64,000 nt of DNA from Candidatus Pelagibacter communis (GTDB taxonomy: Bacteria; Pseudomonadota; Alphaproteobacteria; Pelagibacterales; Pelagibacteraceae), in contig NZ_LANA01000002.1 of NCBI RefSeq assembly GCF_012932795.1, positions 1 through 64,000 of the forward strand, written 5' to 3'. The translations under genes and the position numbers were made by a program. Positions within the stretch are counted from its first letter, which is position 1. Every line of letters starts with the position of its first letter. The notes under the pieces are model-generated. The model searched no databases and was not told the origin of the DNA. It worked only from the letters and a program-made list of their open reading frames with translations. Below, in pieces: positions 1 to 64,000 of this stretch.

Positions 1-1
1 A

Positions 2-130
2 GCAGACGCTAGAAGAAGAGCTGACCAAGCTGCAGCAAACGCTAGACAACAAGCTCAGAAAATAGCAAGTAATGCTCAAAAATGTAAAATGAAATGGAAA
101 AAAGGAAAATTAAAGCTTGTTTGTAAATAA
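2..130 (+). CDS. C-terminal end of an Ala/Arg/Gln-rich protein (partial)
   Basis: An open frame enters from the left edge and ends at a TAA at 128-130, giving 42 residues. The visible part starts with an Ala/Arg/Gln-rich stretch (ADARRRADQAAANARQQ) typical of a coiled coil or helical tail, then a short Lys-rich end with two Cys. The codon bias (many Ala GCT and Arg AGA) suits a coding region rather than spacer. The family cannot be named from the tail alone. It is convergent with the following minus-strand gene. Confidence 0.55.
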   Translation, partial: ADARRRADQAAANARQQAQKIASNAQKCKMKWKKGKLKLVCK

Positions 131-219
131 AAAATTATTATTTTTTATTTAGTCACTCTAAACTTTAAGAATCGTCTTATAGCCAATATAAAAAAACTAA
201 ATAGCTATTTGTTTATTTA

Positions 220-1467
220 TTATGTGGCTAACATGGTAAAGTAACCAGTTATTAAGGAAACAAAATAAATTATTGGAATATAGATCTTGTATCTATATCT
301 CCATTTATCAAGTATAGATTTTTCAGAGTCTTCTAGATCTGATGCTTGTGCCACCATTCGTTGTCTTATAAAATACGATTCATAATAAGAGAACAATAGT
401 GTAATAATATTCATTGCATAACCCAAAAAGATCAACCAATCTAACAAAGTAATATAAGGTAACTCCGGTCTTTGTCCGACTGTTACAAAATCAAAAGCGA
501 CAAATGCTAATAACAAAGTAGACAATACTGCAATCCTACCATCAGCTATTCTTATATAAACAGCAAAATAAATTAGAATTGTTATCCCTATAAGTGGGAA
601 AAGCATTTTATATAAAAATGAAACCCAATTTCTTACAAACGTAAGTTCAGATACTACAAAATGCTTTTGATAGTCTGAATAAACATCGTCTAAAGTTTCA
701 GAATTTGGATATGAAACATATTGTTTGATTGTCCAGCCAGGAAATGAAATATTAGAAAAATTATTTTTTTTAGTTTCTAATAGTAAAACTTTAAATTTGT
801 CAGATCTTTCAAAATATAATTTACTGTAAATCCCAGACGTAATTAAAAACTTTAATTCATGGGAATCAAATGGATATTTTTTGTAATTTAATGAGGGAAT
901 AGCATATTGAACTTCCTCGTCATAATAAGCATACTCTATCGTTCCATCGTAATAAATAAGTACTTTAGGAGGTACATTAGATTCAACTCTTAAAGAATTG
1001 TCATATTTTAAGTTAAAATTGAAAAAGCTTCCATCTTCTATAGATCTATTTAAATCATATTCACAAACTACAATTTTTTTTGATTTTGCATTAGTAATGG
1101 TTTTATTAATATTAGCTAATTCATCAGAAAAATCTTGAGCAGCTAAAACATTAAAAATTATTGTCTCAAGGTCCCCTTCTTTATAAAAAACTGTTCTTTG
1201 ATTAAAGGACATAGTCAATAACGCATCATTTTCATCAATTTTAACTCTTTTAAGGTTATGGTAACTTTCTAGCATAACTTCTTTGTCTAATTTTTTTTTA
1301 AGACCAAATTTTAATTGTGTATAAATTTTCGCACAGGTGTGTTTTGAAAATAATTGATTGAATATTAGTCGCTTTTCTGCTTTGAGAGATGAGACCTCAA
1401 TTGCATAAGATTTTGAAAAAAAAATTGAGGCAAACAATAGAATTAAGATCAGTGAGATTTTTTTCAT
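220..1467 (-). CDS. pentameric ligand-gated ion channel homologue (Cys-loop superfamily, prokaryotic type)
   Basis: About 415 residues from an ATG at 1467; the frame opens upstream at 1488, but the inner start begins directly with a signal peptide (MKKISLILILLF...SYA). A beta-rich extracellular half of roughly 250 residues carries the YPFDSHELKF motif, the counterpart of the family's FPFD signature, without the eukaryotic Cys pair, as is normal for bacterial members. Four membrane segments follow: WVSFLYKMLFPLIGITILIY (M1), RIAVLSTLLLAFVAF (M2, resembling the GLIC STL.A pore helix), a segment starting PELPYITLLDWLIFLGYAMN (M3) and a final helix at the C terminus (M4). It probably forms a homopentameric inner-membrane channel; ligand and ion selectivity cannot be read. 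It stands alone, convergent with the partial gene on its left. Confidence 0.8.
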   Translation of the reverse strand: MKKISLILILLFASIFFSKSYAIEVSSLKAEKRLIFNQLFSKHTCAKIYTQLKFGLKKKLDKEVMLESYHNLKRVKIDENDALLTMSFNQRTVFYKEGDLETIIFNVLAAQDFSDELANINKTITNAKSKKIVVCEYDLNRSIEDGSFFNFNLKYDNSLRVESNVPPKVLIYYDGTIEYAYYDEEVQYAIPSLNYKKYPFDSHELKFLITSGIYSKLYFERSDKFKVLLLETKKNNFSNISFPGWTIKQYVSYPNSETLDDVYSDYQKHFVVSELTFVRNWVSFLYKMLFPLIGITILIYFAVYIRIADGRIAVLSTLLLAFVAFDFVTVGQRPELPYITLLDWLIFLGYAMNIITLLFSYYESYFIRQRMVAQASDLEDSEKSILDKWRYRYKIYIPIIYFVSLITGYFTMLAT

Positions 1468-1521
1468 AATTTTGAAACATGTTATCAAAATATTAGATTT
1501 AATAAAAAAAATATTTTTGAA

Positions 1522-1692
1522 TTATTTATTTGGATATAGATTCTTAAAAGGTAGTTTTATAGGATTTAAAAGGCTTTTAGCTATCTTCAGCTTCTCTATT
1601 GCTGAGTTAGTGAAATCTATACTCTTAATATTCTTTGGGGGATTATTATGACCCAGAAAATTAACATGTTTTTGATCTAGTTGTTTGTGCAT
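1522..1692 (-). CDS. small hypothetical protein, 56 aa
   Basis: A 56-codon ORF begins with ATG at 1692 preceded by AAGGA a few bases upstream and ends with TAA at 1522. The product starts MHKQLDQKHVNFLGHNN and ends LNPIKLPFKNLYPNK; it is basic, without a membrane segment or signal peptide. No family is recognised. The ribosome-site match and ordinary amino-acid mix support it modestly; it could be a chance frame in a 445-base spacer. Confidence 0.4.
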   Translation of the reverse strand: MHKQLDQKHVNFLGHNNPPKNIKSIDFTNSAIEKLKIAKSLLNPIKLPFKNLYPNK

Positions 1693-1933
1693 TTGTCCTT
1701 AATTTTTAGAACAATTATTAAACAAAGTGTTAAATTAGATAGGAATAAGTAGTGTCAGGGAATGTTAAAGTAAGATAGGAGTTTGGTATTTAGGGGCGAC
1801 TGATCCCACTTTCGTATTCTTTAGTACCTTTTAAACCTTAAGTAACGACGAGTTATGTACGCTTATTTTACAACTCTATTTTAACTAGACTCCTTATTCA
1901 ATATATATTTAATCCATATATTACAGGCAATTT
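1693..1933. other. 241-base spacer with possible structured RNA
   Basis: This stretch between the small minus-strand ORF and the EutA-like gene has no convincing ORF. Its ends can pair: GAATAAG at 1743-1749 with CTTATTC at 1893-1899, and alternatively AGGAGT at 1777-1782 with ACTCCT at 1889-1894. The interior has a locally G/C-richer segment (ttaggggcgactgatccc). It may hold a leader or small RNA, or only divergent promoters. No known riboswitch consensus was recognised. Confidence 0.25.
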
Positions 1934-2677
1934 ATGAAATTAAATAAAGTTGAACCAAGATATATCTCTAAATCCAACCCAAGAATTGGCTTAATCACAT
2001 TAGGTAGTGATTTTAGAATTGAAAAAGATTTTAGTAATATAATTTATGGAAGAGATATTGATCTCTATGTAAATAGAATCCATTGCTACAATCCACTTAC
2101 TAATGAAACATTAGCTAAAATGGCAGATGACATAACAGAAGTCACAAAAGATATTTTACCTGATCAAAAAATAGACTGTGTTGCTTATGGCTGCACATCT
2201 GGAACAGTTGCAGCTGGCTATGATACAATAAAAGAAAAAGTACATTTAGCTAAACCAGAAGCAAAAGTAACAACTCCAATAACTTCTGCAATTAATGCTT
2301 TAAAAGTATTGGGTATCAATAAGATATCTATTTTTACACCTTACACAAAAATAATAAATGACTCTGTGGTTAACTACTTTGAAAAAAAAAATATTATTAT
2401 TAATTCTTTAACATATTTTGATATTGATTCCGATCTAGATATTGGAAAGGTAGATGAAGGTTATTTATTTGAGGTTTTATCAAAAATAGATCTAGAGGGC
2501 AGTGAGGCACTATTTGTTTCATGTACAGCTTTACCAGTATTATCTATAATTGATAAATTAGAAAAAAAAATAAATAAAATTGTTCTATCAAGTAATCAAA
2601 CTTTAATCTGGGACTCACTTAATGCAATTAATTATAAAGAAAAGATTGACGGTTTTGGAAAATTATTTAATAGTTAA
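1934..2677 (+). CDS. eutA: Asp/Glu racemase / maleate isomerase family protein, EutA-like
   Basis: A 247-residue cytoplasmic protein of the maleate cis-trans isomerase / arylmalonate decarboxylase group. The two family cysteines are visible in YGCTSGT (about residue 87) and in VSCTALP (about residue 197), as expected for two-Cys racemase or isomerase chemistry. The pattern around GLITLGSD, FTPYT and SSNQTLIWD matches EutA of ectoine-utilisation clusters. It lies 5 bases ahead of a DoeA/EutD-like hydrolase, so the pair is probably one transcript; that context is the main reason for the EutA label. The substrate is inferred and could be another amino-acid derivative. Confidence 0.65.
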   Translation: MKLNKVEPRYISKSNPRIGLITLGSDFRIEKDFSNIIYGRDIDLYVNRIHCYNPLTNETLAKMADDITEVTKDILPDQKIDCVAYGCTSGTVAAGYDTIKEKVHLAKPEAKVTTPITSAINALKVLGINKISIFTPYTKIINDSVVNYFEKKNIIINSLTYFDIDSDLDIGKVDEGYLFEVLSKIDLEGSEALFVSCTALPVLSIIDKLEKKINKIVLSSNQTLIWDSLNAINYKEKIDGFGKLFNS

Positions 2678-2682
2678 AAAAT

Positions 2683-3849
2683 ATGAATTTTAGTAAAGAA
2701 GAATACAAAGCAAGATTAAAAAAAGTTCAAAAATCTATGCAAGATAAAGGCATAGAACTATTAATCTCTAGCGATACAGCCAACATGAACTATTTAACCG
2801 GTTATGATGCCTGGTCATTTTATTATGCTCAAGCTGTAGTGGTTCATGTTAATGCTGAAGAACCATTGTGCTGGGTTAGAAAACAAGATTCAGGAGGAGC
2901 TTACATAAAAACATATTTAAAAGATGAAAATATTTTGGTTTATGATGAAAGATATATTCATACATGGCCACTTCATCCCTACGACAATCTTGTAGAAATT
3001 ATTAAAGAAAAAAAATGGGATAAACTTACAATAGGGCTTGAAATGGATAGTCATTACTTTACAGCCTATTGTTATGAAAAAATAAAGCAAGGATTACCAA
3101 ATGCAAAATTAAAAGATTCTGAACGATTAGTTAACTGGGCAAGAATTATAAAATCTAATGCTGAAATAGAACTTATGAAAATAGCTGCGCTTATTTCTGA
3201 AAAAGGAATGAAAACAGCAATTGATGTAATAAACCCTGGTATAAGACAATGCGATGCGGTAGGTGAAATTCAAAAAGCATTATTTTATGGAACTCCAGAG
3301 TTTGGGGGAGAATATTCTAGTATTGCAACTTTATTACCAACAGGTAAGGGAACTTCAGCATCACATTTAACAGCTACACAAGATAAATTTATTGAGGGAG
3401 AGGCAACAATAATAGAACTTTCAGGTACTTATCAAAGATATCATTGTCCAATGGCCAGAACAGTTTTACTTGGTAAACCAGACCAGTTAAAAATTGATAC
3501 AATGAACAAAACAAATGAAGCATTACAGGCTGGCATTGATGCTGCAAAACCTGGAAACACAGCAAATCATGTTGCTCAAGCTTTTTGGAAAGTATTAGAC
3601 AAATATGGAATAGAGAAGACCTCTAGAACAGGTTATTCAATAGGTATTGGCTATCCTCCAGATTGGGGCGAACATACTTTAAATATTTCAAAAGGTGACA
3701 TGACACCTTTAGAGCCAAATGTAACATTTCATATGATTGCAGTGATGCAATTTGGAGGTTGGGGTGTTGAAGCATCTGAAGCAATCAGAATAACCAACAA
3801 AGGGTGCGAATTATTTTGCAATTTCCCAAAAGATTTGCATATAAAATAG
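2683..3849 (+). CDS. doeA: M24-fold hydrolase, ectoine hydrolase (DoeA/EutD)-like
   Basis: At 388 residues this has the creatinase/aminopeptidase P layout: an N-terminal creatinase domain (1-160, with NMNYLTGYDAWSFYYAQ) and a pita-bread catalytic domain (160-388). The usual metal ligands are not kept: the motif normally reading D.G...SD.TRT here reads ELSGTYQRYHCPMARTV, as in metal-free creatinase and ectoine hydrolase. The RTGYSIGIGYPPDWGE stretch is characteristic of DoeA. The family opens the ectoine ring to N-acetyl-diaminobutyrate. The partner deacetylase DoeB is not seen in this window, so a different cyclic or N-blocked substrate remains possible. Confidence 0.7.
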   Translation: MNFSKEEYKARLKKVQKSMQDKGIELLISSDTANMNYLTGYDAWSFYYAQAVVVHVNAEEPLCWVRKQDSGGAYIKTYLKDENILVYDERYIHTWPLHPYDNLVEIIKEKKWDKLTIGLEMDSHYFTAYCYEKIKQGLPNAKLKDSERLVNWARIIKSNAEIELMKIAALISEKGMKTAIDVINPGIRQCDAVGEIQKALFYGTPEFGGEYSSIATLLPTGKGTSASHLTATQDKFIEGEATIIELSGTYQRYHCPMARTVLLGKPDQLKIDTMNKTNEALQAGIDAAKPGNTANHVAQAFWKVLDKYGIEKTSRTGYSIGIGYPPDWGEHTLNISKGDMTPLEPNVTFHMIAVMQFGGWGVEASEAIRITNKGCELFCNFPKDLHIK

Positions 3850-3906
3850 CTTAAATAAAAAAACTTGATAAAAAACTCAACAAATGTTTTAAATCTATAA
3901 AAAAAT

Positions 3907-4995
3907 ATGTCTATGAAAAATGATTTCGTCAAATTTGACAATGTTGATAAGAGCTATGATGGAAAAATCCTAGTTGTTAAAGGTTTGCAGCTAGATATTG
4001 CTGAAGGTGAATTTGTAACAATGTTAGGACCTTCTGGTTCTGGCAAAACAACTTGTCTGATGATGTTGGCTGGTTTTGAGACACCAACACATGGAGAAAT
4101 TTATTTAGATGGCAATCCAATTTCAAATATTCCTCCTCATAAAAGAGGAATTGGGATGGTTTTTCAAAACTATGCTTTGTTTCCTCACATGACAGTTTAT
4201 GAAAATTTAGCATTTCCATTAAGAGTTAGAAAGATTCCAAAAGATGAGGCTGATAAAAAAATTGATAAAGCACTATCAATGGTGTCTCTTCAAGGCTTTG
4301 AAGCAAGAATGCCGATGCAGTTATCTGGAGGACAGCAACAAAGAGTAGCTGTTGCAAGATCTTTAGTTTTTGATCCACAAGTTGTATTAATGGATGAACC
4401 ACTTGGAGCTTTAGATAAAAATTTAAGAGAAAGCATGCAGTATGAAATTAAACATATTCACGAAAGCATTGGCGTAACGGTTGTATATGTTACACATGAT
4501 CAAACTGAGGCATTAACGATGTCAAGTCGTATCGCGGTATTTAATGATGGTAAGGTTCAGCAACTATCGAGCCCAGATGAATTATATGAAAGACCTGTAA
4601 ATTCTTTTGTAGCAGAATTTATTGGTGAGAATAATACTTTTGCTGGAACAGTTAGTGATATTTCAGGTAATAGCTGTAAAGTTAAATTAACTAATGGAAC
4701 TGAAATTTTTGCAAATCCAATTTCTATCAAAGCTAAAGGAGAAAAAACAACCGTATCATTAAGACCTGAGAGAGCCCTGATTAATCCAAAAGACAAAATG
4801 GATAATAATCACAAAGGTAAAATAGAAGAAATAATTTATCACGGTGACCACACTAGAGTTAGAATTAATTTATTAGGTAATGATCAATTTATTCTAAAAA
4901 TTCCTAACAGTACTTCCAATTTAGACATTAAATTAGGAAATGATATTAATGTCGGATGGAATACAAAAGATAGCAGAGCGCTAGACCCCAAATAA
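3907..4995 (+). CDS. ABC transporter ATP-binding protein, PotA-like (polyamine family)
   Basis: A 362-residue ABC ATPase: Walker A GPSGSGKTT near residue 42, signature LSGGQQQRVA near 139, Walker B VVLMDEPLGALD near 160, switch His in VTHDQTEA. The C-terminal third is a TOBE-type domain, as in PotA and FbpC. It drives the permeases encoded at 6305-8410 on the inner membrane. An ATG at 3907 and another two codons on are both possible starts. It stands 57 bases after the DoeA-like gene on the same strand, so the transporter may supply that enzyme's substrate. The substrate class is inferred from family and context. Confidence 0.85.
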   Translation: MSMKNDFVKFDNVDKSYDGKILVVKGLQLDIAEGEFVTMLGPSGSGKTTCLMMLAGFETPTHGEIYLDGNPISNIPPHKRGIGMVFQNYALFPHMTVYENLAFPLRVRKIPKDEADKKIDKALSMVSLQGFEARMPMQLSGGQQQRVAVARSLVFDPQVVLMDEPLGALDKNLRESMQYEIKHIHESIGVTVVYVTHDQTEALTMSSRIAVFNDGKVQQLSSPDELYERPVNSFVAEFIGENNTFAGTVSDISGNSCKVKLTNGTEIFANPISIKAKGEKTTVSLRPERALINPKDKMDNNHKGKIEEIIYHGDHTRVRINLLGNDQFILKIPNSTSNLDIKLGNDINVGWNTKDSRALDPK

Positions 4996-5093
4996 AATCT
5001 AAATAATTGCTAAGAAAATAAAGGCAAAAAAGCCATAATTGGCTGTTGACTCATCTAACTGATCTTGTTTTACTTTCACTTTATAAAATAATA

Positions 5094-5105
5094 AACGTTA
5101 ACGTT
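5094..5105. promoter_or_regulatory. perfect palindrome AACGTTAACGTT in binding-protein leader
   Basis: The 12-base self-complementary AACGTTAACGTT lies just upstream of the AGGAG ribosome site (5110-5114) of the ABC binding-protein gene. An A/T box TTATAAAATA sits at 5081-5090. Position and symmetry suit an operator for a dimeric repressor; AACGTT resembles the core of LacI/PurR-type sites. No binding protein is known from this window. Confidence 0.35.
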
Positions 5106-5119
5106 AAATAGGAGAAAAA

Positions 5120-6238
5120 ATGAAAAAATTAAGTAAATTATTACTTGCTCTATCGTTTGTCCTTTCTATCACAACTTCGGCATTTGCAGTTACTGTAGTG
5201 TCTTGGGGTGGTGCTTACACAGAAAGTCAAAAGTTAGGTTATGGTGATCCTACTGCTAAAAAACTTGGAATACCTGTTAATTGGGTAGACTACACAGGTG
5301 GATTATCTGAAATTAAAGCTCAAAAAGAAGCTGGAAAAATCACTTGGGACATCATTGATGTGTACGCAAAAGACACTATCATTGGTTGTGACGAAGGTAT
5401 TTTTGTTGAATTTGATTTTGACAAAGACTTTGCTCCTGCTCCAGATGGAACAAAAGCTTCTGATGACTTCTTTACAGGCATGCCTTCTAAATGTGCAGTT
5501 GGAAACATTCTGTACTCTTGGAACTTTGCTTACAATAAGAACAATGTAAAAGGTACTCCAAAGTCAGTAAAAGACTTTTTTAATACTAAAAAGTTTCCTG
5601 GTAAAAGAGCTATCTACAAAGGTGCAATGTCTAGTATAGAAATAGCACAAGCAGCTATGGGTACAAAAGCTGGTAAAGGTGGTGATAAGATTTACAACAA
5701 ACTTGCAGCTGATGGTGGAGTTGATAAAGCGATAGCTAAAATCAAAGCACTTTGTGAAGATCCAAAAGGCGGATGTGTATTCTGGAATGCTGGAGCACAG
5801 CCACCAGAACTACTAGCTAATGGTGAAGTTGTTATGGCTACTGGTTGGAATGGAAGATTCTTTAATGCACAAATGGAAGGAACTCCAATTGTACAAGTAT
5901 GGGATGCACAAATTCTTGACTATGAGTATTTCGCTATGGTTAAAGGTGGACCTAACGATGCTAACGGTAAAGCTATGAAAGTTCTTAGAGAAATGACAAG
6001 TACTGAAGGTCTAGCAGGAAGTGCTAAGTATATTGCTTACGCTCCTTGGAGAAAATCTTCAATTGCTATCATGGAAGCAGGAGAGCCTTGGTATAAAGAT
6101 GGTAAGACAAGCATGGTACAACACATGCCTACAGCACCAGCTAATACTAAAAACTACATTCTTATGAACCCTGAATTCTGGGCAGATAACCAGGATGAAA
6201 TTGGTGAAAAATGGGAAGCTATGAAAGCTGGTCTATAA
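5120..6238 (+). CDS. ABC transporter periplasmic substrate-binding protein, PotD/PotF family
   Basis: A 372-residue exported protein with a clear signal peptide (MKKLSKLLLALSFVLSITTS, cleavage near AFA). The mature protein begins VTVVSWGGAYTESQ, the spermidine/putrescine-binding-protein type opening. Conserved pieces include WDIIDVYAKD, GNILYSWNFAYN and MNPEFWADN. Unusually for the family it has Cys pairs (for example CDEG with SKCAVG, and CEDPKGGC) that could form disulfides. It is preceded by AGGAG and followed by a terminator-like hairpin before the permease genes, which suits high expression relative to the membrane parts. The ligand may be a polyamine, an ectoine-like solute or another amine. 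Confidence 0.85.
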   Translation: MKKLSKLLLALSFVLSITTSAFAVTVVSWGGAYTESQKLGYGDPTAKKLGIPVNWVDYTGGLSEIKAQKEAGKITWDIIDVYAKDTIIGCDEGIFVEFDFDKDFAPAPDGTKASDDFFTGMPSKCAVGNILYSWNFAYNKNNVKGTPKSVKDFFNTKKFPGKRAIYKGAMSSIEIAQAAMGTKAGKGGDKIYNKLAADGGVDKAIAKIKALCEDPKGGCVFWNAGAQPPELLANGEVVMATGWNGRFFNAQMEGTPIVQVWDAQILDYEYFAMVKGGPNDANGKAMKVLREMTSTEGLAGSAKYIAYAPWRKSSIAIMEAGEPWYKDGKTSMVQHMPTAPANTKNYILMNPEFWADNQDEIGEKWEAMKAGL

Positions 6239-6268
6239 TTTAATTATAGATTAAACTTTTATTTTATT

Positions 6269-6301
6269 TAAAGGGCGGTTATTATATAGCTGCCCTTTTT
6301 T
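6269..6301 (+). terminator. rho-independent terminator / attenuator after binding-protein gene
   Basis: AAGGGC at 6271-6276 pairs with GCCCTT at 6292-6297, followed by a run of T. It ends three bases before the ATG of the downstream permease, so it probably lets only part of transcription through, making the binding protein more abundant than the permeases. Confidence 0.7.
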
Positions 6302-6304
6302 ATT

Positions 6305-7552
6305 ATGAGCACTGAACAAATTTTATCATCAGACGGAATACCTTTAGAGATCAGTTTAAAGAAGGCTGAAAGAAAAAATAAATTTAGAGCAGTAATGCTT
6401 GTGGGACCATTATTCCTGTTTCTTATAATTACATACGTATTTCCAATAGGAGATATGTTATTTAGAAGTATTGATGATCGTAAGATCACTCAAATGCTAC
6501 CAAATACTTTTACAGCGATTGAAAAATGGGATGGCCAAGATCTCCCAGGAGAGCCAGTTTATGCTGCACTTTATGAGGACTTGGCTTATTTAAAAAAAAA
6601 TAAAACTTACGGTAAGATTATAGCAAGATTGAATTATGAAAAAGGTGGATTTAGTAGCTTAATAAAAAAAACAGTTAGAAAACTTGGAAAATTTGAAGAA
6701 GGTAATTATAAAGAACAATTTATAGAAGTTAACAAAAGATGGGGTCAAAATGATTATTTGGTTTCTTTAAAGAATGCTGCACCCAATTGGACTTTTGCTA
6801 AATATCTAAAAGGTGTTGATTTAAAGTATGATCAAAATGGTAGTATAGTGGAACAACCAGAGGACAGAAGAATTCATAAAGTACTATGGTTAAGAACTCT
6901 CAAAGTTGCTTTTTGGGTAACTATATTTTGTTTCATTCTTGCTTATCCAATTTCATACTTATTAGCTACATTACCAATGAAATACAGTAATTTATTGATG
7001 ATATGTGTACTTCTTCCATTCTGGACATCGCTTTTAGTTAGAACCTCAAGTTGGATGGTTTTACTTCAGCAGCAAGGCCCAATTAATGATTTAATTGTAT
7101 GGCTTGGTTTTGCTGCAAATGATGCTAGACCAGAATTAATGTATAATGTAATTGGAACTTTTGTTGCAATGACTCAAATTTTATTACCCTTTATGGTTTT
7201 ACCGCTTTATAGTGTAATGAAAACAATATCTCCAAGCTTGATGAGAGCTGGAAAATCTTTGGGTGGAACACCTTTTGTAGCATTTAGAAAAGTATACTTT
7301 CCATTAACAATTCCAGGAATTGGTGCTGGATCTTTGTTAGTTTTTATTTTAGCAATAGGTTATTATATAACTCCTGCTTTAGTAGGAGGAGCAAGTGGTT
7401 CTTTGATTAGTAATACAATTGCCTATCATATGAAAAGTTCTTTAGATTGGTCATTTGCAGCTGCATTAGGCACAATGTTGTTGGTAGGTGTCTTAACTAT
7501 TTACTGGATTTATAATAAATTAGTAGGAATAGATAATATTAAACTAGGATAA
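6305..7552 (+). CDS. ABC transporter permease, PotB-like, with long periplasmic insert
   Basis: A 415-residue inner-membrane permease of the binding-protein-dependent type. The first helix lies around residues 30-55 (FRAVMLVGPLFLFLIITYVF), followed by a hydrophilic stretch of about 130 residues (60-195) and then five helices. The EAA-type loop for ATPase contact is near residues 315-335 (SPSLMRAGKSLGGTPFVAFR). PotB proteins are usually about 285 residues; the extra length is all in the loop after helix 1, as in an alphaproteobacterial subgroup. It is followed after three bases by the second permease. Confidence 0.85.
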   Translation: MSTEQILSSDGIPLEISLKKAERKNKFRAVMLVGPLFLFLIITYVFPIGDMLFRSIDDRKITQMLPNTFTAIEKWDGQDLPGEPVYAALYEDLAYLKKNKTYGKIIARLNYEKGGFSSLIKKTVRKLGKFEEGNYKEQFIEVNKRWGQNDYLVSLKNAAPNWTFAKYLKGVDLKYDQNGSIVEQPEDRRIHKVLWLRTLKVAFWVTIFCFILAYPISYLLATLPMKYSNLLMICVLLPFWTSLLVRTSSWMVLLQQQGPINDLIVWLGFAANDARPELMYNVIGTFVAMTQILLPFMVLPLYSVMKTISPSLMRAGKSLGGTPFVAFRKVYFPLTIPGIGAGSLLVFILAIGYYITPALVGGASGSLISNTIAYHMKSSLDWSFAAALGTMLLVGVLTIYWIYNKLVGIDNIKLG

Positions 7553-7555
7553 ACT

Positions 7556-8410
7556 ATGTCATTACCGAATTATACAGCATGGAATTATAGAATTTGGCAC
7601 TACACATATTTAACGATTTGTGGACTAGTATTTTTCTTTTTAATTGCACCATTGTTTATAATCTTACCACTTTCATTTAATGCTGAACAATACATTCATT
7701 TTTCCGCAGGAATGTTAGCACTTGATCCAGATGCATTTTCGTTGAGATGGTATGAAGACATGATCTATGGAACTAAAAACCCATGGGGACTTGCTGCAAA
7801 AAATAGTATTATTATAGCTTTCTTTGCAACAATTGGCTCAACAATTCTTGGAACAGTTGCAGCATTAGGTTTAAGTAGTAGGTATATGCCTTACAAAGCA
7901 GCGTTTATGGCTTTATTGATATCACCAATGATTGTTCCTTTAATTATCTCAGGAACTGCAATATTTTTCTTTATGGCAAAAGTAGGTTTGGCTGCAACAC
8001 ATACAGGAATAATTTTAGCACATATTATTTTAGGTACACCATTTGTAGTTATTACAGTAACAGCAACATTAACAGGGTTTGACCATAGCGTTACAAGAGC
8101 TGCTGCAAGTTTGGGAAGTAATCCAGTAAATACTTTTATGAAAATAACATTACCATTAATTTTACCAGGTGTCATTTCTGGTGCATTATTTGCATTTGTG
8201 ACTTCATTTGACGAAGTTGTAGTTGTTTTATTTTTAGCAGGACTAGAAAACACTACTATTCCAATTCAAATGTGGGTTGGTCTAAGAGAGCAGTTAAGCC
8301 CAACAATAATGGCTGTGGCAACTTGTTTAATTATAATGTCTACTTTAATCCTGGTTAGTGCAGAACTTTTAAGAAGAAGATCTGAAAGACTTAGAGGAAT
8401 TAATAGATAA
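7556..8410 (+). CDS. ABC transporter permease, PotC-like
   Basis: A 284-residue six-helix permease, the usual PotC length. The EAA loop is visible near residues 180-200 (HSVTRAAASLGSNPVNTFMK). The conserved FDEVVVVLFLAG motif follows in the late membrane part. It starts three bases after the PotB-like gene, so the two are translated together as the heterodimeric channel of this importer. Confidence 0.87.
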   Translation: MSLPNYTAWNYRIWHYTYLTICGLVFFFLIAPLFIILPLSFNAEQYIHFSAGMLALDPDAFSLRWYEDMIYGTKNPWGLAAKNSIIIAFFATIGSTILGTVAALGLSSRYMPYKAAFMALLISPMIVPLIISGTAIFFFMAKVGLAATHTGIILAHIILGTPFVVITVTATLTGFDHSVTRAAASLGSNPVNTFMKITLPLILPGVISGALFAFVTSFDEVVVVLFLAGLENTTIPIQMWVGLREQLSPTIMAVATCLIIMSTLILVSAELLRRRSERLRGINR

Positions 8411-8465
8411 TTTATTTATTTAGTTAATTTTTTTTATTATAAAGGTCTGTTCAATTTAAAATTTT

Positions 8466-10688
8466 ATGGAAATTAAAAAAGTAGTAGTTATTGGTTCAGG
8501 TACTATGGGTAGTGGTATTGCTGCACATTTATGTAATGCAAATATTCCAGTAACCTTGCTAGATTTAAAAACTGAAATAAGCCAGCAAGCACGAGATAAG
8601 ATTCACAAATCAAGACCTCCACTTTTGCTAGATAAGTCAAAAATAAACAATATTAAAGTAGGAAATATTTTAGATAATTTTGATGAAGTTAAAGAGGCAG
8701 ATTGGGTAGTAGAAGCTGTTGTTGAAAGAATAGATATTAAACATGATATATATAAAAAAATATTTAAAGAAAGAAAAAAAGGTGCAATAGTTTCTTCAAA
8801 TACATCATCTATACCTATTAAGGTTTTATCTGAACATTTATCAAAAGAGGAAAAAAAAGATTTTTGCATTACCCACTTTTTTAACCCAGTTAGATACATG
8901 GGATTATTAGAGATAGTTAAAAATGAAAATAATGATTTAGATAAAATAAATGCTTTAAAAAGTTTTTGTGAATCAGAGCTTGGAAAAGGAGCGATTATTT
9001 GTAATGACACTCCAGGTTTTTTAGGAAACAGAATAGGTGTTTTTGCAATGCAAGTTGCAATGACTGAGGCTTTTAAAATGAAACTTAGCATAGAAGAAGC
9101 TGATGCAATTTTTGGAAGACCAATGGGTATACCAAAAACAGGTGTGTTTGGTCTTTATGATCTAATTGGCATAGATTTAATGGCCGATGTTTTAAAAAGT
9201 TTTATTAAAGAATTATCAGAAAAAGATCCTTTTCAAATAGTTGCAAAAGAAAATCCTCTAGTAAAAACCTTAATAGAAACTGGGTACACAGGTCGAAAAG
9301 GTAAGGGAGGGTTTTATCGAGTAAATAAAACTGGTGAAGCTAAAGTCATGGAAGCAATTAATCTTGAAACTGGAGAGTATGTAGTAAGTAAAAAGATTAA
9401 TATTAAGTCAGATAAAGTTGATCTTAAAAAATTAATCTCAAGAGAAGACAAGTATGGTGAGTATGCTTGGTCTGTTATTTCTAAGATTATTAAATATGCT
9501 TCTTCTTTAGTTCCATCAATTACAAAAGATTTTAATGATATCGATGAAGCAATGAGGTTGGGTTTTAATTGGACTAAAGGTCCATTTGAAATGTTGGAAG
9601 AAATTGGTGTTGAACCTTTTTTTGCTAAGATCGATGACTTTAAAGGAAATATTTTTTTAGAAAATCTATTTCAAAGCAAAAATCAAGATTTTTATGGATC
9701 TAGACAAAAATATACTGATATTGAAACATTTGGAAAAGAAAAAAAGAAAGCAGTAAGTGTAGATGGAAATAGCTCAGCTCAGATATATAGATTTAATGAT
9801 TTTAATATTGTCGAGTTTACAACTAAAGCAAATGCGCTAGATTATGACTCAATGGATGCTTTAAAAAAAGCTACAGATAAACCTTTGATTATAATAAATG
9901 AAAGTATGCAATTTTCTGCTGGAGTAAACCTGAGTTATACGATGGATTTCGCAAATAAGAATGATTTTAAATCTATAGAAAAATTTATTAGATATTTTCA
10001 GGAAACCTGCAAACACCTTAAGTATTCCAGTCACCCAGTTGTTTCTGCACCATCAGGATTAACACTTGGTGGAGGATTTGAAGTTATGGTTCAAAGTAAT
10101 TTTGTAGCCTCACATACGAACATTGTAGTTGGATTAGTGGAAACAATAGTTGGATTAATACCAGCTGGTGGGGGATGTAAGGAAATGTTAGCAAGATGGC
10201 TTGATACAAATGAAGCTAAAAAAGATCCTCATTATGCTCCTCTTAAAGTCTTTGATATTATCGGTTACGGAAAAACTGCAACATCACCAGTTGAGGCAGA
10301 ACCATTAAAATACTTAAAACCCGAAGATAAAAAGATAATGAATAGAAATAGTTTATTAGAAGTTTCAAAAAAAATCTTAAATAGTAATAAAGAATTTAAA
10401 TCTCCATCTGAAACAAAATTCAAACTACCAGGAAAAGAAGTTTTAATAGAAATGAATAAAATTATAGAAAAACTTTATGATGAAAAAATAATTCGTGAGC
10501 ACGGGGTTACAGTTGCAAAGGAATTGGCTCATGTCTTGAGTGGGGGAGATACATCGATAGATAAAACATTATCAGAAGATGATTTATTTGAATTAGAATT
10601 AAATGCTTTCATGAGATTAATTGAAACTCAAGAAACTCAAGATAGAATAGAATATACTTTGGCTACAGGAAAGCCATTAGTTAATTAG
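8466..10688 (+). CDS. fused 3-hydroxyacyl-CoA dehydrogenase / enoyl-CoA hydratase, FadN-type order
   Basis: A 740-residue bifunctional beta-oxidation enzyme. An NAD-binding Rossmann motif VVIGSGTMGSGIAAHL is at 6-21, and the dehydrogenase domains extend to about 400 (FFNPVRYM, and NDTPGFLGNR). A crotonase-like hydratase part lies at about 440-650, with the oxyanion-hole segment SGLTLGGGFEVM and the later IPAGGGCKEML. The order (dehydrogenase first) is that of FadN and the reverse of FadB/FadJ. It hydrates enoyl-CoA and oxidises the 3-hydroxyacyl-CoA. It may belong with the upstream transporter operon (55-base gap), but no thiolase or acyl-CoA dehydrogenase is nearby. Confidence 0.85.
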   Translation: MEIKKVVVIGSGTMGSGIAAHLCNANIPVTLLDLKTEISQQARDKIHKSRPPLLLDKSKINNIKVGNILDNFDEVKEADWVVEAVVERIDIKHDIYKKIFKERKKGAIVSSNTSSIPIKVLSEHLSKEEKKDFCITHFFNPVRYMGLLEIVKNENNDLDKINALKSFCESELGKGAIICNDTPGFLGNRIGVFAMQVAMTEAFKMKLSIEEADAIFGRPMGIPKTGVFGLYDLIGIDLMADVLKSFIKELSEKDPFQIVAKENPLVKTLIETGYTGRKGKGGFYRVNKTGEAKVMEAINLETGEYVVSKKINIKSDKVDLKKLISREDKYGEYAWSVISKIIKYASSLVPSITKDFNDIDEAMRLGFNWTKGPFEMLEEIGVEPFFAKIDDFKGNIFLENLFQSKNQDFYGSRQKYTDIETFGKEKKKAVSVDGNSSAQIYRFNDFNIVEFTTKANALDYDSMDALKKATDKPLIIINESMQFSAGVNLSYTMDFANKNDFKSIEKFIRYFQETCKHLKYSSHPVVSAPSGLTLGGGFEVMVQSNFVASHTNIVVGLVETIVGLIPAGGGCKEMLARWLDTNEAKKDPHYAPLKVFDIIGYGKTATSPVEAEPLKYLKPEDKKIMNRNSLLEVSKKILNSNKEFKSPSETKFKLPGKEVLIEMNKIIEKLYDEKIIREHGVTVAKELAHVLSGGDTSIDKTLSEDDLFELELNAFMRLIETQETQDRIEYTLATGKPLVN

Positions 10689-10690
10689 AA

Positions 10691-11824
10691 CTAATGAACA
10701 TCATCATTTGATGATTCTTCTTTTTTAGATTCTTTATTTCTATTTTTATTTTCTTTCTCCTCAAATCTTTGAATTAATTCATCTTCTTTTCTTTTTTGGT
10801 CAGCATCAAATTTTCTTTCCCATTCTTTTATTCTTTCATTTTCAGCTTCAAGTCTTTTTTCTTCAGTGATTTTTGCTTCTCTTTCTTTTTCATCTTTTAT
10901 TTCTTGTAATCTAATTTCTTCTTTTTTCTTTTTTAATTCTGCTTCTCTTTTTTTATGTTCCTCGTCTCTTAATCTTAGAGCTTTTAATTCTTCAATTTCC
11001 TCTTTTTCTTTTAATTTAAGCTCTTCTTCTTTATTTCTTAATTCTTCAGCTTCTTTTAATTTTTGAATTTCAATCTCTCTTAATCTTTGAGATTCAATAT
11101 TTTTTATTCTTGTTTCAGCTTCTTTTAATTTTTGTTCTTGATATTTTAATTTTCGCTCTTCTTCGTCCAATTTATATTGCTCTTCTTTTTGTTTATTAAT
11201 TTCTATATCTTTTAACCTTTCCCGTTCTTCTCTTATTTTTTTTTTCTCTTCTTCTATTTTTTCACGCTCAACTCTTTTTTGTTCATCTTCTTTCTCTTTT
11301 GTTTTTTGTTTTTCTTGTCTTAATCTTTGTTTCTCTAAAAATTCCAATCTTAATTTTTCTTGTGTTAATCTCAAATCATCTTCTCTTCTCTTCTTTTCTG
11401 TTTCATCTTTTAATTTTTGTTCTTCAGCTTTTAGTCTTTGTTTTTCAACTTTTAAATTTTGTTGTTCAATTTGTCTTTGTTGTTTTTCAATCTTAAATTT
11501 TTGTTTTTCTTGATTTATCAATCTCTGTTTTTCATCTTTTATTTTCTGAAGTTCTTCTTTTCTAATCTGTTTTGCCTCTTCTGCCCTTTGTTTTTTTTGG
11601 TTCAATTTTTCTTTTTTGGCTTCTTGAATTTTTTCTCTTGTTAATTTTTTTTGTTTTTCTATTTCAGCTTGTTTTATTTTTTTTTTAAAATTATCAAATG
11701 TTTTATTTAAAGAAAACGATGTAATTTTTTTAAAATTATCAAATTTTATTTTCTTAATTACATTTAGTGGATCTTTAAGAATTTCTTTTTTTGGTTTTTT
11801 TGTTTTTTTTGGTTTTTTTAACAT
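10691..11824 (-). CDS. highly charged Glu/Lys/Arg-rich coiled-coil protein
   Basis: About 377 residues from the ATG at 11824 (an upstream TTG at 11848 is less likely). Apart from a Lys/Pro-rich head and a Glu/Ser tail, the whole protein is a low-complexity run of E, K, R and Q in heptad-like order with frequent QRL/QKL units, predicting one long coiled coil. There is no membrane segment or signal peptide. Function is unknown; similar composition occurs in scaffolding and TolA-like proteins, which is not evidence of homology. It converges on the FadN-type gene with a two-base gap. Confidence 0.65.
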   Translation of the reverse strand: MLKKPKKTKKPKKEILKDPLNVIKKIKFDNFKKITSFSLNKTFDNFKKKIKQAEIEKQKKLTREKIQEAKKEKLNQKKQRAEEAKQIRKEELQKIKDEKQRLINQEKQKFKIEKQQRQIEQQNLKVEKQRLKAEEQKLKDETEKKRREDDLRLTQEKLRLEFLEKQRLRQEKQKTKEKEDEQKRVEREKIEEEKKKIREERERLKDIEINKQKEEQYKLDEEERKLKYQEQKLKEAETRIKNIESQRLREIEIQKLKEAEELRNKEEELKLKEKEEIEELKALRLRDEEHKKREAELKKKKEEIRLQEIKDEKEREAKITEEKRLEAENERIKEWERKFDADQKRKEDELIQRFEEKENKNRNKESKKEESSNDDVH

Positions 11825-11925
11825 TTTATTATTAATAATTTTGCACAACTATTTAACCAAAATTTAATCAATAAAAATACATTTTTAATGATTAAAATGG
11901 GTTCAACTTATGAGTTAAGTTATAA

Positions 11926-12115
11926 TTATTTGTACATTTTGAAGGTATTAATAAAATCAGTCTTAGTATATATTCGGAATATCTTTGATATTTAATTTTT
12001 TCTAAAACCTCTAGATCGTAAAGTACTTTGCCAACTGGCGTATATTCTCCTTCAAACAAAGGTTCATCTTGTAGGATTATAAAAAATTGACTGTCTTCAG
12101 TATTATTTTTACTTG
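11926..12115 (-). pseudogene. remnant of a cyclophilin-type peptidyl-prolyl isomerase gene (3' end only)
   Basis: Reading the minus strand leftwards from about 12115 gives NTEDSQFFIILQDEPLFEGE and onward, matching the last 59 residues of the intact cyclophilin at 16686-17330 at about 43 positions once one base is restored. The one-base deletion at about 11960/11961 shifts LRPDFINTF out of frame. The N-terminal three quarters are absent. The fragment abuts the stop of the MetX-like gene. It is a decayed paralogue, probably left when a five-gene cassette came to lie between two neighbouring isomerase genes. Confidence 0.8.
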
Positions 12116-12124
12116 TTTATTTTA

Positions 12125-13135
12125 CTAAGTTAATAGTTCAGCAATATTTAGATCTAATTTTCTTTGAAAATTTTTATCATTACCTGGATTTGCAGCACAA
12201 TGTCCATATGGGGAGTCAATAGGTTTTAAAGATGCTCTTTTAATGAATTTTTTTTCAAACATATTATCTTCTTTTCTAAAATATAGATCTTGATTACAGG
12301 GCATTAAAATTGTTTTTGCTTTAATTGATTGTAACGCTTTAATATAATTCCCTTTATAGAGTGGACCACTGCTTATATTGTTTAGTTGCCAAGTTTTTAA
12401 TTTACTTAAAAGGTCATTCGCATCCCAATTTTTTTCATGATCTTTGGCCCAATTATCAAGAAGATCTTCTGCACTGTTAAAACCTAATTTTTTATAAAGT
12501 TTATCTCTATAAAAATCTTGAGAGAATGCCCAACCAGCATATACACGACCAAATGCCCTTAAGCCTGCAACAGGTTGTTTTTTATAATTTCCTTTATTCC
12601 AGTTTGTATCTGCAATTAATGCAGCTTTTACACCTTCTAAAAAAACATGATTATGTATTGAAGTTTTTGCTGATGCACAAAAAGGTAAAATCGCTTTGAC
12701 CATATTAGGATATTGTGCTGCCCATTGGTAAGACTGACATCCAGCCATAGACCAACCAGTAACCAGTGCAATTTTCTTTATTTTAAGTTTTTCGGTTATT
12801 AGTTTATGTTGGCAATAAATATTGTCCCAAAGTGTTATTTCAGGAAATTGAGAACTACGCTGTAATTTATTACTATTACTTGGTGATGAAGATAAACCAT
12901 TACCAAACATGTTTATTGAAATAATAAAATATTTATTTGGATTTATTGCCCTATTTTTTCCAATAAAACCTTCATTACGAATATGTGTACCTGTGTAAAA
13001 AGTTGGAAGTACAATTACATTTGATTGATCTTTATTAAGTTTGCCATAAGTTTTATAAACTAATTTGGCAGACTTTAAAATCTTACCAGATAAAAGTTTA
13101 ACATTTCCTAAGTTAAACTCTTGATATTTTTTCAT
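12125..13135 (-). CDS. MetX-like alpha/beta hydrolase (homoserine O-acetyltransferase family)
   Basis: A 336-residue alpha/beta-hydrolase protein. The nucleophile elbow GWSMAG puts Ser at about 129 (classical MetX has GGSMGG); the acid is probably Asp in PCNQDLYF and the His is in YGHCAANPG near the end. Family length is 340-380. The GWSMAG variant is common among hydrolase-like relatives that need not be acetyltransferases, so the reaction is left open. Its start overlaps the stop of the GS-like gene by one base, placing it at the end of the 16538-12125 operon. Confidence 0.7.
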   Translation of the reverse strand: MKKYQEFNLGNVKLLSGKILKSAKLVYKTYGKLNKDQSNVIVLPTFYTGTHIRNEGFIGKNRAINPNKYFIISINMFGNGLSSSPSNSNKLQRSSQFPEITLWDNIYCQHKLITEKLKIKKIALVTGWSMAGCQSYQWAAQYPNMVKAILPFCASAKTSIHNHVFLEGVKAALIADTNWNKGNYKKQPVAGLRAFGRVYAGWAFSQDFYRDKLYKKLGFNSAEDLLDNWAKDHEKNWDANDLLSKLKTWQLNNISSGPLYKGNYIKALQSIKAKTILMPCNQDLYFRKEDNMFEKKFIKRASLKPIDSPYGHCAANPGNDKNFQRKLDLNIAELLT

Positions 13136-14556
13136 TAATAAAGTCTAAGATACTCTTTTACTTCCCAGTCTGTAACAGCTTGATGGTATCGTTCCCATTC
13201 ATCATTTTTATAGGCAAGCAATGACTTTTTCATTACAAGACCTAAAACTTCATCAGTCAATTTGTCATTTTTGAGAGCTTCAATTGCAGCTAATAAATTT
13301 CTTGGAAGTCTTTTAATTCCAAGTTTTTTAAATTCACTCTCAGACATATTGTATAAATCTTGATCAGTAGGCTCTCCTGGATGTATCTTATTTTCAATTC
13401 CTTCAATTGCTGCTGAAATTGTCATCGAAAGTGCAAGATAAACATTCATCGTCATATCAGCAGCTCTATTTTCAATACAGTACCTGTTTTGAGGTAATCT
13501 AAATTGTGCAGATCTATTATTATGTCCATAAGTGATGTTTGTTGGTGCCCAAGTAACTGTTCCACCTTCAAATCCACCAACTCTAGGTACTAATCCATTA
13601 TATGAATTTACAGTTGAGCAAGTGATAGAAGTTATTGCTTCAGCATGTTTCATTAAACCACCAACAGCAAAGATTGATTCTTTTGACCACTTATTTCCAC
13701 CATCAAAAATATTCTTTCCATTTTTATCTACCATTGAAAAATTGATATGTGCTCCTGATCTCCAGTCACCTATTGTTGGTTTTGGCATAAAAGTAATAAA
13801 CATGTTATGTTTTTTAGCTATTTCTTTTAAAAGAATTCGAAGAAAAACCAATCTATCTCCCATCTCTAAAAGATTAGTATAATGAAAATCCAATTCAAAT
13901 TGAGAATAAGCTCCTTCTGCCACAACGTCATGTATCATCCAACCTAGATCATTTAAAATATCTATTAGCTCTTTTAAAAAATGCATAGAGTCTAATGTGT
14001 GTTCTACATCGTAACCAAAAGCTTGACGTCTTGGTCTGATGCCATTGACTGGATCATTATCAATGGCTTTAACTGCTTCACCATTTTCATCATATTTCAT
14101 TGCAATAAATTCAGGCTCTATGCCGGCCATTCCTTTATATCCAGCATCTTGGGCTTTTTGCATAGCACGCTTTAAAGCTTGTCGGGGACAAACATTGTAA
14201 GGTTTATCTTCCCAAAAAAGATCTGCAAAAATAATAGCAGTAGTAGTGTCCCATGGACAAATAAAAACAGCATCTAAATCTGGTAACATGACCTGATCAG
14301 AGTCTGCAGGAGTAAGCTCAGGCACAAAAGAGATGGAATGAACAGCAAACTGAGGCCCTTTACCGAGGCATAATGGTTCAAAATCAGTCATTGGTACGGG
14401 CTTTGATTTTGGTATGCCATGGAGATCAATCCAGCTGGATAAAATATACTTTACACCAGCAGCTTTTAATTCTTTATAAACAGAAGGTATTTTTTTTCTA
14501 TTACGTTCAACTGCATCTTTAAAGTTTTCATAATAAATTTTTTCATTCTTACTCAT
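13135..14556 (-). CDS. glutamine-synthetase-like gamma-glutamyl-amine ligase
   Basis: A 473-residue GS-fold protein. The beta-grasp N-terminal part (SSWIDLHGIPKSKPVPM) and the catalytic barrel with GIEPEF, AEGAYSQFELDFHYT, SGAHINFS and NNRSAQFRLP are intact, giving the metal-binding Glu residues and the ATP region. It is not like housekeeping GlnA and resembles ligases that join glutamate to an amine (PuuA, IpuC, anilide synthase types). In the cassette with a Rieske oxygenase, glyoxalase and cupin it probably activates an amine as its gamma-glutamyl amide before oxidation. The amine is unknown. Confidence 0.7.
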   Translation of the reverse strand: MSKNEKIYYENFKDAVERNRKKIPSVYKELKAAGVKYILSSWIDLHGIPKSKPVPMTDFEPLCLGKGPQFAVHSISFVPELTPADSDQVMLPDLDAVFICPWDTTTAIIFADLFWEDKPYNVCPRQALKRAMQKAQDAGYKGMAGIEPEFIAMKYDENGEAVKAIDNDPVNGIRPRRQAFGYDVEHTLDSMHFLKELIDILNDLGWMIHDVVAEGAYSQFELDFHYTNLLEMGDRLVFLRILLKEIAKKHNMFITFMPKPTIGDWRSGAHINFSMVDKNGKNIFDGGNKWSKESIFAVGGLMKHAEAITSITCSTVNSYNGLVPRVGGFEGGTVTWAPTNITYGHNNRSAQFRLPQNRYCIENRAADMTMNVYLALSMTISAAIEGIENKIHPGEPTDQDLYNMSESEFKKLGIKRLPRNLLAAIEALKNDKLTDEVLGLVMKKSLLAYKNDEWERYHQAVTDWEVKEYLRLY

Positions 14557-14576
14557 ATTGATCTCTTTTAGTTTTA

Positions 14577-14972
14577 CTATTGTGGCATATCTTCAGGGTC
14601 AATTCCAGGTACGAATGTAATACCAGCTTGCTGTTTCCAATCATGAGGATAAGCAGCATAAAATATTACACACTTTTCATCACATTCATAAGCAATATGA
14701 TTATCTTTTGGAATATAAAGCACATCTCCAGGGTTACAAATATAAGACTCACCATTACATGTAAGGCGAAAAGTTCCTGTCATACAATAGATGATTTCAT
14801 CACAAGTTAAATCCCATGGTATAGAAGCTTTGTTTAAAAAATTTAAACCTCCACACATTGTGTTACTCACCTTACTGGTCACAAAAGGCTTAATATAGCT
14901 TTTTCCTGGCTCTAAACTATGAAGTCTATTTTCAATATCTTTAAATTTATATAATTGAGGTTTTTTTGACAT
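14577..14972 (-). CDS. cupin-domain protein
   Basis: A 131-residue single-domain cupin: DEIIYCMTGTFRLTCNGESY corresponds to cupin motif 1 in a reduced form and PGDVLYIPKDNHIAYECD to the second. The EutQ-like pattern (low His in motif 1) leaves metal binding uncertain. It lies between the glyoxalase and GS-like genes with gaps of about 20 bases, so it is part of the cassette operon. Its role could be isomerase, dioxygenase or binding protein. Confidence 0.65.
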   Translation of the reverse strand: MSKKPQLYKFKDIENRLHSLEPGKSYIKPFVTSKVSNTMCGGLNFLNKASIPWDLTCDEIIYCMTGTFRLTCNGESYICNPGDVLYIPKDNHIAYECDEKCVIFYAAYPHDWKQQAGITFVPGIDPEDMPQ

Positions 14973-14989
14973 TTATCTTGCCTTTCTAT

Positions 14990-15409
14990 TTATACTTTTA
15001 CTGGTTCATTTAACTCAACTTTGTATCCATCTGGATCTTCACAAAAAGCTATTATTCTAGTTCCATGTTTCATTGGACCTGGTTTACGCGTAATATTTAT
15101 GCCTAATTTTGTAAGATCATCACAAGCTTTGTAAACATCTGGTGTTTCTATGCAAACATGTCCCCATCCATTACCTTTGTCATACTCATCTTTTTGTTCC
15201 CAATTACAGGTTAGTTCTAAACAAGGTGATTCTGTTTCAGGACCATAACCAATAAAAGCATTAGTAAATTTCCCTTCTGGATAGTCTGTTTTTCTTAAAA
15301 TTTTCATCCCTAAAGTTTTGCAATAAAAATCAAAAGACGCTTCTAAATTTTTAACTCTAATCATAGTATGAGCAAGTCTGTAACCCTCCAGGTTAATTTC
15401 TTTAGACAT
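14990..15409 (-). CDS. gloA: lactoylglutathione lyase (glyoxalase I)-like VOC protein
   Basis: A 139-residue vicinal-oxygen-chelate protein very like GloA. Metal ligands can be placed at His14 (LAHTM), Glu65 (LEL), His84 (GWGHV) and Glu132 (KVELNE), and the FYCKTLGMKILR and EDPDGYK signatures are present. GloA isomerises the glutathione hemithioacetal of methylglyoxal. It overlaps the Rieske gene by eight bases, which ties it to the cassette; there it may deal with an aldehyde made by the oxygenase rather than act as general detoxification. Confidence 0.8.
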   Translation of the reverse strand: MSKEINLEGYRLAHTMIRVKNLEASFDFYCKTLGMKILRKTDYPEGKFTNAFIGYGPETESPCLELTCNWEQKDEYDKGNGWGHVCIETPDVYKACDDLTKLGINITRKPGPMKHGTRIIAFCEDPDGYKVELNEPVKV

Positions 15410-16538
15410 TTTTTACCCTTCTTGTTATTTTAAAAGATCTTTTAATAGAATTAATTATAAGTTTTTGAAATGCTTGAACTCCTTTTTCCCATACAGGAGA
15501 TAAAAGCCCCCCATTATGGGATGCTGGAGAAGATCTACCTTCTTGTAATCTTTCACACATTTCATGATCTTCTTTATGAACACTCCACCAAATATCCTTA
15601 GTTGCTTGAATTTCTTTTTTAGTCATCATTTTATTATCTATAGTATAGATTATTCTTTTTTGTGAGGTTATACCTGGACTTATAGGAATATTTAAATAAA
15701 CACCAACTTGATTTGGATAATAAGTCCCCATTATAAAATTTGGAAAAAGTGATAAGTATCTTGAGGTAACAGATAAAGCATTGTAATTTTTTTCATCTTC
15801 TTGCGCAACATCAACACCACTTCCATAACACTTACCATCAACAAAGGTGTAATGATCTTTTAATGGTTGATTTGTTGTTTTTTTATGCACAAATTGAACA
15901 TGATAAGGCTCAATGAAATTTTCAATAAGAAATTTCCAATTAGTATTTATTTTACCAAAATCTAAAGTCGCAACGTAATTTAATTTTGTTAAATCAATAT
16001 CATTAAATCTTTTTATAAGTGGTTTAGCATATTCTTCAAATTTTTTTGCCTTTCCATTAAAGTTTATAAAGATCCAATCATGCCAAATATGGGTTCTAAT
16101 TGACTTTAATCCATGATCTAAAAAATTAAAACCTTCAGGTTTATGTTGATTTGTACCACCTATATGTGGCGCAGCCTTTAATTGTCCTTTTAAATTATAG
16201 CTCCATGCATGATAGGGACATTTAATAATTTTTCCTACATTCTTTTTTTCATCAACCAGTTTCAAACATCGATGACTACACACATTATGAAAAGTGGAAA
16301 TTTTGTTTTCTAGATCTTTAACAAGAAATATAGGCTTACCTGCAATGGATAAAGGAATTATATCACCAGGATTTTTAAGTTCATGAACTAGACCAACAAA
16401 CAACCAATCATCAGATAAAACTGTATTACATTCTTTTTTCCAAAAATCATCATCAGTATAAGATTCTGGGGGTAGTCCATATATAGTATTTAAGTTTTTA
16501 GGCTTTTTAATTCTAGTAAAGTTTTTCTGTTTCGCCAT
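15402..16538 (-). CDS. Rieske non-haem iron oxygenase, alpha subunit
   Basis: A 378-residue ring-hydroxylating-type oxygenase. The Rieske [2Fe-2S] site is C87-x-H89 and C107-x2-H110 (CSHRC, CPYHAWSYN). The mononuclear iron site shows ENFIEPYHVQFVH with His213 and His218; the third ligand should be an acidic residue near the C-terminal CERLQEG segment. Relatives act on aromatic rings or on N-methyl groups (glycine betaine, choline, stachydrine and carnitine types). No reductase or ferredoxin gene is adjacent. It is the first gene of the cassette operon. The presence of a GS-like ligase suggests an amine substrate. Confidence 0.82.
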   Translation of the reverse strand: MAKQKNFTRIKKPKNLNTIYGLPPESYTDDDFWKKECNTVLSDDWLFVGLVHELKNPGDIIPLSIAGKPIFLVKDLENKISTFHNVCSHRCLKLVDEKKNVGKIIKCPYHAWSYNLKGQLKAAPHIGGTNQHKPEGFNFLDHGLKSIRTHIWHDWIFINFNGKAKKFEEYAKPLIKRFNDIDLTKLNYVATLDFGKINTNWKFLIENFIEPYHVQFVHKKTTNQPLKDHYTFVDGKCYGSGVDVAQEDEKNYNALSVTSRYLSLFPNFIMGTYYPNQVGVYLNIPISPGITSQKRIIYTIDNKMMTKKEIQATKDIWWSVHKEDHEMCERLQEGRSSPASHNGGLLSPVWEKGVQAFQKLIINSIKRSFKITRRVKNV

Positions 16539-16685
16539 CTGCTGTTTTATTAAATATGCTATGCTCTATATTGAAAACCTTATTGAAGAAAAATTGATTT
16601 TACAATAAGATAATTTAGATAGCTGGTAAATTAAAGCAGGAAATTCAGAGTATTAAAATATACAACTAAACTGCGCCTAGATGAT

Positions 16686-17330
16686 TTAATCGAGCATTCT
16701 AAAGGTATTAATGAAATCAGGTCTCAGAACATACTCAGAACTATCTAAAAATTTAATTTTATTTAAGACTTTTACTCCATAAATAACCCTACCAACTGGA
16801 GTATATTCACCTTCATACAATGGCTCATCCTCAAGTATTATAAAAAATTGGCTATCCTCTGTATTATTTCTAAAAGTTCTAGCTAAACCAACACTTCCTT
16901 TTGTGAAGTTAAATTCAGCTTCTAACTCAGAATTGATAGTTCCTAATCCAGATTGACCCGTTCCTATTTTTCCATAATCTAAACTATTTTTTCTACCAAA
17001 CTCTAAATCTCCAGCTTGAATTAATTTATTTTCAATTACTCTGTGAAAAGCAACATCATCATATCTATTAGCTCTTATTAATACTTTAAACCTTTCAACT
17101 GCATTTGGAGACACATCTGGATAAAGTTCTATGATAACATTTCCACATGGAGCATTAAGTATTGCTATATTCTCTGGATTGCTAAATTGAATATCATTTG
17201 GATTATAATTTTTGACAAATAAACATTTATTTTTAATAATTATATAAGAAGTCAAAGAAAACATTGCTAGGATCATTAAAAAAATCAATAGAATTTTTTC
17301 AGATATGGAGGCCCTAATTTTTTTTATCAT
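16686..17330 (-). CDS. cyclophilin-type peptidyl-prolyl cis-trans isomerase, membrane-anchored
   Basis: A 214-residue protein with an N-terminal membrane anchor (KILLIFLMILAMFSLTSYII, about 12-31) and a periplasmic cyclophilin domain from about 50. Family motifs are VAFHRVIENKLIQAGD, GSVGLARTF and NTEDSQFFIILEDEPLYEGE. It assists folding of exported proteins. It starts four bases downstream of the zinc-peptidase-like gene, suggesting one transcript. A truncated paralogue of its 3' end lies at 11926-12115, on the far side of the intervening cassette. Confidence 0.85.
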   Translation of the reverse strand: MIKKIRASISEKILLIFLMILAMFSLTSYIIIKNKCLFVKNYNPNDIQFSNPENIAILNAPCGNVIIELYPDVSPNAVERFKVLIRANRYDDVAFHRVIENKLIQAGDLEFGRKNSLDYGKIGTGQSGLGTINSELEAEFNFTKGSVGLARTFRNNTEDSQFFIILEDEPLYEGEYTPVGRVIYGVKVLNKIKFLDSSEYVLRPDFINTFRMLD

Positions 17331-17333
17331 TTC

Positions 17334-18056
17334 CTAGAATTTGAAAGTTTTATCCACCCTCAATATATTTTTTATTATAAATTCTTTTTTTCTTTGAAGA
17401 ATTGAATCATTGTTAGGAATATTTATACCAAACATTATATGTGAAAAAACTTCTGCCATATCCTCTGAGGGTGTTGTCTTTGAGTATTCTGTTAAAAATC
17501 CATCTGTATCAATATATGTATTAAGATCAATTTTATCAGTACATGTTGAACAATCAGCATATTGAAAACCCTTTTTATTAAAATCCATCCATTCTTCTTC
17601 ATTAAAAACTTCTTTGTGCTGAAGATGCATTACATGAAAAACTTCATGATGGATTACTCTTTCAAAGTAATCTTCATTAAATTTAATATCGAGTATTAAC
17701 GTTTTCATTACGTTATCTGGAATACCAGCTGTATATAATTCTGAAATTGATAAATTTTCACACATAACAATATATTTGAGGTTAATTTTTTTTAAAAAAT
17801 CATAAGAATATCTGCTAAGATTTTTATGAATAATTTTATATTTTACCTCTAAATCTTTCTTATTTGAATCTGAACAAACAATATTTTTTTGAGTACCTAA
17901 CCTAAAAGGTCTGGCAGCATAAAAATACTTAAGTTTATTTTTCGTATTTATTTCATAAATCTCTAGATTGGGTATTTTGATGAGATTATAAATGGTATTA
18001 GCTTTTAGTGGGGTAATAAAAATAATTAATAATAAAAAGGCTTTAATTAGGTTCAT
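17334..18056 (-). CDS. putative exported zinc metallopeptidase-like protein (HExxH)
   Basis: A 240-residue protein with a signal peptide (MNLIKAFLLLIIFITPLKA). The segment VIHHEVFHVMH holds an HExxH zinc motif (HEVFH) near residue 140, and a downstream SEDMAEVFSHIM could supply the third, acidic ligand, as in several gluzincin-like families. Two cysteines lie close together (CSTC). This suggests a periplasmic peptidase; no precise family is claimed. It is divergent from the ureohydrolase gene and probably co-transcribed with the cyclophilin. Confidence 0.6.
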   Translation of the reverse strand: MNLIKAFLLLIIFITPLKANTIYNLIKIPNLEIYEINTKNKLKYFYAARPFRLGTQKNIVCSDSNKKDLEVKYKIIHKNLSRYSYDFLKKINLKYIVMCENLSISELYTAGIPDNVMKTLILDIKFNEDYFERVIHHEVFHVMHLQHKEVFNEEEWMDFNKKGFQYADCSTCTDKIDLNTYIDTDGFLTEYSKTTPSEDMAEVFSHIMFGINIPNNDSILQRKKEFIIKNILRVDKTFKF

Positions 18057-18079
18057 AATTTTAAAGATAGAATATATTC

Positions 18080-18094
18080 CATTCTCAAAGAATG
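18080..18094. promoter_or_regulatory. inverted repeat CATTCT-CAA-AGAATG in divergent promoter
   Basis: A perfect 6+3+6 inverted repeat lies in the 57-base spacer between the divergent zinc-peptidase-like and ureohydrolase genes, 20 bases before the ATG at 18114. It could be an operator or a chance A/T-rich palindrome. Confidence 0.3.
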
Positions 18095-18113
18095 TGGTAC
18101 ATTTTATTTATAA

Positions 18114-19073
18114 ATGAAAAAAGATAGAAATAAAAATCCAATTCAACCTGTTAGTGGAACTAAAGTCCCAAGATTTGCTGGACCATCTACTTTTGCAAGA
18201 TTACCAGAATTAAGAGATGTTGAAAGTTGTGATGTAGCAATTGTTGGAATTCCTTTTGATGCAGGAACTAGCTATAGACCAGGAGCTAGATTTGGACCAA
18301 TGAGCATTAGACAAGCCTCTAGACATTTAAGAACTAACTATCATCCAAGTTATGATGTCGAGCCCTTCAAGGTACAGCAAGTTGCTGATGCTGGCGATAT
18401 CACTTGCAATCCATTCAGTATTGATGAGTCGATAAAACAAATTGAAGCAGGAGCAACAGATTTATTAAATAAAGTTGGTGGTATAATTAGTTTAGGTGGA
18501 GACCATACAATCGCAGTACCTTTGTTAAGAGCAATTAATAAAAAATGTAATGGACCAGTTGCCTTAGTACATTTTGATGCACATCTAGATACCTGGGACA
18601 CTTATTTTGGTGCTCCATACACACACGGAACCCCATTTAGAAGAGCTAGAGAAGAGGGTTTATTTTTAGATGATGCTTCAATGCATGTTGGCATTAGAGG
18701 CCCTCTTTACAGTAGAGATGATATTAAAAATGATGAAGAATTTGGTTTCAAAATTATTCACTGTGATGAGTTTCAAACACAAGGCACAGATAAAATTGCT
18801 GAAAGAATTAAAAAAAGAGTTGGTAACAATCCACTTTATTTGTCTATTGATATAGATGTTTTAGATCCAGCTTTTGCCCCAGGTACAGGCACACCTGAAA
18901 TTGCTGGTATGACTACAAGAGAAATGGTTAATGTTTTAAGAGGACTGTCTGGTTTAAATCTTGTTTCTGCTGACGTGGTTGAAGTTTCTCCAGCATATGA
19001 TCATGCTGAGGTTACCTCGTTAGCTGCAGCAACCATTGTTTACGAACTAACAAATTTATTTGCAAAATCATAA
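18114..19073 (+). CDS. speB: agmatinase-family ureohydrolase
   Basis: A 319-residue ureohydrolase. The binuclear manganese ligands are visible in SLGGDHT, HFDAHLDTWD and SIDIDVLDPAFAPGTGTPE. The family removes urea from guanidino compounds; agmatinase (giving putrescine) is the usual name, but relatives act on guanidinobutyrate, guanidine or other substrates, and the YTHGTPFRRA stretch is shared with guanidinobutyrase-like proteins. It stands 20 bases before an aldehyde dehydrogenase and upstream of an NCS1 permease and ureide-degrading genes, so the context is nitrogen scavenging from guanidino and ureido compounds. Confidence 0.75.
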   Translation: MKKDRNKNPIQPVSGTKVPRFAGPSTFARLPELRDVESCDVAIVGIPFDAGTSYRPGARFGPMSIRQASRHLRTNYHPSYDVEPFKVQQVADAGDITCNPFSIDESIKQIEAGATDLLNKVGGIISLGGDHTIAVPLLRAINKKCNGPVALVHFDAHLDTWDTYFGAPYTHGTPFRRAREEGLFLDDASMHVGIRGPLYSRDDIKNDEEFGFKIIHCDEFQTQGTDKIAERIKKRVGNNPLYLSIDIDVLDPAFAPGTGTPEIAGMTTREMVNVLRGLSGLNLVSADVVEVSPAYDHAEVTSLAAATIVYELTNLFAKS

Positions 19074-19093
19074 AGAAAGGATAGTTTCTCAAA

Positions 19094-20530
19094 ATGTTAG
19101 ATAAGAAAAAATTTTATATCAATGGTGAATGGGTTTCCACAAAAAAACCAAACGACTTTAAAGTAACAGATCCCTCATCAGAGGAAGAGTGTGCTGTTAT
19201 ATCTTTAGGTGGAGTAGAAGATGTAAATGATGCAGTAAGCGCAGCAACTAAAGCTTTTGAAACATGGGCATTTTCAACCAAAGAAGAGAGATTGAAATAT
19301 TTAGAAGCTTTGTATGTTGTTTATAAAAAAAGATGGGCTGATATGGCTAAGGCCATAACCCTTGAAATGGGAGCACCAATTGATTTTTCAACACAATTAC
19401 AAGCTGGAACTGGAGCTAGTCATATAAAATCTTATATAAAAGTCTTAAAAGAATACACGTTTGAAGCAAAGCTAGGAGAGCATGCTCTTAATAATAATAT
19501 TTTACATGAACCAAAAGGAGTTTGTGCGTTAATTACTCCATGGAATTGGCCGATGAACCAAACTTGTTTAAAAGTAATTCCGGCAATTGCTGCAGGATGT
19601 ACAATGGTACTTAAGCCATCTGAAATAGCTCCATTATCTTCAATGATTTTAGCAGAGATGATTGATGAAATTAAATTACCAAAAGGTGTATTCAATTTAG
19701 TCAATGGAGATGGTGCAGTTACTGGAAATGCATTAACAAGTCATCCTGATGTAAACATGGTTTCATTTACAGGATCTACTAGAGCAGGAGCTTTAATTTC
19801 TCAAAATGCAGCAAATGATTTTAAGAGAGTTAGTCTCGAACTTGGTGGAAAAGGAGCGAATATTATATTTAAAGATGCAGATGCAGAAGCTGTTGAAAGA
19901 GGTGCTCTAAGATGTTTTAGAAATTCAGGGCAATCTTGTAATGCACCAACAAGAATGTTAGTTGAAAAATCTATTTATGGTGAAACTGTTGAAAGAGTAA
20001 AAAATTTTGCCAATTCAATGAAGGTTGATGTTGCAACAAAAAAAGGAGATCACATAGGACCAGTAGTTTCGAAGACTCAGTTTGATAAAATCCAAGCTTT
20101 AATTCAAGTTGGTATCGATGAAGGTGCTAAATTAATTGCTGGTGGAACTGGTAAACCTGATGGACTTGATAAAGGATATTTTGTTAAACCTACTGCTTTT
20201 GCTGATGTTAATAATCAAATGCAAATTGCAAGAACAGAAATATTTGGACCTGTTTTATCAATTATACCTTTTGAAACAGAAGATGAAGCTATAGCCATAG
20301 CTAACGATACTCCTTATGGATTATTAAACTTTATTCAAACTCAAGATCAAGAAAAAGCTAATAGAGTCGCAAGAAAATTAAGATCAGGTATGGTTGATAT
20401 TAACGGTGCTGGTCTAGCACCAGATGCTCCATTTGGTGGTTACAAACATTCAGGTATTGGCCGAGAAGCTGGGAAATTAGGTTTAGAGGAATATTTAGAA
20501 GTTAAAGTAGTTAGTGGTTGGAACGATTAA
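19094..20530 (+). CDS. NAD(P)-dependent aldehyde dehydrogenase
   Basis: A 478-residue ALDH-superfamily enzyme. NAD-site TPWNWPMNQ and FTGSTRAG, the catalytic Glu in LELGGKGANI and the catalytic Cys in SGQSCNAPTRM are present, and length is typical. A short AAAGGA-like sequence lies upstream of the ATG. Directly behind the ureohydrolase it may oxidise an aminoaldehyde or guanidinoaldehyde; the substrate cannot be read from sequence. Confidence 0.85.
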   Translation: MLDKKKFYINGEWVSTKKPNDFKVTDPSSEEECAVISLGGVEDVNDAVSAATKAFETWAFSTKEERLKYLEALYVVYKKRWADMAKAITLEMGAPIDFSTQLQAGTGASHIKSYIKVLKEYTFEAKLGEHALNNNILHEPKGVCALITPWNWPMNQTCLKVIPAIAAGCTMVLKPSEIAPLSSMILAEMIDEIKLPKGVFNLVNGDGAVTGNALTSHPDVNMVSFTGSTRAGALISQNAANDFKRVSLELGGKGANIIFKDADAEAVERGALRCFRNSGQSCNAPTRMLVEKSIYGETVERVKNFANSMKVDVATKKGDHIGPVVSKTQFDKIQALIQVGIDEGAKLIAGGTGKPDGLDKGYFVKPTAFADVNNQMQIARTEIFGPVLSIIPFETEDEAIAIANDTPYGLLNFIQTQDQEKANRVARKLRSGMVDINGAGLAPDAPFGGYKHSGIGREAGKLGLEEYLEVKVVSGWND

Positions 20531-20714
20531 TTTGTTAGTGTTCAAAATAGGCTTTTAGTTATCAAATTACCCCTGTGTTTATTTGTTTAATTTATTCTAC
20601 TTATGATTGTATAAAATTATTGTTTACAGAACTATAAAAAACCATACTGTCGCAGTAGTGTTACTTCAATTATGTTAAATTAAATCAATTGTAGCACAAT
20701 AGAGGGAGAAAAAT

Positions 20715-22163
20715 ATGAGTAGATCATCAAAACTCTACAATTCTGATTTAGCTCCAACTCCGAGCAGTAAAAAAAATTGGGGATGGTTTGAAATCTTTAA
20801 CGTGTGGGCAAATGATGTCCAAAGTTTATTTGGTTATACTTTGGCAGCATCTTTGTTTTTAGCATCAGGACTAAATGGTTGGGCTGTATTTGCTGCATTA
20901 ATTCTTGCAGGATTTTTTATAATGTGGCTTGTAAACTTGTCAGGTAAACCAAGTGTAAAACATGGAATTCCATATCCAGTATTTGCTCGAGTCAGTATGG
21001 GTGTGTTTGGAGCAAACTTTCCAGCAATGGCAAGAGGTCTTGTTGCAATGTTTTGGTACGGAGCACAAACCTACGCAGCATCAACTGCTGTAGCGCTTCT
21101 AATTACTGGAATTACAGGAATGGAAGGTGAAGTAATGATGCTTGGTATGACAGGTGTAATGTGGTTTTCATTTATATTTGTTTCAGCATTCCAAGTTTAT
21201 TTATTTTGGCAAGGTGTAGACCTTATCAGAAAATTCTTAAACTTTGCAGGACCTGCTGTTTATGCCATTATGATACTTTTAATGATAGTTATTTGGGCAA
21301 AAGCTGGTGGAGGACTTTTTTCAGAAGTAGGAACTATATTTTCTGGAGGAGAGCGAACTGGTGGTTTTGAAGGCCTAGGATCATTTGGAGCTTTCATAGC
21401 TGTATTTTCAATTATGGTTGGATACTTTGCTGCAGTAGTTATTAACTTTGGTGACTTTGCTAGATTTGTAAAAAATGAACAAGAAATGAGAAAAGGTAAC
21501 CTATGGGGATTAGTAGGAAATGTAATCTTGTTTTCTTTTATTACTTTAATGATTACTGGAGGAACAATCGCAATTTTTGGTGAATACGTATCAAGTCCAA
21601 CAGAAATGGTTGCTAAAGTAGACAACTTGGGATTAACAATTATTGCTGCATTCGCATTTTTTGCAGCAACAGTTGGTATTAATATGGTTGCAAACTTTAT
21701 ACCTCCTGCATATGACTTAGCTAATTTAATGCCTAGCAAGATAAACTTTAAAACAGGTGGATTAATAACTGCTGGTTTTGGTTTTGTAATTGGTGGTATG
21801 TGGGTTGCTGTTATTACTCAAATGGGATTATTTCCATTTGTTAATACCCTTGGAGCAATTCTGGCACCAGTATTTGGTATTATGATTGTGGATTACTATA
21901 TTATCAAAAAAGAAAAACTAGATGTAGATGCATTATTTGATGCTAGTCCAAAAGCTAAGTATCATTACAATGGTGGCTTTAACCATAAAGGAATGATAGC
22001 TTGGATATTATCTGGCTATATTGCAGTTGGTTCTGTTTGGCCAAACATTTTATTTTTAGGTTTAGGAGATTTCTTTGCTAACTTAGGTGGTGGCGGAGGA
22101 TATGCATGGATCATAGGAGCATCACTAGGTGCTGTAGTTCATTTAGCTATATCTAAAAGATAA
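20715..22163 (+). CDS. NCS1-family nucleobase/allantoin-type permease
   Basis: A 482-residue, about 12-helix transporter of the NCS1 family. The N-terminal FEIFNVWANDVQSLFGYTLA opening and the GIPYPVFARVSMGVFGAN motif are characteristic of importers of uracil, cytosine, hydantoin or allantoin. A strong ribosome site (GAGGGAG) precedes the ATG. With allantoin-pathway genes starting on the opposite side of the shared terminator, allantoin or a related ureide is the likely cargo. A 184-base spacer upstream, with an A/T-rich promoter-like stretch, gives it its own transcription start. Confidence 0.82.
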   Translation: MSRSSKLYNSDLAPTPSSKKNWGWFEIFNVWANDVQSLFGYTLAASLFLASGLNGWAVFAALILAGFFIMWLVNLSGKPSVKHGIPYPVFARVSMGVFGANFPAMARGLVAMFWYGAQTYAASTAVALLITGITGMEGEVMMLGMTGVMWFSFIFVSAFQVYLFWQGVDLIRKFLNFAGPAVYAIMILLMIVIWAKAGGGLFSEVGTIFSGGERTGGFEGLGSFGAFIAVFSIMVGYFAAVVINFGDFARFVKNEQEMRKGNLWGLVGNVILFSFITLMITGGTIAIFGEYVSSPTEMVAKVDNLGLTIIAAFAFFAATVGINMVANFIPPAYDLANLMPSKINFKTGGLITAGFGFVIGGMWVAVITQMGLFPFVNTLGAILAPVFGIMIVDYYIIKKEKLDVDALFDASPKAKYHYNGGFNHKGMIAWILSGYIAVGSVWPNILFLGLGDFFANLGGGGGYAWIIGASLGAVVHLAISKR

Positions 22164-22177
22164 TTAAACTTTTAACT

Positions 22178-22212
22178 AAAAGCCCATCAATTTATTTTGA
22201 TGGGCTTTTTTT
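22178..22212 (+). terminator. bidirectional rho-independent terminator
   Basis: AAAAGCCCATCA pairs with TGATGGGCTTTT, separated by a short loop and followed by T on the plus strand and preceded by A-rich sequence that works for the minus strand. It separates the convergent permease and AllA genes; the AllA stop codon (22211-22213) touches the tail. Confidence 0.85.
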
Positions 22213-22714
22213 ATGCTTGAAATTCTAAAGTGATGTTTTCTTTATTTAAATCGTGAAGAATTAGATTGTCACCTTCACCTTTTCTATCAACTACTAAAAA
22301 ATTCATATCCTCTGTTGCAATTAGAGGAAAATGCCAAATCCCAGCATTATAATTAACACCTATTCCATTCGGAATGATAAAAGCTTCTATTTTATTTAAA
22401 TCAGGTTTATCACCCTCAGGAGCGACAAAAGCTAAAAAAGTAGTTTCTTTCATTGGAATAAAAGCTTGGCTACCAAGTGGATGTTTCTCCATCATATCGA
22501 CTTTCATAGGAAAGGATCTTTTTAAAGCTGAAAAAATACTAATTATAGAATCTCCATTATCTTTCCTTGCATCTAGGTTGGCTATGCCATCATATCGTTT
22601 TGCATAACCATCATTTATTTCTAAAGGCTTGATACCGTCTGTTGTGATCATATCACCAAATTTTTTAAAGTTTTCTTTATTAATAGCTTTAGGTTTAATT
22701 ACTAAGTTACTCAT
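22211..22714 (-). CDS. allA: ureidoglycolate lyase
   Basis: A 167-residue cupin-like AllA. The sequence keeps the family pattern FKKFGDMI, HPLGSQAFIPM, FIIPNGIGVNYNAGIWHFPL and FLVVDRKGEGDN. It cleaves ureidoglycolate to glyoxylate and urea. The ATG overlaps the allantoicase stop by four bases, so the two consecutive steps of the pathway are translationally coupled. Confidence 0.88.
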   Translation of the reverse strand: MSNLVIKPKAINKENFKKFGDMITTDGIKPLEINDGYAKRYDGIANLDARKDNGDSIISIFSALKRSFPMKVDMMEKHPLGSQAFIPMKETTFLAFVAPEGDKPDLNKIEAFIIPNGIGVNYNAGIWHFPLIATEDMNFLVVDRKGEGDNLILHDLNKENITLEFQA

Positions 22715-23697
22715 ATTTTTTTTCCATAAATTCTAAATCGAGATATACCACCATCTGGAAAAATATTAATTTTTATAAAATTAATTTTATCTTTTTTCAT
22801 TAAATCATTTTTAAAAATATGTATTTTATTAGATGATAGTTTTGCATTTTTTAATAAATATTTCCATTTGACTGAAGAATTTACAATTGTTTTAGAGCTT
22901 TTTGATGTTGGTATATAAGTTGCCTGCAATGAACAATGACTTGGAAAATTACCCTTAAAGTGATGAGTGGATATTTCAATTTTATTGATTTCTTTTCCAT
23001 CTAAAGAATTTAATATTAACCAATCAAATCCTGGGCTACGTCTTCTCCTTGTTTCCCATCCATCACCCATATTTTTAGCTTTACCAGGTGCTAAAATATT
23101 TTCAGCCTTACCAAAGTGTTCATTATTACAAGCAATAACAGATGCTCCATCTAGTAATGATGCAAGATTCATTTTTTTATTTTTTAATTTTTTTGATTTG
23201 ATAATTGAACCAAATAATCTCAATCTAGCAACACCACCATCGGGAAAAATATTAAATTTTATATGAGTAAAATTTTTTTTACTATTTACAGAAAACAAAT
23301 GATGACTATTTGCACGTGTTTTTTTTCTAGAAAGTAATGGTAGCCATTTTAGTTGACTGATCTTATTTGAACTTGAATTTGTTCCTTCAATTGAAATCAT
23401 AGCTGGCTGGTTTCCATTAAAGTGAGAAGTATCAACGTCAACTTTTTTAATCAAACCAGGTTTACCTAATTTTAAAATTATATAATCGTGTCCTGTAGTT
23501 CTTTTTCTTCTAGACTCCCATCCATCCATCCATTTACCATTTTTATCAAATAACCCATCTTTAAAAACTGGTGGTAAAGGGTAAATAATTCTATTTGCCG
23601 ATGCAAAAAAGTCATCAGTTTTAAATATAACTTTGGTGCCTAACCTGGGTTGAGCCAAATCTATAAGACCATTTGTAAAAATAATTTTTTTTGACAT
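22711..23697 (-). CDS. alc: allantoicase
   Basis: A 328-residue protein built of two similar jelly-roll halves, visible as repeated WMDGWESRRKRTTGHDYIIL (first half) and MGDGWETRRRRSPGFDWLIL (second half), each followed by a DGGV/IxRxRxxG motif. It hydrolyses allantoate to ureidoglycolate and urea. It lies between PuuE (two-base gap) and AllA (overlap), giving the full allantoin-to-glyoxylate order in one operon. Confidence 0.9.
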   Translation of the reverse strand: MSKKIIFTNGLIDLAQPRLGTKVIFKTDDFFASANRIIYPLPPVFKDGLFDKNGKWMDGWESRRKRTTGHDYIILKLGKPGLIKKVDVDTSHFNGNQPAMISIEGTNSSSNKISQLKWLPLLSRKKTRANSHHLFSVNSKKNFTHIKFNIFPDGGVARLRLFGSIIKSKKLKNKKMNLASLLDGASVIACNNEHFGKAENILAPGKAKNMGDGWETRRRRSPGFDWLILNSLDGKEINKIEISTHHFKGNFPSHCSLQATYIPTSKSSKTIVNSSVKWKYLLKNAKLSSNKIHIFKNDLMKKDKINFIKINIFPDGGISRFRIYGKKI

Positions 23698-23699
23698 TA

Positions 23700-24599
23700 T
23701 TAAGAATAGTTTTTAATCCAATGTTTGGCTATATCAATTCTCTTACATATCCACACATCTTGATGTTTAAGAATATAATTTAGAAATTTCTTTAAAGATT
23801 GAACTCTGCCAGGTTTCCCAATCAATCTACAGTGTAATCCTACTGACATCATTTTGGGATTTGTTTTTCCTTCTTCGTATAAAACATCAAAGCTATCTTT
23901 TAGATATGAAAAAAAATGATCACCCGTATTAAACCCTTGATTGGTTGCAAAACGCATATCATTGTTATCTAAAGTATATGGAATAATTAATTGCTTTTTC
24001 TTATTTCTAGTTTCCCAGTAAGGTAAGTCATCGCTATAAGAATCACTGTCATATAAAAAACCACCATCTTCCAGAACCAAGTCTCTAGTATTGGGGCTAC
24101 ATCTTCCCGCATACCAACCATCAGGTCTTCTCCCAAAAATTTTCGTATGAGTTTGAATAGCAAGTTTCATGTGTTTTTTTTCTTCTGCTTTTTTAATATT
24201 TTGATAGTCAATCCATCTCCAACCATGAGATGCAACTTCATAATCAGCTTCTATTATAGCTTTACAAACTTCAGGATTTTTTTCTAAAGCCATACCAACA
24301 CCAAAAACTGTTATAGGAACCTTTTTTTCTTGAAATAGTTTATGTAATCTCCAAAATCCTGCTCTTGAGCCATATTCATAAAGAGACTCCATATTTATAT
24401 GTCTACCTTTGATAGGCTGAGCACCAATGATTTCTGATAAGAAAACTTCTGAGTTATTGTCTCCATTTAAAACACAATTTTCAGCACCTTCTTCATAATT
24501 TAAAACTATTTGAACAGCAATACGTGCATTATTAGGCCATTTAACTTTTTGATCTTTGGAGCCATACCCAATCATATCTCTTGGATTTTTTTTAGACAT
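23700..24599 (-). CDS. puuE: allantoinase PuuE (polysaccharide-deacetylase fold)
   Basis: A 299-residue NodB-fold enzyme with the PuuE pattern: MIGYGSKDQKVKWPNNARIA, VLNYEEGAENC, NMESLYEYGSRAGFWRLHKL and the CSPNTRDLV segment. It is the metal-independent allantoinase type that opens allantoin to allantoate. It is first in a probable puuE-alc-allA operon. No uricase or hydroxyisourate hydrolase gene is present here, so allantoin itself, imported, may be the entry point. Confidence 0.87.
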   Translation of the reverse strand: MSKKNPRDMIGYGSKDQKVKWPNNARIAVQIVLNYEEGAENCVLNGDNNSEVFLSEIIGAQPIKGRHINMESLYEYGSRAGFWRLHKLFQEKKVPITVFGVGMALEKNPEVCKAIIEADYEVASHGWRWIDYQNIKKAEEKKHMKLAIQTHTKIFGRRPDGWYAGRCSPNTRDLVLEDGGFLYDSDSYSDDLPYWETRNKKKQLIIPYTLDNNDMRFATNQGFNTGDHFFSYLKDSFDVLYEEGKTNPKMMSVGLHCRLIGKPGRVQSLKKFLNYILKHQDVWICKRIDIAKHWIKNYS

Positions 24600-24637
24600 A
24601 AAAAATTATAATTTACTTTGTATGGTTTAACAATTTA

Positions 24638-25828
24638 TTAATTAGTAATAGACTTTACTTTAATACCATCAAGCAAGTTTAAACATTTTTTAAGTTCATC
24701 CAAAACAATGAACTCATCAATTTTATGAGCCTGATCAATTGATCCAGGACCACAGACCACTGTGCTAATCCCAATTTCCTGAAATAAACCTGCTTCAGTT
24801 CCAAATGAAACAACTTGTCTAGAATTATCACCTGTCAAACTTGAAATTAATTCACAAGCATCTGACTTATCTTCTCTATCAAACCCAACTATTTCACCAA
24901 TAATATCTTTTTCAATTGATGCATTAGGAAAAATTTTTTTCATCTCAGGTAATAATATTTCATTTGCATACTTGTCGATTTCTTGATTTAAAAATATGCC
25001 ATCTTCTTTAACGACTGGTCTTGTTTCCCAATTAACATGACATTTGTCCGCTATTACATTGTGAGCAATACCACCAAACACACCACCAATAGAAAGGGTA
25101 GAGTGAGGTGGATCAAAAATAGAGTCCTTAGGTGCTCTACTTTTAAGTTTATTCCTAAGTTCAATTAATTTATTTACATATCTTGATGCATATTCAACAG
25201 CACTTACACCTTTATGAGGTGCCGAACTATGCCCCGCCAAACCTTTAAAATAAGTTGTGTATTCATAGCATCCCTTATGAGCATCGATAATCTTCATATT
25301 AGTTGGTTCACCAATGATACAAATACCATCTTTAATTTTTCTTCTTTTCAATTCTTCTATTAATATAGGTGCACCCTGGCATGCTGTTTCTTCATCAAAC
25401 GTAAATGAGAAATGAATGTCTCTATTTAAATTTGATTTAGAATAAATAGGTGCATAAGCTAAAGTACAAGCAATAAAACCTTTCATATCACATGAGCCTC
25501 TTCCATATAATTTACCACCTTTGATAGTTGCAGTAAAAGGATCAGAACTCCAACCTTTTGAAACAGGAACTACATCAGTGTGACCTGATAAAATAATTGG
25601 CTTCTTATTATTTGAATTTTTAGCTTTTAGTGAAGCAAATAAATTTACTCTTTTTTTTTCATCATCATAAGTTCTAAAAGAAGTAGCGCCTAGCTTTTTT
25701 AAGATATCATCACAATAATCAATTAATGAACTGTTATCTTGTCCTGAAATAGTTTTAAAAGCTATTAAGTCTGTTAAAATTTGAACTGAATTTTTATACA
25801 ATAACTCTGAATTATTTTCTGTACTCAT
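24638..25828 (-). CDS. argE: acetylornithine deacetylase (M20 family)
   Basis: About 396 residues from the ATG at 25828; the frame opens slightly earlier with a TTG. Zinc-peptidase M20 motifs are ILSGHTDVVPVSKGW, GRGSCDMKGF, TFDEETACQGAP and the C-terminal GTEAGLFQ with a His in DQAHKIDEF. ArgE removes acetyl from N-acetylornithine, but M20 enzymes near amine and ureide catabolic genes can serve other N-acyl substrates. It is 38 bases upstream of puuE on the same strand and may be co-transcribed. Confidence 0.8.
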   Translation of the reverse strand: MSTENNSELLYKNSVQILTDLIAFKTISGQDNSSLIDYCDDILKKLGATSFRTYDDEKKRVNLFASLKAKNSNNKKPIILSGHTDVVPVSKGWSSDPFTATIKGGKLYGRGSCDMKGFIACTLAYAPIYSKSNLNRDIHFSFTFDEETACQGAPILIEELKRRKIKDGICIIGEPTNMKIIDAHKGCYEYTTYFKGLAGHSSAPHKGVSAVEYASRYVNKLIELRNKLKSRAPKDSIFDPPHSTLSIGGVFGGIAHNVIADKCHVNWETRPVVKEDGIFLNQEIDKYANEILLPEMKKIFPNASIEKDIIGEIVGFDREDKSDACELISSLTGDNSRQVVSFGTEAGLFQEIGISTVVCGPGSIDQAHKIDEFIVLDELKKCLNLLDGIKVKSITN

Positions 25829-25855
25829 ATTTATCAACCATTATATATTAAATAT

Positions 25856-26197
25856 ATGAAAGAACAAATAACCTTTGAAATATTTGATAAAATAGATATT
25901 CGAGTTGGAACAGTAATCTCAGTAAAGAAAAATGAAAAAGCTAGAAAACCATCCTTAGTGGTTGAGGTTGATTTTGGTAAAGAGATTGGAATTAAACAGT
26001 CATCTGCTCAAATTACTCACTACTATAATGAAGATAACCTTAAAGGAAAACAAGTAATCGGAGTATGTAATTTTTTTGAAAAAAATATTGCAGGAGTGGT
26101 ATCTCAAGTACTTATATTAGGATCAATAGATAAAGATGGAAAAGTTATACTTGTTCATCCATCTCAAAAATCTGAAAACGGTCTTCCGATAGCTTAA
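25856..26197 (+). CDS. csaA: CsaA-type tRNA-binding / chaperone protein
   Basis: A 113-residue protein consisting of one tRNA-binding OB fold (EMAP/CsaA type): FDKIDIRVGTVISV, then KQSSAQITHYY and GKQVIGVCNF. CsaA is a homodimer linked to protein export in Bacillus. It is divergent from argE with only 27 bases between the starts, and just ahead of the LysE gene. Confidence 0.87.
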   Translation: MKEQITFEIFDKIDIRVGTVISVKKNEKARKPSLVVEVDFGKEIGIKQSSAQITHYYNEDNLKGKQVIGVCNFFEKNIAGVVSQVLILGSIDKDGKVILVHPSQKSENGLPIA

Positions 26198-26202
26198 TTC
26201 TT

Positions 26203-26793
26203 ATGCATCCAGAATTATTATTATTAATAGGAATTTCTTTTTCATTAGGATTTACGCCAGGACCAAATAATGCTGTAGCAGCATACTCAGGCTTTAATTT
26301 TGGTATAAAAAAAACTTTACCACTAATTTTAGGAGTTGGTTTTGGTTATACAACATTAATCATATTGATTAATTTTGTTTTAATATCAACTTTTAAAAAT
26401 TATCCAATCATACAGGAAATTATTAGAGTCCTTGGAACATTTTTTTTAATCTATCTAGCTTATAAAATTTCATTTTCAAAAATTTCTTCAGATGGAAAAA
26501 CAGAAAACCCAGTAAAATTTTTAGATAAATTCATATTTCAATTTATAAACCCAAAAGGTGTTATGGCTGGAGTGACATTAAGTTCAAATTTTGTTGAACA
26601 AGGGGAAAAATACCTGAATCACTCTATTTGGGTGATTGTAGTTTGCAGTGTAACAGCATTTTTAAGTATCACTTCATGGACATTTTTAGGCAAGTTTTTA
26701 AGGAAATTTGCTACAAATAATAATTTTATAAAACGATTTAATTATGCTATGTCATTGCTACTTATCGTTTGTATAATAGGGTTCTACATCTAA
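26203..26793 (+). CDS. LysE/RhtB-family amino-acid exporter
   Basis: A 196-residue, six-helix membrane protein with the family opening SLGFTPGPNNAVAAYSGFNF and the later NPKGVMAGVTL. It presumably exports an amino acid or derivative. Gaps of five and six bases to csaA and acnA suggest one transcript. Confidence 0.8.
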   Translation: MHPELLLLIGISFSLGFTPGPNNAVAAYSGFNFGIKKTLPLILGVGFGYTTLIILINFVLISTFKNYPIIQEIIRVLGTFFLIYLAYKISFSKISSDGKTENPVKFLDKFIFQFINPKGVMAGVTLSSNFVEQGEKYLNHSIWVIVVCSVTAFLSITSWTFLGKFLRKFATNNNFIKRFNYAMSLLLIVCIIGFYI

Positions 26794-26799
26794 AACTAA

Positions 26800-29469
26800 A
26801 TGAAACCAGGAAATAAAAATTCATATAAATCTTTAAAGTCTATTAAAATTAATGATAGCGAATACAAATACTATTCTTTATTAGAAGCTGAAAAAAATGG
26901 CTTAAGCGGAATTTCAAAACTTCCAAAATCACTAAAAGTTTTATTAGAAAATTTACTAAGATATGAAGATGATTTATCTGTTACTAGAAATCAAATTGAG
27001 GCAGTTAAAGAATGGTTAAAGACAAAGAAATCCTCAACCGAAATTGCATATAGACCAGCAAGAGTTTTGTTACAAGATTATACAGGAATTCCTGCAGTTG
27101 CTGATCTTGCTGCTATGAGAGAAGCTGTTAAAGAAAAAGATAAAGATCCAAATACAATCAATCCATTATCTTCTGTTGACTTGGTCATTGATCACTCAGT
27201 TCAAGTTGATAAGTCAGCAAACATCGACTCATTTGAAAAAAATGTAGATATTGAATTTAAAAGAAATGGTGAAAGATATTCTTTTTTAAAATGGGGACAA
27301 CAAGCATTTAATAATTTTAGAATAGTTCCTCCTGGAACAGGAATTTGCCATCAAGTCAATTTAGAATATTTATCTAAAGTGGTTTGGTCAGAAAAATTTA
27401 ATGACGAAGACTATCTATTTCCTGATACTTTAGTTGGTACGGACAGTCACACAACAATGGTTAATGGCTTATCAGTTCTTGGTTGGGGTGTTGGTGGAAT
27501 CGAAGCTGAAGCAGGCATGTTGGGCCAGCCAATCTCAATGCTAATTCCAGAAGTAATTGGATTTGAGGTTATTAATAAAATGCCAGAAGGTACTACAGCT
27601 ACAGATTTAGTGTTAACGGTAGTAAAAATGTTGAGAGATAAGAGTGTTGTAGGAAAGTTTGTTGAGTTTTATGGAGAGGGGTTAAAAAATTTAACACTTG
27701 CTGATAGAGCGACAATTGCAAACATGGCTCCAGAGTATGGAGCAACTTGTGGTTTTTTTCCAATTGATGATGAGACATTAAAATATCTGAGATTTTCGGG
27801 ACGAGACAATGAAGCAGTTAATATTGTTGAAAAGTATGCAAAAGAACAAGGCCTATGGGCTAGTGATGGAATTGAGTTTACTGACACTTTATCGTTAGAT
27901 ATGTCAACAATTGTTCCAACAATTTCAGGACCAAAGAGACCTCAGGATAAAGTTTTATTAACAGATGCCTCAAAAGAATTTAAAAAAGTTCTTGAAGAAT
28001 CGACTAAAAGAAAAACAAAAAATATCTCAAAAGTTTCTGGAAAAAGTTATGAAATTAAAGATGGCTCCATATTGATAGCAGCAATTACCTCGTGCACAAA
28101 TACATCAAATCCAAATGTTTTAATTGGAGCTGGGTTGCTTGCAAAAAAAGCTGTAGAACTTGGCTTAAAAACAAAACCGTGGGTAAAAACGTCATTAGCC
28201 CCAGGATCACAAGTAGTAACAGATTATTTAGCTAAAGCTGGATTGAATATATTTTTAGATAAACTAGGTTTTAATTTAGTAGGATATGGGTGTACAACTT
28301 GCATAGGAAACTCAGGACCTTTACCTGAGGAAATTGTGAAGGCTATTGATAAAGAAAATATATATGCTGTTTCAGTATTATCTGGAAACAGAAATTTTGA
28401 AGGAAGAATATCTCCACATATTAAAGCAAATTATCTAGCATCACCTCCACTTGTTGTAGCTTATGCCCTTGCAGGTCATATGGAATTTGATTTATACAAT
28501 GAACCATTAGGGAAAAATAAAGAGGATAAAGATATATTCTTAAAAGATATTTGGCCATCTAACAAAGAAATAGAAGATACCTTAAGAGATGCTTTAAATG
28601 CTGAAATGTTTATCAATAGATATTCAAATGTTTCAGAAGGTCCTAAACAATGGCAAAAAATAAAAACTGAAAATACAAGTATTTATAATTGGGATACAAG
28701 TTCAACTTATGTAAAAAAACCACCATTTTTTGAAAACCTAACTGATAAACCTGAAGGTTTCAAACCTATTAAGGATGCAAGACCACTTTTGATTTTAGGA
28801 GATATGGTCACTACAGATCATATTTCCCCAGCTGGAAATATTCAAAAAGAAAGCCCTACTGGTGAATATTTTATGGAGCACCAAATATTACCTAAAGACT
28901 ACAATTCTTATGGTTCAAGAAGAGGAAACCATGAAGTTATGATGAGAGGAACTTTTGCAAATATTAGAATAAAGAATGAGATGGCCCCAGGCACAGAAGG
29001 TGGTTTTACAAAATTATATCCTGAAGAAGAGGTAATGCCAGTTTACAGTGCTGTAGAAGAGTATAAAAAAAGAGGAACAGATTTGGTGGTTATTGGTGGA
29101 AAAGAATATGGCACAGGATCATCAAGAGATTGGGCAGCTAAAGGAACAAAATTATTAGGTGTAAAGGTTGTAATAGCAGAAAGCTTTGAAAGAATTCATA
29201 GATCGAACTTAATTGGTATGGGTGTATTACCACTTCAATTTACAGAAGGAACCAATAGAACTAATTTAAATTTAATTGGATCAGAGTTAATTACAGTTGT
29301 TGATATTCAAGAAGGTGTCAAACCTTCAGATCATATACAGGTAGAAATTAAATATGCATCAGGTGACATCAAAAAGATTAAAACACTCTGCAGAATTGAT
29401 ACAAAAAATGAATTAGAATATTATAAAAATGGTGGTATTCTTCAATATGTATTAAGGAACATGCTTTAA
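26800..29469 (+). CDS. acnA: aconitate hydratase A
   Basis: An 889-residue aconitase of the AcnA/IRP1 type. The [4Fe-4S] ligands are in AITSCTNTSNP and YGCTTCIGNSG; substrate-binding arginine regions GTDSHTTMVNG and GKEYGTGSSRDWAAKG are intact. It interconverts citrate and isocitrate in the TCA cycle. Length is full. It lies in a run of tightly spaced plus-strand housekeeping genes. Confidence 0.95.
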   Translation: MKPGNKNSYKSLKSIKINDSEYKYYSLLEAEKNGLSGISKLPKSLKVLLENLLRYEDDLSVTRNQIEAVKEWLKTKKSSTEIAYRPARVLLQDYTGIPAVADLAAMREAVKEKDKDPNTINPLSSVDLVIDHSVQVDKSANIDSFEKNVDIEFKRNGERYSFLKWGQQAFNNFRIVPPGTGICHQVNLEYLSKVVWSEKFNDEDYLFPDTLVGTDSHTTMVNGLSVLGWGVGGIEAEAGMLGQPISMLIPEVIGFEVINKMPEGTTATDLVLTVVKMLRDKSVVGKFVEFYGEGLKNLTLADRATIANMAPEYGATCGFFPIDDETLKYLRFSGRDNEAVNIVEKYAKEQGLWASDGIEFTDTLSLDMSTIVPTISGPKRPQDKVLLTDASKEFKKVLEESTKRKTKNISKVSGKSYEIKDGSILIAAITSCTNTSNPNVLIGAGLLAKKAVELGLKTKPWVKTSLAPGSQVVTDYLAKAGLNIFLDKLGFNLVGYGCTTCIGNSGPLPEEIVKAIDKENIYAVSVLSGNRNFEGRISPHIKANYLASPPLVVAYALAGHMEFDLYNEPLGKNKEDKDIFLKDIWPSNKEIEDTLRDALNAEMFINRYSNVSEGPKQWQKIKTENTSIYNWDTSSTYVKKPPFFENLTDKPEGFKPIKDARPLLILGDMVTTDHISPAGNIQKESPTGEYFMEHQILPKDYNSYGSRRGNHEVMMRGTFANIRIKNEMAPGTEGGFTKLYPEEEVMPVYSAVEEYKKRGTDLVVIGGKEYGTGSSRDWAAKGTKLLGVKVVIAESFERIHRSNLIGMGVLPLQFTEGTNRTNLNLIGSELITVVDIQEGVKPSDHIQVEIKYASGDIKKIKTLCRIDTKNELEYYKNGGILQYVLRNML

Positions 29470-29471
29470 AT

Positions 29472-30116
29472 ATGGATGAAGAAATTACAATTATAGACTC
29501 TAATACAAGAAATGAAAAAATTAAAAATTTTTTTATTAATAATAAAAAAAATTTATTAATAGGGTTTTCAATTATACTCGTTGTAGTAATTAGTTATCTT
29601 TCAATAAAGGAATTGAAAGTGCAAAAAAAAATAAAATTAGCAAATGCATTCAATAAAACAAAAATAAATTTCAGTACAAATACAAAACAAAAAACAGCTG
29701 ATCAATTAACTCAAATAATAAATGAAAATGACTCTACTTATTCACCTTTAGCTTTATATTTTTTAATAGATAACAATTTAATAGATGATAAAAATGCAAT
29801 TAATAATTTGTTTGATGAATTAATAAACAAAACTACATTAGACAAAGAAATTAGGAATTTGATCCTATACAAAAAAGCATTATTTAATTCAAGCTTTTCA
29901 ACAGAAAATGTTTTAATAAAAATATTAAATCCAATAATTAATTCTGAAAGTATATGGAAATCACATTCATTGTACTTGGTAGCAGAGTATTTTTATTCAA
30001 ATAATGAAAAAAACAAATCAAAAGAGTTCTATAAAAAAATTTTAGAATTACCTAACATTAATTTAGATATTAAAAAAAAAACACAAAAAAGACTCAATAG
30101 AGATTTTAGTGAATAA
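29472..30116 (+). CDS. YfgM-like inner-membrane TPR protein
   Basis: A 214-residue protein with one N-terminal membrane helix (LLIGFSIILVVVISYLSIK, about 28-46) and a helical, Lys/Asn-rich periplasmic domain with TPR-like repeats. The position next to a BamB-like gene is the usual one for YfgM, an ancillary factor at the SecYEG translocon. Sequence identity is low and the label rests on architecture and context. The BamB-like GTG start overlaps its end by eight bases. Confidence 0.65.
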   Translation: MDEEITIIDSNTRNEKIKNFFINNKKNLLIGFSIILVVVISYLSIKELKVQKKIKLANAFNKTKINFSTNTKQKTADQLTQIINENDSTYSPLALYFLIDNNLIDDKNAINNLFDELINKTTLDKEIRNLILYKKALFNSSFSTENVLIKILNPIINSESIWKSHSLYLVAEYFYSNNEKNKSKEFYKKILELPNINLDIKKKTQKRLNRDFSE

Positions 30117-31407
30117 AAAGTTTTTATTATTAATCACTATATTATTCATTGGTCATTGCTCTTTTGCTTCAAAAAGTAGTTTTTGGAAAAATAGTGAAAT
30201 CAAAGAAGAAATAAATAAAAAAGAATTATTTAAAGAAATAAAAAAAACCAATTTTGAAATTAATCCAAATTTAGAAATAGATATAAGATCTAAGACATTT
30301 TCAAAAAAATCATTTCAAAATAATCTAACAAATAATAATGGAAGATTGGATTATGATGGTGAAATGAAAAAAGCTTTAAAATTCAATTTTTCAAAGATAA
30401 AAAAACTTAATGAATTTGAACCAGAAATAATTTTTGATAAAGATAATCTTATCTTTTTTTCAAAAAAGGGGTCTATTTTAAAATTTGACAGTAAATCCAA
30501 ATTAATTTGGAGTAAAAATTACTATAACAAAGAAGAAAAAAAACTTGAGCCAATTTTATTTTTTGCAAATCATAATAACACTCTTATTGTTGCTGATAAT
30601 ATAGCTAAATTTTATGCATTAAATACTAATTCAGGGGAACTTCTTTGGAGTAAAAAAAATACTGTGGCGTTTAACTCTGAATTAAAAATCTATAAAGACC
30701 ATTTTTTTGTAATTGATTATAAAAATATTTTAAGATGTTTTTCTATTAAAGATGGAAGGCAATTATGGAAAGTTAAAACTGAAAATTCAATACTAAAATC
30801 ACAAAAAAAACTTTCTATTGTTATTGATAGAAATAAAGTTATTTTTAATAACTCTATAGGTGACATAACCGCAGTAGATATAAACACAGGAAATTTATTG
30901 TGGATTGTACCAACATTAAAAAATTTAGACTCTTCGAGTAGTTATTTTTTAAAAACATCAAATTTAATATTAAATAATGATAATCTTTATTTTTCTACAA
31001 ATAAAAATGAGTTTTATTCCATAGACACTAATAGTGGAGTTGTTAATTGGATTCAAAATATTGGGTCATCATTACGATCAACAGTTGTTGAAAGAATTAT
31101 ATACTCAATATCTGATGATGGTTATTTGTCTATTTTAGAATCTAAAACTGGAGAAATTATTAGACGTACTGATATTTTTAATCAAATTAAAAAAAAAAAA
31201 AGAAATAAACTGCAAGTAACAGGATTTATAGTTGGAAAAAATAAAATTTATGTGTCAGTGAATAATGGAAGAATTTTAATTATTGATATAAAAAAAGGAC
31301 GAGTTATGTCATCTATAAAAATTGATAATGGATATATTTCTAGAGGATTTGTTCTAGAAAAAAGCTTATTTGTAATAGCAAATGATGGCATAATTAAAGT
31401 ACAATAA
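30109..31407 (+). CDS. bamB: BamB-like PQQ-repeat beta-propeller protein
   Basis: A 432-residue exported protein starting at GTG 30109 with a signal peptide (MNKKFLLLITILFIGHCSFA). The Cys in it does not sit in a standard lipobox. The rest is a beta-propeller with PQQ-type blades, seen as repeated GELLWSKKN, GRQLWKVKT, GNLLWIVPT and GVVNWIQNI. BamB is part of the outer-membrane protein assembly complex. It follows YfgM-like as in many proteobacteria; the Der GTPase that often comes next is absent here. Confidence 0.8.
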   Translation: MNKKFLLLITILFIGHCSFASKSSFWKNSEIKEEINKKELFKEIKKTNFEINPNLEIDIRSKTFSKKSFQNNLTNNNGRLDYDGEMKKALKFNFSKIKKLNEFEPEIIFDKDNLIFFSKKGSILKFDSKSKLIWSKNYYNKEEKKLEPILFFANHNNTLIVADNIAKFYALNTNSGELLWSKKNTVAFNSELKIYKDHFFVIDYKNILRCFSIKDGRQLWKVKTENSILKSQKKLSIVIDRNKVIFNNSIGDITAVDINTGNLLWIVPTLKNLDSSSSYFLKTSNLILNNDNLYFSTNKNEFYSIDTNSGVVNWIQNIGSSLRSTVVERIIYSISDDGYLSILESKTGEIIRRTDIFNQIKKKKRNKLQVTGFIVGKNKIYVSVNNGRILIIDIKKGRVMSSIKIDNGYISRGFVLEKSLFVIANDGIIKVQ

Positions 31408-31408
31408 A

Positions 31409-31837
31409 ATGTTTTTAAGGTTACTTGATAAACTGGGCCGTAAAAAAGTTGTATTGGATAGAGGACCCTCTCACCCAAATTATAAAAATGCAAAACCATG
31501 GATGAACAGGTATTATTTAATATTTAGAAATAGACCAAAGTGGTTTCCTTTTAATATTTTGATACATGAAATGTTGGCAGATGATCATGGAGAAGGTGTT
31601 CATACACATTTATGTCCATATATAACAATTATATTACGAGGAGGTTATTGGGAAACACTTAAAACAGGTAAATTCTGGAGACATCCAGGGTATGTTGGTT
31701 TCCGGTCGGCAAATAATCTTCATAGAGTTGATTTAGAGCCAGGTTCGAAACCTATGACAATATTTATACCAGGACCTTTCGGATTTAGAAAGGGACCAAG
31801 ATCTGAGTATGGAATAGACTTTAAAATAAAGAAATGA
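31409..31837 (+). CDS. small cupin-like protein
   Basis: A 142-residue basic protein. HGEGVHTHLCPYITIILRGG resembles a cupin motif 1 (two His) and SANNLHRVDLEPG a motif 2 His, so it is probably a single-domain metal-binding beta barrel. It starts one base after the BamB stop and its own stop overlaps the ZapE start (ATGA). Function is not known. Confidence 0.6.
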   Translation: MFLRLLDKLGRKKVVLDRGPSHPNYKNAKPWMNRYYLIFRNRPKWFPFNILIHEMLADDHGEGVHTHLCPYITIILRGGYWETLKTGKFWRHPGYVGFRSANNLHRVDLEPGSKPMTIFIPGPFGFRKGPRSEYGIDFKIKK

Positions 31838-32883
31838 AATTAGAGAAAATATTTTTAGAATTTTGTGTAGAGAAAAAGTTTGAAATCAATCAAAGTCAAT
31901 TTAAAATAATCAATCATCTTCAAGATTATTATAAAAAAAACTTTGAAAGATCTATTTTAAGCAAATTTCTAAGTAAAAAAAATGATAAACTTGGTTTTTA
32001 CCTTGCAGGAGATGTTGGTGTTGGCAAAACAATGATTTTAAATTTTTTTTTTGATAATTTTAAAAAAAGAAAATTGAGACTACATTTTAATGAATTTATG
32101 ATTCATTTTCATAACTTTATCTTCCAAAACAAAGATAAAGATGGAATTGATTATTTTGTAAAAGATTTAAAATCAAAAACTGAATTAATTTATTTTGATG
32201 AATTTCAAGTTACGAATATAGTCGATGCAATGATTTTGGGGAAATTGTTTAAAAGAATTTTTCAAAAAAATATAAGAGTTATTTTTTCCTCAAATATAAA
32301 TATTGATAACTTGTATAAAAATGGATTACAAAGAGATCAATTCATTCCTTTTATTAAAATTTTAAAAGAATTTTGTTGTGAAAAGAATTTATTGATTAAA
32401 GAAGACTATCGCACTAATAAAAATATAAATTTAGAAAGGTTTCTTTCACCAACAAATGAGTCAACAAATTTTATTTTTAATAAATTTTTTAGAAAAATAA
32501 CAAAAGATAAAAAAAAATTTTTAAAAATAATTGAGATTAAAGGACGTAAAATAGTATTAGAAAACTTTTATGATGGAGTCGCTAAATTTAACTTTGAAGA
32601 ACTTTGTAATAGAAATCTTGGATCTGAGGATTACATAAAAATTTCTGATAATTGTAGTTTTATTTTTATTGATAATTTGCCATTTTTTAATGATGATAAT
32701 TCAAATCAACAAAAAAGATTCATTACTTTAATTGATATTTTGTATGAAAAGAAAATACCTTTAACAATTAGGTCTAAAGTTGATTTAAAATTGATTAAAT
32801 CTTCAAAAAGTTTAGTTGATACATTCAAAAGAACAACTAGTCGTTTACACGAGTTGACCTCTATAAGTTTTGATTATCTATAA
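31834..32883 (+). CDS. zapE: AFG1/ZapE-family P-loop ATPase
   Basis: A 349-residue AFG1-type ATPase with Walker A GDVGVGKTMIL near residue 55 and Walker B LIYFDEFQVTN near 110, plus the C-terminal RTTSRLHELTS segment typical of the family. ZapE in bacteria associates with the FtsZ ring; mitochondrial relatives handle unassembled proteins. Its 3' end overlaps the convergent minus-strand gene by ten bases. Confidence 0.85.
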   Translation: MKLEKIFLEFCVEKKFEINQSQFKIINHLQDYYKKNFERSILSKFLSKKNDKLGFYLAGDVGVGKTMILNFFFDNFKKRKLRLHFNEFMIHFHNFIFQNKDKDGIDYFVKDLKSKTELIYFDEFQVTNIVDAMILGKLFKRIFQKNIRVIFSSNINIDNLYKNGLQRDQFIPFIKILKEFCCEKNLLIKEDYRTNKNINLERFLSPTNESTNFIFNKFFRKITKDKKKFLKIIEIKGRKIVLENFYDGVAKFNFEELCNRNLGSEDYIKISDNCSFIFIDNLPFFNDDNSNQQKRFITLIDILYEKKIPLTIRSKVDLKLIKSSKSLVDTFKRTTSRLHELTSISFDYL

Positions 32884-33335
32884 GGATCATAAGCCCATTG
32901 TAATATAGCTTGCCTTTGTCTTTTTCTACATCCAAGATCACCTTTTTCACAATTTTTTTCAATTGCTGAAACATGTCTTCTAAAATTTTTCCATCTTTTT
33001 ATTTGAATTTTATCCATGTGCGCAATCCTTCTACCGTTACAAAATCTACAATACCATTGAAACCAACCCAGAGGATCTTCTTTAAAAATCCATCCTTTTT
33101 CTATCCAATGTTCTCTTGATAAACCTGAAACAACCTTAAATCTGTTTAAATTTACATCGAAAGTTTTACTTATCTTTGCATTTTTAAACCATGATTTAGG
33201 ATATTCTTTTAAGCTTAGGCCAAAGTAAGCACCTCCAAAAACTCCTAATTCCATCATTCTTTTGGGAGTTAATTCAGGTTTAAAAATTTTATAAAAATCT
33301 AAATTATTATCTTCTTTTTGTAAAATTTTTTTCAT
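32874..33335 (-). CDS. conserved protein of unknown function, 153 aa
   Basis: A 153-residue basic protein rich in Trp, Lys and Cys. Notable segments are TPKRMMELGVFGGAYFGLSL, REHWIEKGWIFKEDPLGWFQ, CRFCNGRRI and CEKGDLGCRKRQRQAILQW. The CRFCNGRR unit plus later cysteines could bind metal or nucleic acid, but no family function is known to me. It is last in the gmaS-like operon (13-base gap after the ammonia-lyase-like gene). Confidence 0.7.
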   Translation of the reverse strand: MKKILQKEDNNLDFYKIFKPELTPKRMMELGVFGGAYFGLSLKEYPKSWFKNAKISKTFDVNLNRFKVVSGLSREHWIEKGWIFKEDPLGWFQWYCRFCNGRRIAHMDKIQIKRWKNFRRHVSAIEKNCEKGDLGCRKRQRQAILQWAYDPYR

Positions 33336-33348
33336 TTACATACTTTTT

Positions 33349-34476
33349 TTATTGATTGATAAGTTTTTGATACATTTCTTTATCTGTATCGCCTTCACAA
33401 CCAATAACCAATATATTAGACTTTGAGTTTAATTTTAATCTTTCTTTAATCTGATCATTAAGGCACGAAGCTATTAGACTAATCACTCCTGGAGCAGAGT
33501 TTTCTCCTGCTATTATTTTTTCTTCACTAAAGCTAGAATCTCCAAGCAACTTCATAGTTTTTGCAATATCATCATCAGGTAAACTAATACAAAACTTAAC
33601 AGCATTTTTAAGTATTTCCCATGGCACTAAAGATACCTCACCACAAGACATTCCTCCCATTAAGCTTTCTCTTTTAATATCAATCTTTTCTATTTTTCCT
33701 GTTTTGATACTTTCCATTACGCATGCTGCACTATCTGGTTCAACAACAATAGTTTCAGGTACATTTTTTAAATATCTTGCTATACCCACAATCATAGCAC
33801 CTGCCATACCACCAACTCCAGCCTGTAATATTATATGGGTGATTTTATCATTTTTAATTTGATCAACAATTTCTTTCATCATTACTGTGTAGCCAGCCAT
33901 TGTATACATTGGCACTAACATGTAATTTTGCCAAGCAACATCCTGAACAATTTGCCAATTATTTTCTGTAGATTGTTTAATGCATTCAATTAATGATTTT
34001 TCATAATTGCCTTTAACTTTAATTACATCAGCACTAAGATCTGCCATAGCTTGTCCTCTTGCATCACTAACATACTCACTAATAAAAATTTTACATTTTA
34101 AACCAAGTCTTTTTGCGCCCCATGCAACAGATCTACCATGATTTCCAGCTGTAGCTGTTGCAACAACAATATCTTTATTTCCCTTTGTAACTTTTTCTAC
34201 AGCATAGGCGCCACCAAGTGCCTTAAAAGATTTAAGATCAAATCTTTTACTTTCATCTTTATAAAAAATTTTATTCAAATTTAATTCCTTTGAAAGTTTG
34301 TTTAATTCAATTAATGGTGTTGGAGAATAATCTTTCCAACTAGAAATACTAGAATAGGCTTCATCAATATCTTTTTTTGGCAAAGAGTTTAAAATTTTAT
34401 TCTCATCAAATAAAAAATTCTTATTTTCTAAAAAAGATGAAATAGACCAAAGTTCTTTTTGGAGTATTGTTTTCAT
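33349..34476 (-). CDS. diaminopropionate ammonia-lyase-like PLP enzyme
   Basis: A 375-residue fold-type II PLP enzyme. The Schiff-base Lys85 lies in RFDLKSFKALGGAYA, the glycine loop in GVGGMAGAM and the asparagine loop in TAGNHGRSVAW. QDVAWQNYMLVP and MGGMSCGEVS match diaminopropionate ammonia-lyase better than threonine dehydratase or EutB. The reaction would yield ammonia and pyruvate from 2,3-diaminopropionate. It is four bases behind the gmaS-like gene; a role in the amine pathway is possible but unproven. Confidence 0.75.
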   Translation of the reverse strand: MKTILQKELWSISSFLENKNFLFDENKILNSLPKKDIDEAYSSISSWKDYSPTPLIELNKLSKELNLNKIFYKDESKRFDLKSFKALGGAYAVEKVTKGNKDIVVATATAGNHGRSVAWGAKRLGLKCKIFISEYVSDARGQAMADLSADVIKVKGNYEKSLIECIKQSTENNWQIVQDVAWQNYMLVPMYTMAGYTVMMKEIVDQIKNDKITHIILQAGVGGMAGAMIVGIARYLKNVPETIVVEPDSAACVMESIKTGKIEKIDIKRESLMGGMSCGEVSLVPWEILKNAVKFCISLPDDDIAKTMKLLGDSSFSEEKIIAGENSAPGVISLIASCLNDQIKERLKLNSKSNILVIGCEGDTDKEMYQKLINQ

Positions 34477-34480
34477 TTAA

Positions 34481-35806
34481 TTAACAATCAAGAGTGCTAT
34501 TTTTTTCCCAATCAGTAACTGGGTCTTTTTTATCAAATTTTTCTTCTAGATCAAAATTCTCAATTTCTGATCTTTTTAATTTTATATAGCTTTTAATGGT
34601 ATCATCACCTAAAGCTTCTCTAATTTCTTTACTACTTTCTAATTGATCCAAAGCATCTTCAATTGTATCTGGTAATTTCTTTAGATTTGGATAATTTTTA
34701 TGATCAGTATACATGTTACAAGATAAAGGTTCCCCAGGATCTATTTTGTTATTGATTCCATGTAATCCTGCAGCAATTACCCCTGCTTGAAGCAAATAAG
34801 GATTTACAGCTCCATCCATTAATCTTAATTCAAATCTACCTTTATCAGGAACTCTTATCATATGAGTTCTATTGTTTCCCGTATAAGAAATACTGCTAGG
34901 TGACCATGTAGCACCTGATTTAGTTGGTGGTGCATTTATTCTTCTGTAACTATTAATTGTAGGGTTAAAAAAAGCAGTCAATGGCTGAGTAAGCTTCATA
35001 ATTCCTCCTAAAAAATTATATGCTAACCTGCTTAAACCCAATCTATCTCCATTATCTAAAAATTTATTTATTTTTCCATTCCATAAAGAAATATGAGCAT
35101 GACATCCATTTCCTGTTAAATTAACAAAAGGTTTAGGCATAAATGTTGCTCTTAATCCATGTTTTTCAGCCAATGATTTAACCATATATTTAAAAAAAAC
35201 ATGTCTATCAGCTGTTGTCAAACAATCTGTATAATCCCAATTCATCTCAAATTGACCATTCGCATCCTCATGATCATTCTGGTAAGGATTCCAACCCATA
35301 TCAATCATACTGTCACATATTTCTTTAATTAAATCATACCTTCTCATTAAAGCAGATTGATCATAACAAGGTTTAGATTGAGTGTCTCTAGTATCAGCAA
35401 TTCTGGTGCCATCTTCAGATATTAAAAAATATTCACACTCCACTCCAGACTTCATAACTAAATTTTTTTTATTTAGTTGATAGATTTGCTCTTTGAGCAT
35501 TACTCTAGGTGATGCCTTTACTGGCTTTCCATACATATATAAGTCTGAAGCTAACCAACCTATTTCTTTGTTCCAAGGTAATTGAATTAAACTATCAGGA
35601 TCTGGCAGAGCAAACATATCTCCATCTGCAGGAGACATATCTAACCAGGTTGCAAACCCAGCAAAGCCGGCACCATTCTTTTGCATATCAGCAATAGCTT
35701 GTGCTGGAACTAATTTTGATCTTAAGACACCAAAAAAGTCTACAAAACTAATTAAAAAGTATTTAATTTTTTTGGTTTTTGCAATTGTAGATAAATTTTT
35801 AGGCAT
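34481..35806 (-). CDS. gmaS: gamma-glutamylmethylamide synthetase (GlnT/GMAS family)
   Basis: A 441-residue GS-like ligase, the usual GmaS length. The family pattern is clear: KYFLISFVDFFGVLRSKLVP, AQAIADMQKNGAGFAGFATW, GVECEYFLI, QNDHEDANGQFEMNWDYTD and GNGCHAHISLW. GmaS couples methylamine to glutamate with ATP. It follows MgsC-, MgsB- and MgsA-like genes on the same strand, the expected company for the N-methylglutamate route. A close relative, GlnT of rhizobia, also occurs with glxBCD, so a broader amine range cannot be excluded. Confidence 0.82.
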   Translation of the reverse strand: MPKNLSTIAKTKKIKYFLISFVDFFGVLRSKLVPAQAIADMQKNGAGFAGFATWLDMSPADGDMFALPDPDSLIQLPWNKEIGWLASDLYMYGKPVKASPRVMLKEQIYQLNKKNLVMKSGVECEYFLISEDGTRIADTRDTQSKPCYDQSALMRRYDLIKEICDSMIDMGWNPYQNDHEDANGQFEMNWDYTDCLTTADRHVFFKYMVKSLAEKHGLRATFMPKPFVNLTGNGCHAHISLWNGKINKFLDNGDRLGLSRLAYNFLGGIMKLTQPLTAFFNPTINSYRRINAPPTKSGATWSPSSISYTGNNRTHMIRVPDKGRFELRLMDGAVNPYLLQAGVIAAGLHGINNKIDPGEPLSCNMYTDHKNYPNLKKLPDTIEDALDQLESSKEIREALGDDTIKSYIKLKRSEIENFDLEEKFDKKDPVTDWEKNSTLDC

Positions 35807-35848
35807 TTTAATTCTTTAATTTATAACTGTTAATTAACCTTCACAATA

Positions 35849-37177
35849 CTATTTTTTATTTTTTAATCCTGGTATCCAGTTAGTTCCTGCTAGTTGGACT
35901 CTAGCCATAGCAGCAGATTCAACTGTAAGTGCACATAAGTCTTCTGGCTCTAAATTATGTAAATCATTTTTACCAGAGGCTCTGGCTATTGTTTGAGCTT
36001 CAAGCGTCATTACTTTTAAATAATTTGATAAACGTCTTCCACCAGCAACAGGGTCAAATCGTTTCATTAGCTCAGGTTTTTGAGTTGTAATTCCTGCGGG
36101 GTCATTTCCTTCATGCCAATCATCATAAGCACCAGCGGTAGTTCCTAGTTTATTATAATCTTTTTCCCATTTAGGATCATTATCTCCTAATGCTATCATT
36201 GCAGCAGAACCAATTGAAACTGCATCTGCTCCAAGAGCCATTGCCTTAGCAACATCTGCACCATTTCTAATTCCACCAGATATGATTAATTGAACTTTTC
36301 TATGTTGATCTAAATCTTGAAGTGCATCTACAGCAGGTCTAATACATGCTAAAGTGGGTTGACCAACATTTTCTATAAATACTTCTTGAGTAGCAGCTGT
36401 TCCACCTTGCATTCCATCTAATACAACAACATCAGCACCAGCCTTAACAGCAAGCGCAGTATCATAATATGGTCTTGCTCCTGCAACCTTAATGAATATT
36501 GGAACTTTCCAACCAGTAATTTCTCTTATTTCTAAAATTTTAATTTTTAAATCGTCGGGACCTGTCCAATCAGGGTGTCTACATGCAGATCTTTGATCTA
36601 TACCTTTAGGTAAAGTTCTCATTTCAGCAACACGATCACTAATTTTTTGGCCCAGTAACATTCCACCACCACCTGGTTTTGCACCTTGTCCTATAACTAT
36701 TTCAATAGCATCTGCTTTTCGAAGGTCATCAGGATTCATCCCATACCTAGAAGGTAAAAGTTGGTAGATTAAATTTTTAGACTGTCCTCTCTCTTCTGGT
36801 GTCATTCCACCATCACCAGTAGTTGTAGATGTACCAGCCATACTTGCTCCACGTCCTAAAGCTTCTTTAGCTCTTCCTGATAACGCTCCAAAACTCATAC
36901 CAGCAATTGTAATAGGAATGTCTAGTTCCAAAGGTTTTTTTGCATAACGAGTTCCTAAAGTTACTTTTGTATTACAATTTTCTCTATATCCTTCTAAAGG
37001 GTATCTAGACATTGAAGCTCCAAGAAAAAGTAAATCATCAAAGTGAGGAAGTTTTCTTTTAGATCCTCCACCTCTTATATCGTAAATTCCTGTTTCAGCT
37101 GCTCGTCTTATTTCTGAATTTGTATACTCATCAAAAGTCCATGATATACGAGGATGAGTTTTTTTATTATCTGGCAT
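35849..37177 (-). CDS. mgsC: N-methylglutamate synthase large subunit (GlxD/MgsC-like, FMN glutamate-synthase domain)
   Basis: A 442-residue protein equal to the synthase domain of GltB: FMN-barrel segments GMSFGALSGRAKEALGRGA, GQGAKPGGGGMLLG, KVAGARPYYDTALAVKAGAD and IRNGADVAKAMALGADAVSI. The region that in GltB holds the 3Fe-4S cysteines reads AGAYDDWHEGNDPAGITTQ and has no cysteine. MgsC moves the methylamino group onto a 2-oxoacid to form N-methylglutamate. It sits two bases after the MgsB-like gene. Confidence 0.8.
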   Translation of the reverse strand: MPDNKKTHPRISWTFDEYTNSEIRRAAETGIYDIRGGGSKRKLPHFDDLLFLGASMSRYPLEGYRENCNTKVTLGTRYAKKPLELDIPITIAGMSFGALSGRAKEALGRGASMAGTSTTTGDGGMTPEERGQSKNLIYQLLPSRYGMNPDDLRKADAIEIVIGQGAKPGGGGMLLGQKISDRVAEMRTLPKGIDQRSACRHPDWTGPDDLKIKILEIREITGWKVPIFIKVAGARPYYDTALAVKAGADVVVLDGMQGGTAATQEVFIENVGQPTLACIRPAVDALQDLDQHRKVQLIISGGIRNGADVAKAMALGADAVSIGSAAMIALGDNDPKWEKDYNKLGTTAGAYDDWHEGNDPAGITTQKPELMKRFDPVAGGRRLSNYLKVMTLEAQTIARASGKNDLHNLEPEDLCALTVESAAMARVQLAGTNWIPGLKNKK

Positions 37178-37179
37178 TA

Positions 37180-37875
37180 TTAATAACTTGATACATTATC
37201 GATATTAAAATTATAAAGTTTTCGTGCTGAACCATATCTCTTAAAACTATCTGGTTTAATATTTTCTATTTCACTTTTTTTTAAAAGAGCTGAAATTTTA
37301 TTCAAATGTTTCTTTTCCATTTTTTTTTCAATGCAATCTGCACCTAAAGATTTAACTGATCCTTTAACAAAAATATCTGTTTCATAAAGACTATCTCCTA
37401 AAGCTTCACCAGCATCTCCACAAACTATCATTGTACCAGATTGAGCCATAAAAGCCGACATATGACCAACTGAACCCTTAACCACAATATCAATTCCTTT
37501 CATTGAAATACCACATCTTGAACTAGCATCTCCATCAATTAAAAGTAAACCTCCATGTGCAGTAGCACCTGCAGATTGTGAAGCATTACCTTTAACATGA
37601 ACAGTTCCGGACATCATGTTTTCAGCAACACCTGTTCCAACATTTCCATCTATCGTTACATGTGCTTTTTGATTCATTCCTGCACAGTAATAACCAACAT
37701 GACCTTTTATTAAAACTTTCATTTCTTGATTTAATCCAGCACACAATGCGTGGTTACCCTCTGGGTTTATAATTATAAAATCTCTTTCATTTTTTTTAAC
37801 ATCTAAATTTTGAAGGGTGCTGTTAATTTCTCTTAATTTCTTTTTTTTTAAATCTAGTTTCATTAATTTCCCCAC
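37180..37875 (-). CDS. mgsB: N-methylglutamate synthase GXGXG subunit (GlxC/MgsB-like)
   Basis: A 231-residue beta-helix protein, matching the C-terminal GXGXG domain of GltB: repeated short G-rich turns such as IKGHVGYYCAGMNQ, IDGNVGTGVAENMMSG, VKGSVGHMSAFMAQSG. It structurally links amidotransferase and synthase parts. The start overlaps the MgsA-like gene by 13 bases. Confidence 0.82.
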   Translation of the reverse strand: MGKLMKLDLKKKKLREINSTLQNLDVKKNERDFIIINPEGNHALCAGLNQEMKVLIKGHVGYYCAGMNQKAHVTIDGNVGTGVAENMMSGTVHVKGNASQSAGATAHGGLLLIDGDASSRCGISMKGIDIVVKGSVGHMSAFMAQSGTMIVCGDAGEALGDSLYETDIFVKGSVKSLGADCIEKKMEKKHLNKISALLKKSEIENIKPDSFKRYGSARKLYNFNIDNVSSY

Positions 37876-38747
37876 GAATAGACAATACCAGGTTCAGGTT
37901 CAAAAATTTTTGCACCATTTACATCAGGCAAATGTGCCATTGCTTGAAACTCAGATGCTATTGCAACATAGTTTTTTGTTTCTGCTATTACGGCTGGCTT
38001 ACATGCTATTTCATCTCTAACAACTGCAAAGCCTTTTCTAGTTCCAGTAATAAAAGTATAAAAACCATCTAAATCCTTTAGACTAGAAGTAAGTGTATCT
38101 TTTAGAGATTTATTATTTGATAAACTGTTAGAAACGTATCCTGCTGCAACCTCAGTATCATTTTCAGAGTTAAAGAAGTTACCTTTTTTAGTGAGTTCTC
38201 TTCTTAAATTATTATGATTTGATAGTGATCCATTATGAACTAAACATTCATCCTCACCAGTCGAATAGGGGTGAGATCCATCTGTAGTTATAGCACTTTC
38301 TGTAGCCATTCTTGTATGGCCTATTCCATGAGTACCACTAAAACTATCTAATTTAAATTTTTTTACTACATCTTTAGGATTACCAACTTGTTTAAATATT
38401 TCTATTGATCGGCCATACCCAACTATAGATACTTTAGGAAAATTAGAATTGATTATCTTAATCACTTTCTTTGGTTGCTCAAGAGTTTTTAAAATTACAT
38501 GATCTGAGATTTGAGTAAGTTTAGCTTTTTTAAGTTTTTTAGATATTTCTTTCTTAAAGCTATTAAAGTTTAAATCATTAATACATAAAGAAAATTTGTA
38601 TAGTTTTTTACTTTCATCTTTATAAATCGCAAAGCCAGCACTGTCTGGTCCACGAGATTCCATATTATTAAGCATACCAGATAGCATCTTTCCTAAATTT
38701 TTTTCAAATTTTTTAGTTTTTAAGTAGATGCCAACAATTCCACACAT
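37863..38747 (-). CDS. mgsA: N-methylglutamate synthase class II amidotransferase subunit (GlxB/MgsA-like)
   Basis: A 294-residue Ntn-type glutamine amidotransferase that begins MCGIVGIYL, so Cys2 is the nucleophile after Met removal; ESRGPDSAG, GIGHTRMATES and HNGSLSNHNNLRREL complete the site. It would hydrolyse glutamine, or gamma-glutamylmethylamide, to release the amine for the synthase. First of the three synthase genes and 15 bases behind a 50-residue membrane ORF. Confidence 0.82.
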   Translation of the reverse strand: MCGIVGIYLKTKKFEKNLGKMLSGMLNNMESRGPDSAGFAIYKDESKKLYKFSLCINDLNFNSFKKEISKKLKKAKLTQISDHVILKTLEQPKKVIKIINSNFPKVSIVGYGRSIEIFKQVGNPKDVVKKFKLDSFSGTHGIGHTRMATESAITTDGSHPYSTGEDECLVHNGSLSNHNNLRRELTKKGNFFNSENDTEVAAGYVSNSLSNNKSLKDTLTSSLKDLDGFYTFITGTRKGFAVVRDEIACKPAVIAETKNYVAIASEFQAMAHLPDVNGAKIFEPEPGIVYSWGN

Positions 38748-38761
38748 AAATTTTTTTAAGT

Positions 38762-38914
38762 TTATTTTATTAAAGACAGTAGAAAATCTTTATAGTAGAA
38801 AATATTTCCTACTACAATGATGATAATAGCCGCTATCACTCCATATTTTGCTTTTGGAAAAACGACACCTCTCATTTTACTTGGTCTTAGATCTTCGTTA
38901 TTGTTTCTATCCAT
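38762..38914 (-). CDS. small single-helix membrane protein, 50 aa
   Basis: A 50-codon ORF from ATG 38914 to TAA at 38762-38764. The product has a charged head (MDRNNNEDLRPSKMRGVVFP) and one membrane helix (YGVIAAIIIIVVGNIFYY) with a short tail. Spacing just after the amtB-operon terminator and just before mgsA, and the well-formed topology, support a real gene. Its function is unknown; it may be a membrane partner of the synthase or of transport. Confidence 0.55.
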   Translation of the reverse strand: MDRNNNEDLRPSKMRGVVFPKAKYGVIAAIIIIVVGNIFYYKDFLLSLIK

Positions 38915-38931
38915 GATTGTATAATTTTTGT

Positions 38932-38963
38932 AAAAAAAAGGGCGCTACAATTAAGTAGCGCCC
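38932..38963 (-). terminator. rho-independent terminator of the amtB operon
   Basis: On the minus strand GGGCGCTAC pairs with GTAGCGCCC across a six-base loop and is followed by eight T. It is one of the strongest hairpins in the window and closes the amtB-small-protein transcript before the mgsABC-gmaS operon begins. Confidence 0.9.
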
Positions 38964-38979
38964 AAATTTTTAATTGATA

Positions 38980-39204
38980 TTACCAGTCGGTAATATTGCT
39001 CTTATGATCATTAGCACCATGTCTTTTTCTAGCCAATCTCGAGAGCTTTTCACTCTCAGATTTGTTAGTAAGGACATGCCAGCCAATCCAGAAAACTACA
39101 CCTAGAATAACTAGTAAAGTTTCACTAGATCCAGCTCCGGGATAAACTGCTCCAACAACTTCCTTAGCACTTAAATGATCTATCCAGTTTGTTACTGTAG
39201 CCAT
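38980..39204 (-). CDS. small membrane protein next to amtB, 74 aa
   Basis: A 74-residue protein with one membrane helix (TLLVILGVVFWIGWHVLT, about 29-46) and a charged C-terminal tail rich in Arg, Lys and His. A perfect AAAGGAG ribosome site precedes it. It is 12 bases downstream of amtB and ends shortly before a strong terminator, so it is made with the ammonium transporter. It may be an Amt accessory protein; no known family is recognised. Confidence 0.7.
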   Translation of the reverse strand: MATVTNWIDHLSAKEVVGAVYPGAGSSETLLVILGVVFWIGWHVLTNKSESEKLSRLARKRHGANDHKSNITDW

Positions 39205-39216
39205 ATTTTTTCTCCT

Positions 39217-40617
39217 TTACCTAGTTGAAGAGGCGACTGCTTTTTCAGCATCTCTATCGTCCTCCATCATTTCATAGTCTAGTCCTGCTATTTCTACTTC
39301 ACGTGGGATTCTTAATTTACCAAAAGCGCTTAGTATTCTAGCCAAGACATAGCCTGGTAACATTCCAAGAACTCCAAACATTATAATTGCTCCAAGGAAT
39401 TGTCCCAGTGGATTGATTGATGCATAAGTTGATCCGTCCCACATAGCTCCAACACTGTATCCAGATGAAGGATAGCCATTTAAAACAAATCCACAAATTA
39501 CAAGACCAACAAATCCTGCGTAACCATGTACTGCTACTGCACCAACCGCATCATCTATTTTGAACTTACGTTCAACCCAGTAATGCATTTTATATGCTAT
39601 AACAACACCAATCGCACCAATAAGCATTGCTTGTATCGGGTGATACAAATCATTACCTGCAGATGCACAAATGATCCCAGCTAGTCCACTTGAGTAAGTC
39701 CAGAATGGATCACCTTTAGCGACCACGTATCCAGCTAATAATCCTCCTGATAGTGACATCAAGAAGTTATAGGTTATTCCACTCAGGGTGGTTGGGGTTA
39801 CATATATGTTTGTTGCTGTCCAGTAGGTTACACCTTCCATTCCATATTCAGGTCCAAGATCAAATATCGGTATATTACATGCCGCATAAAATCCCCAGAA
39901 ACCAGTATAGATTAAAAATAATCCAACTGTAACTAGCCATGGGTTTCTTGGTCCTATATTTCTTGGCTCACCACTTGATGAGAATTTTCCAATTCTAGGT
40001 CCTAAAACGATTAGAATACCTAAAGCAAATCCACCCGCAATTGCGTGAATTACTCCTGATGCATAAGCGTCATGATATCCTAAAATTTTGAGCATCCATC
40101 CATCAAAGTGCCATCCCCAAGCAGCATCGATTGTCCAAAATACAGATCCAATTGCAATCGCTAAAATACCAAATGCAAAAGTTGTAATCCTCTCAATGAT
40201 TGCTCCAGAAACAATTGAAGCAGCTGTCCATGAAAATAGTAAAAATGCAGCCCAAAATACTCCACTTATGTGATCACCTAAGTTAACAGCCATTAGTGGA
40301 CTGTTAGCTAAATAGTAAGTGGCACTAAACGCAGAATCGTCTGTTATTAATGCAGTACTCTCATTCATTATTGATGGTGCAATCCCTGGTCCTGTTGGGA
40401 ATGCCCAGTAAATCCACCAACCAAAGAAAAACCAAGTTACCGTTACTAAGGGTATAACCATAGTATTTTTCATAAGAGTGTGTTGGTGATGTTTGTATCG
40501 AGAAGCTCCAACTTCATACATACAGAAACCGACGTGAATTAAAAACATCAGTACTACAGTTACCCAGTAGTAAAACTCTGTAAATATAGTTGTTAGAGCA
40601 CCTAACTGATCAGTCAT
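39217..40617 (-). CDS. amtB: Amt-family ammonium transporter
   Basis: A 466-residue, 11-helix Amt protein. The two pore histidines lie in SGVIHAIAGGFALG and AVAVHGYAGFVG, and the conserved Asp precedes the first in HDAYASG. Early aromatic-rich helices match the family, although the sequence diverges from classical AmtB and may represent an SAR11 paralogue. A GAGAGA-rich ribosome region precedes the start. It lies behind a glxBCD-type operon; a PII gene is not adjacent. Confidence 0.87.
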   Translation of the reverse strand: MTDQLGALTTIFTEFYYWVTVVLMFLIHVGFCMYEVGASRYKHHQHTLMKNTMVIPLVTVTWFFFGWWIYWAFPTGPGIAPSIMNESTALITDDSAFSATYYLANSPLMAVNLGDHISGVFWAAFLLFSWTAASIVSGAIIERITTFAFGILAIAIGSVFWTIDAAWGWHFDGWMLKILGYHDAYASGVIHAIAGGFALGILIVLGPRIGKFSSSGEPRNIGPRNPWLVTVGLFLIYTGFWGFYAACNIPIFDLGPEYGMEGVTYWTATNIYVTPTTLSGITYNFLMSLSGGLLAGYVVAKGDPFWTYSSGLAGIICASAGNDLYHPIQAMLIGAIGVVIAYKMHYWVERKFKIDDAVGAVAVHGYAGFVGLVICGFVLNGYPSSGYSVGAMWDGSTYASINPLGQFLGAIIMFGVLGMLPGYVLARILSAFGKLRIPREVEIAGLDYEMMEDDRDAEKAVASSTR

Positions 40618-40687
40618 AATCTCTCTCCTATATTAGTTTCAGAAATCTTATGAAATTTAGGGAGGTGTGACAAACTAAACATTTCTT

Positions 40688-40715
40688 AAAAACCCAATAC
40701 AGACGGTGAGTTTTT
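40688..40715 (-). terminator. hairpin between glxD-type operon and amtB
   Basis: On the minus strand AAAAACTCA can pair with TGGGTTTTT over nine positions (one G-T) across a ten-base loop. It lies after the 135-residue ORF and before amtB and could end the upstream transcript. The U tract is inside the stem, so strength is uncertain. Confidence 0.4.
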
Positions 40716-40743
40716 AAAAAATAAACAACTCTTGATTGTGATG

Positions 40744-41151
40744 CTAGAATTTTAGGTAAGCTTTTTTCAAATCAACAAGCGGATGTTTTGGAGACATTTG
40801 AAACTTAACTAAAAGCTCTCTTGCTATCATATCTCTATCTTGTTGGTTATCAGGTAATTTAATTGATTTTGGAATAGTTACCCATCCATTTGCATTTCTA
40901 CAAAATACTGCAGGTCTATCTTCTTCATAACCCATATGAACATCTTCTAACCAATTAAGGTCATCCCAACCCATAGCTTCTACATACCTTTTTAGGAATG
41001 GAGTAATTCTTTTATAGTCTGGTAGTAAATTAACATCATATCTATAACCAATATGCTGACCAATTAATTTCTCTCTAGCTGTCTCTTTAAAAGTACCCAG
41101 TTTAAGTTTCTTTTCTTTTTTAACTTTTGCTTTTACTTTTTTTTTAACCAT
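40744..41151 (-). CDS. hypothetical protein, 135 aa, Lys-rich head
   Basis: A 135-residue protein with a very basic head (MVKKKVKAKVKKEKKLKLG) and a globular remainder with HIGYRYDVNLLPDYKRITP, MGWDDLNWLEDVHMGYEEDR and FCRNANGWVTIPKSIKLP. There is no membrane segment. It follows the GlxD-type gene by nine bases and appears to be a fixed member of this operon. The head resembles the Lys-rich N terminus of the preceding GlxD. Function unknown. Confidence 0.6.
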   Translation of the reverse strand: MVKKKVKAKVKKEKKLKLGTFKETAREKLIGQHIGYRYDVNLLPDYKRITPFLKRYVEAMGWDDLNWLEDVHMGYEEDRPAVFCRNANGWVTIPKSIKLPDNQQDRDMIARELLVKFQMSPKHPLVDLKKAYLKF

Positions 41152-41160
41152 TTTTGATCC

Positions 41161-42585
41161 TTATATTTTATGATAATTGTCAACACCAACTGTATAGTTA
41201 GTTCCAGTCATAGGGACTTTTGCTAAAGCAGATGCCTCCATAGTCAGAGCAGCTAAATCTTCAGGTTCTAAAGAGTGAATATTTGTTTTACCACAAGCTC
41301 TTGCTAAAAGTTGAGCCTCTAGTGTCATTGCATGTAAGTAATTATAAACTCTTAATGCAGCATCATCAGGATTTAATCTGGCTCTTAATTTAGGATCTTG
41401 TGTAGCGACACCAACTGGACAACGACCAGTATGGCAGTGATAACATTCACCGGCTTTTACACCCATTTCTTTTTCAAAATTAGCTTCAGGTATATCTTTA
41501 TTACAGTTTAAAGCGATCATTGATCCAGTACCAATTGCTATTGCATCAGCACCTAATGCTAAAGCTTTAGCCATATCAGCACCATCCCTAACACCACCAG
41601 CATAAATTAAAGTTACTTGTCCAGTTTTACCAACATCGTCGATAGCTCTTCTAGCTTCTCTGATAGCAGCGATTCCTGGAATACCAGTATTAGCAGCAGC
41701 TATGTGTGGTCCAGCTCCAGTTGACCCTTCCATTCCATCTAGATAAATAGAGTCAGGATTACACTTTGCAGCCATACGGACATCATCATAAACTTTTGAC
41801 GCACCAAGTTTTAACTGAATTGGTACTTTATTTTTTGTTAATTGTCTTAACTCTTCAACTTTTAAAGCTAAATCATCAGGACCTAACCAGTCAGGATGTC
41901 TTGCGGGAGATCGTTGATCAATACCAGAAGGTAAAGATCTCATCTCAGCAACTTGATCAGTTACTTTTTGACCCATTAAGTGTCCACCCATTCCAACTTT
42001 TTGTCCTTGGCCAATAAACACCTCAATTCCATCTGCAAGTTGAGCATGATGAGGGTTAAAACCGTATCTTGATTGAATACATTGGTAATACCATTTTTCA
42101 GAATATCTTCTTTCATCAGGTATCATTCCGCCTTCACCAGAACATGTAGCACTTCCAGCCATTGTAGCTCCTCTTGCTAAAGCAGTTTTTGCTTCATAAG
42201 AAAGGGCACCAAAACTCATACCTGTAATATACACTGGTATGTCTAACTCAATTGGGTTTTCACAATTAGGACCAATTACAGTTTTAGTTTCACATTTTTC
42301 TCTGTAACCTTCAATTACAAACCTTGTGAGAGTACCTGGTAAAAAAACTAAATCATCAAATGTTGGAATCTTTTTCATTAATGCCATTCCACGCATTCTG
42401 TATCTTCCAAGTTGAGCTTTAATATGAATATCGTCTATGACTTCAGGAGTAAAAATAGCATTGTGTCCTAATAAACTTTTATTTCTTTTGCCTTCTTCAT
42501 GAGCATGAACGTCAGCTTTTCCTCCAACGCTACCGTTTGATTTTTTTAATTTTTTTTCATTTTTTTTAGTTTTCTTTTTAGCCAT
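41161..42585 (-). CDS. glxD: GlxD-type FMN glutamate-synthase-domain protein (second set, with Cys cluster)
   Basis: A 474-residue paralogue of the protein at 35849-37177, with a Lys-rich extension of about 40 residues. FMN-barrel motifs GMSFGALSYEAKTALARGA, GQGQKVGMGGHLMG and VRDGADMAKALALGADAIAI are kept. Unlike the other copy it has three cysteines (GECYHCHTGRCPVGVATQ) in the place of the GltB 3Fe-4S ligands. It therefore probably carries an Fe-S centre and takes electrons differently. Its start touches the GlxC stop. Confidence 0.8.
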   Translation of the reverse strand: MAKKKTKKNEKKLKKSNGSVGGKADVHAHEEGKRNKSLLGHNAIFTPEVIDDIHIKAQLGRYRMRGMALMKKIPTFDDLVFLPGTLTRFVIEGYREKCETKTVIGPNCENPIELDIPVYITGMSFGALSYEAKTALARGATMAGSATCSGEGGMIPDERRYSEKWYYQCIQSRYGFNPHHAQLADGIEVFIGQGQKVGMGGHLMGQKVTDQVAEMRSLPSGIDQRSPARHPDWLGPDDLALKVEELRQLTKNKVPIQLKLGASKVYDDVRMAAKCNPDSIYLDGMEGSTGAGPHIAAANTGIPGIAAIREARRAIDDVGKTGQVTLIYAGGVRDGADMAKALALGADAIAIGTGSMIALNCNKDIPEANFEKEMGVKAGECYHCHTGRCPVGVATQDPKLRARLNPDDAALRVYNYLHAMTLEAQLLARACGKTNIHSLEPEDLAALTMEASALAKVPMTGTNYTVGVDNYHKI

Positions 42586-43439
42586 TAGATAGCTCCTTTC
42601 TTTTCTGTAGGTTCTAGATTATCATAGTTCCAAAGTTTTTTACCTGCGACTATTTTTGTCATTTTACTAACATCAAATTTTTCACCTATCTCTGCAACTT
42701 TTAGTTTTCTTTTTAACCAGTCTTGATCACTGTTAGTAAGATCTGCAGTAACCGCATCACTTCCAAAAGAACTAATTTTACCACCAATAAATATTGTTCC
42801 ATCATACATTGAGTCACCCAAATTTATTCCAACATCGCCAAGAATAATTATTCTTCCTCTTTGCATCATAAAACCAGTAAACGCTCCAGCATCACCACCA
42901 ATAATAATAGTTCCACCCTTCATATCAATACCAGTTCTAGCACCAACACTTCCTTTACAAATTAAATCTCCACCTCTTATTGCGGCACCAAAACAAGAGC
43001 CAGCATTTTTTTCAATAACAACTTTTCCAGCCATTAAGTTTTCTGCGCAAGACCATCCTACTCTACCATTAATTCTAACTGTAGGTCCATCACATGAGCC
43101 CATGCCAAAATAACCCAAACTTCCTTCGAAAATTAAATTTAGTTTATTTAAAATACCAACACCCAAACTATGTTTTCCTTGAGGGTTTTTAATAACAATT
43201 GTTCCATAACCTTGGCTCATTAAATTATCTATCTCTTTATTAGCTTCAGGAGCTGTCATTTCATTAACATCTAACTCTGTTCTTTTATTAAAATCTACAT
43301 CGTAAGTCCCAAAGTAAAAAAAATTTTCTGCCTCATCTGGGTTGAAAAACTTTTGTTGAGTTCTACCAGTTAAAACTTCGGTATGCATACCCATTGACTG
43401 GGACTTTGTTTTTTTCTCTGTAGTCTTTAAATTTGCCAT
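42585..43439 (-). CDS. glxC: GlxC-type GXGXG-domain protein (second set)
   Basis: A 284-residue beta-helix protein like the GltB C-terminal domain: FEGSLGYFGMGSCDG, INGRVGWSCAENLMAG, CKGSVGARTGIDMKGG, LGDVGINLGDSMYDG. About 50 residues longer than the MgsB-like copy, with an N-terminal extension. It overlaps the amidotransferase gene by 13 bases, the same overlap length as in the other set. Confidence 0.82.
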   Translation of the reverse strand: MANLKTTEKKTKSQSMGMHTEVLTGRTQQKFFNPDEAENFFYFGTYDVDFNKRTELDVNEMTAPEANKEIDNLMSQGYGTIVIKNPQGKHSLGVGILNKLNLIFEGSLGYFGMGSCDGPTVRINGRVGWSCAENLMAGKVVIEKNAGSCFGAAIRGGDLICKGSVGARTGIDMKGGTIIIGGDAGAFTGFMMQRGRIIILGDVGINLGDSMYDGTIFIGGKISSFGSDAVTADLTNSDQDWLKRKLKVAEIGEKFDVSKMTKIVAGKKLWNYDNLEPTEKKGAI

Positions 43440-44371
43440 ACTTTTACCTCCCCATCAAATGGATCATATGTATCTATCTCTTGCGGTAGAATTGATCTGA
43501 TTGCTATTTCTTCTGAACCCATTGCTACTAAATCATCTGACTCATAAAGAACCAAAGGTTTTGCAGCCATTGTATCTTTAGCCATTCCTAAAGAATCTAT
43601 AGTTGCAACAAAATATGTAAATACTCCATCAAGGCCTGTTAAAGAAGCTTTCATCCCCTCTTCAAGAGATGCTCCTTCTCTCATTTTTTGAGCAATGTAT
43701 ACAGCAATCAATTCTGAATCACATTCAGACATAAACCTCATACCTTTGTTTTCTAGTAACCTTCTGTTGTTCCAATAATTAGTTAATTGACCATTATGAA
43801 CTACAGAAACATCACTAAAAGGATAACCCCAAAAAGGGTGAGCTGACTTAATATCTACACCAGACTCTGTAGCCATTCTAGCATGCCCAATTGCATGAGT
43901 TCCAACTACTTTATCCAAATCATATCTATCACAAACCATTTTAGCGTTACCTAAATCTTTTATAACCTCTAATGATTTTCCCATAGAAAGAATCTCAACA
44001 CCTGGAATGCTTTCAATTTTTTGAGAAAATTTTAATAAATCTTTTGTTTCATATACAATTTCATATCTCAAAGAGTAGGGTAGAACTCTTTCTTCTTTAA
44101 TTATTTTAGCACCTAGCTCAGATAAGTATTGATCAACAATTTTTTTTCTTTCATCATAAACTGAAACATCTTCAACTATCGAAGAGCTTCCTTCACCAAC
44201 ATTTTCACCAACCTTAAAACGCATAATAAAGTTTTTACCATCTGTATCACCATATAACGCGTAACCAGTAGAATCTTCTCCTCTATGTTTTAATGCTTGA
44301 AGCATTCCTTGTAGTTCACTTCCTACATTGGATGATTTTCCTCTATGTATTAATCCTGCTATTCCACACAT
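43427..44371 (-). CDS. glxB: GlxB-type class II glutamine amidotransferase (second set)
   Basis: A 314-residue Ntn amidotransferase beginning MCGIAGLIHRG, with KHRGEDSTGYALYG, GHARMATESGVD and VVHNGQLTNYWNNRR. It supplies ammonia or an amine to the GlxD part. It sits 25 bases after the GS-like gene. Confidence 0.82.
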   Translation of the reverse strand: MCGIAGLIHRGKSSNVGSELQGMLQALKHRGEDSTGYALYGDTDGKNFIMRFKVGENVGEGSSSIVEDVSVYDERKKIVDQYLSELGAKIIKEERVLPYSLRYEIVYETKDLLKFSQKIESIPGVEILSMGKSLEVIKDLGNAKMVCDRYDLDKVVGTHAIGHARMATESGVDIKSAHPFWGYPFSDVSVVHNGQLTNYWNNRRLLENKGMRFMSECDSELIAVYIAQKMREGASLEEGMKASLTGLDGVFTYFVATIDSLGMAKDTMAAKPLVLYESDDLVAMGSEEIAIRSILPQEIDTYDPFDGEVKVWQI

Positions 44372-44396
44372 TTATTTCCCCTGTTTCTATTAAAGA

Positions 44397-45866
44397 TTAT
44401 GGTAGACAATCCAGATATGTATCTAGATCCCATTGAGTTGTTGCACCTAAGAATTTTTCCCATTCATCATTTTTGTACCAATGAAAAACTTTATACATTT
44501 CATCTGGCATAGCTGATTTAATAACTTCATCTTCTGCTAAACGATTTAATGCCTCCCCTAGACTTAAAGGTAGTTTTTTAACTTCTTTTCCAGCAGCTTG
44601 AGCTTCATACATACTTCTAGATTCTGGTTTTCCTGGATCAATATTATTTGTTAACCCGTCATCAAAACATTTTAATAAACCAGAACCCATTAAATATGGA
44701 TTGTGCATTGAGTCAACTGAACGATATTCAAATCTACCTGGTGCTGAAACTCTTAACCCACATGTTCTATTTTGATATCCCCAGTCAGCATAAACAGGAG
44801 CCCAAAAACCTGTATCCCATAATCGTCTATATGAGTTAACAGTTGAAGAGCCAATTGCAGTTAAGGCACCCAAATGTTTCATTACACCACCAATTGCTTT
44901 CAAACCAATTTTACCTGGTAACTGAACATCTTTTGTATCTGGCATAAATGTATTTGTTCCACCTTCTACATAAGTGAAAACATGGTCCATCCCTGGCAAT
45001 GATTTATGAGATAATTTATTAATCACATCTTTTCCACCTGTCCATAAGGACATATTTGTATGACAGCCACTTGCTGACACACCCATAAAAGGTTTTGTCA
45101 TGAAACAAGCTATTAAATTAAATTCTCTAGCTACTTGTGCGCAAATTTGTCTGTAAGTTGATAATCTATCTGCATTTCTTAAAACATCATCATACATCCA
45201 GTTTAATTCTAATTGTCCTGGTGCATCTTCATGATCCCCTTGAATCATGTCAAAACCCATTGCTCTAGCATATTTAAAGACTTGCATAAAAACTGGTCTT
45301 AACGACTCAAATTGATCTATATGATAACAATAAGGTTTAGAAAAACCCTTACCGGTAGGTGAACCATCTTCATTTTTAGTTAACCACATCATTTCTGGCT
45401 CTGTTCCAACTCTTAATTGGTAGCCATGTTTTTTTTTAAATTCTTGTGCATGTATTCTTAAATTTCCACGGCAGTCCGAAGTTAGATGTGCGCCTGGATT
45501 ATCTCTTTCTTCTCTATTTCTAAAGCAAGTAACAAATACCCTTGCAACTTTTTTATCCCAAGGAAGTTGACAAAAAGTCTCAGGATCAGGTATGCCAACA
45601 AGCTCTTTAGCCTCTGGTCCATAACCAATATAATTTCCATGACGATCTGTGAACAAGTTTGCTGTAGCACCGTAAACTAATTGAAAGCCTTTTTCACAAG
45701 TTCTTTCCCAATGATCAGTTGGAATACCTTTACCTACAACTCTTCCAGTTACTGAAATAAATTGAAAAAAAATATATTCAACACCCAGCTCATTAATCTT
45801 AGCTCGTACTTGCTTTACTAATTTGTCTCTACCGGGTTGCGCAACATGCTTCTCTAAATCAGTCAT
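44397..45866 (-). CDS. glutamine-synthetase-like ligase (GS type III/GlnT-like), second set
   Basis: A 489-residue GS-fold ligase. Visible motifs: VEYIFFQFISVTGRVVGKGI, RVGTEPEMMW, QGDHEDAPGQLELNWMYDD, SASGCHTNMSLW and RTCGLRVSAPGRFEYRSVD. It is related to, but clearly distinct from, the GmaS-like gene at 34481 and the cassette ligase at 13135. With GlxBCD behind it and an FAD oxidoreductase before it, it probably handles a second glutamyl-amine or glutamine-type intermediate. An ATTAGAGAGAGG purine tract, shared with tmm, is just upstream of the ATG. Confidence 0.78.
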   Translation of the reverse strand: MTDLEKHVAQPGRDKLVKQVRAKINELGVEYIFFQFISVTGRVVGKGIPTDHWERTCEKGFQLVYGATANLFTDRHGNYIGYGPEAKELVGIPDPETFCQLPWDKKVARVFVTCFRNREERDNPGAHLTSDCRGNLRIHAQEFKKKHGYQLRVGTEPEMMWLTKNEDGSPTGKGFSKPYCYHIDQFESLRPVFMQVFKYARAMGFDMIQGDHEDAPGQLELNWMYDDVLRNADRLSTYRQICAQVAREFNLIACFMTKPFMGVSASGCHTNMSLWTGGKDVINKLSHKSLPGMDHVFTYVEGGTNTFMPDTKDVQLPGKIGLKAIGGVMKHLGALTAIGSSTVNSYRRLWDTGFWAPVYADWGYQNRTCGLRVSAPGRFEYRSVDSMHNPYLMGSGLLKCFDDGLTNNIDPGKPESRSMYEAQAAGKEVKKLPLSLGEALNRLAEDEVIKSAMPDEMYKVFHWYKNDEWEKFLGATTQWDLDTYLDCLP

Positions 45867-45870
45867 TATC

Positions 45871-45882
45871 CCTCTCTCTAAT
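45871..45882 (-). promoter_or_regulatory. GAGAG purine tract (ATTAGAGAGAGG) at GS-like start
   Basis: On the minus strand ATTAGAGAGAGG lies four bases before the ATG at 45866. The identical 12 bases occur before tmm (57617-57628), and a similar AGGAGAGAGATT precedes amtB. It may be a ribosome site, a site for a regulatory RNA or protein, or both. Confidence 0.35.
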
Positions 45883-45938
45883 GAATTTTTATTTAAGGAA
45901 CCGTAACTGAAAAAATTATTTGTGTCCAGGCTTGAAGT

Positions 45939-47267
45939 TTAACTCCAAGGGAATGGACTATTAGAAGTTGGATGAAGTTCACCCTTCTCGTAACGGTTGA
46001 ATCTAAACGGTTTTAATAATTCACTTTCAGTCCCCAAAATTTCTTGCGCAACAAGCTCACCTACACCAATCATTTTATATCCATGGTTTGCATCTGCTAT
46101 CATGTAAACATTTTCTAAAAATCTATCGAAGATAGGAAAATTATCTGGTGTCATACATCCAAGACCACCCGAAGGTCCTTTTCTATATAAACCAGATTTA
46201 CCTTCAAACCTTTTATGACAATGAGCCAAAGCTGAGCACCACATATCATTAAAGGACTCTGTTGTTTGAAATTCAGGAGAGTCAAGTCCGTAAGGATCAA
46301 TATTTATTTTATCAAAATGTTTATCAACTATGTAAGGAGATGTTCCACCCTGAACACCAAGACCTTCAATGTCTGGCTTATAATAGATTCCCCAAAGTTC
46401 ATCTGTAATTAATTTCTTACTTGTATCGGAATATAGCGGAGCAGTCGAATCAACATGCATTACAGGAGGCTGACCACCATCATTCATTCTTAAAAAATCT
46501 TTATCAACACCAATAACACCTTCTTGTAACATCCAATATTTCCACATATCTTCTTTATGAAATTTTCCATCTTGTCCTTTAATATTTGCAACTTTTGGAA
46601 GCTCTAACATATTCCAAAAATCTCTAACCCAAGGACCAGCACCAACAACTACTTGTTCACACTCAATAATTCCCTTGTCTGTTTCGACACCTGTAACTGC
46701 TTTACTATTACTTCCTCTTTTAAATCCTGTAACTGTCACACCCTTAATAACCTCAACACCGTTTGTAGTAGATTTTTCTTCTAGAGCTTTTACGGAAGCC
46801 TTGTTGAATGCATAGCCACCTTTTTTTTCATGTAACACAGAAGTTATACCTTCTGCTTGCCAATCATCAAACATACTCTTCATATATTTAGTGCAGTCTG
46901 CTTCACCTTCTATAAATTCTGATTCATATCCAATAGCTTTTTGTTGCTCAAAAATTGTAGCAACATCTTCGTGCATAACTTCTGGAGATATCTGCAAGTA
47001 CCCTACGGCATTATATTTCCATGCTTTAGGGTCACTTTCCCATACAGAAACTGAATGCGCCATTAACTCTCTCATAGCTGGTTGAAAATAATTATTTCTT
47101 ATAACACCACAAGCAATTCCACTTGCACCTGCTGCAGTATCTTTTTTTTCAAGAATTACAATGTCACCAGGATTTTTATAAGTTTCTGAAAGTTTCCAAG
47201 CTGTACTCAAGCCATGAATTCCTCCACCTATGATAACTACTTTAGCTTTAGTTGGCAGTGATGACAT
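45939..47267 (-). CDS. FAD-dependent DAO-family oxidoreductase (sarcosine/dimethylglycine oxidase-like)
   Basis: A 442-residue flavoenzyme. The FAD dinucleotide motif VVIIGGGIHGLSTAW is at 10-24; VVVGAGPWVRDF and the C-terminal ENVYMIADANHGYKMIGVG are typical of the DAO group of amine oxidases. Relatives oxidise secondary or tertiary N-methyl amines. It lies between tdm and the GS/glxBCD set, so an N-methylated amine from the TMAO route is a plausible substrate; dimethylamine oxidation lacks a dedicated gene here, and this is a candidate only by position. Confidence 0.78.
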   Translation of the reverse strand: MSSLPTKAKVVIIGGGIHGLSTAWKLSETYKNPGDIVILEKKDTAAGASGIACGVIRNNYFQPAMRELMAHSVSVWESDPKAWKYNAVGYLQISPEVMHEDVATIFEQQKAIGYESEFIEGEADCTKYMKSMFDDWQAEGITSVLHEKKGGYAFNKASVKALEEKSTTNGVEVIKGVTVTGFKRGSNSKAVTGVETDKGIIECEQVVVGAGPWVRDFWNMLELPKVANIKGQDGKFHKEDMWKYWMLQEGVIGVDKDFLRMNDGGQPPVMHVDSTAPLYSDTSKKLITDELWGIYYKPDIEGLGVQGGTSPYIVDKHFDKINIDPYGLDSPEFQTTESFNDMWCSALAHCHKRFEGKSGLYRKGPSGGLGCMTPDNFPIFDRFLENVYMIADANHGYKMIGVGELVAQEILGTESELLKPFRFNRYEKGELHPTSNSPFPWS

Positions 47268-47369
47268 ATCAAAACAATATTTTTCTTAAAAAGTAATTAA
47301 TATAATTATTTTTATAACTAAATTTTATATATAAAAAATGTTAATTTAATAAGATTGTTAAATAAACAA

Positions 47370-47720
47370 CTAATAGCTTATCTTTTTCAGTGTGTTTAAA
47401 TATTCTTTAAACTCATTAATAAATGTTTCACTGGGCATTATATTTTTTATTCGCTGATCAGTTGAAGTCTTTTCAAGACGAAAGAATCCTTTTTCACAAG
47501 CTTCATTAATTATTAAAGCAGATTTTGGTCTAGAGGTTTTAAATAACTTTGTTTTTAATCCTTCAACAGATAATTTCTCATTTAACTTGTATGCAGACAT
47601 TACTAAAAGCATCATATGATAGTGTGATGGAGATTTTCTAAAAAAATAGTTACTTGAAGTATGTGACTGTTTCATCTGATCTTCCCAAAAATTTAATAAA
47701 TCTTTGCTACCATCAGACAT
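47370..47720 (-). CDS. small winged-helix (MarR-like) putative regulator
   Basis: A 116-residue protein. YHMMLLVMSAYKLNEKLSVE and LKTKLFKTSRPKSALIINEA fit a helix-turn-helix, and CEKGFFRLEKTSTDQRIKNI fits the wing region of MarR-type proteins (the DxR of the wing is present). It begins two bases after the tdm stop and so is probably co-transcribed with it. It may regulate the TMAO genes. The fit is short and the assignment tentative. Confidence 0.6.
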   Translation of the reverse strand: MSDGSKDLLNFWEDQMKQSHTSSNYFFRKSPSHYHMMLLVMSAYKLNEKLSVEGLKTKLFKTSRPKSALIINEACEKGFFRLEKTSTDQRIKNIMPSETFINEFKEYLNTLKKISY

Positions 47721-47722
47721 TG

Positions 47723-50050
47723 TTAAGCTCTAACTCTTGATTTTGTTGGATCATAGAAAGGGAAGGGAACAACTTTTGCACCAATTCTTTTTTGATGACC
47801 ATCAAGCTTTCCAACTTCAACTTCGGTTCCTATTTCAGAATATTTTACATCAATTTTACAAAGTGCAATATTTTTTCCAAGTTTAGGTGATAACATCCCA
47901 CTTGTTATTACACCCACTTGACCACGACCTATATGAACACAATCTCCATTTACTGCTGGCTCATGACCAACTAATTCTAGACCAGCTAATTTTTTTTGTG
48001 GATTTGCTTTTCTTTTAATTAATTCTTCTTTACCTATAAAATCATCTTCTTTAGTTTTTAGAGGAACGGTAAAACCAATTCCAGCTTCGAAAGGGTCTGT
48101 TTGATCGTCAAACTCATAGCCATAAAAAATAAGGCCAGCTTCTATACGAACCATGTCTAAAGCTTCTAAGCCTAATGGAGTGATATCAAACTCTTTACCA
48201 GCTTCCCAAACTTTATCCCAAACCTCTGCTGCATCTTTTGGATGACACCATATCTCATAACCAAGTTCACCCGTGTAACCTGTTCTTGAAATAACAATTG
48301 GTGTTCCAGTTTCATGATCTATTCTTGCAATATTAAATCTGAACCATTCAAGTTCAGTGATCGATGGTTGTATTGGAGGTGTCCATACAAATTTTTCTAA
48401 AATTTTTCTACTATTTGGACCTTGAACTGCAATGTTATGAATTTGATCTGTTGCAGATTTAATCCAAACCTTATAATTTTTCTTTTTGGCTTGTTCTTTT
48501 AACCATTCACCACTGTATTCATCTCCACCAATCCATCGAAAGTTATCTTGTCCTAATTTAAATAAAGTACCGTCATCTAGCATGCGGCCATTTTCATAAC
48601 ACATAGCTGTATAAACAACTTGGCCAACTGATAATTTTTTAATATTTCTAGTAAGTGTATATTGCATTAAATTTTCTGCATCGGGTCCAAGAATTTCAAA
48701 CTTTCTAAGAGGTGATAAGTCTGTTACAATTGCACTTTCCCTACAAGCTGTATATTCTTTTATAGTTCCTGATTTCGTAAAATTGTTTGAAAGCCAGAAA
48801 CCTTTATATTCAATAAAATTTCTTGTTAGTTCTGAGGTTTTTTTGTGAAAACCAGTTTCTTGAGTTAGCTTAGGTTCAGAGTCTGTTTTCATTCTAAATG
48901 CTGTTGCTTTTGAATATTTTTTTTCTTTTGAATAAGTCCTAACAAAAATATCAGTTGGATTCCACCCATTTGCACCATCAACATCACAGGGACAAGCTGA
49001 TGATATACATGTTAGATCTTTTAAAGCTCTAAATAAAACATAATCCCCAGGTCTTGACCAGGGTTCATCAAATGAAGCAACATTATTAGCATCAATAGCA
49101 GTATTAAAAAAAAGGTTTATTGCAGACCAACTTTTTCTAGAATTAATGTCATATTTATCAAGTCTATTATTAAAATTATCTGTACAGTTAATATGGCCCA
49201 TATACCCCATATCCTCATAATATTTTGATGTGCAAGCAAGATTAAAAGTGTCATGCCGTCCAACTGTATCTCTTACAACTTCAATCATTGCTTCATGATC
49301 ACCATCATAAAACTTTGAAAACAAACCAGGCCCAGGGTAAGCACCACCCATAAACGTTCGTGTTGCTTTATCATCTATAATACTTTCAATTCCTTCATTT
49401 AATTTATGTGTATCAAAAGCTAAAAAATCTGAGCATTGTCTTCCACCTGGGTCAATTATTTGAATATATTCACCAGCTTTTACTTCGTAAGTTTCAGCAG
49501 TTCTTCTTTTAACAAGTTGCTCTATAATTGGATCGCTAAGTGGATCGGGCAAAATAAATTGTTCATCAGTTTCAATAAATTTAGCTTTATTTAAAAAAAT
49601 AGTTAAATCTGTTGGTGGATTTTGTTCATGAACATTCATTGCATCACCAGGTGCAGCAATCATAACCACACACTTATCTTTTGAAGTTAGTGTTATTTTT
49701 TCACCCATCATACAATCATTGTTAAAAATAATTGATGATTTAGCATTGCTTAAGTCAAAGTTTTTTTTCTTTAGTAGCTTTGAAATTTTTTCATCAGTAG
49801 AAATAGTTTTTTTTAAAAAATCTGCATTAGCATTTTCTTTTAGATTTAAAATAGATAAATCAGATTTACCTTTTGAATTAAAAACAATTATTTCACAAAT
49901 TTGTCTTCCTTCTTCATTGATGATTTCTATTTTATCATCTGGTGAAATTTCTATTATTGAAAGACCACCACCTTTTACAGGATATCTTTCAACTCCTGGT
50001 GGTAAAGTTCTTAAGCCGGGATTTCTTATATCATTACTAGTATGTAGCAT
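47723..50050 (-). CDS. tdm: trimethylamine N-oxide demethylase
   Basis: A 775-residue protein with two parts: an N-terminal DUF1989-type region (about 1-400) and a GcvT/aminomethyltransferase-like folate-binding region (about 405-775, with MVRIEAGLIFYGYEF and GELGYEIW). Cys289 (HINCTD), Cys353 and Cys355 (CPC) have the spacing of the three zinc-binding cysteines described for Methylocella Tdm, and Asp208 in RQCSDF sits at the equivalent of its catalytic Asp. The enzyme cleaves TMAO to dimethylamine and formaldehyde, the folate domain capturing the C1 unit. It is divergent from the tmoX-like gene. Cytoplasmic; no signal peptide. Confidence 0.92.
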   Translation of the reverse strand: MLHTSNDIRNPGLRTLPPGVERYPVKGGGLSIIEISPDDKIEIINEEGRQICEIIVFNSKGKSDLSILNLKENANADFLKKTISTDEKISKLLKKKNFDLSNAKSSIIFNNDCMMGEKITLTSKDKCVVMIAAPGDAMNVHEQNPPTDLTIFLNKAKFIETDEQFILPDPLSDPIIEQLVKRRTAETYEVKAGEYIQIIDPGGRQCSDFLAFDTHKLNEGIESIIDDKATRTFMGGAYPGPGLFSKFYDGDHEAMIEVVRDTVGRHDTFNLACTSKYYEDMGYMGHINCTDNFNNRLDKYDINSRKSWSAINLFFNTAIDANNVASFDEPWSRPGDYVLFRALKDLTCISSACPCDVDGANGWNPTDIFVRTYSKEKKYSKATAFRMKTDSEPKLTQETGFHKKTSELTRNFIEYKGFWLSNNFTKSGTIKEYTACRESAIVTDLSPLRKFEILGPDAENLMQYTLTRNIKKLSVGQVVYTAMCYENGRMLDDGTLFKLGQDNFRWIGGDEYSGEWLKEQAKKKNYKVWIKSATDQIHNIAVQGPNSRKILEKFVWTPPIQPSITELEWFRFNIARIDHETGTPIVISRTGYTGELGYEIWCHPKDAAEVWDKVWEAGKEFDITPLGLEALDMVRIEAGLIFYGYEFDDQTDPFEAGIGFTVPLKTKEDDFIGKEELIKRKANPQKKLAGLELVGHEPAVNGDCVHIGRGQVGVITSGMLSPKLGKNIALCKIDVKYSEIGTEVEVGKLDGHQKRIGAKVVPFPFYDPTKSRVRA

Positions 50051-50163
50051 TGCCAGTATAAATTTTAATAATTTAAGTTTAACTTAATATAATCAAAGAG
50101 CATTGACTATAAATTTAATTAATGAGAACATGTTGAATTAACTTAATATTGAGGGAGAAAAAT
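50051..50163. promoter_or_regulatory. divergent tdm / tmoX promoter region with repeated 12-mer
   Basis: The spacer between the two divergent genes contains TTAACTTAATAT twice in direct orientation, at 50079-50090 and 50138-50149, with a perfect TATAAT at 50088-50093 overlapping the first. A TTGACT is at 50103-50108. The second copy lies at the tmoX ribosome site (GAGGGAG). The repeats may be regulator sites coordinating uptake and demethylation. Confidence 0.4.
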
Positions 50164-51132
50164 ATGAAAAATAAATTGCCGTTAATTATCGCAGCAGTGG
50201 TAATTGTTGTTGGCGCAATTTTCTTTATGCAAGGTGGAGACAAAACTGCCAAAAAAGGTGGTGATAGTGCTCAACCTATAATTATTGCCACTCATAATTG
50301 GTCAAGCCAAATTGTAATGGCTCACGTTATTGGTGGAATTTTTGAAAGCATGGGGAATAATGTAAGCTATGTAAACACTGACTCACAAGCTGTATACGAA
50401 TCTATTCGTATAGGTGATGTATCTTTAGCACATGAAGTTTGGGAATCTGCTTTTGGTAAATCATTTACTACAGCGCTTGATAAAGGTGGAATAGTTGATT
50501 GGGGTGATCATGAAGCAAGAACTCTTGAGGATATGGGATATCCAAACTGGGTTGCTGATAAAGGATTATGTCCTGGTCTTCCAGATTGGACTGCATTAAA
50601 AAATCCAGATTGTGCTGCAAACTTTGCAACACCTGATTCAGATGGAAAAGGAAGAATGTTGGAAGGTCCACAATCTTGGCACGGAGATTTAATACCTCAG
50701 AGAGTTGATGCTCTTGGTTTAGGTGATCTTTGGACTGTTAAATTTGCTGGAAGTGCAGATGCACTTTGGGCAGAACTTAAAGCTGCTGAGAAAGAAGGAA
50801 GAGGAACTATAATATTCAACTGGACTCCAAACTTTACAGATGGAAAAGGTTTCACATTTATAGACTTCCCTCCATACTCTGCTGGTTGTAGACCAGAAGA
50901 TGGTGGTGATGGAAAATGTGGATCTCCAGATGGTTATTTGAAAAAAGCTGTAAATGCTGATTTTCCAACAACTCATCCAGCTGCAGCAGCAGTGTTCAAA
51001 AAAATGTCATTCTCAACAAGTCATATCGGGGCAATGGCTGCTTTAGTAGACGAAGATAAAATGACTCATGAAGATGCTGCTAAAAAATGGTTAGCTGACA
51101 ATAAGAGTGTTTGGCAACCTTTTACAAAATAA
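50164..51132 (+). CDS. tmoX: TMAO-type ABC transporter substrate-binding protein (TmoX/OpuAC family)
   Basis: About 322 residues from the ATG at 50164, chosen because the GAGGGAG ribosome site directly precedes it (the frame itself opens at 50149). An N-terminal membrane/signal helix (LPLIIAAVVIVVGAIFFM) is followed by an OpuAC-type binding domain rich in Trp, including ATHNWSSQIVMAHVIGG, GPQSWHGDLIPQRVD and IIFNWTPNFTDG, suited to caging a quaternary amine. Cys pairs (CPG with NPDC, CRPEDGGDGKC) may form disulfides. Proximity to tdm and tmm favours TMAO, though choline, betaine or DMSP could also bind. A strong terminator follows. Confidence 0.82.
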   Translation: MKNKLPLIIAAVVIVVGAIFFMQGGDKTAKKGGDSAQPIIIATHNWSSQIVMAHVIGGIFESMGNNVSYVNTDSQAVYESIRIGDVSLAHEVWESAFGKSFTTALDKGGIVDWGDHEARTLEDMGYPNWVADKGLCPGLPDWTALKNPDCAANFATPDSDGKGRMLEGPQSWHGDLIPQRVDALGLGDLWTVKFAGSADALWAELKAAEKEGRGTIIFNWTPNFTDGKGFTFIDFPPYSAGCRPEDGGDGKCGSPDGYLKKAVNADFPTTHPAAAAVFKKMSFSTSHIGAMAALVDEDKMTHEDAAKKWLADNKSVWQPFTK

Positions 51133-51152
51133 AGGTAAAATAAATAAATTTA

Positions 51153-51187
51153 AATCTCCCCCAACTTGTTGGGGGGGATTTTTTTAT
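51153..51187 (+). terminator. rho-independent terminator after tmoX
   Basis: AATCTCCCCCAA pairs with TTGGGGGGGATT around a CTTG loop, followed by seven T. It separates the abundant binding protein from the three small genes and the tmoWV pair downstream. Confidence 0.9.
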
Positions 51188-51231
51188 TCATACTGACTAT
51201 AAAAAATTTAAACTGAGGGCTTATTATTTAA

Positions 51232-51675
51232 ATGATTAAATATTTTTTATGCATTTTTCTTGGTCTACTAATCTTTAATTTATCTTTTGCACAAAATATT
51301 GATATACAGGAAGATATTAAAATTGGTTTTGTATGTAAATTAGAAAAAAAAATACTTAAGAATTCAGAATACAATTATCAAACTTTTTTAGCTAAAGATT
51401 TAAATGAAAAAAATTTAGAAAAATTTGAAATCGATTCAAAAAAACCAGAAAAACTTTTGATTAATGGATTATCAATGTTTCTCTCAAAAAATACTAAATT
51501 AGACGTAAAAGTTGTAAACAAAAACATAGTTTTATTTAAAGCTTTTGACGAAGAAAAAAACTATTCAGAGTCGGGTATAATCAATAGAGAATCAGGTGAA
51601 TTAGTTCATGAAGTTACAAAAGACATTAAAAGTGATAACTTTAAAAAAGATATTTCTTTTTATAAATGTAGTTAA
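51232..51675 (+). CDS. hypothetical exported protein, 147 aa
   Basis: A 147-residue Lys-rich protein with a signal peptide (MIKYFLCIFLGLLIFNLSFA). The mature part has two Cys, one near the start (FVCKL) and one at the very end (YKCS), which could form a disulfide. No family is recognised. It is the first of three small genes lying between tmoX and tmoWV. Confidence 0.6.
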   Translation: MIKYFLCIFLGLLIFNLSFAQNIDIQEDIKIGFVCKLEKKILKNSEYNYQTFLAKDLNEKNLEKFEIDSKKPEKLLINGLSMFLSKNTKLDVKVVNKNIVLFKAFDEEKNYSESGIINRESGELVHEVTKDIKSDNFKKDISFYKCS

Positions 51676-51683
51676 ATAATAAA

Positions 51684-52058
51684 ATGAAAAAATATATTCT
51701 TTACACAATCCTAAGTTTTTTAATTGCAACTTCGGTGTCAGCTAGAAAGACGGGCTGTGAGGGAAACTGTGAAAATGGTTTTGGTAAATGGACTTATACA
51801 GACAAAACAACTTATGAAGGAAATTGGGTAGGTACACAAAAACAAGGCCTAGGAACTGAAACTTGGCCAAATGGATATATTTACAAAGGTGAATTTAATA
51901 AAAGCAACTGGAGTGGAAAAGGAATTTTAACCTTCCCTGATGGATCCACTTATGAAGGTGAATGGGCCAATGGTTTTATGAATGGAAAAGGAAAATTCAC
52001 CTGGTCTAATGGAAAAGAAAAAATAGGAATTTGGGAAAATGGCAAATTACAAGAATAA
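51684..52058 (+). CDS. MORN-repeat exported protein
   Basis: A 124-residue protein with a signal peptide (MKKYILYTILSFLIATSVSA) and about four MORN repeats (FGKWTYTDKTTYEGNW, WPNGYIYKGEF, FPDGSTYEGEW, WSNGKEKIGIW). MORN repeats form an extended beta sheet and often bind membranes or proteins. Role unknown; translated with the neighbouring small genes. Confidence 0.8.
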   Translation: MKKYILYTILSFLIATSVSARKTGCEGNCENGFGKWTYTDKTTYEGNWVGTQKQGLGTETWPNGYIYKGEFNKSNWSGKGILTFPDGSTYEGEWANGFMNGKGKFTWSNGKEKIGIWENGKLQE

Positions 52059-52060
52059 AT

Positions 52061-52615
52061 ATGAATATAAAATATTTTAGCAAGTTAAGAGAATTATTAC
52101 CTGAGCCAGTTAGACAATTGGGCGGTCTTGTTTCCTTAACATTCGTTGTGATTTTTTCTTTTGCTATTTTAAATATTTTTTTTGGCCAGGGTGATGAGCT
52201 GGTGGAAAAAATGAAAAAAGAAGAAACAAGAATTGCAGAAGCCAACAAACTAAGTAAAATTATTTCCACACTTCCGACAGGTATTTTAACTTTTTATGAA
52301 GGAAGTGGTAATTACAAATTATCTAAAGAACAATATGAAACAGTCTGCAAAATAACAAAAATTATCCCTCAACGTGCTGTTATGGGTGCTAATTTAATAA
52401 ATTTTAAAGCTACACAAATATACAATGCTAATGGTAATCAAATTGCTGAAACATTTGTTAATTGGGATAAAAAAGAAAAAAAATGTATTGCTGGTTTTGT
52501 TTTAATTGGAAGTGTTAATGATGGAGAAAAAGAAAAAATTACTGTCAGTGGGGAAGTTTTAAATTTTTTAAGCACAGGAATCGACACAAGAGTTTATTTT
52601 ATTAAAAATTTTTAA
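52061..52615 (+). CDS. hypothetical membrane-anchored protein, 184 aa
   Basis: The ATG at 52061, two bases after the MORN stop, is preferred over an upstream TTG inside that gene. The protein has one membrane helix (LGGLVSLTFVVIFSFAILNI, about 20-39), then a charged helix and a domain with EGSGNYKLSKEQYETVCKI. Two cysteines occur in the outer part. No family is recognised. Confidence 0.6.
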   Translation: MNIKYFSKLRELLPEPVRQLGGLVSLTFVVIFSFAILNIFFGQGDELVEKMKKEETRIAEANKLSKIISTLPTGILTFYEGSGNYKLSKEQYETVCKITKIIPQRAVMGANLINFKATQIYNANGNQIAETFVNWDKKEKKCIAGFVLIGSVNDGEKEKITVSGEVLNFLSTGIDTRVYFIKNF

Positions 52616-52688
52616 GGAGGAAAATAATAATTACAGAAAATATAAAAAGTGTATTTTATTTTTATTTCGTGTAACTTATTAATTTATT

Positions 52689-53720
52689 ATGACTAATGCT
52701 GTAATTAAGTGCGATTCAGTTTACAAAATTTTTGGGGCAAACGCAAAAAAGATGCTCCAAGACGCCAATGGAAATGTGGATGCAAAAACATTTCAAGATA
52801 ATGGGTGTATAGTGGGTGTAAACAATGCTTCTTTCGAAGTTTCAAAAGGAGAAATGCTAGTTGTGATGGGTTTATCTGGATCAGGAAAGTCAACATTATT
52901 AAGATGTATTTCCAGATTAACAGATGCAACTAGTGGAAAAATTTTTATAGAAGGTCAAAACCTACTTTCATTAAATAATAAAGAGTTAATTGATCTTAGA
53001 AGAAATAAAATGGGAATGGTGTTTCAAAGTTTTGCTCTACTTCCACATAAAACAGTCTTAGAAAATATTGCTTTTCCTCTTCAAATTAAAGGCATTGAAG
53101 ATCAAGAGAGTATCAATAAGGCTATGGATATGGTTAAACTTGTTGGTCTAGATGGAAGGGAAAATTATTTTCCAAGAGAGCTTTCAGGGGGACAACAACA
53201 AAGAGTAGGTATTGCCCGTTCATTAGCTGTTGAACCTGATATTTGGTTTTTAGATGAACCTTTTTCTGCATTAGATCCATTAATTAGAAAAGAAATGCAG
53301 GATGAATTTTTGCGACTTCAAGAAAAGTTACAAAAAACAATTATGTTTATTACACATGATTTTGATGAAGCATTAAAGCTTGCTGACCGTATTGCAATTA
53401 TGAAAGATGGAATAATTGAACAACTAGATACGCCAGCTAACATTGTATTAAACCCAGCAACGGAATATGTTAGAAAATTTACCCAAGAGGTGCCTAGAGA
53501 AAAAGTATTGAAAATAGAAGATATTATGGAAAAACCACATAATGAAAATTTAAGTGATTTAAAAGTTTTGAAAAATGAAACAATCGAAAATGTAGCTGAA
53601 AAGATTTTAACCCAAGAAAAATCTGTGGGGGTAATTGATGAAAATAATCAAATTGTTGGAACCGTTCACCCTTCAAAAATAATTAATACTGTTTTCGGTG
53701 GAAAAAAAAATAGTGATTAA
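52689..53720 (+). CDS. tmoW: ABC transporter ATP-binding protein, TmoW/OpuAA-like
   Basis: A 343-residue ATPase of the glycine-betaine/proline family: Walker A MGLSGSGKSTLLR near residue 61, signature LSGGQQQRVGIARS, Walker B DIWFLDEPFSALDP, switch ITHDFDEA. About 70 C-terminal residues after 270 look like a CBS-type regulatory segment (KNETIENVAEKILTQEKSVG). An unusual head (NAKKMLQDANGNVDAKTF) precedes the ATPase core, as in this subfamily. It couples to the double permease three bases downstream. Confidence 0.85.
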   Translation: MTNAVIKCDSVYKIFGANAKKMLQDANGNVDAKTFQDNGCIVGVNNASFEVSKGEMLVVMGLSGSGKSTLLRCISRLTDATSGKIFIEGQNLLSLNNKELIDLRRNKMGMVFQSFALLPHKTVLENIAFPLQIKGIEDQESINKAMDMVKLVGLDGRENYFPRELSGGQQQRVGIARSLAVEPDIWFLDEPFSALDPLIRKEMQDEFLRLQEKLQKTIMFITHDFDEALKLADRIAIMKDGIIEQLDTPANIVLNPATEYVRKFTQEVPREKVLKIEDIMEKPHNENLSDLKVLKNETIENVAEKILTQEKSVGVIDENNQIVGTVHPSKIINTVFGGKKNSD

Positions 53721-53723
53721 AAT

Positions 53724-55877
53724 ATGGAGCTAATAAAAAAAAATCCAAAATTATTTCAATGGTTATTTTTAATAACTGTATTTTTCTTTTTATGCTTTGC
53801 AATTGAAGTTCCTGAAACTTACAAATTTATAAGAGGTCAGGCCGAATTCATTAAAGACCCAAATCAAAGCACTTACACACTCTTTGGTGCAGAAGTAAGA
53901 TATTATGCATTTGATGTTTTTTGGAGATTACCTCCTTTGCTTGGATGGCTGCCTATCTGGATAAACGATTCCTTATTTTTTTTAATGAACGAATGGATGC
54001 CAATGGAGTTTTGGAATGAAAGTACACAATCATACAAAACTCGACCTTTAGTTTTACAATTAACAAGAAACATGACTGCTTTCATGACATTTCTTATTGA
54101 ACTAATTAGAGAAATTATGTTAGGAGGCGTTCAAACTGTCGTCGCATTTACTAGTTGGGACTGGATAGACGCAAATCCATGGGCAAAACTACCAGGGTTA
54201 CCTTGGACAATTGTTACAGCGGGTGCAGTAATACTTGGGTATAACTTGAGTGGAAAAGGTTTAGCTTTATTCGCTGGTATAGTTATGATTTATATTTCTA
54301 TATTTGGTCAATGGAAGCCATCGATGCAAACTCTCTCTTTTATATTGGTTGCGGCGCCACTTTCTTTTGTTTTTGGCTTAGGCCTAGGTATTGCAGCTTT
54401 CAAAAGTAAACGTGTTGAAAAAGCCTTGTCTCCAATACTTTTAGTTATGCAGACTATGCCTCAATACGCTGTATTAGTTCCTGCAATTGTTCTTTTTGGT
54501 GTTGGTGACCACGCAGCGGTTATTATAACTATGGTTGTTGCAGTTCCCCCAATGATATTATTAACATTGTTAGGCCTTAGGGGAATACCCCCTGAAGTTA
54601 TTGAGGCTGGCAGAATGAGTGGATGCAATAATTGGCAACTCATGTTCAAGGTATTAATTCCAACTGCAAGACGAGACATATTAATAGGTGTAAACCAAGT
54701 GATTATGGTGTGTTTTTCTATGGCAGTTATTTCAGCTTTTATAGGTGCCAAAGGATTAGGTTTTAATTTATTGCTTGCATTAAATCAATTGAATATTGGA
54801 TTGGCACTAGAGGCAGGTTTATGTATTAGTTTAATTGCAATACTTTTAGATAAGATGTCTTTAGCTTGGGCAAATAAACAAATAGATTATTTTGGTAATC
54901 TAACTTTTTTTGAGCAACATAAAAATGGACTGTGTTTTGCTGGTGTAGTATTGGTTGGGACTGTACTTGCTTATGTTGGATCTTTTTACTTTAAGGAAGG
55001 TTTTAATTATTTATATGAAGTACCACACAATAAAGGAATATCAACAGCAGATTTTTGGAACAGAGGTGTTGATTGGATTTGGGATACTTTTTTTTATACT
55101 TTAAAAATATTTAACACCTGGTTAATCACAGAAGTTCTTCAACCAATGAGAGCATTATATTTAAGAATGCCAGCTGTTGCCACTTTAGTATTGGTTATCG
55201 GCGCAGGCTATATAATAGGTGGAGTGCGTTCAGCTTTTGTAGTGGGTGGATTAACATTATTTATAGCACTAAGTCCTTGGTGGGATAGAGCTTTAGTCAC
55301 TACATACATGGCAACTTTTGGAGTTATTATATCTTGTATAATTGGCTTTACTGTTGGAACTTTATGTTTTCAAAACAAACATACCACAAGTTTTATGTTG
55401 GGCGTTTGTGATATATTTCAAACATTCCCTTCATTTGTATACTTGATACCAGTGATGATGCTTTTTGGTGTTACTGATACATCTGTGTTAATTGCAGTAG
55501 TTGTTTATGCTACTATACCTGCCACAAGGTATACTATTGAAGGATTGAGAAGCGTACCAGCTGCTTTACATGACGCGGCTTCAATGTCAGGTGTAACAAA
55601 AATACAAAGGTTAATGAAAATAGAATTTCCTTTAGCATTTCCTCACATGATGCTTGGTTTAAATCAAACCATTGTATTTGCTTTATTTATGGTAATTATT
55701 GGAGCGTTTATTGGAACAGAAGATTTGGGACAGTATATTCTAAAAGCTTTATCTGACAAAAAGGGTGCGGGTATAGGTTTAACTTTAGGTATTTGTGTTG
55801 CTTTTATTGGATTGGTATTTGACCATTTAATTCGAACTTGGGTAGAGCAAAGAAAAAAACACCTGGGTATAGTTTAG
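53724..55877 (+). CDS. tmoV: ABC transporter double permease, TmoV/OpuAB-like
   Basis: A 717-residue membrane protein holding two fused permease domains: the first EAA loop is near residue 290 (PPEVIEAGRMSGCNNWQLMF) and the second near 612 (PAALHDAASMSGVTKIQRLM), each preceded by a QT-MP/FPS helix pair. OpuAB-type permeases are usually about 280-300 residues, so the fusion provides both halves of the channel in one chain, as in TmoV of marine bacteria. Its stop overlaps the convergent dddK-like gene by four bases. Confidence 0.87.
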   Translation: MELIKKNPKLFQWLFLITVFFFLCFAIEVPETYKFIRGQAEFIKDPNQSTYTLFGAEVRYYAFDVFWRLPPLLGWLPIWINDSLFFLMNEWMPMEFWNESTQSYKTRPLVLQLTRNMTAFMTFLIELIREIMLGGVQTVVAFTSWDWIDANPWAKLPGLPWTIVTAGAVILGYNLSGKGLALFAGIVMIYISIFGQWKPSMQTLSFILVAAPLSFVFGLGLGIAAFKSKRVEKALSPILLVMQTMPQYAVLVPAIVLFGVGDHAAVIITMVVAVPPMILLTLLGLRGIPPEVIEAGRMSGCNNWQLMFKVLIPTARRDILIGVNQVIMVCFSMAVISAFIGAKGLGFNLLLALNQLNIGLALEAGLCISLIAILLDKMSLAWANKQIDYFGNLTFFEQHKNGLCFAGVVLVGTVLAYVGSFYFKEGFNYLYEVPHNKGISTADFWNRGVDWIWDTFFYTLKIFNTWLITEVLQPMRALYLRMPAVATLVLVIGAGYIIGGVRSAFVVGGLTLFIALSPWWDRALVTTYMATFGVIISCIIGFTVGTLCFQNKHTTSFMLGVCDIFQTFPSFVYLIPVMMLFGVTDTSVLIAVVVYATIPATRYTIEGLRSVPAALHDAASMSGVTKIQRLMKIEFPLAFPHMMLGLNQTIVFALFMVIIGAFIGTEDLGQYILKALSDKKGAGIGLTLGICVAFIGLVFDHLIRTWVEQRKKHLGIV

Positions 55878-56248
55878 TTAAAATATTCAACCTCTGAAAA
55901 ACGATCTGTAGGAAAAATCCAATAAAATTTTAAAGTATCTTTTCCATTATTTTTCAAAGCGTGTTTTGCATTTCCTGCTATATAAACTACATCACCTTCT
56001 TTAATCTTTTCTAGTTCACCAGATTTATTTAATATTCCAGAGCCCCCGGTAACAACATATATTTCTGCAGGTGAATGGTAATGAAGCGTCAAGTCTCCAC
56101 CTGGTGCAATTTCAGCAAAGCCGAGTGAAAGTCCAGAACTTCCTGCAAAATCTGCATCAATTAAAAATTTCCATCTTACCCCAGGATATTTTTCTGTTGT
56201 TGACCACTCTTGATCAGAAACTGATTTAAGATTATTTACAAATATCAT
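55874..56248 (-). CDS. dddK: DMSP lyase of the DddK cupin type
   Basis: A 124-residue single cupin. HYHSPAEIYVVTGG gives His56, His58, Glu62 and Tyr64, NAKHALKN gives His96, and EVEYFN gives Tyr122. These are the same numbers as the metal ligands and the two functional tyrosines reported, to my knowledge, for DddK of Pelagibacter HTCC1062. The enzyme splits dimethylsulfoniopropionate into dimethyl sulfide and acrylate. The C terminus is a few residues shorter than the described enzyme. It lies head-on to tmoV and directly downstream of tmm on the same strand. No acrylate-detoxifying gene is adjacent. Confidence 0.82.
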   Translation of the reverse strand: MIFVNNLKSVSDQEWSTTEKYPGVRWKFLIDADFAGSSGLSLGFAEIAPGGDLTLHYHSPAEIYVVTGGSGILNKSGELEKIKEGDVVYIAGNAKHALKNNGKDTLKFYWIFPTDRFSEVEYFN

Positions 56249-56268
56249 ACAGAATCAAAGTACAAACT

Positions 56269-57609
56269 TTATTTTTTTGGTTGATCTAAGAAAGCTTTTA
56301 AAGAGTCATCCATTGCTGTTTCCCATGGCGTGTGGTGTAGTGGGCCCACAGAACCTGTTACAGGTGAAGAAAAAGATTTATTTCTATAAGTCATAATATT
56401 TTCAACTTTGTGATGCTCCCATTCTTTGAAATGTTTTCTAATTAATTCAAAATCAATTTTTGGATAATCTGATAAAGAATGAAGTTCTTTTGTATATTCA
56501 GTTTGGAAATCAATCATTTGATCTGGATTTTCTAACTTTTCTTCCATTGATACCCATTTATTTATGTCTTTATCAATATCTGTTTCTTTTGGAATTTTAA
56601 TTTTCCCCATTATAATATCTCTTGCAAACCAAGCCTGACAGTCAAACATATTAAAAGTATGAAATTGATCTTGCATACCTAGGTACATTAATTTGTGATT
56701 GTTTTGCCAAACTACACCTTTGTATAATTTAGGAGGGTACAATCTATTAGTTGTTTTAAGTTTAAGATCTTCAGATATAAAAGGGAAATTATGAAGATAT
56801 CCTGTGCAAAGAATTACAGCATCTGATTCTTGTTCGTGACCATCTTTAAAGATTGCCTTATTTCCTTCAAGTCTGTCTAGGTGATAAACTTCTTTCATTC
56901 CTTTTGGCCAATTAAATCCCATTGGATTGTGTCGATATCCTATGGTGACACTTTTTGCTCCATACTTATGGCATTGAAGAGCAACATCTTCTGCAGAGTA
57001 GCTACTTCCTAAAACAACAACATTTTTACCTCTAAATTCTTCTGCATCTCTAAAATCATGAGAGTGCATTATTCTTCCAGGAAATGATTTCATTCCTGGA
57101 TATTCTGGTATGAATGGAACCGAGAAATGACCTGTAGACACAATCACATAATCAAATACATCTTTTGAAATAATATCATTTTTTTTATCATGATAAGTAA
57201 CTTGAAAAATTTTACCATCATAAGAAACACTAGTTACAGAGGTATTAAATTTAATTTTATTCTTTAAATTTCCCTTTTTAACTCTACCCAAAATGTAATT
57301 ATATAAAACTTCTCTGGGTGGAAAAGATGGAATGGGTTTTCCAAAGTGTTCATCAAATGAATAGTCAGCAAACTCTAAACATTCTTTAGGGCCGTTTGAC
57401 CAAAGATATCTATACATACTATTAGGTACAGGGTCACCATATTGATCAGATCCTGTTCTCCAACTGTAATTCCATAAACCGCCCCAATCTTCTTGTTTAT
57501 CAAAACAAACTATTTCAGGGATCTTTTCACCTTTTTTTTCAGCTTGCTCGAAAGATCTTAAAGCTGATAAACCACAAGGCCCAGCACCAATAACTGCTAC
57601 TTTCGTCAT
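56269..57609 (-). CDS. tmm: trimethylamine monooxygenase
   Basis: A 446-residue flavin monooxygenase. FAD motif GAGPCG is at 8-13, the FMO fingerprint FPGRIMHSHDFRD near residue 175, and NADPH motif VLGSSYSAEDVALQC near 198; the GSSYSAED form is typical of bacterial Tmm. It oxidises trimethylamine to TMAO, the substrate of Tdm, and is known to act on dimethyl sulfide as well, which is notable beside a DMSP lyase gene. The ATG is preceded by ATTAGAGAGAGG. Confidence 0.92.
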   Translation of the reverse strand: MTKVAVIGAGPCGLSALRSFEQAEKKGEKIPEIVCFDKQEDWGGLWNYSWRTGSDQYGDPVPNSMYRYLWSNGPKECLEFADYSFDEHFGKPIPSFPPREVLYNYILGRVKKGNLKNKIKFNTSVTSVSYDGKIFQVTYHDKKNDIISKDVFDYVIVSTGHFSVPFIPEYPGMKSFPGRIMHSHDFRDAEEFRGKNVVVLGSSYSAEDVALQCHKYGAKSVTIGYRHNPMGFNWPKGMKEVYHLDRLEGNKAIFKDGHEQESDAVILCTGYLHNFPFISEDLKLKTTNRLYPPKLYKGVVWQNNHKLMYLGMQDQFHTFNMFDCQAWFARDIIMGKIKIPKETDIDKDINKWVSMEEKLENPDQMIDFQTEYTKELHSLSDYPKIDFELIRKHFKEWEHHKVENIMTYRNKSFSSPVTGSVGPLHHTPWETAMDDSLKAFLDQPKK

Positions 57610-57616
57610 AAAATCA

Positions 57617-57628
57617 CCTCTCTCTAAT
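57617..57628 (-). promoter_or_regulatory. GAGAG purine tract (ATTAGAGAGAGG) at tmm start
   Basis: The minus strand reads ATTAGAGAGAGG seven bases before the tmm ATG, identical over 12 bases to the tract before the GS-like gene at 45866. It could be the ribosome site or a shared control element. Confidence 0.35.
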
Positions 57629-57689
57629 AAATTTATATCTGTACTTTACCAATAAAATGCTAAAAATTAATATAAAAAAATACAGTATT

Positions 57690-58718
57690 ATGAAAAAAAT
57701 TATTATTATTGGTGCTGGAGCTATGGGGTCAGCTTTTGCTGTACCATGTCTTGAAAACCAGAATGAAGTGACACTTGTTGGTACTCATCTTGAGGATAAT
57801 TTAATAAATAATATTCAGTCAAATAATAATTTGCATCCAGCCTTAAATATTGAATTATCATCAAAATTAAAGGTAGAAAAATTTAAGAAATTAAAATCAA
57901 TCCTTGAAGAAGGTGTGGATATAATTGTTGCAGGTGTTAGCTCTGTAGGAATTGAATGGTTTGTTAAACAAATAGCATCAACTTACAAAAAAAATCTTCC
58001 AATTATCTTATTAACAAAAGGTCTAGCTGTAGAGGAAAATGAATTAATAACACTTTCAGATAAAATTAAAAAACTTCTCAAAGAAAAAGGTCATGGAGAT
58101 GTAAATATTTCAGCAATCAAAGGACCTTGTTTAGCAGCAGGTCTTGCATATAAAATGAGAACCGGAACAGTCATTGCAAACCCAGACATTAAGGAAACAG
58201 AAAAATTAAAAAAAATTATATCAACAAATTATTATTCAACAGAAGTGTCAGATGATTTAACTGGCATCGAGTTATCAGGTGCAATTAAAAATATTTATTC
58301 AATGTTAATTGGAGCTTCTGAAGGATTAAGTAATTCAAAAGCACCTAAAGAAATTCAATCTAAATATTATTTAAATACATCAGCCTCATTAATTCATAGA
58401 TCAATTTCTGAAATGGTTGAATTTGTTTCTTTCTATGGAGGTAGAGCAGATACAGTTTATGGTCTAGCTGGTTTAGGTGATTTATATGTAAGTGCAATAG
58501 GGGGAAGAAATAGTTTAATGGGAAAATATTTAGGTGAAGGATATTTATATAAAGAAGCTAAAGAAAAATTTATGAAAAATATTACAGTTGAGGGTGCGCA
58601 ACTTGCATTAGAAATTGGACCTAAAATTTTACAAGATCTTAATTCTAAACATTTTCCATTAATGTTTAGTATGCTAAATACCATATGTGAAAATAAGAAA
58701 TTAGAGATTAAATGGTAA
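57690..58718 (+). CDS. GpsA-like NAD(P)-dependent dehydrogenase
   Basis: About 342 residues from the ATG at 57690, selected because the Rossmann motif KKIIIIGAGAMGSAFAVPCL begins at once; the upstream start at 57657 adds only a basic run. KGPCLA, ELSGAIKNIYSMLIGASEG and TVYGLAGLGDLYVS match the glycerol-3-phosphate dehydrogenase scheme with its catalytic Lys. As it heads a set with an iron alcohol dehydrogenase and an amidotransferase it may reduce or oxidise some other 2-hydroxy or keto phosphate; the housekeeping GpsA role is an alternative. Confidence 0.72.
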   Translation: MKKIIIIGAGAMGSAFAVPCLENQNEVTLVGTHLEDNLINNIQSNNNLHPALNIELSSKLKVEKFKKLKSILEEGVDIIVAGVSSVGIEWFVKQIASTYKKNLPIILLTKGLAVEENELITLSDKIKKLLKEKGHGDVNISAIKGPCLAAGLAYKMRTGTVIANPDIKETEKLKKIISTNYYSTEVSDDLTGIELSGAIKNIYSMLIGASEGLSNSKAPKEIQSKYYLNTSASLIHRSISEMVEFVSFYGGRADTVYGLAGLGDLYVSAIGGRNSLMGKYLGEGYLYKEAKEKFMKNITVEGAQLALEIGPKILQDLNSKHFPLMFSMLNTICENKKLEIKW

Positions 58719-58906
58719 AAAATATATTAATATTTGCTTTTATAGTACTTGGAATGGTGGTTATTTTAAATTTTAGTGATCATAATTTAAAAAGAGCTGT
58801 AGATGCCTGTTTAGCTGGAAGTCAAAAATTATCTAAGTCTAAAATTGTTGATCTTGAAGAAGCTAAAAAATTTTGTGAAGAAGAAATTAAAAAAAATAAA
58901 GATTAG
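58712..58906 (+). CDS. small membrane/exported protein, 64 aa
   Basis: A 64-residue protein whose start overlaps the GpsA-like stop by seven bases. One N-terminal helix (KNILIFAFIVLGMVVILNF) precedes a charged helix with two Cys (DACLAG, KFCEEE). It may be membrane-tethered or exported with a disulfide. Function unknown. Confidence 0.6.
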   Translation: MVKNILIFAFIVLGMVVILNFSDHNLKRAVDACLAGSQKLSKSKIVDLEEAKKFCEEEIKKNKD

Positions 58907-58920
58907 AAAGAGATCAACTC

Positions 58921-60084
58921 ATGAACTCAGACTGGAATTATCCAACAACTATGTGGGTTGGCAAAGATAGAGTTAAAGATTTAAGTATTGCTTGTAAAAC
59001 TTTGAATATTAATAAACCTTTGTTGGTAACTGATAGTGGTCTAGCTAAATCAAAGATTGTAATTAACGTTTTAAATAATCTAAAAGAAAATGGTATTTTA
59101 GTTGAATTATATTCAAATGTTGTTGGTAACCCTACTGGCACCAATGTAAATGAAGGTGCTGATTATTATAAGAAAAATAATTGTGATGGAGTGATAGCTT
59201 TTGGAGGAGGTAGTGGCTTAGACGTTGGTAAAGCTATAGCATTCATGTCGGGTCAAACACAGTCTATTTGGGATTTTGAAGATGTTGGTGATAACTGGAC
59301 TAAAGCAAACTCTGATAAAATTGCACCAATTATTGCTGTACCCACAACTGCAGGCACTGGTTCTGAAACAGGACGAGCGTCAGTAATATTGAATGAAGAA
59401 ACAGGTGTAAAAAATATTATTTTTCATCCTAAATTTTTACCCTCAATAGTTATTTTAGATCCAGTTTTAACAGTTGGATTGCCCGCAAAGATTACAGCCG
59501 CAACTGGTATGGATGCGCTAGCTCACAACTTAGAGGCATATTGTGCTCCTGGATATCACCCAATGGCTGATGGAATTGCTTTAGAGGGCATGAGATTAAT
59601 TAATGATTGGTTACTTGAAGCAGTTAATAATGGATCAAATATTGAAGCACGGCAAAACATGTTAACAGCAGCTAGTATGGGGTCAACAGCATTTCAAAAA
59701 GGCTTAGGGGCAATTCATTCTTTAAGTCATCCAGTCAATGCATTAAATAATATTCATCACGGTTTATCTAATGCAATATTTATGCCTTACGTATTAACTT
59801 TTAACAAAGATGTAATTGAAAAGAAAATAATTAAAATTTGTGACTATTTAGAGCTTAAAGACAGATCTTTTGATGGTTTTGTTAACTGGGTTTTAGATTT
59901 AAGAAAAAAACTTGATATGCCTCATAAATTATCAGAAGTGATTGATGAAAAAGATTTTGATATTGATAGATTATCAAAAATGGCTTTAGCAGACCCATCT
60001 ACCGGAGGAAATCCAAAAAAATTAACAGAAGATGATATGAAGATAATGTACCAACACAGTATGACAGGTGAATTGTTTAAATGA
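58921..60084 (+). CDS. iron-containing (group III) alcohol dehydrogenase
   Basis: A 387-residue enzyme. The NAD-binding GGGSGLDVGKA is near residue 98; metal ligands lie in TGMDALAHNLEAY and in AIHSLSHPVNALNNIHHG. It probably oxidises a primary alcohol or reduces an aldehyde; the substrate is unknown. It overlaps the amidotransferase gene by four bases, so the two are coupled. Confidence 0.85.
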   Translation: MNSDWNYPTTMWVGKDRVKDLSIACKTLNINKPLLVTDSGLAKSKIVINVLNNLKENGILVELYSNVVGNPTGTNVNEGADYYKKNNCDGVIAFGGGSGLDVGKAIAFMSGQTQSIWDFEDVGDNWTKANSDKIAPIIAVPTTAGTGSETGRASVILNEETGVKNIIFHPKFLPSIVILDPVLTVGLPAKITAATGMDALAHNLEAYCAPGYHPMADGIALEGMRLINDWLLEAVNNGSNIEARQNMLTAASMGSTAFQKGLGAIHSLSHPVNALNNIHHGLSNAIFMPYVLTFNKDVIEKKIIKICDYLELKDRSFDGFVNWVLDLRKKLDMPHKLSEVIDEKDFDIDRLSKMALADPSTGGNPKKLTEDDMKIMYQHSMTGELFK

Positions 60085-60872
60085 GTGATTTGAATATTTT
60101 AATTGTTGAGGGAAATATTAGAGAAGATAGTGAGTTTTTTATTAAGGCTGCTGGAAGTTCTGCAGCAGATAACTTAAAAAACTTAATTTTAAAAATAGAA
60201 CCATCTGCAATTACTGAAATTATAAATCCTGGTCATGATGAGGAGACAACAAGTGCTCTAAAAAATATGAGTAAATATAATGGTATTGTCTTTACGGGTG
60301 GTGCAATGAGAATAAATGATATGACAGATGTGATTAAGAAACATATTAATTTTGCATCAAATTGTTTTACTCAAAAAAAAAAAATTTTAGCTATTTGTTG
60401 GGGATTGCAAATCTGCTCAACAGCAGCTGGAGGTAAAGTAAACCCTGGGAAAAATGGTGCTCACATTGGAATTGCATCAGACGTAATTATTAATAATGAA
60501 GGTGAGAAGCATTTTATATACAAAGATAAAAAAAAATTTTTTACATCACCAGCATTTAATTTTGATGAAGTTAGTGAATTACCAAAAAATGCTATTCTTC
60601 TATCAAGTGATGAAGTTAACAATGTAATGGGTGTTAGCTTTAATGCAGGAAACTCTGAAATTATTGGTTTACAATATCATCCTGATTATGAATATTTTCA
60701 GATGCTTAAACTTATCGAAGGTCGTAAAGAACGACTATTTGTAAATAAGAATTTTTTAAATGAAGAAGAGTATGAAAGTCATATTTCATACATAAAATCT
60801 CAAAACGAACTATTAGATTTTAATAATAGAACATGTGAAGTTAGAAATTGGCTTAATTATCTACGTAACTAG
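60081..60872 (+). CDS. class I glutamine amidotransferase-like protein
   Basis: A 263-residue protein of the triad amidotransferase fold. The nucleophile elbow ILAICWGLQICSTAAGG gives the catalytic Cys near residue 108, and IGLQYHPDYEYFQ provides the His with a following acidic residue. It has no synthetase domain and resembles free GMP-synthase-like amidotransferases or gamma-glutamyl hydrolases such as PuuD. In this amine-rich neighbourhood, hydrolysis of a gamma-glutamyl compound is attractive but unproven. Confidence 0.75.
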   Translation: MSDLNILIVEGNIREDSEFFIKAAGSSAADNLKNLILKIEPSAITEIINPGHDEETTSALKNMSKYNGIVFTGGAMRINDMTDVIKKHINFASNCFTQKKKILAICWGLQICSTAAGGKVNPGKNGAHIGIASDVIINNEGEKHFIYKDKKKFFTSPAFNFDEVSELPKNAILLSSDEVNNVMGVSFNAGNSEIIGLQYHPDYEYFQMLKLIEGRKERLFVNKNFLNEEEYESHISYIKSQNELLDFNNRTCEVRNWLNYLRN

Positions 60873-60875
60873 TTT

Positions 60876-62561
60876 CTAAAATAGACCTTCAATTTGACCA
60901 TCTTTATTTAGCTTAATTGAATCTGCCGCTGGAACTCTTGGTAGTCCAGGCATTGTCATAACAGCCCCACATATAACAACAATAAACTCTGCTCCAGAAG
61001 AAAGTTTGATCTCTCTAATTGGTAAAGAGTGTCCAGTTGGCGCTCCTTTTAAGCTTGGATCTGTTGAAAAGCTATATTGTGTTTTAGCAATACAAATAGG
61101 GAAATCACCATAACCAGCATCCTCAAAGCTTTTTAATTGTTCTCTGATTTTAGTGTCTGCAATAACTTCATCTGCTCTATAAATTTCTTTAGCAATTGTT
61201 TCTATCTTCTTAAAAAGAGCAGTTTTATTTTCATATAAGAATTTAAATTTATTCTCATTTTTATCACATAGTTCAGCAACATTATTTGCTAACTCTTTTG
61301 TTCCCTCACCACCATCTGCCCAGTGAGTGCAGAGACTTGCTTTAACACCAATTTTATTACAAAATTCAATTAAAGCTTTTACTTCATTATCACTATCTTT
61401 GATGAAATGATTAATAGCAATTGCAACAGGTAAGTTAAACTTTTTAATATTTTCAACATGTCTTTGAAGATTAACTAAACCCATTTTTAATGCTTCTACA
61501 TTCTCTGTTTTAAGATCATCTTTTGCTACACCACCATGCATTTTTAAAGCCCTAATAGTTGCAACAATTACAACACAGCTAGGTTTTAAATCTGACTTTC
61601 TGCATTTAATATCAAGAAATTTTTCCGCACCAAGGTCTGCGCCAAATCCTGCTTCTGTAACAACGTAGTCAGCAAGTTTTAGTCCAGTCTTTGTAGCAAT
61701 TACAGAATTACAACCATGTGCAATGTTAGCAAAAGGACCACCATGAATAATTGCAGGATTGTTTTCTAAAGTTTGAGTAACATTAGGTCTAATTGCATCC
61801 TTTAATAATACAGTCATTGGACCTTGTGCTTTTAAATCTTTAGCATAAACAGGTTTTTTACCTCTTGTGTATGCAATCGTAATATTTCCAATTCTTTTTT
61901 CTAAATCCCCTAAATCATTTGATAGACAAAAGATTGCCATGATTTCTGATGCTACAGTTATATCAAAGCTATCTTCTCTTGGAAAACCATTTGCTACTCC
62001 TCCTAAATTAATATTAATTGATCTTAAAGAACGATCATTCATATCCATAACTCTTTTCCATGTAATTCTTCTAACATCAATATCTAATTTATTTCCCCAA
62101 TAGATGTGGTTATCAATTAATGCAGATAATAAATTATGAGCAGAAGTTATTGCATGAAAGTCTCCTGTGAAATGTAAATTAATTTGCTCCATTGGAACTA
62201 CTTGAGCATAACCACCACCAGCAGCACCACCCTTCATTCCAAAAGAAGGACCAAGGCTTGGTTCTCTTAAACAAACAATAGATTTTTTTCCTATTTTATT
62301 TAAGCCATCATTTAAACCAACTGAAGTTGTGGTTTTACCTTCACCTGCTGGAGTTGGTGTGATTGCAGTTACTAAAATAAGTTTTCCGTCAGGTTTATCT
62401 TTTAAAGTATCTAGATACTCTAAGTTAATTTTTGCAATATGTCTGCCCATTGGACTGAACGCAGTACTTTCATCTGGTACATTTATTTTTGCCAAGATAT
62501 CATTTATAGGTTGCATTTTAGCTTCTCTAGCTATCTGAATGTCTGATTTAACTTCGCTCAT
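60876..62561 (-). CDS. fhs: formate-tetrahydrofolate ligase
   Basis: A 561-residue Fhs of standard length. The ATP site [16 protein letters not shown] is at about 68-83, followed by [29 protein letters not shown], and later [13 protein letters not shown]. It makes 10-formyl-THF from formate with ATP, or runs in reverse to recover ATP from C1 units released by demethylation. It is convergent with the amidotransferase (three-base gap) and divergent from the sarcosine-oxidase-like operon. Confidence 0.95.
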
Positions 62562-62688
62562 CTAAAACTCCTGTAAATTAATATTTCTTTGAGGAATTAG
62601 TATCTTCTTTTATGAATTTTTGAAACTTATAAAAATTATATATAAAAATAATAATAACTATTTATATTCTTTTAGATAAAATTAATTA

Positions 62689-63945
62689 ATGCAAAAATAT
62701 TCAATATTTAACCTAATAAAAAATGCTTTCTCCGGTCATCAAAAGTGGGATTTAGCCTGGAAAGATGCTACTCCAAAAAAGGAATATGATGTTGTTATAA
62801 TTGGTGGTGGAGGCCATGGGCTAGCTACCGCATATTACCTTGCAAAAGAACACAATATTACAAATGTAGCTATTATTGAAAAAGGATGGCTTGGTGGTGG
62901 AAATATGGGGAGAAATACCACGATTATTAGATCAAATTATATGCATGACGACAATGCTTTGTTCAGTGAGTTTGGAATGGATCTATGGAGAAAGATGAGC
63001 CAGGATTTAAATTATAATGTAATGTTTTCTCCAAGAGGAATAATTAATCTTGCACACTCAGATGCCCAAATGAACGTTTTCGCAAGAAGAGGAAACTCAA
63101 TGCGTTTAAATGGTATTGATGCAGTTCTTTTAAATAGAGAAGAAGTAAAAGAAATTATTCCAATGGCAGATTTTTCAGACAATGTAAGGTTTCCTATATT
63201 TGGTGGATTAATGCAACCAAGTGCTGGAACAGCAAGACATGATGCTGTTGCATGGGGTTATGCTCGTCAAGCAGATTCAATGGGGGTAGATATAATTCAA
63301 AATTGTGAGGTAACAGGTTTTGATGTTGTGGGTGGAAAAATTCAAGGAGTGAGAACTTCACGAGGAGATATTAAAGTTAAGAAAATTGGTTTGTGTGTTG
63401 CGGGAAGTACAAATATTTTAGCTGAAAAACTAAATATGACTATACCAGTAGAAACTCATCTTCTTCAAGCATGTGTTACGGAACCTGTTAAACCTGTATT
63501 AGATAGTGTGGTTACTTTTGGAGCAGGACATTTTTATATTAGTCAATCTGATAAAGGTGAAATGGTAATGGGGGGAGATTTGGATGGATATAATAGTTAT
63601 GCCCAAAGAGGAAATTTACCAACACTACAGCATGTACTAACAGAAGGAATTGCAATGATGCCTTTTTTAAGTAAATTAAAAATGCTTAGAACTTGGGGAG
63701 GGATTATGGATATGTCAATGGATGGTTCACCCATAATAGATAAAACTCATATTGAAGGATTATATTTAAATTGTGGTTGGTGTTATGGTGGGTTTAAAGC
63801 CACACCAGCATCAGGATGGACATTTGCTCATACAATTGCACAAGATAGAGTTCACAAATTAAATGAAGGTTATAGCTTAAGTAGATTTAATACAGGTCAC
63901 TTACTAGATGAAAAAGGACTTGGAACAAAGACTTGGATTTCATAA
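62689..63945 (+). CDS. heterotetrameric sarcosine oxidase / N-methylglutamate dehydrogenase beta subunit
   Basis: A 418-residue SoxB-type flavoprotein. FAD motif VVIIGGGGHGLATAYYL is near 36-52; the His of AGTARHDAVAWGYAR corresponds to the covalent FMN site of SoxB, and NCGWCYGGFKATPASG closes the family pattern. SoxB and MgdA are near-identical in scheme, so the substrate (sarcosine or N-methylglutamate) cannot be decided from sequence. The delta-subunit gene begins on the next base, and alpha and gamma subunits probably follow beyond the window. Confidence 0.87.
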   Translation: MQKYSIFNLIKNAFSGHQKWDLAWKDATPKKEYDVVIIGGGGHGLATAYYLAKEHNITNVAIIEKGWLGGGNMGRNTTIIRSNYMHDDNALFSEFGMDLWRKMSQDLNYNVMFSPRGIINLAHSDAQMNVFARRGNSMRLNGIDAVLLNREEVKEIIPMADFSDNVRFPIFGGLMQPSAGTARHDAVAWGYARQADSMGVDIIQNCEVTGFDVVGGKIQGVRTSRGDIKVKKIGLCVAGSTNILAEKLNMTIPVETHLLQACVTEPVKPVLDSVVTFGAGHFYISQSDKGEMVMGGDLDGYNSYAQRGNLPTLQHVLTEGIAMMPFLSKLKMLRTWGGIMDMSMDGSPIIDKTHIEGLYLNCGWCYGGFKATPASGWTFAHTIAQDRVHKLNEGYSLSRFNTGHLLDEKGLGTKTWIS

Positions 63946-64000
63946 ATGCTTCACATTAAATGCCCTCACTGTGGGATGAGATCTCAAAATGAATTTTCAT
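63946..64000 (+). CDS. sarcosine oxidase / N-methylglutamate dehydrogenase delta subunit (5' end)
   Basis: Eighteen codons are visible before the right edge: MLHIKCPHCGMRSQNEFS. The CPHCG start is the zinc-binding beginning of SoxD/MgdB-type delta subunits. It begins immediately after the beta-subunit stop, as in known sox operons. Confidence 0.82.
   Translation, partial: MLHIKCPHCGMRSQNEFS

What the first reader, a model, noticed from the sequence alone, without database searches (positions are those of the whole stretch)
55874..56248. DddK-type DMSP lyase placed between TMAO transporter and Tmm
His56, His58, Glu62, Tyr64, His96 and Tyr122 of this cupin fall at the residue numbers I recall for DddK. 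It is beside tmm, whose product can also oxidise dimethyl sulfide, so DMSP to DMS to DMSO could run from two adjacent same-strand genes, and the betaine-type transporter next door could bring in DMSP.
Basis: partly seen in the sequence, partly recalled or inferred. Interest (0 to 1): 0.6.

Follow-up and report, generated by a model that had tools for sequence, protein, structure and literature searches.

The report
SAR11 DMSP lyase paired with Tmm
A very abundant kind of ocean bacterium carries its DMSP-splitting enzyme gene (DddK) directly behind the gene for an enzyme that can oxidise the product, dimethyl sulfide; the enzyme itself is already known, but this pairing recurs in many relatives and looks older than the arrangement in the standard laboratory strain.

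Summary
Window 55874-56248 (-) encodes a 124-aa cupin, 109/123 identical to the crystallised DddK of Pelagibacter HTCC1062. All metal, catalytic and substrate-pocket residues are in register. It lies 20 bp behind tmm on the same strand and overlaps the stop codon of the convergent tmoW by 4 bp. The Tmm is close to Tmm7211, which oxidises DMS in vitro.

The neighbouring binding protein is TmoX-like (278 bits to R. pomeroyi TmoX, 32 bits to DmpX), and TmoX does not bind DMSP.

dddK is patchy (26 of 399 Pelagibacter genomes) and sits at several sites. At one of them the tmm-dddK pair, with 19-20 bp between the genes, recurs in 22 distinct genomes and persists where the flanks differ. Three dddK-less tmm-tmoW junctions keep a 46-bp scar of the dddK 3' end, and two of those genomes now carry dddK behind fabI, as HTCC1062 does. 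So dddK was lost from the tmm site and in some lineages probably moved.

Best reading: tmm and dddK are co-transcribed, and DMSP goes to acrylate + DMS, then DMSO. The enzyme identity is near certain; the metabolic coupling is inferred. The enzyme is ordinary; the conserved pairing is the modest novelty.

The parts
55874..56248 (-). dddK, cupin DMSP lyase (124 aa)
   Evidence: 109/123 identical to PDB 6a53/5tfz DddK; all 11 published active-site residues in register
56249..56268 (-). 20-bp tmm-dddK spacer; no terminator-like sequence found
   Evidence: spacer of 19-20 bp in the linked genomes; no terminator in 55700-57800
56269..57609 (-). tmm, trimethylamine/DMS monooxygenase (446 aa)
   Evidence: NF058570 745.8 bits over cut-off 675; best PDB match 7d4k Tmm7211, 901 bits, Asp314 conserved
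53724..55877 (+). tmoW, fused permease of the TMAO-type ABC transporter, convergent to dddK with a 4-bp overlap of the stops
   Evidence: two BPD_transp_1 domains; coordinates
52689..53720 (+). tmoV, ABC ATPase of the betaine/TMAO type
   Evidence: TIGR01186 348.5 bits over cut-off 326.6
50149..51132 (+). tmoX, periplasmic TMAO-type binding protein (OpuAC)
   Evidence: 278 bits to 4xz6 (R. pomeroyi TmoX) against 32 bits to 7yle (DmpX)
47723..50050 (-). tdm, trimethylamine N-oxide demethylase
   Evidence: NF053776 1171.5 bits over cut-off 1100

Best explanation
The gene is dddK, a metal-dependent cupin that cleaves DMSP to DMS and acrylate (and DMSOP to DMSO and acrylate). It is the downstream gene of a two-gene unit, tmm-dddK, most likely read from one mRNA. 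When intracellular DMSP is high, DddK releases DMS and acrylate; Tmm oxidises the DMS to DMSO with NADPH and O2, keeping the sulfur in a non-volatile form; acrylate enters central metabolism through an AcuI-type reductase encoded elsewhere. DMSP enters by a transporter other than the neighbouring TmoXWV. The pair is an old arrangement: in several lineages dddK was deleted from behind tmm, and in some, probably including the HTCC1062 line, it now sits behind fabI. Shown: gene identity, conserved pairing, deletion scar. Inferred: co-transcription, DMS flow from DddK to Tmm, relocation.
For: Identity and active site. Eleven catalytic or pocket residues are invariant in 44 of 44 sampled DddK, and dddK in the linked genomes is under strong purifying selection (median dN 0.069, dS 0.766). 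Tmm identity; DMS oxidation by Tmm7211 in PMC8498191. DMSP and DMSOP cleavage by DddK, DMSO use as a sulfur source by HTCC1062: PMC10686828. Pairing: 22 distinct genomes with tmm then dddK, same strand, 19-20 bp apart, also with different left flanks (L113) or right flanks (L017). tmm present in 26 of 29 dddK+ genomes against 147 of 250 in a genus sample. Scar: 46 bp of the dddK 3' end at the tmm-tmoW junction of G292, G423, G363, score 32 against a shuffle maximum of 19, 0/500 each; these tmm genes nest among dddK-linked tmm genes. dmdA and an acuI-type gene are in the genome.
Against: No expression or enzyme data for this genome. In about half of the dddK-bearing genomes the gene is elsewhere (TRAP transporter/amidinotransferase/egtD site, fabI, dimethylglycine-dehydrogenase-like site), so coupling to tmm is not obligatory. 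The 3' side of tmm is generally a variable junction, so dddK could be a passenger. Tmm's other substrate, TMA, and the tdm/tmo neighbours suffice to explain tmm here. The shared leader that suggests movement to fabI is only about 30 AT-rich bases (23/30 identical, 2 of 537 controls as good), and its local alignment barely beats shuffles.
Confidence: 0.62

Rival explanations
1. dddK is a true DMSP lyase, but its place behind tmm is only regulatory convenience: it is switched on together with methylated-amine/TMAO genes because these osmolytes arrive together from phytoplankton, and DMS simply leaves the cell.
For: The region is a methylated-amine cluster (tdm, tmoXWV and tmm). DMS oxidation by Roseobacter Tmm is reported to depend on methylated amines (PMC8498191). 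DMS is freely diffusible.
Against: The pair stays together when the tmo transporter (L017) or the gpsA-like gene (L113) is not its neighbour, pointing to a link to tmm itself rather than to the cluster.
Confidence: 0.25
2. The adjacency is neutral: the convergent tmm junction is an insertion hot spot, and dddK landed there once and spread by descent and recombination.
For: Different genes follow tmm in different genomes. dddK is patchy (26/399) and found at several sites. Linked DddK do not reject one clade (p-AU 0.40).
Against: Always co-directional with tmm at a nearly fixed short spacing in two well-separated tmm clades; coding sequence under strong purifying selection.
Confidence: 0.12
3. 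The protein is a non-lyase cupin that merely resembles DddK.
For: Only the general Cupin_2 model is passed; the Pfam DMSP_lyase model is below cut-off (22.5 against 27 bits), and NCBIfam has no DddK model hit.
Against: 88.6% identity over the full length to the characterised enzyme; next-best non-DddK chain at 41.8 bits against 243.6; every catalytic and pocket residue kept.
Confidence: 0.01

Closest known systems
DddK of Candidatus Pelagibacter ubique HTCC1062 (PDB 6a53, 5tfz, 8hlf)
   Same: 88.6% identity over 123 aa; same metal ligands, catalytic Tyr64/Tyr122 and aromatic cage
   Different: 124 aa against 130 aa (shorter tail after Tyr122); lies behind tmm here, behind fabI there, about 0.84 Mb from that genome's tmm
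Tmm7211 of Pelagibacter HTCC7211 (PDB 7d4k)
   Same: Full-length match of 901 bits; Asp314 conserved; oxidises TMA and DMS in vitro
   Different: Whether HTCC7211 has dddK behind its tmm was not examined here
TmoXWV of HTCC1062 and R. pomeroyi
   Same: SBP, ATPase and fused permease of the same type beside tdm
   Different: Extra small genes (51232-52615, including a MORN-repeat-like protein) lie between tmoX and tmoV in the window
DmpXWV DMSP importer
   Same: Same superfamily (OpuAC, PF04069)
   Different: The window SBP is far closer to TmoX (278 against 32 bits); the second OpuAC protein of this genome (C2:127371-128225) is only a weak match to DmpX (41.7 bits)

Membership tests
DddK DMSP lyase | Closer to characterised DddK than to any other cupin in the PDB | tested here: met
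   243.6 bits against 41.8 for the next non-DddK protein
DddK DMSP lyase | Metal ligands His56, His58, Glu62, His96 | tested here: met
   All present in the window and in 44/44 sampled homologues
DddK DMSP lyase | Catalytic Tyr64, substrate-positioning Tyr122, aromatic cage Tyr21/Trp26/Phe108/Trp110/Phe117 | tested here: met
DddK DMSP lyase | Releases DMS and acrylate from DMSP | not testable with these tools
   needs purified protein
Tmm (trimethylamine monooxygenase) | Passes the curated equivalog model | tested here: met
   NF058570 745.8 against cut-off 675; 901 bits to Tmm7211
Tmm (trimethylamine monooxygenase) | Oxidises DMS to DMSO | not testable with these tools
   shown in vitro for Tmm7211 (PMC8498191), not for this protein
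DMSP importer DmpXWV | Binding protein closest to DmpX | tested here: not met
   TmoX 278 bits, DmpX 32 bits
TMAO importer TmoXWV | Binding protein closest to TmoX, beside tdm | tested here: met
tmm-dddK operon | Conserved co-directional short spacing without terminator | tested here: met
   19-20 bp in 22 distinct genomes, no terminator-like site in the window
tmm-dddK operon | Single transcript | not testable with these tools
   needs RNA data

The most novel reading that the evidence does not exclude
tmm-dddK is an ancestral SAR11 two-gene module that turns DMSP (via DMS) and DMSOP (directly) into acrylate plus DMSO, so that lineages with the pair emit less DMS. The model strain HTCC1062 carries a relocated dddK, unlinked from tmm, and would therefore misrepresent DMS release by these lineages.
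Probability: 0.3. Interest if true: 0.65.

Novelty: new member of a known kind. Interest (0 to 1): 0.4.

Why it matters
SAR11 cells are among the most abundant in the sea, and whether their DMSP cleavage yields DMS gas or DMSO bears on the marine sulfur budget. Co-occurrence of Tmm and DMSP lyases was known at the level of whole genomes (PMC8498191, PMC8520302). A conserved tight gene pair makes coupled DMSP-to-DMSO conversion directly testable, and shows that dddK position, not only presence, differs between lineages.

Tried and rejected
Local alignment of the 5' leaders of relocated dddK with tmm tails was barely above shuffles. A register-fixed test was better for fabI-site loci, L036 and L031 (21-23/30; 2-8 of 537 controls as good), but negative for the TRAP/amidinotransferase sites; I call relocation probable, not shown. 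HTCC1062's own tmm-tmoW junction shows no significant scar. The claim that all tmm-linked DddK form one clade can be neither shown nor rejected (p-AU 0.40). Promoter-like hits near dddK are no more than chance (11 against 9.0 +/- 3.3); the RNA fold across the convergent end is unremarkable (z 0.06). The Pfam DMSP_lyase model finds no second lyase above cut-off in the genome. Paper searches found no description of tmm-dddK adjacency, but that library lacks most subscription journals, including the original DddK paper.

Full report
What is there. The ORF at 55874-56248 on the minus strand is real and complete: 124 aa, ATG start. It matches the crystallised DddK of Pelagibacter HTCC1062 over its whole length, E 4e-72, while the best non-DddK cupin scores E 1e-9. 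Identity is 109 of 123. In 44 sampled relatives all eleven are invariant (a few of the 44 are the same genome fetched twice). Pfam sees a Cupin_2 domain and only a sub-threshold DMSP_lyase match. Membership therefore rests on close homology to the solved enzyme.

Neighbours. tmm (56269-57609, minus) passes the curated Tmm model and is closest to Tmm7211, which oxidises TMA and, in vitro, DMS (PMC8498191). Downstream, dddK meets tmoW end to end: the stop codons overlap by 4 bp. The transporter's binding protein is TmoX-like by a wide margin, and tdm beyond it passes the TMAO demethylase model. R. pomeroyi TmoX is reported to show no affinity for DMSP (PMC10030565), so uptake of DMSP through this transporter is unlikely. 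One other OpuAC binding protein exists in the genome. It lies beside a TRAP transporter, is nearest in the PDB to the DMSP-binding DmpX (41.7 bits, weak) and is nearer to ProX among curated models. The genome also has dmdA (623 bits, cut-off 410) and a YhdH-family acrylyl-CoA reductase (430 bits, cut-off 297; below the AcuI equivalog cut-off, 361 against 440).

How general. dddK is present in 26 of 399 sampled Pelagibacter genomes. Combining dddK-bearing genomes were placed: tmm-linked in 12, probably linked but cut by a contig end in 1 (G321), unlinked in 15, undetermined in 1. With loci from named single-cell genomes, 22 distinct genomes have tmm followed by dddK on the same strand with 19-20 bp between the genes. 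The pair keeps together when the right flank is not tmoW (L017, where an HIBADH-like and an aldehyde dehydrogenase gene follow) or the left flank differs (L113). tmm itself is in 26 of 29 dddK-bearing genomes against 147 of 250 in a genus sample; incompleteness of single-cell genomes blurs both figures.

Other sites. dddK is also found behind fabI (HTCC1062-size genome G026, whose DddK is identical to 6a53 over 123 residues, and G423, G363), at a site beside egtD and near a TRAP transporter or an amidinotransferase-like gene (nine genomes), near a dimethylglycine-dehydrogenase-like gene (G206, G559), near yajQ (G074) and in one further context (L031). The tree of dddK has two well-supported halves: TRAP/egtD-site and yajQ genes in one; tmm-site, fabI-site, DMGDH-like-site and L031 genes in the other.

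A deletion scar. In G292, G423 and G363 tmm is followed directly by tmoW, but the 60-bp junction contains the last 46 bases of dddK, ending in frame with the sequence ...SFSKVEYFN-stop: alignment score 32 against a shuffle maximum of 17-19, none of 500 as high, while the other dddK-less junctions tested score at the shuffle level. Their tmm genes nest inside the dddK-linked tmm genes. dddK was therefore once behind tmm in that lineage and was deleted. G423 and G363 now have dddK behind fabI, and the roughly 30 bp before that dddK resemble the tmm-stop/spacer sequence of linked loci in register (21-23 of 30; 2 to 8 of 537 controls as good). HTCC1062's tmm also nests among linked tmm genes, but its junction shows no significant scar. 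I conclude that loss from the tmm site is shown for three genomes, that relocation to fabI is probable for two of them, and that the HTCC1062 position is plausibly derived in the same way.

How it likely works. DddK has a reported Km of 82 mM (table in PMC5395565) and SAR11 cells can hold about 180 mM DMSP (PMC10030565), so cleavage would run when the internal pool is high. DMS released inside the cell would meet Tmm made from the same mRNA, giving DMSO, which HTCC1062 can use as a sulfur source (PMC10686828). DMSOP, which DddK cleaves more efficiently, gives DMSO directly. Both routes would converge on acrylate plus DMSO. The chemistry of each step is known for close homologues; the coupling in the cell is inference.

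Novelty. The enzyme and each neighbour are known kinds. Co-occurrence of Tmm and DMSP lyases in genomes, and the suggestion that DMS may be channelled to DMSO, are published (PMC8498191; PMC8520302). I found no description of the tight tmm-dddK pair or of the scar, within an open-access library that lacks many journals.

Noticed in passing
L050, L052, L053 (genomes G292, G423, G363), 60 bp after the tmm stop: 46-bp remnant of the dddK 3' end at a tmm-tmoW junction that no longer has dddK.
   Followed up: yes
L018:7558-8001: dddK and the tmo genes are intact, but instead of the usual tmm there is only the C-terminal part (about 138 aa, 46% identical) of a divergent flavin monooxygenase just before dddK.
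   Followed up: partly
L038, L039, L109 (genomes G137, G140, G474): dddK follows a TRAP transporter (dctP-dctM-dctQ) by 11 bp on the same strand, beside egtD; a similar TRAP set lies beside the second OpuAC transporter in the window's own genome (L114). The TRAP system may carry a related substrate.
   Followed up: partly
L017:8431-10821 and window 18114-20530: HIBADH-like and betaine-aldehyde-dehydrogenase-like genes follow tmm-dddK in L017; a neighbouring pair of similar sizes, whose second gene is likewise closest to betaine-aldehyde dehydrogenase, lies about 36 kb away in the window.
   Followed up: no
window 35849-45866: Glutamine-synthetase-like and glutamate-synthase-like genes and an ammonium transporter, consistent with a methylated-amine (gmaS/N-methylglutamate type) pathway near tmm and tdm.
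   Followed up: no
window 51232-52615: Three small genes, one encoding a MORN-repeat-like protein, sit between tmoX and tmoV and are conserved at that place in relatives.
   Followed up: no
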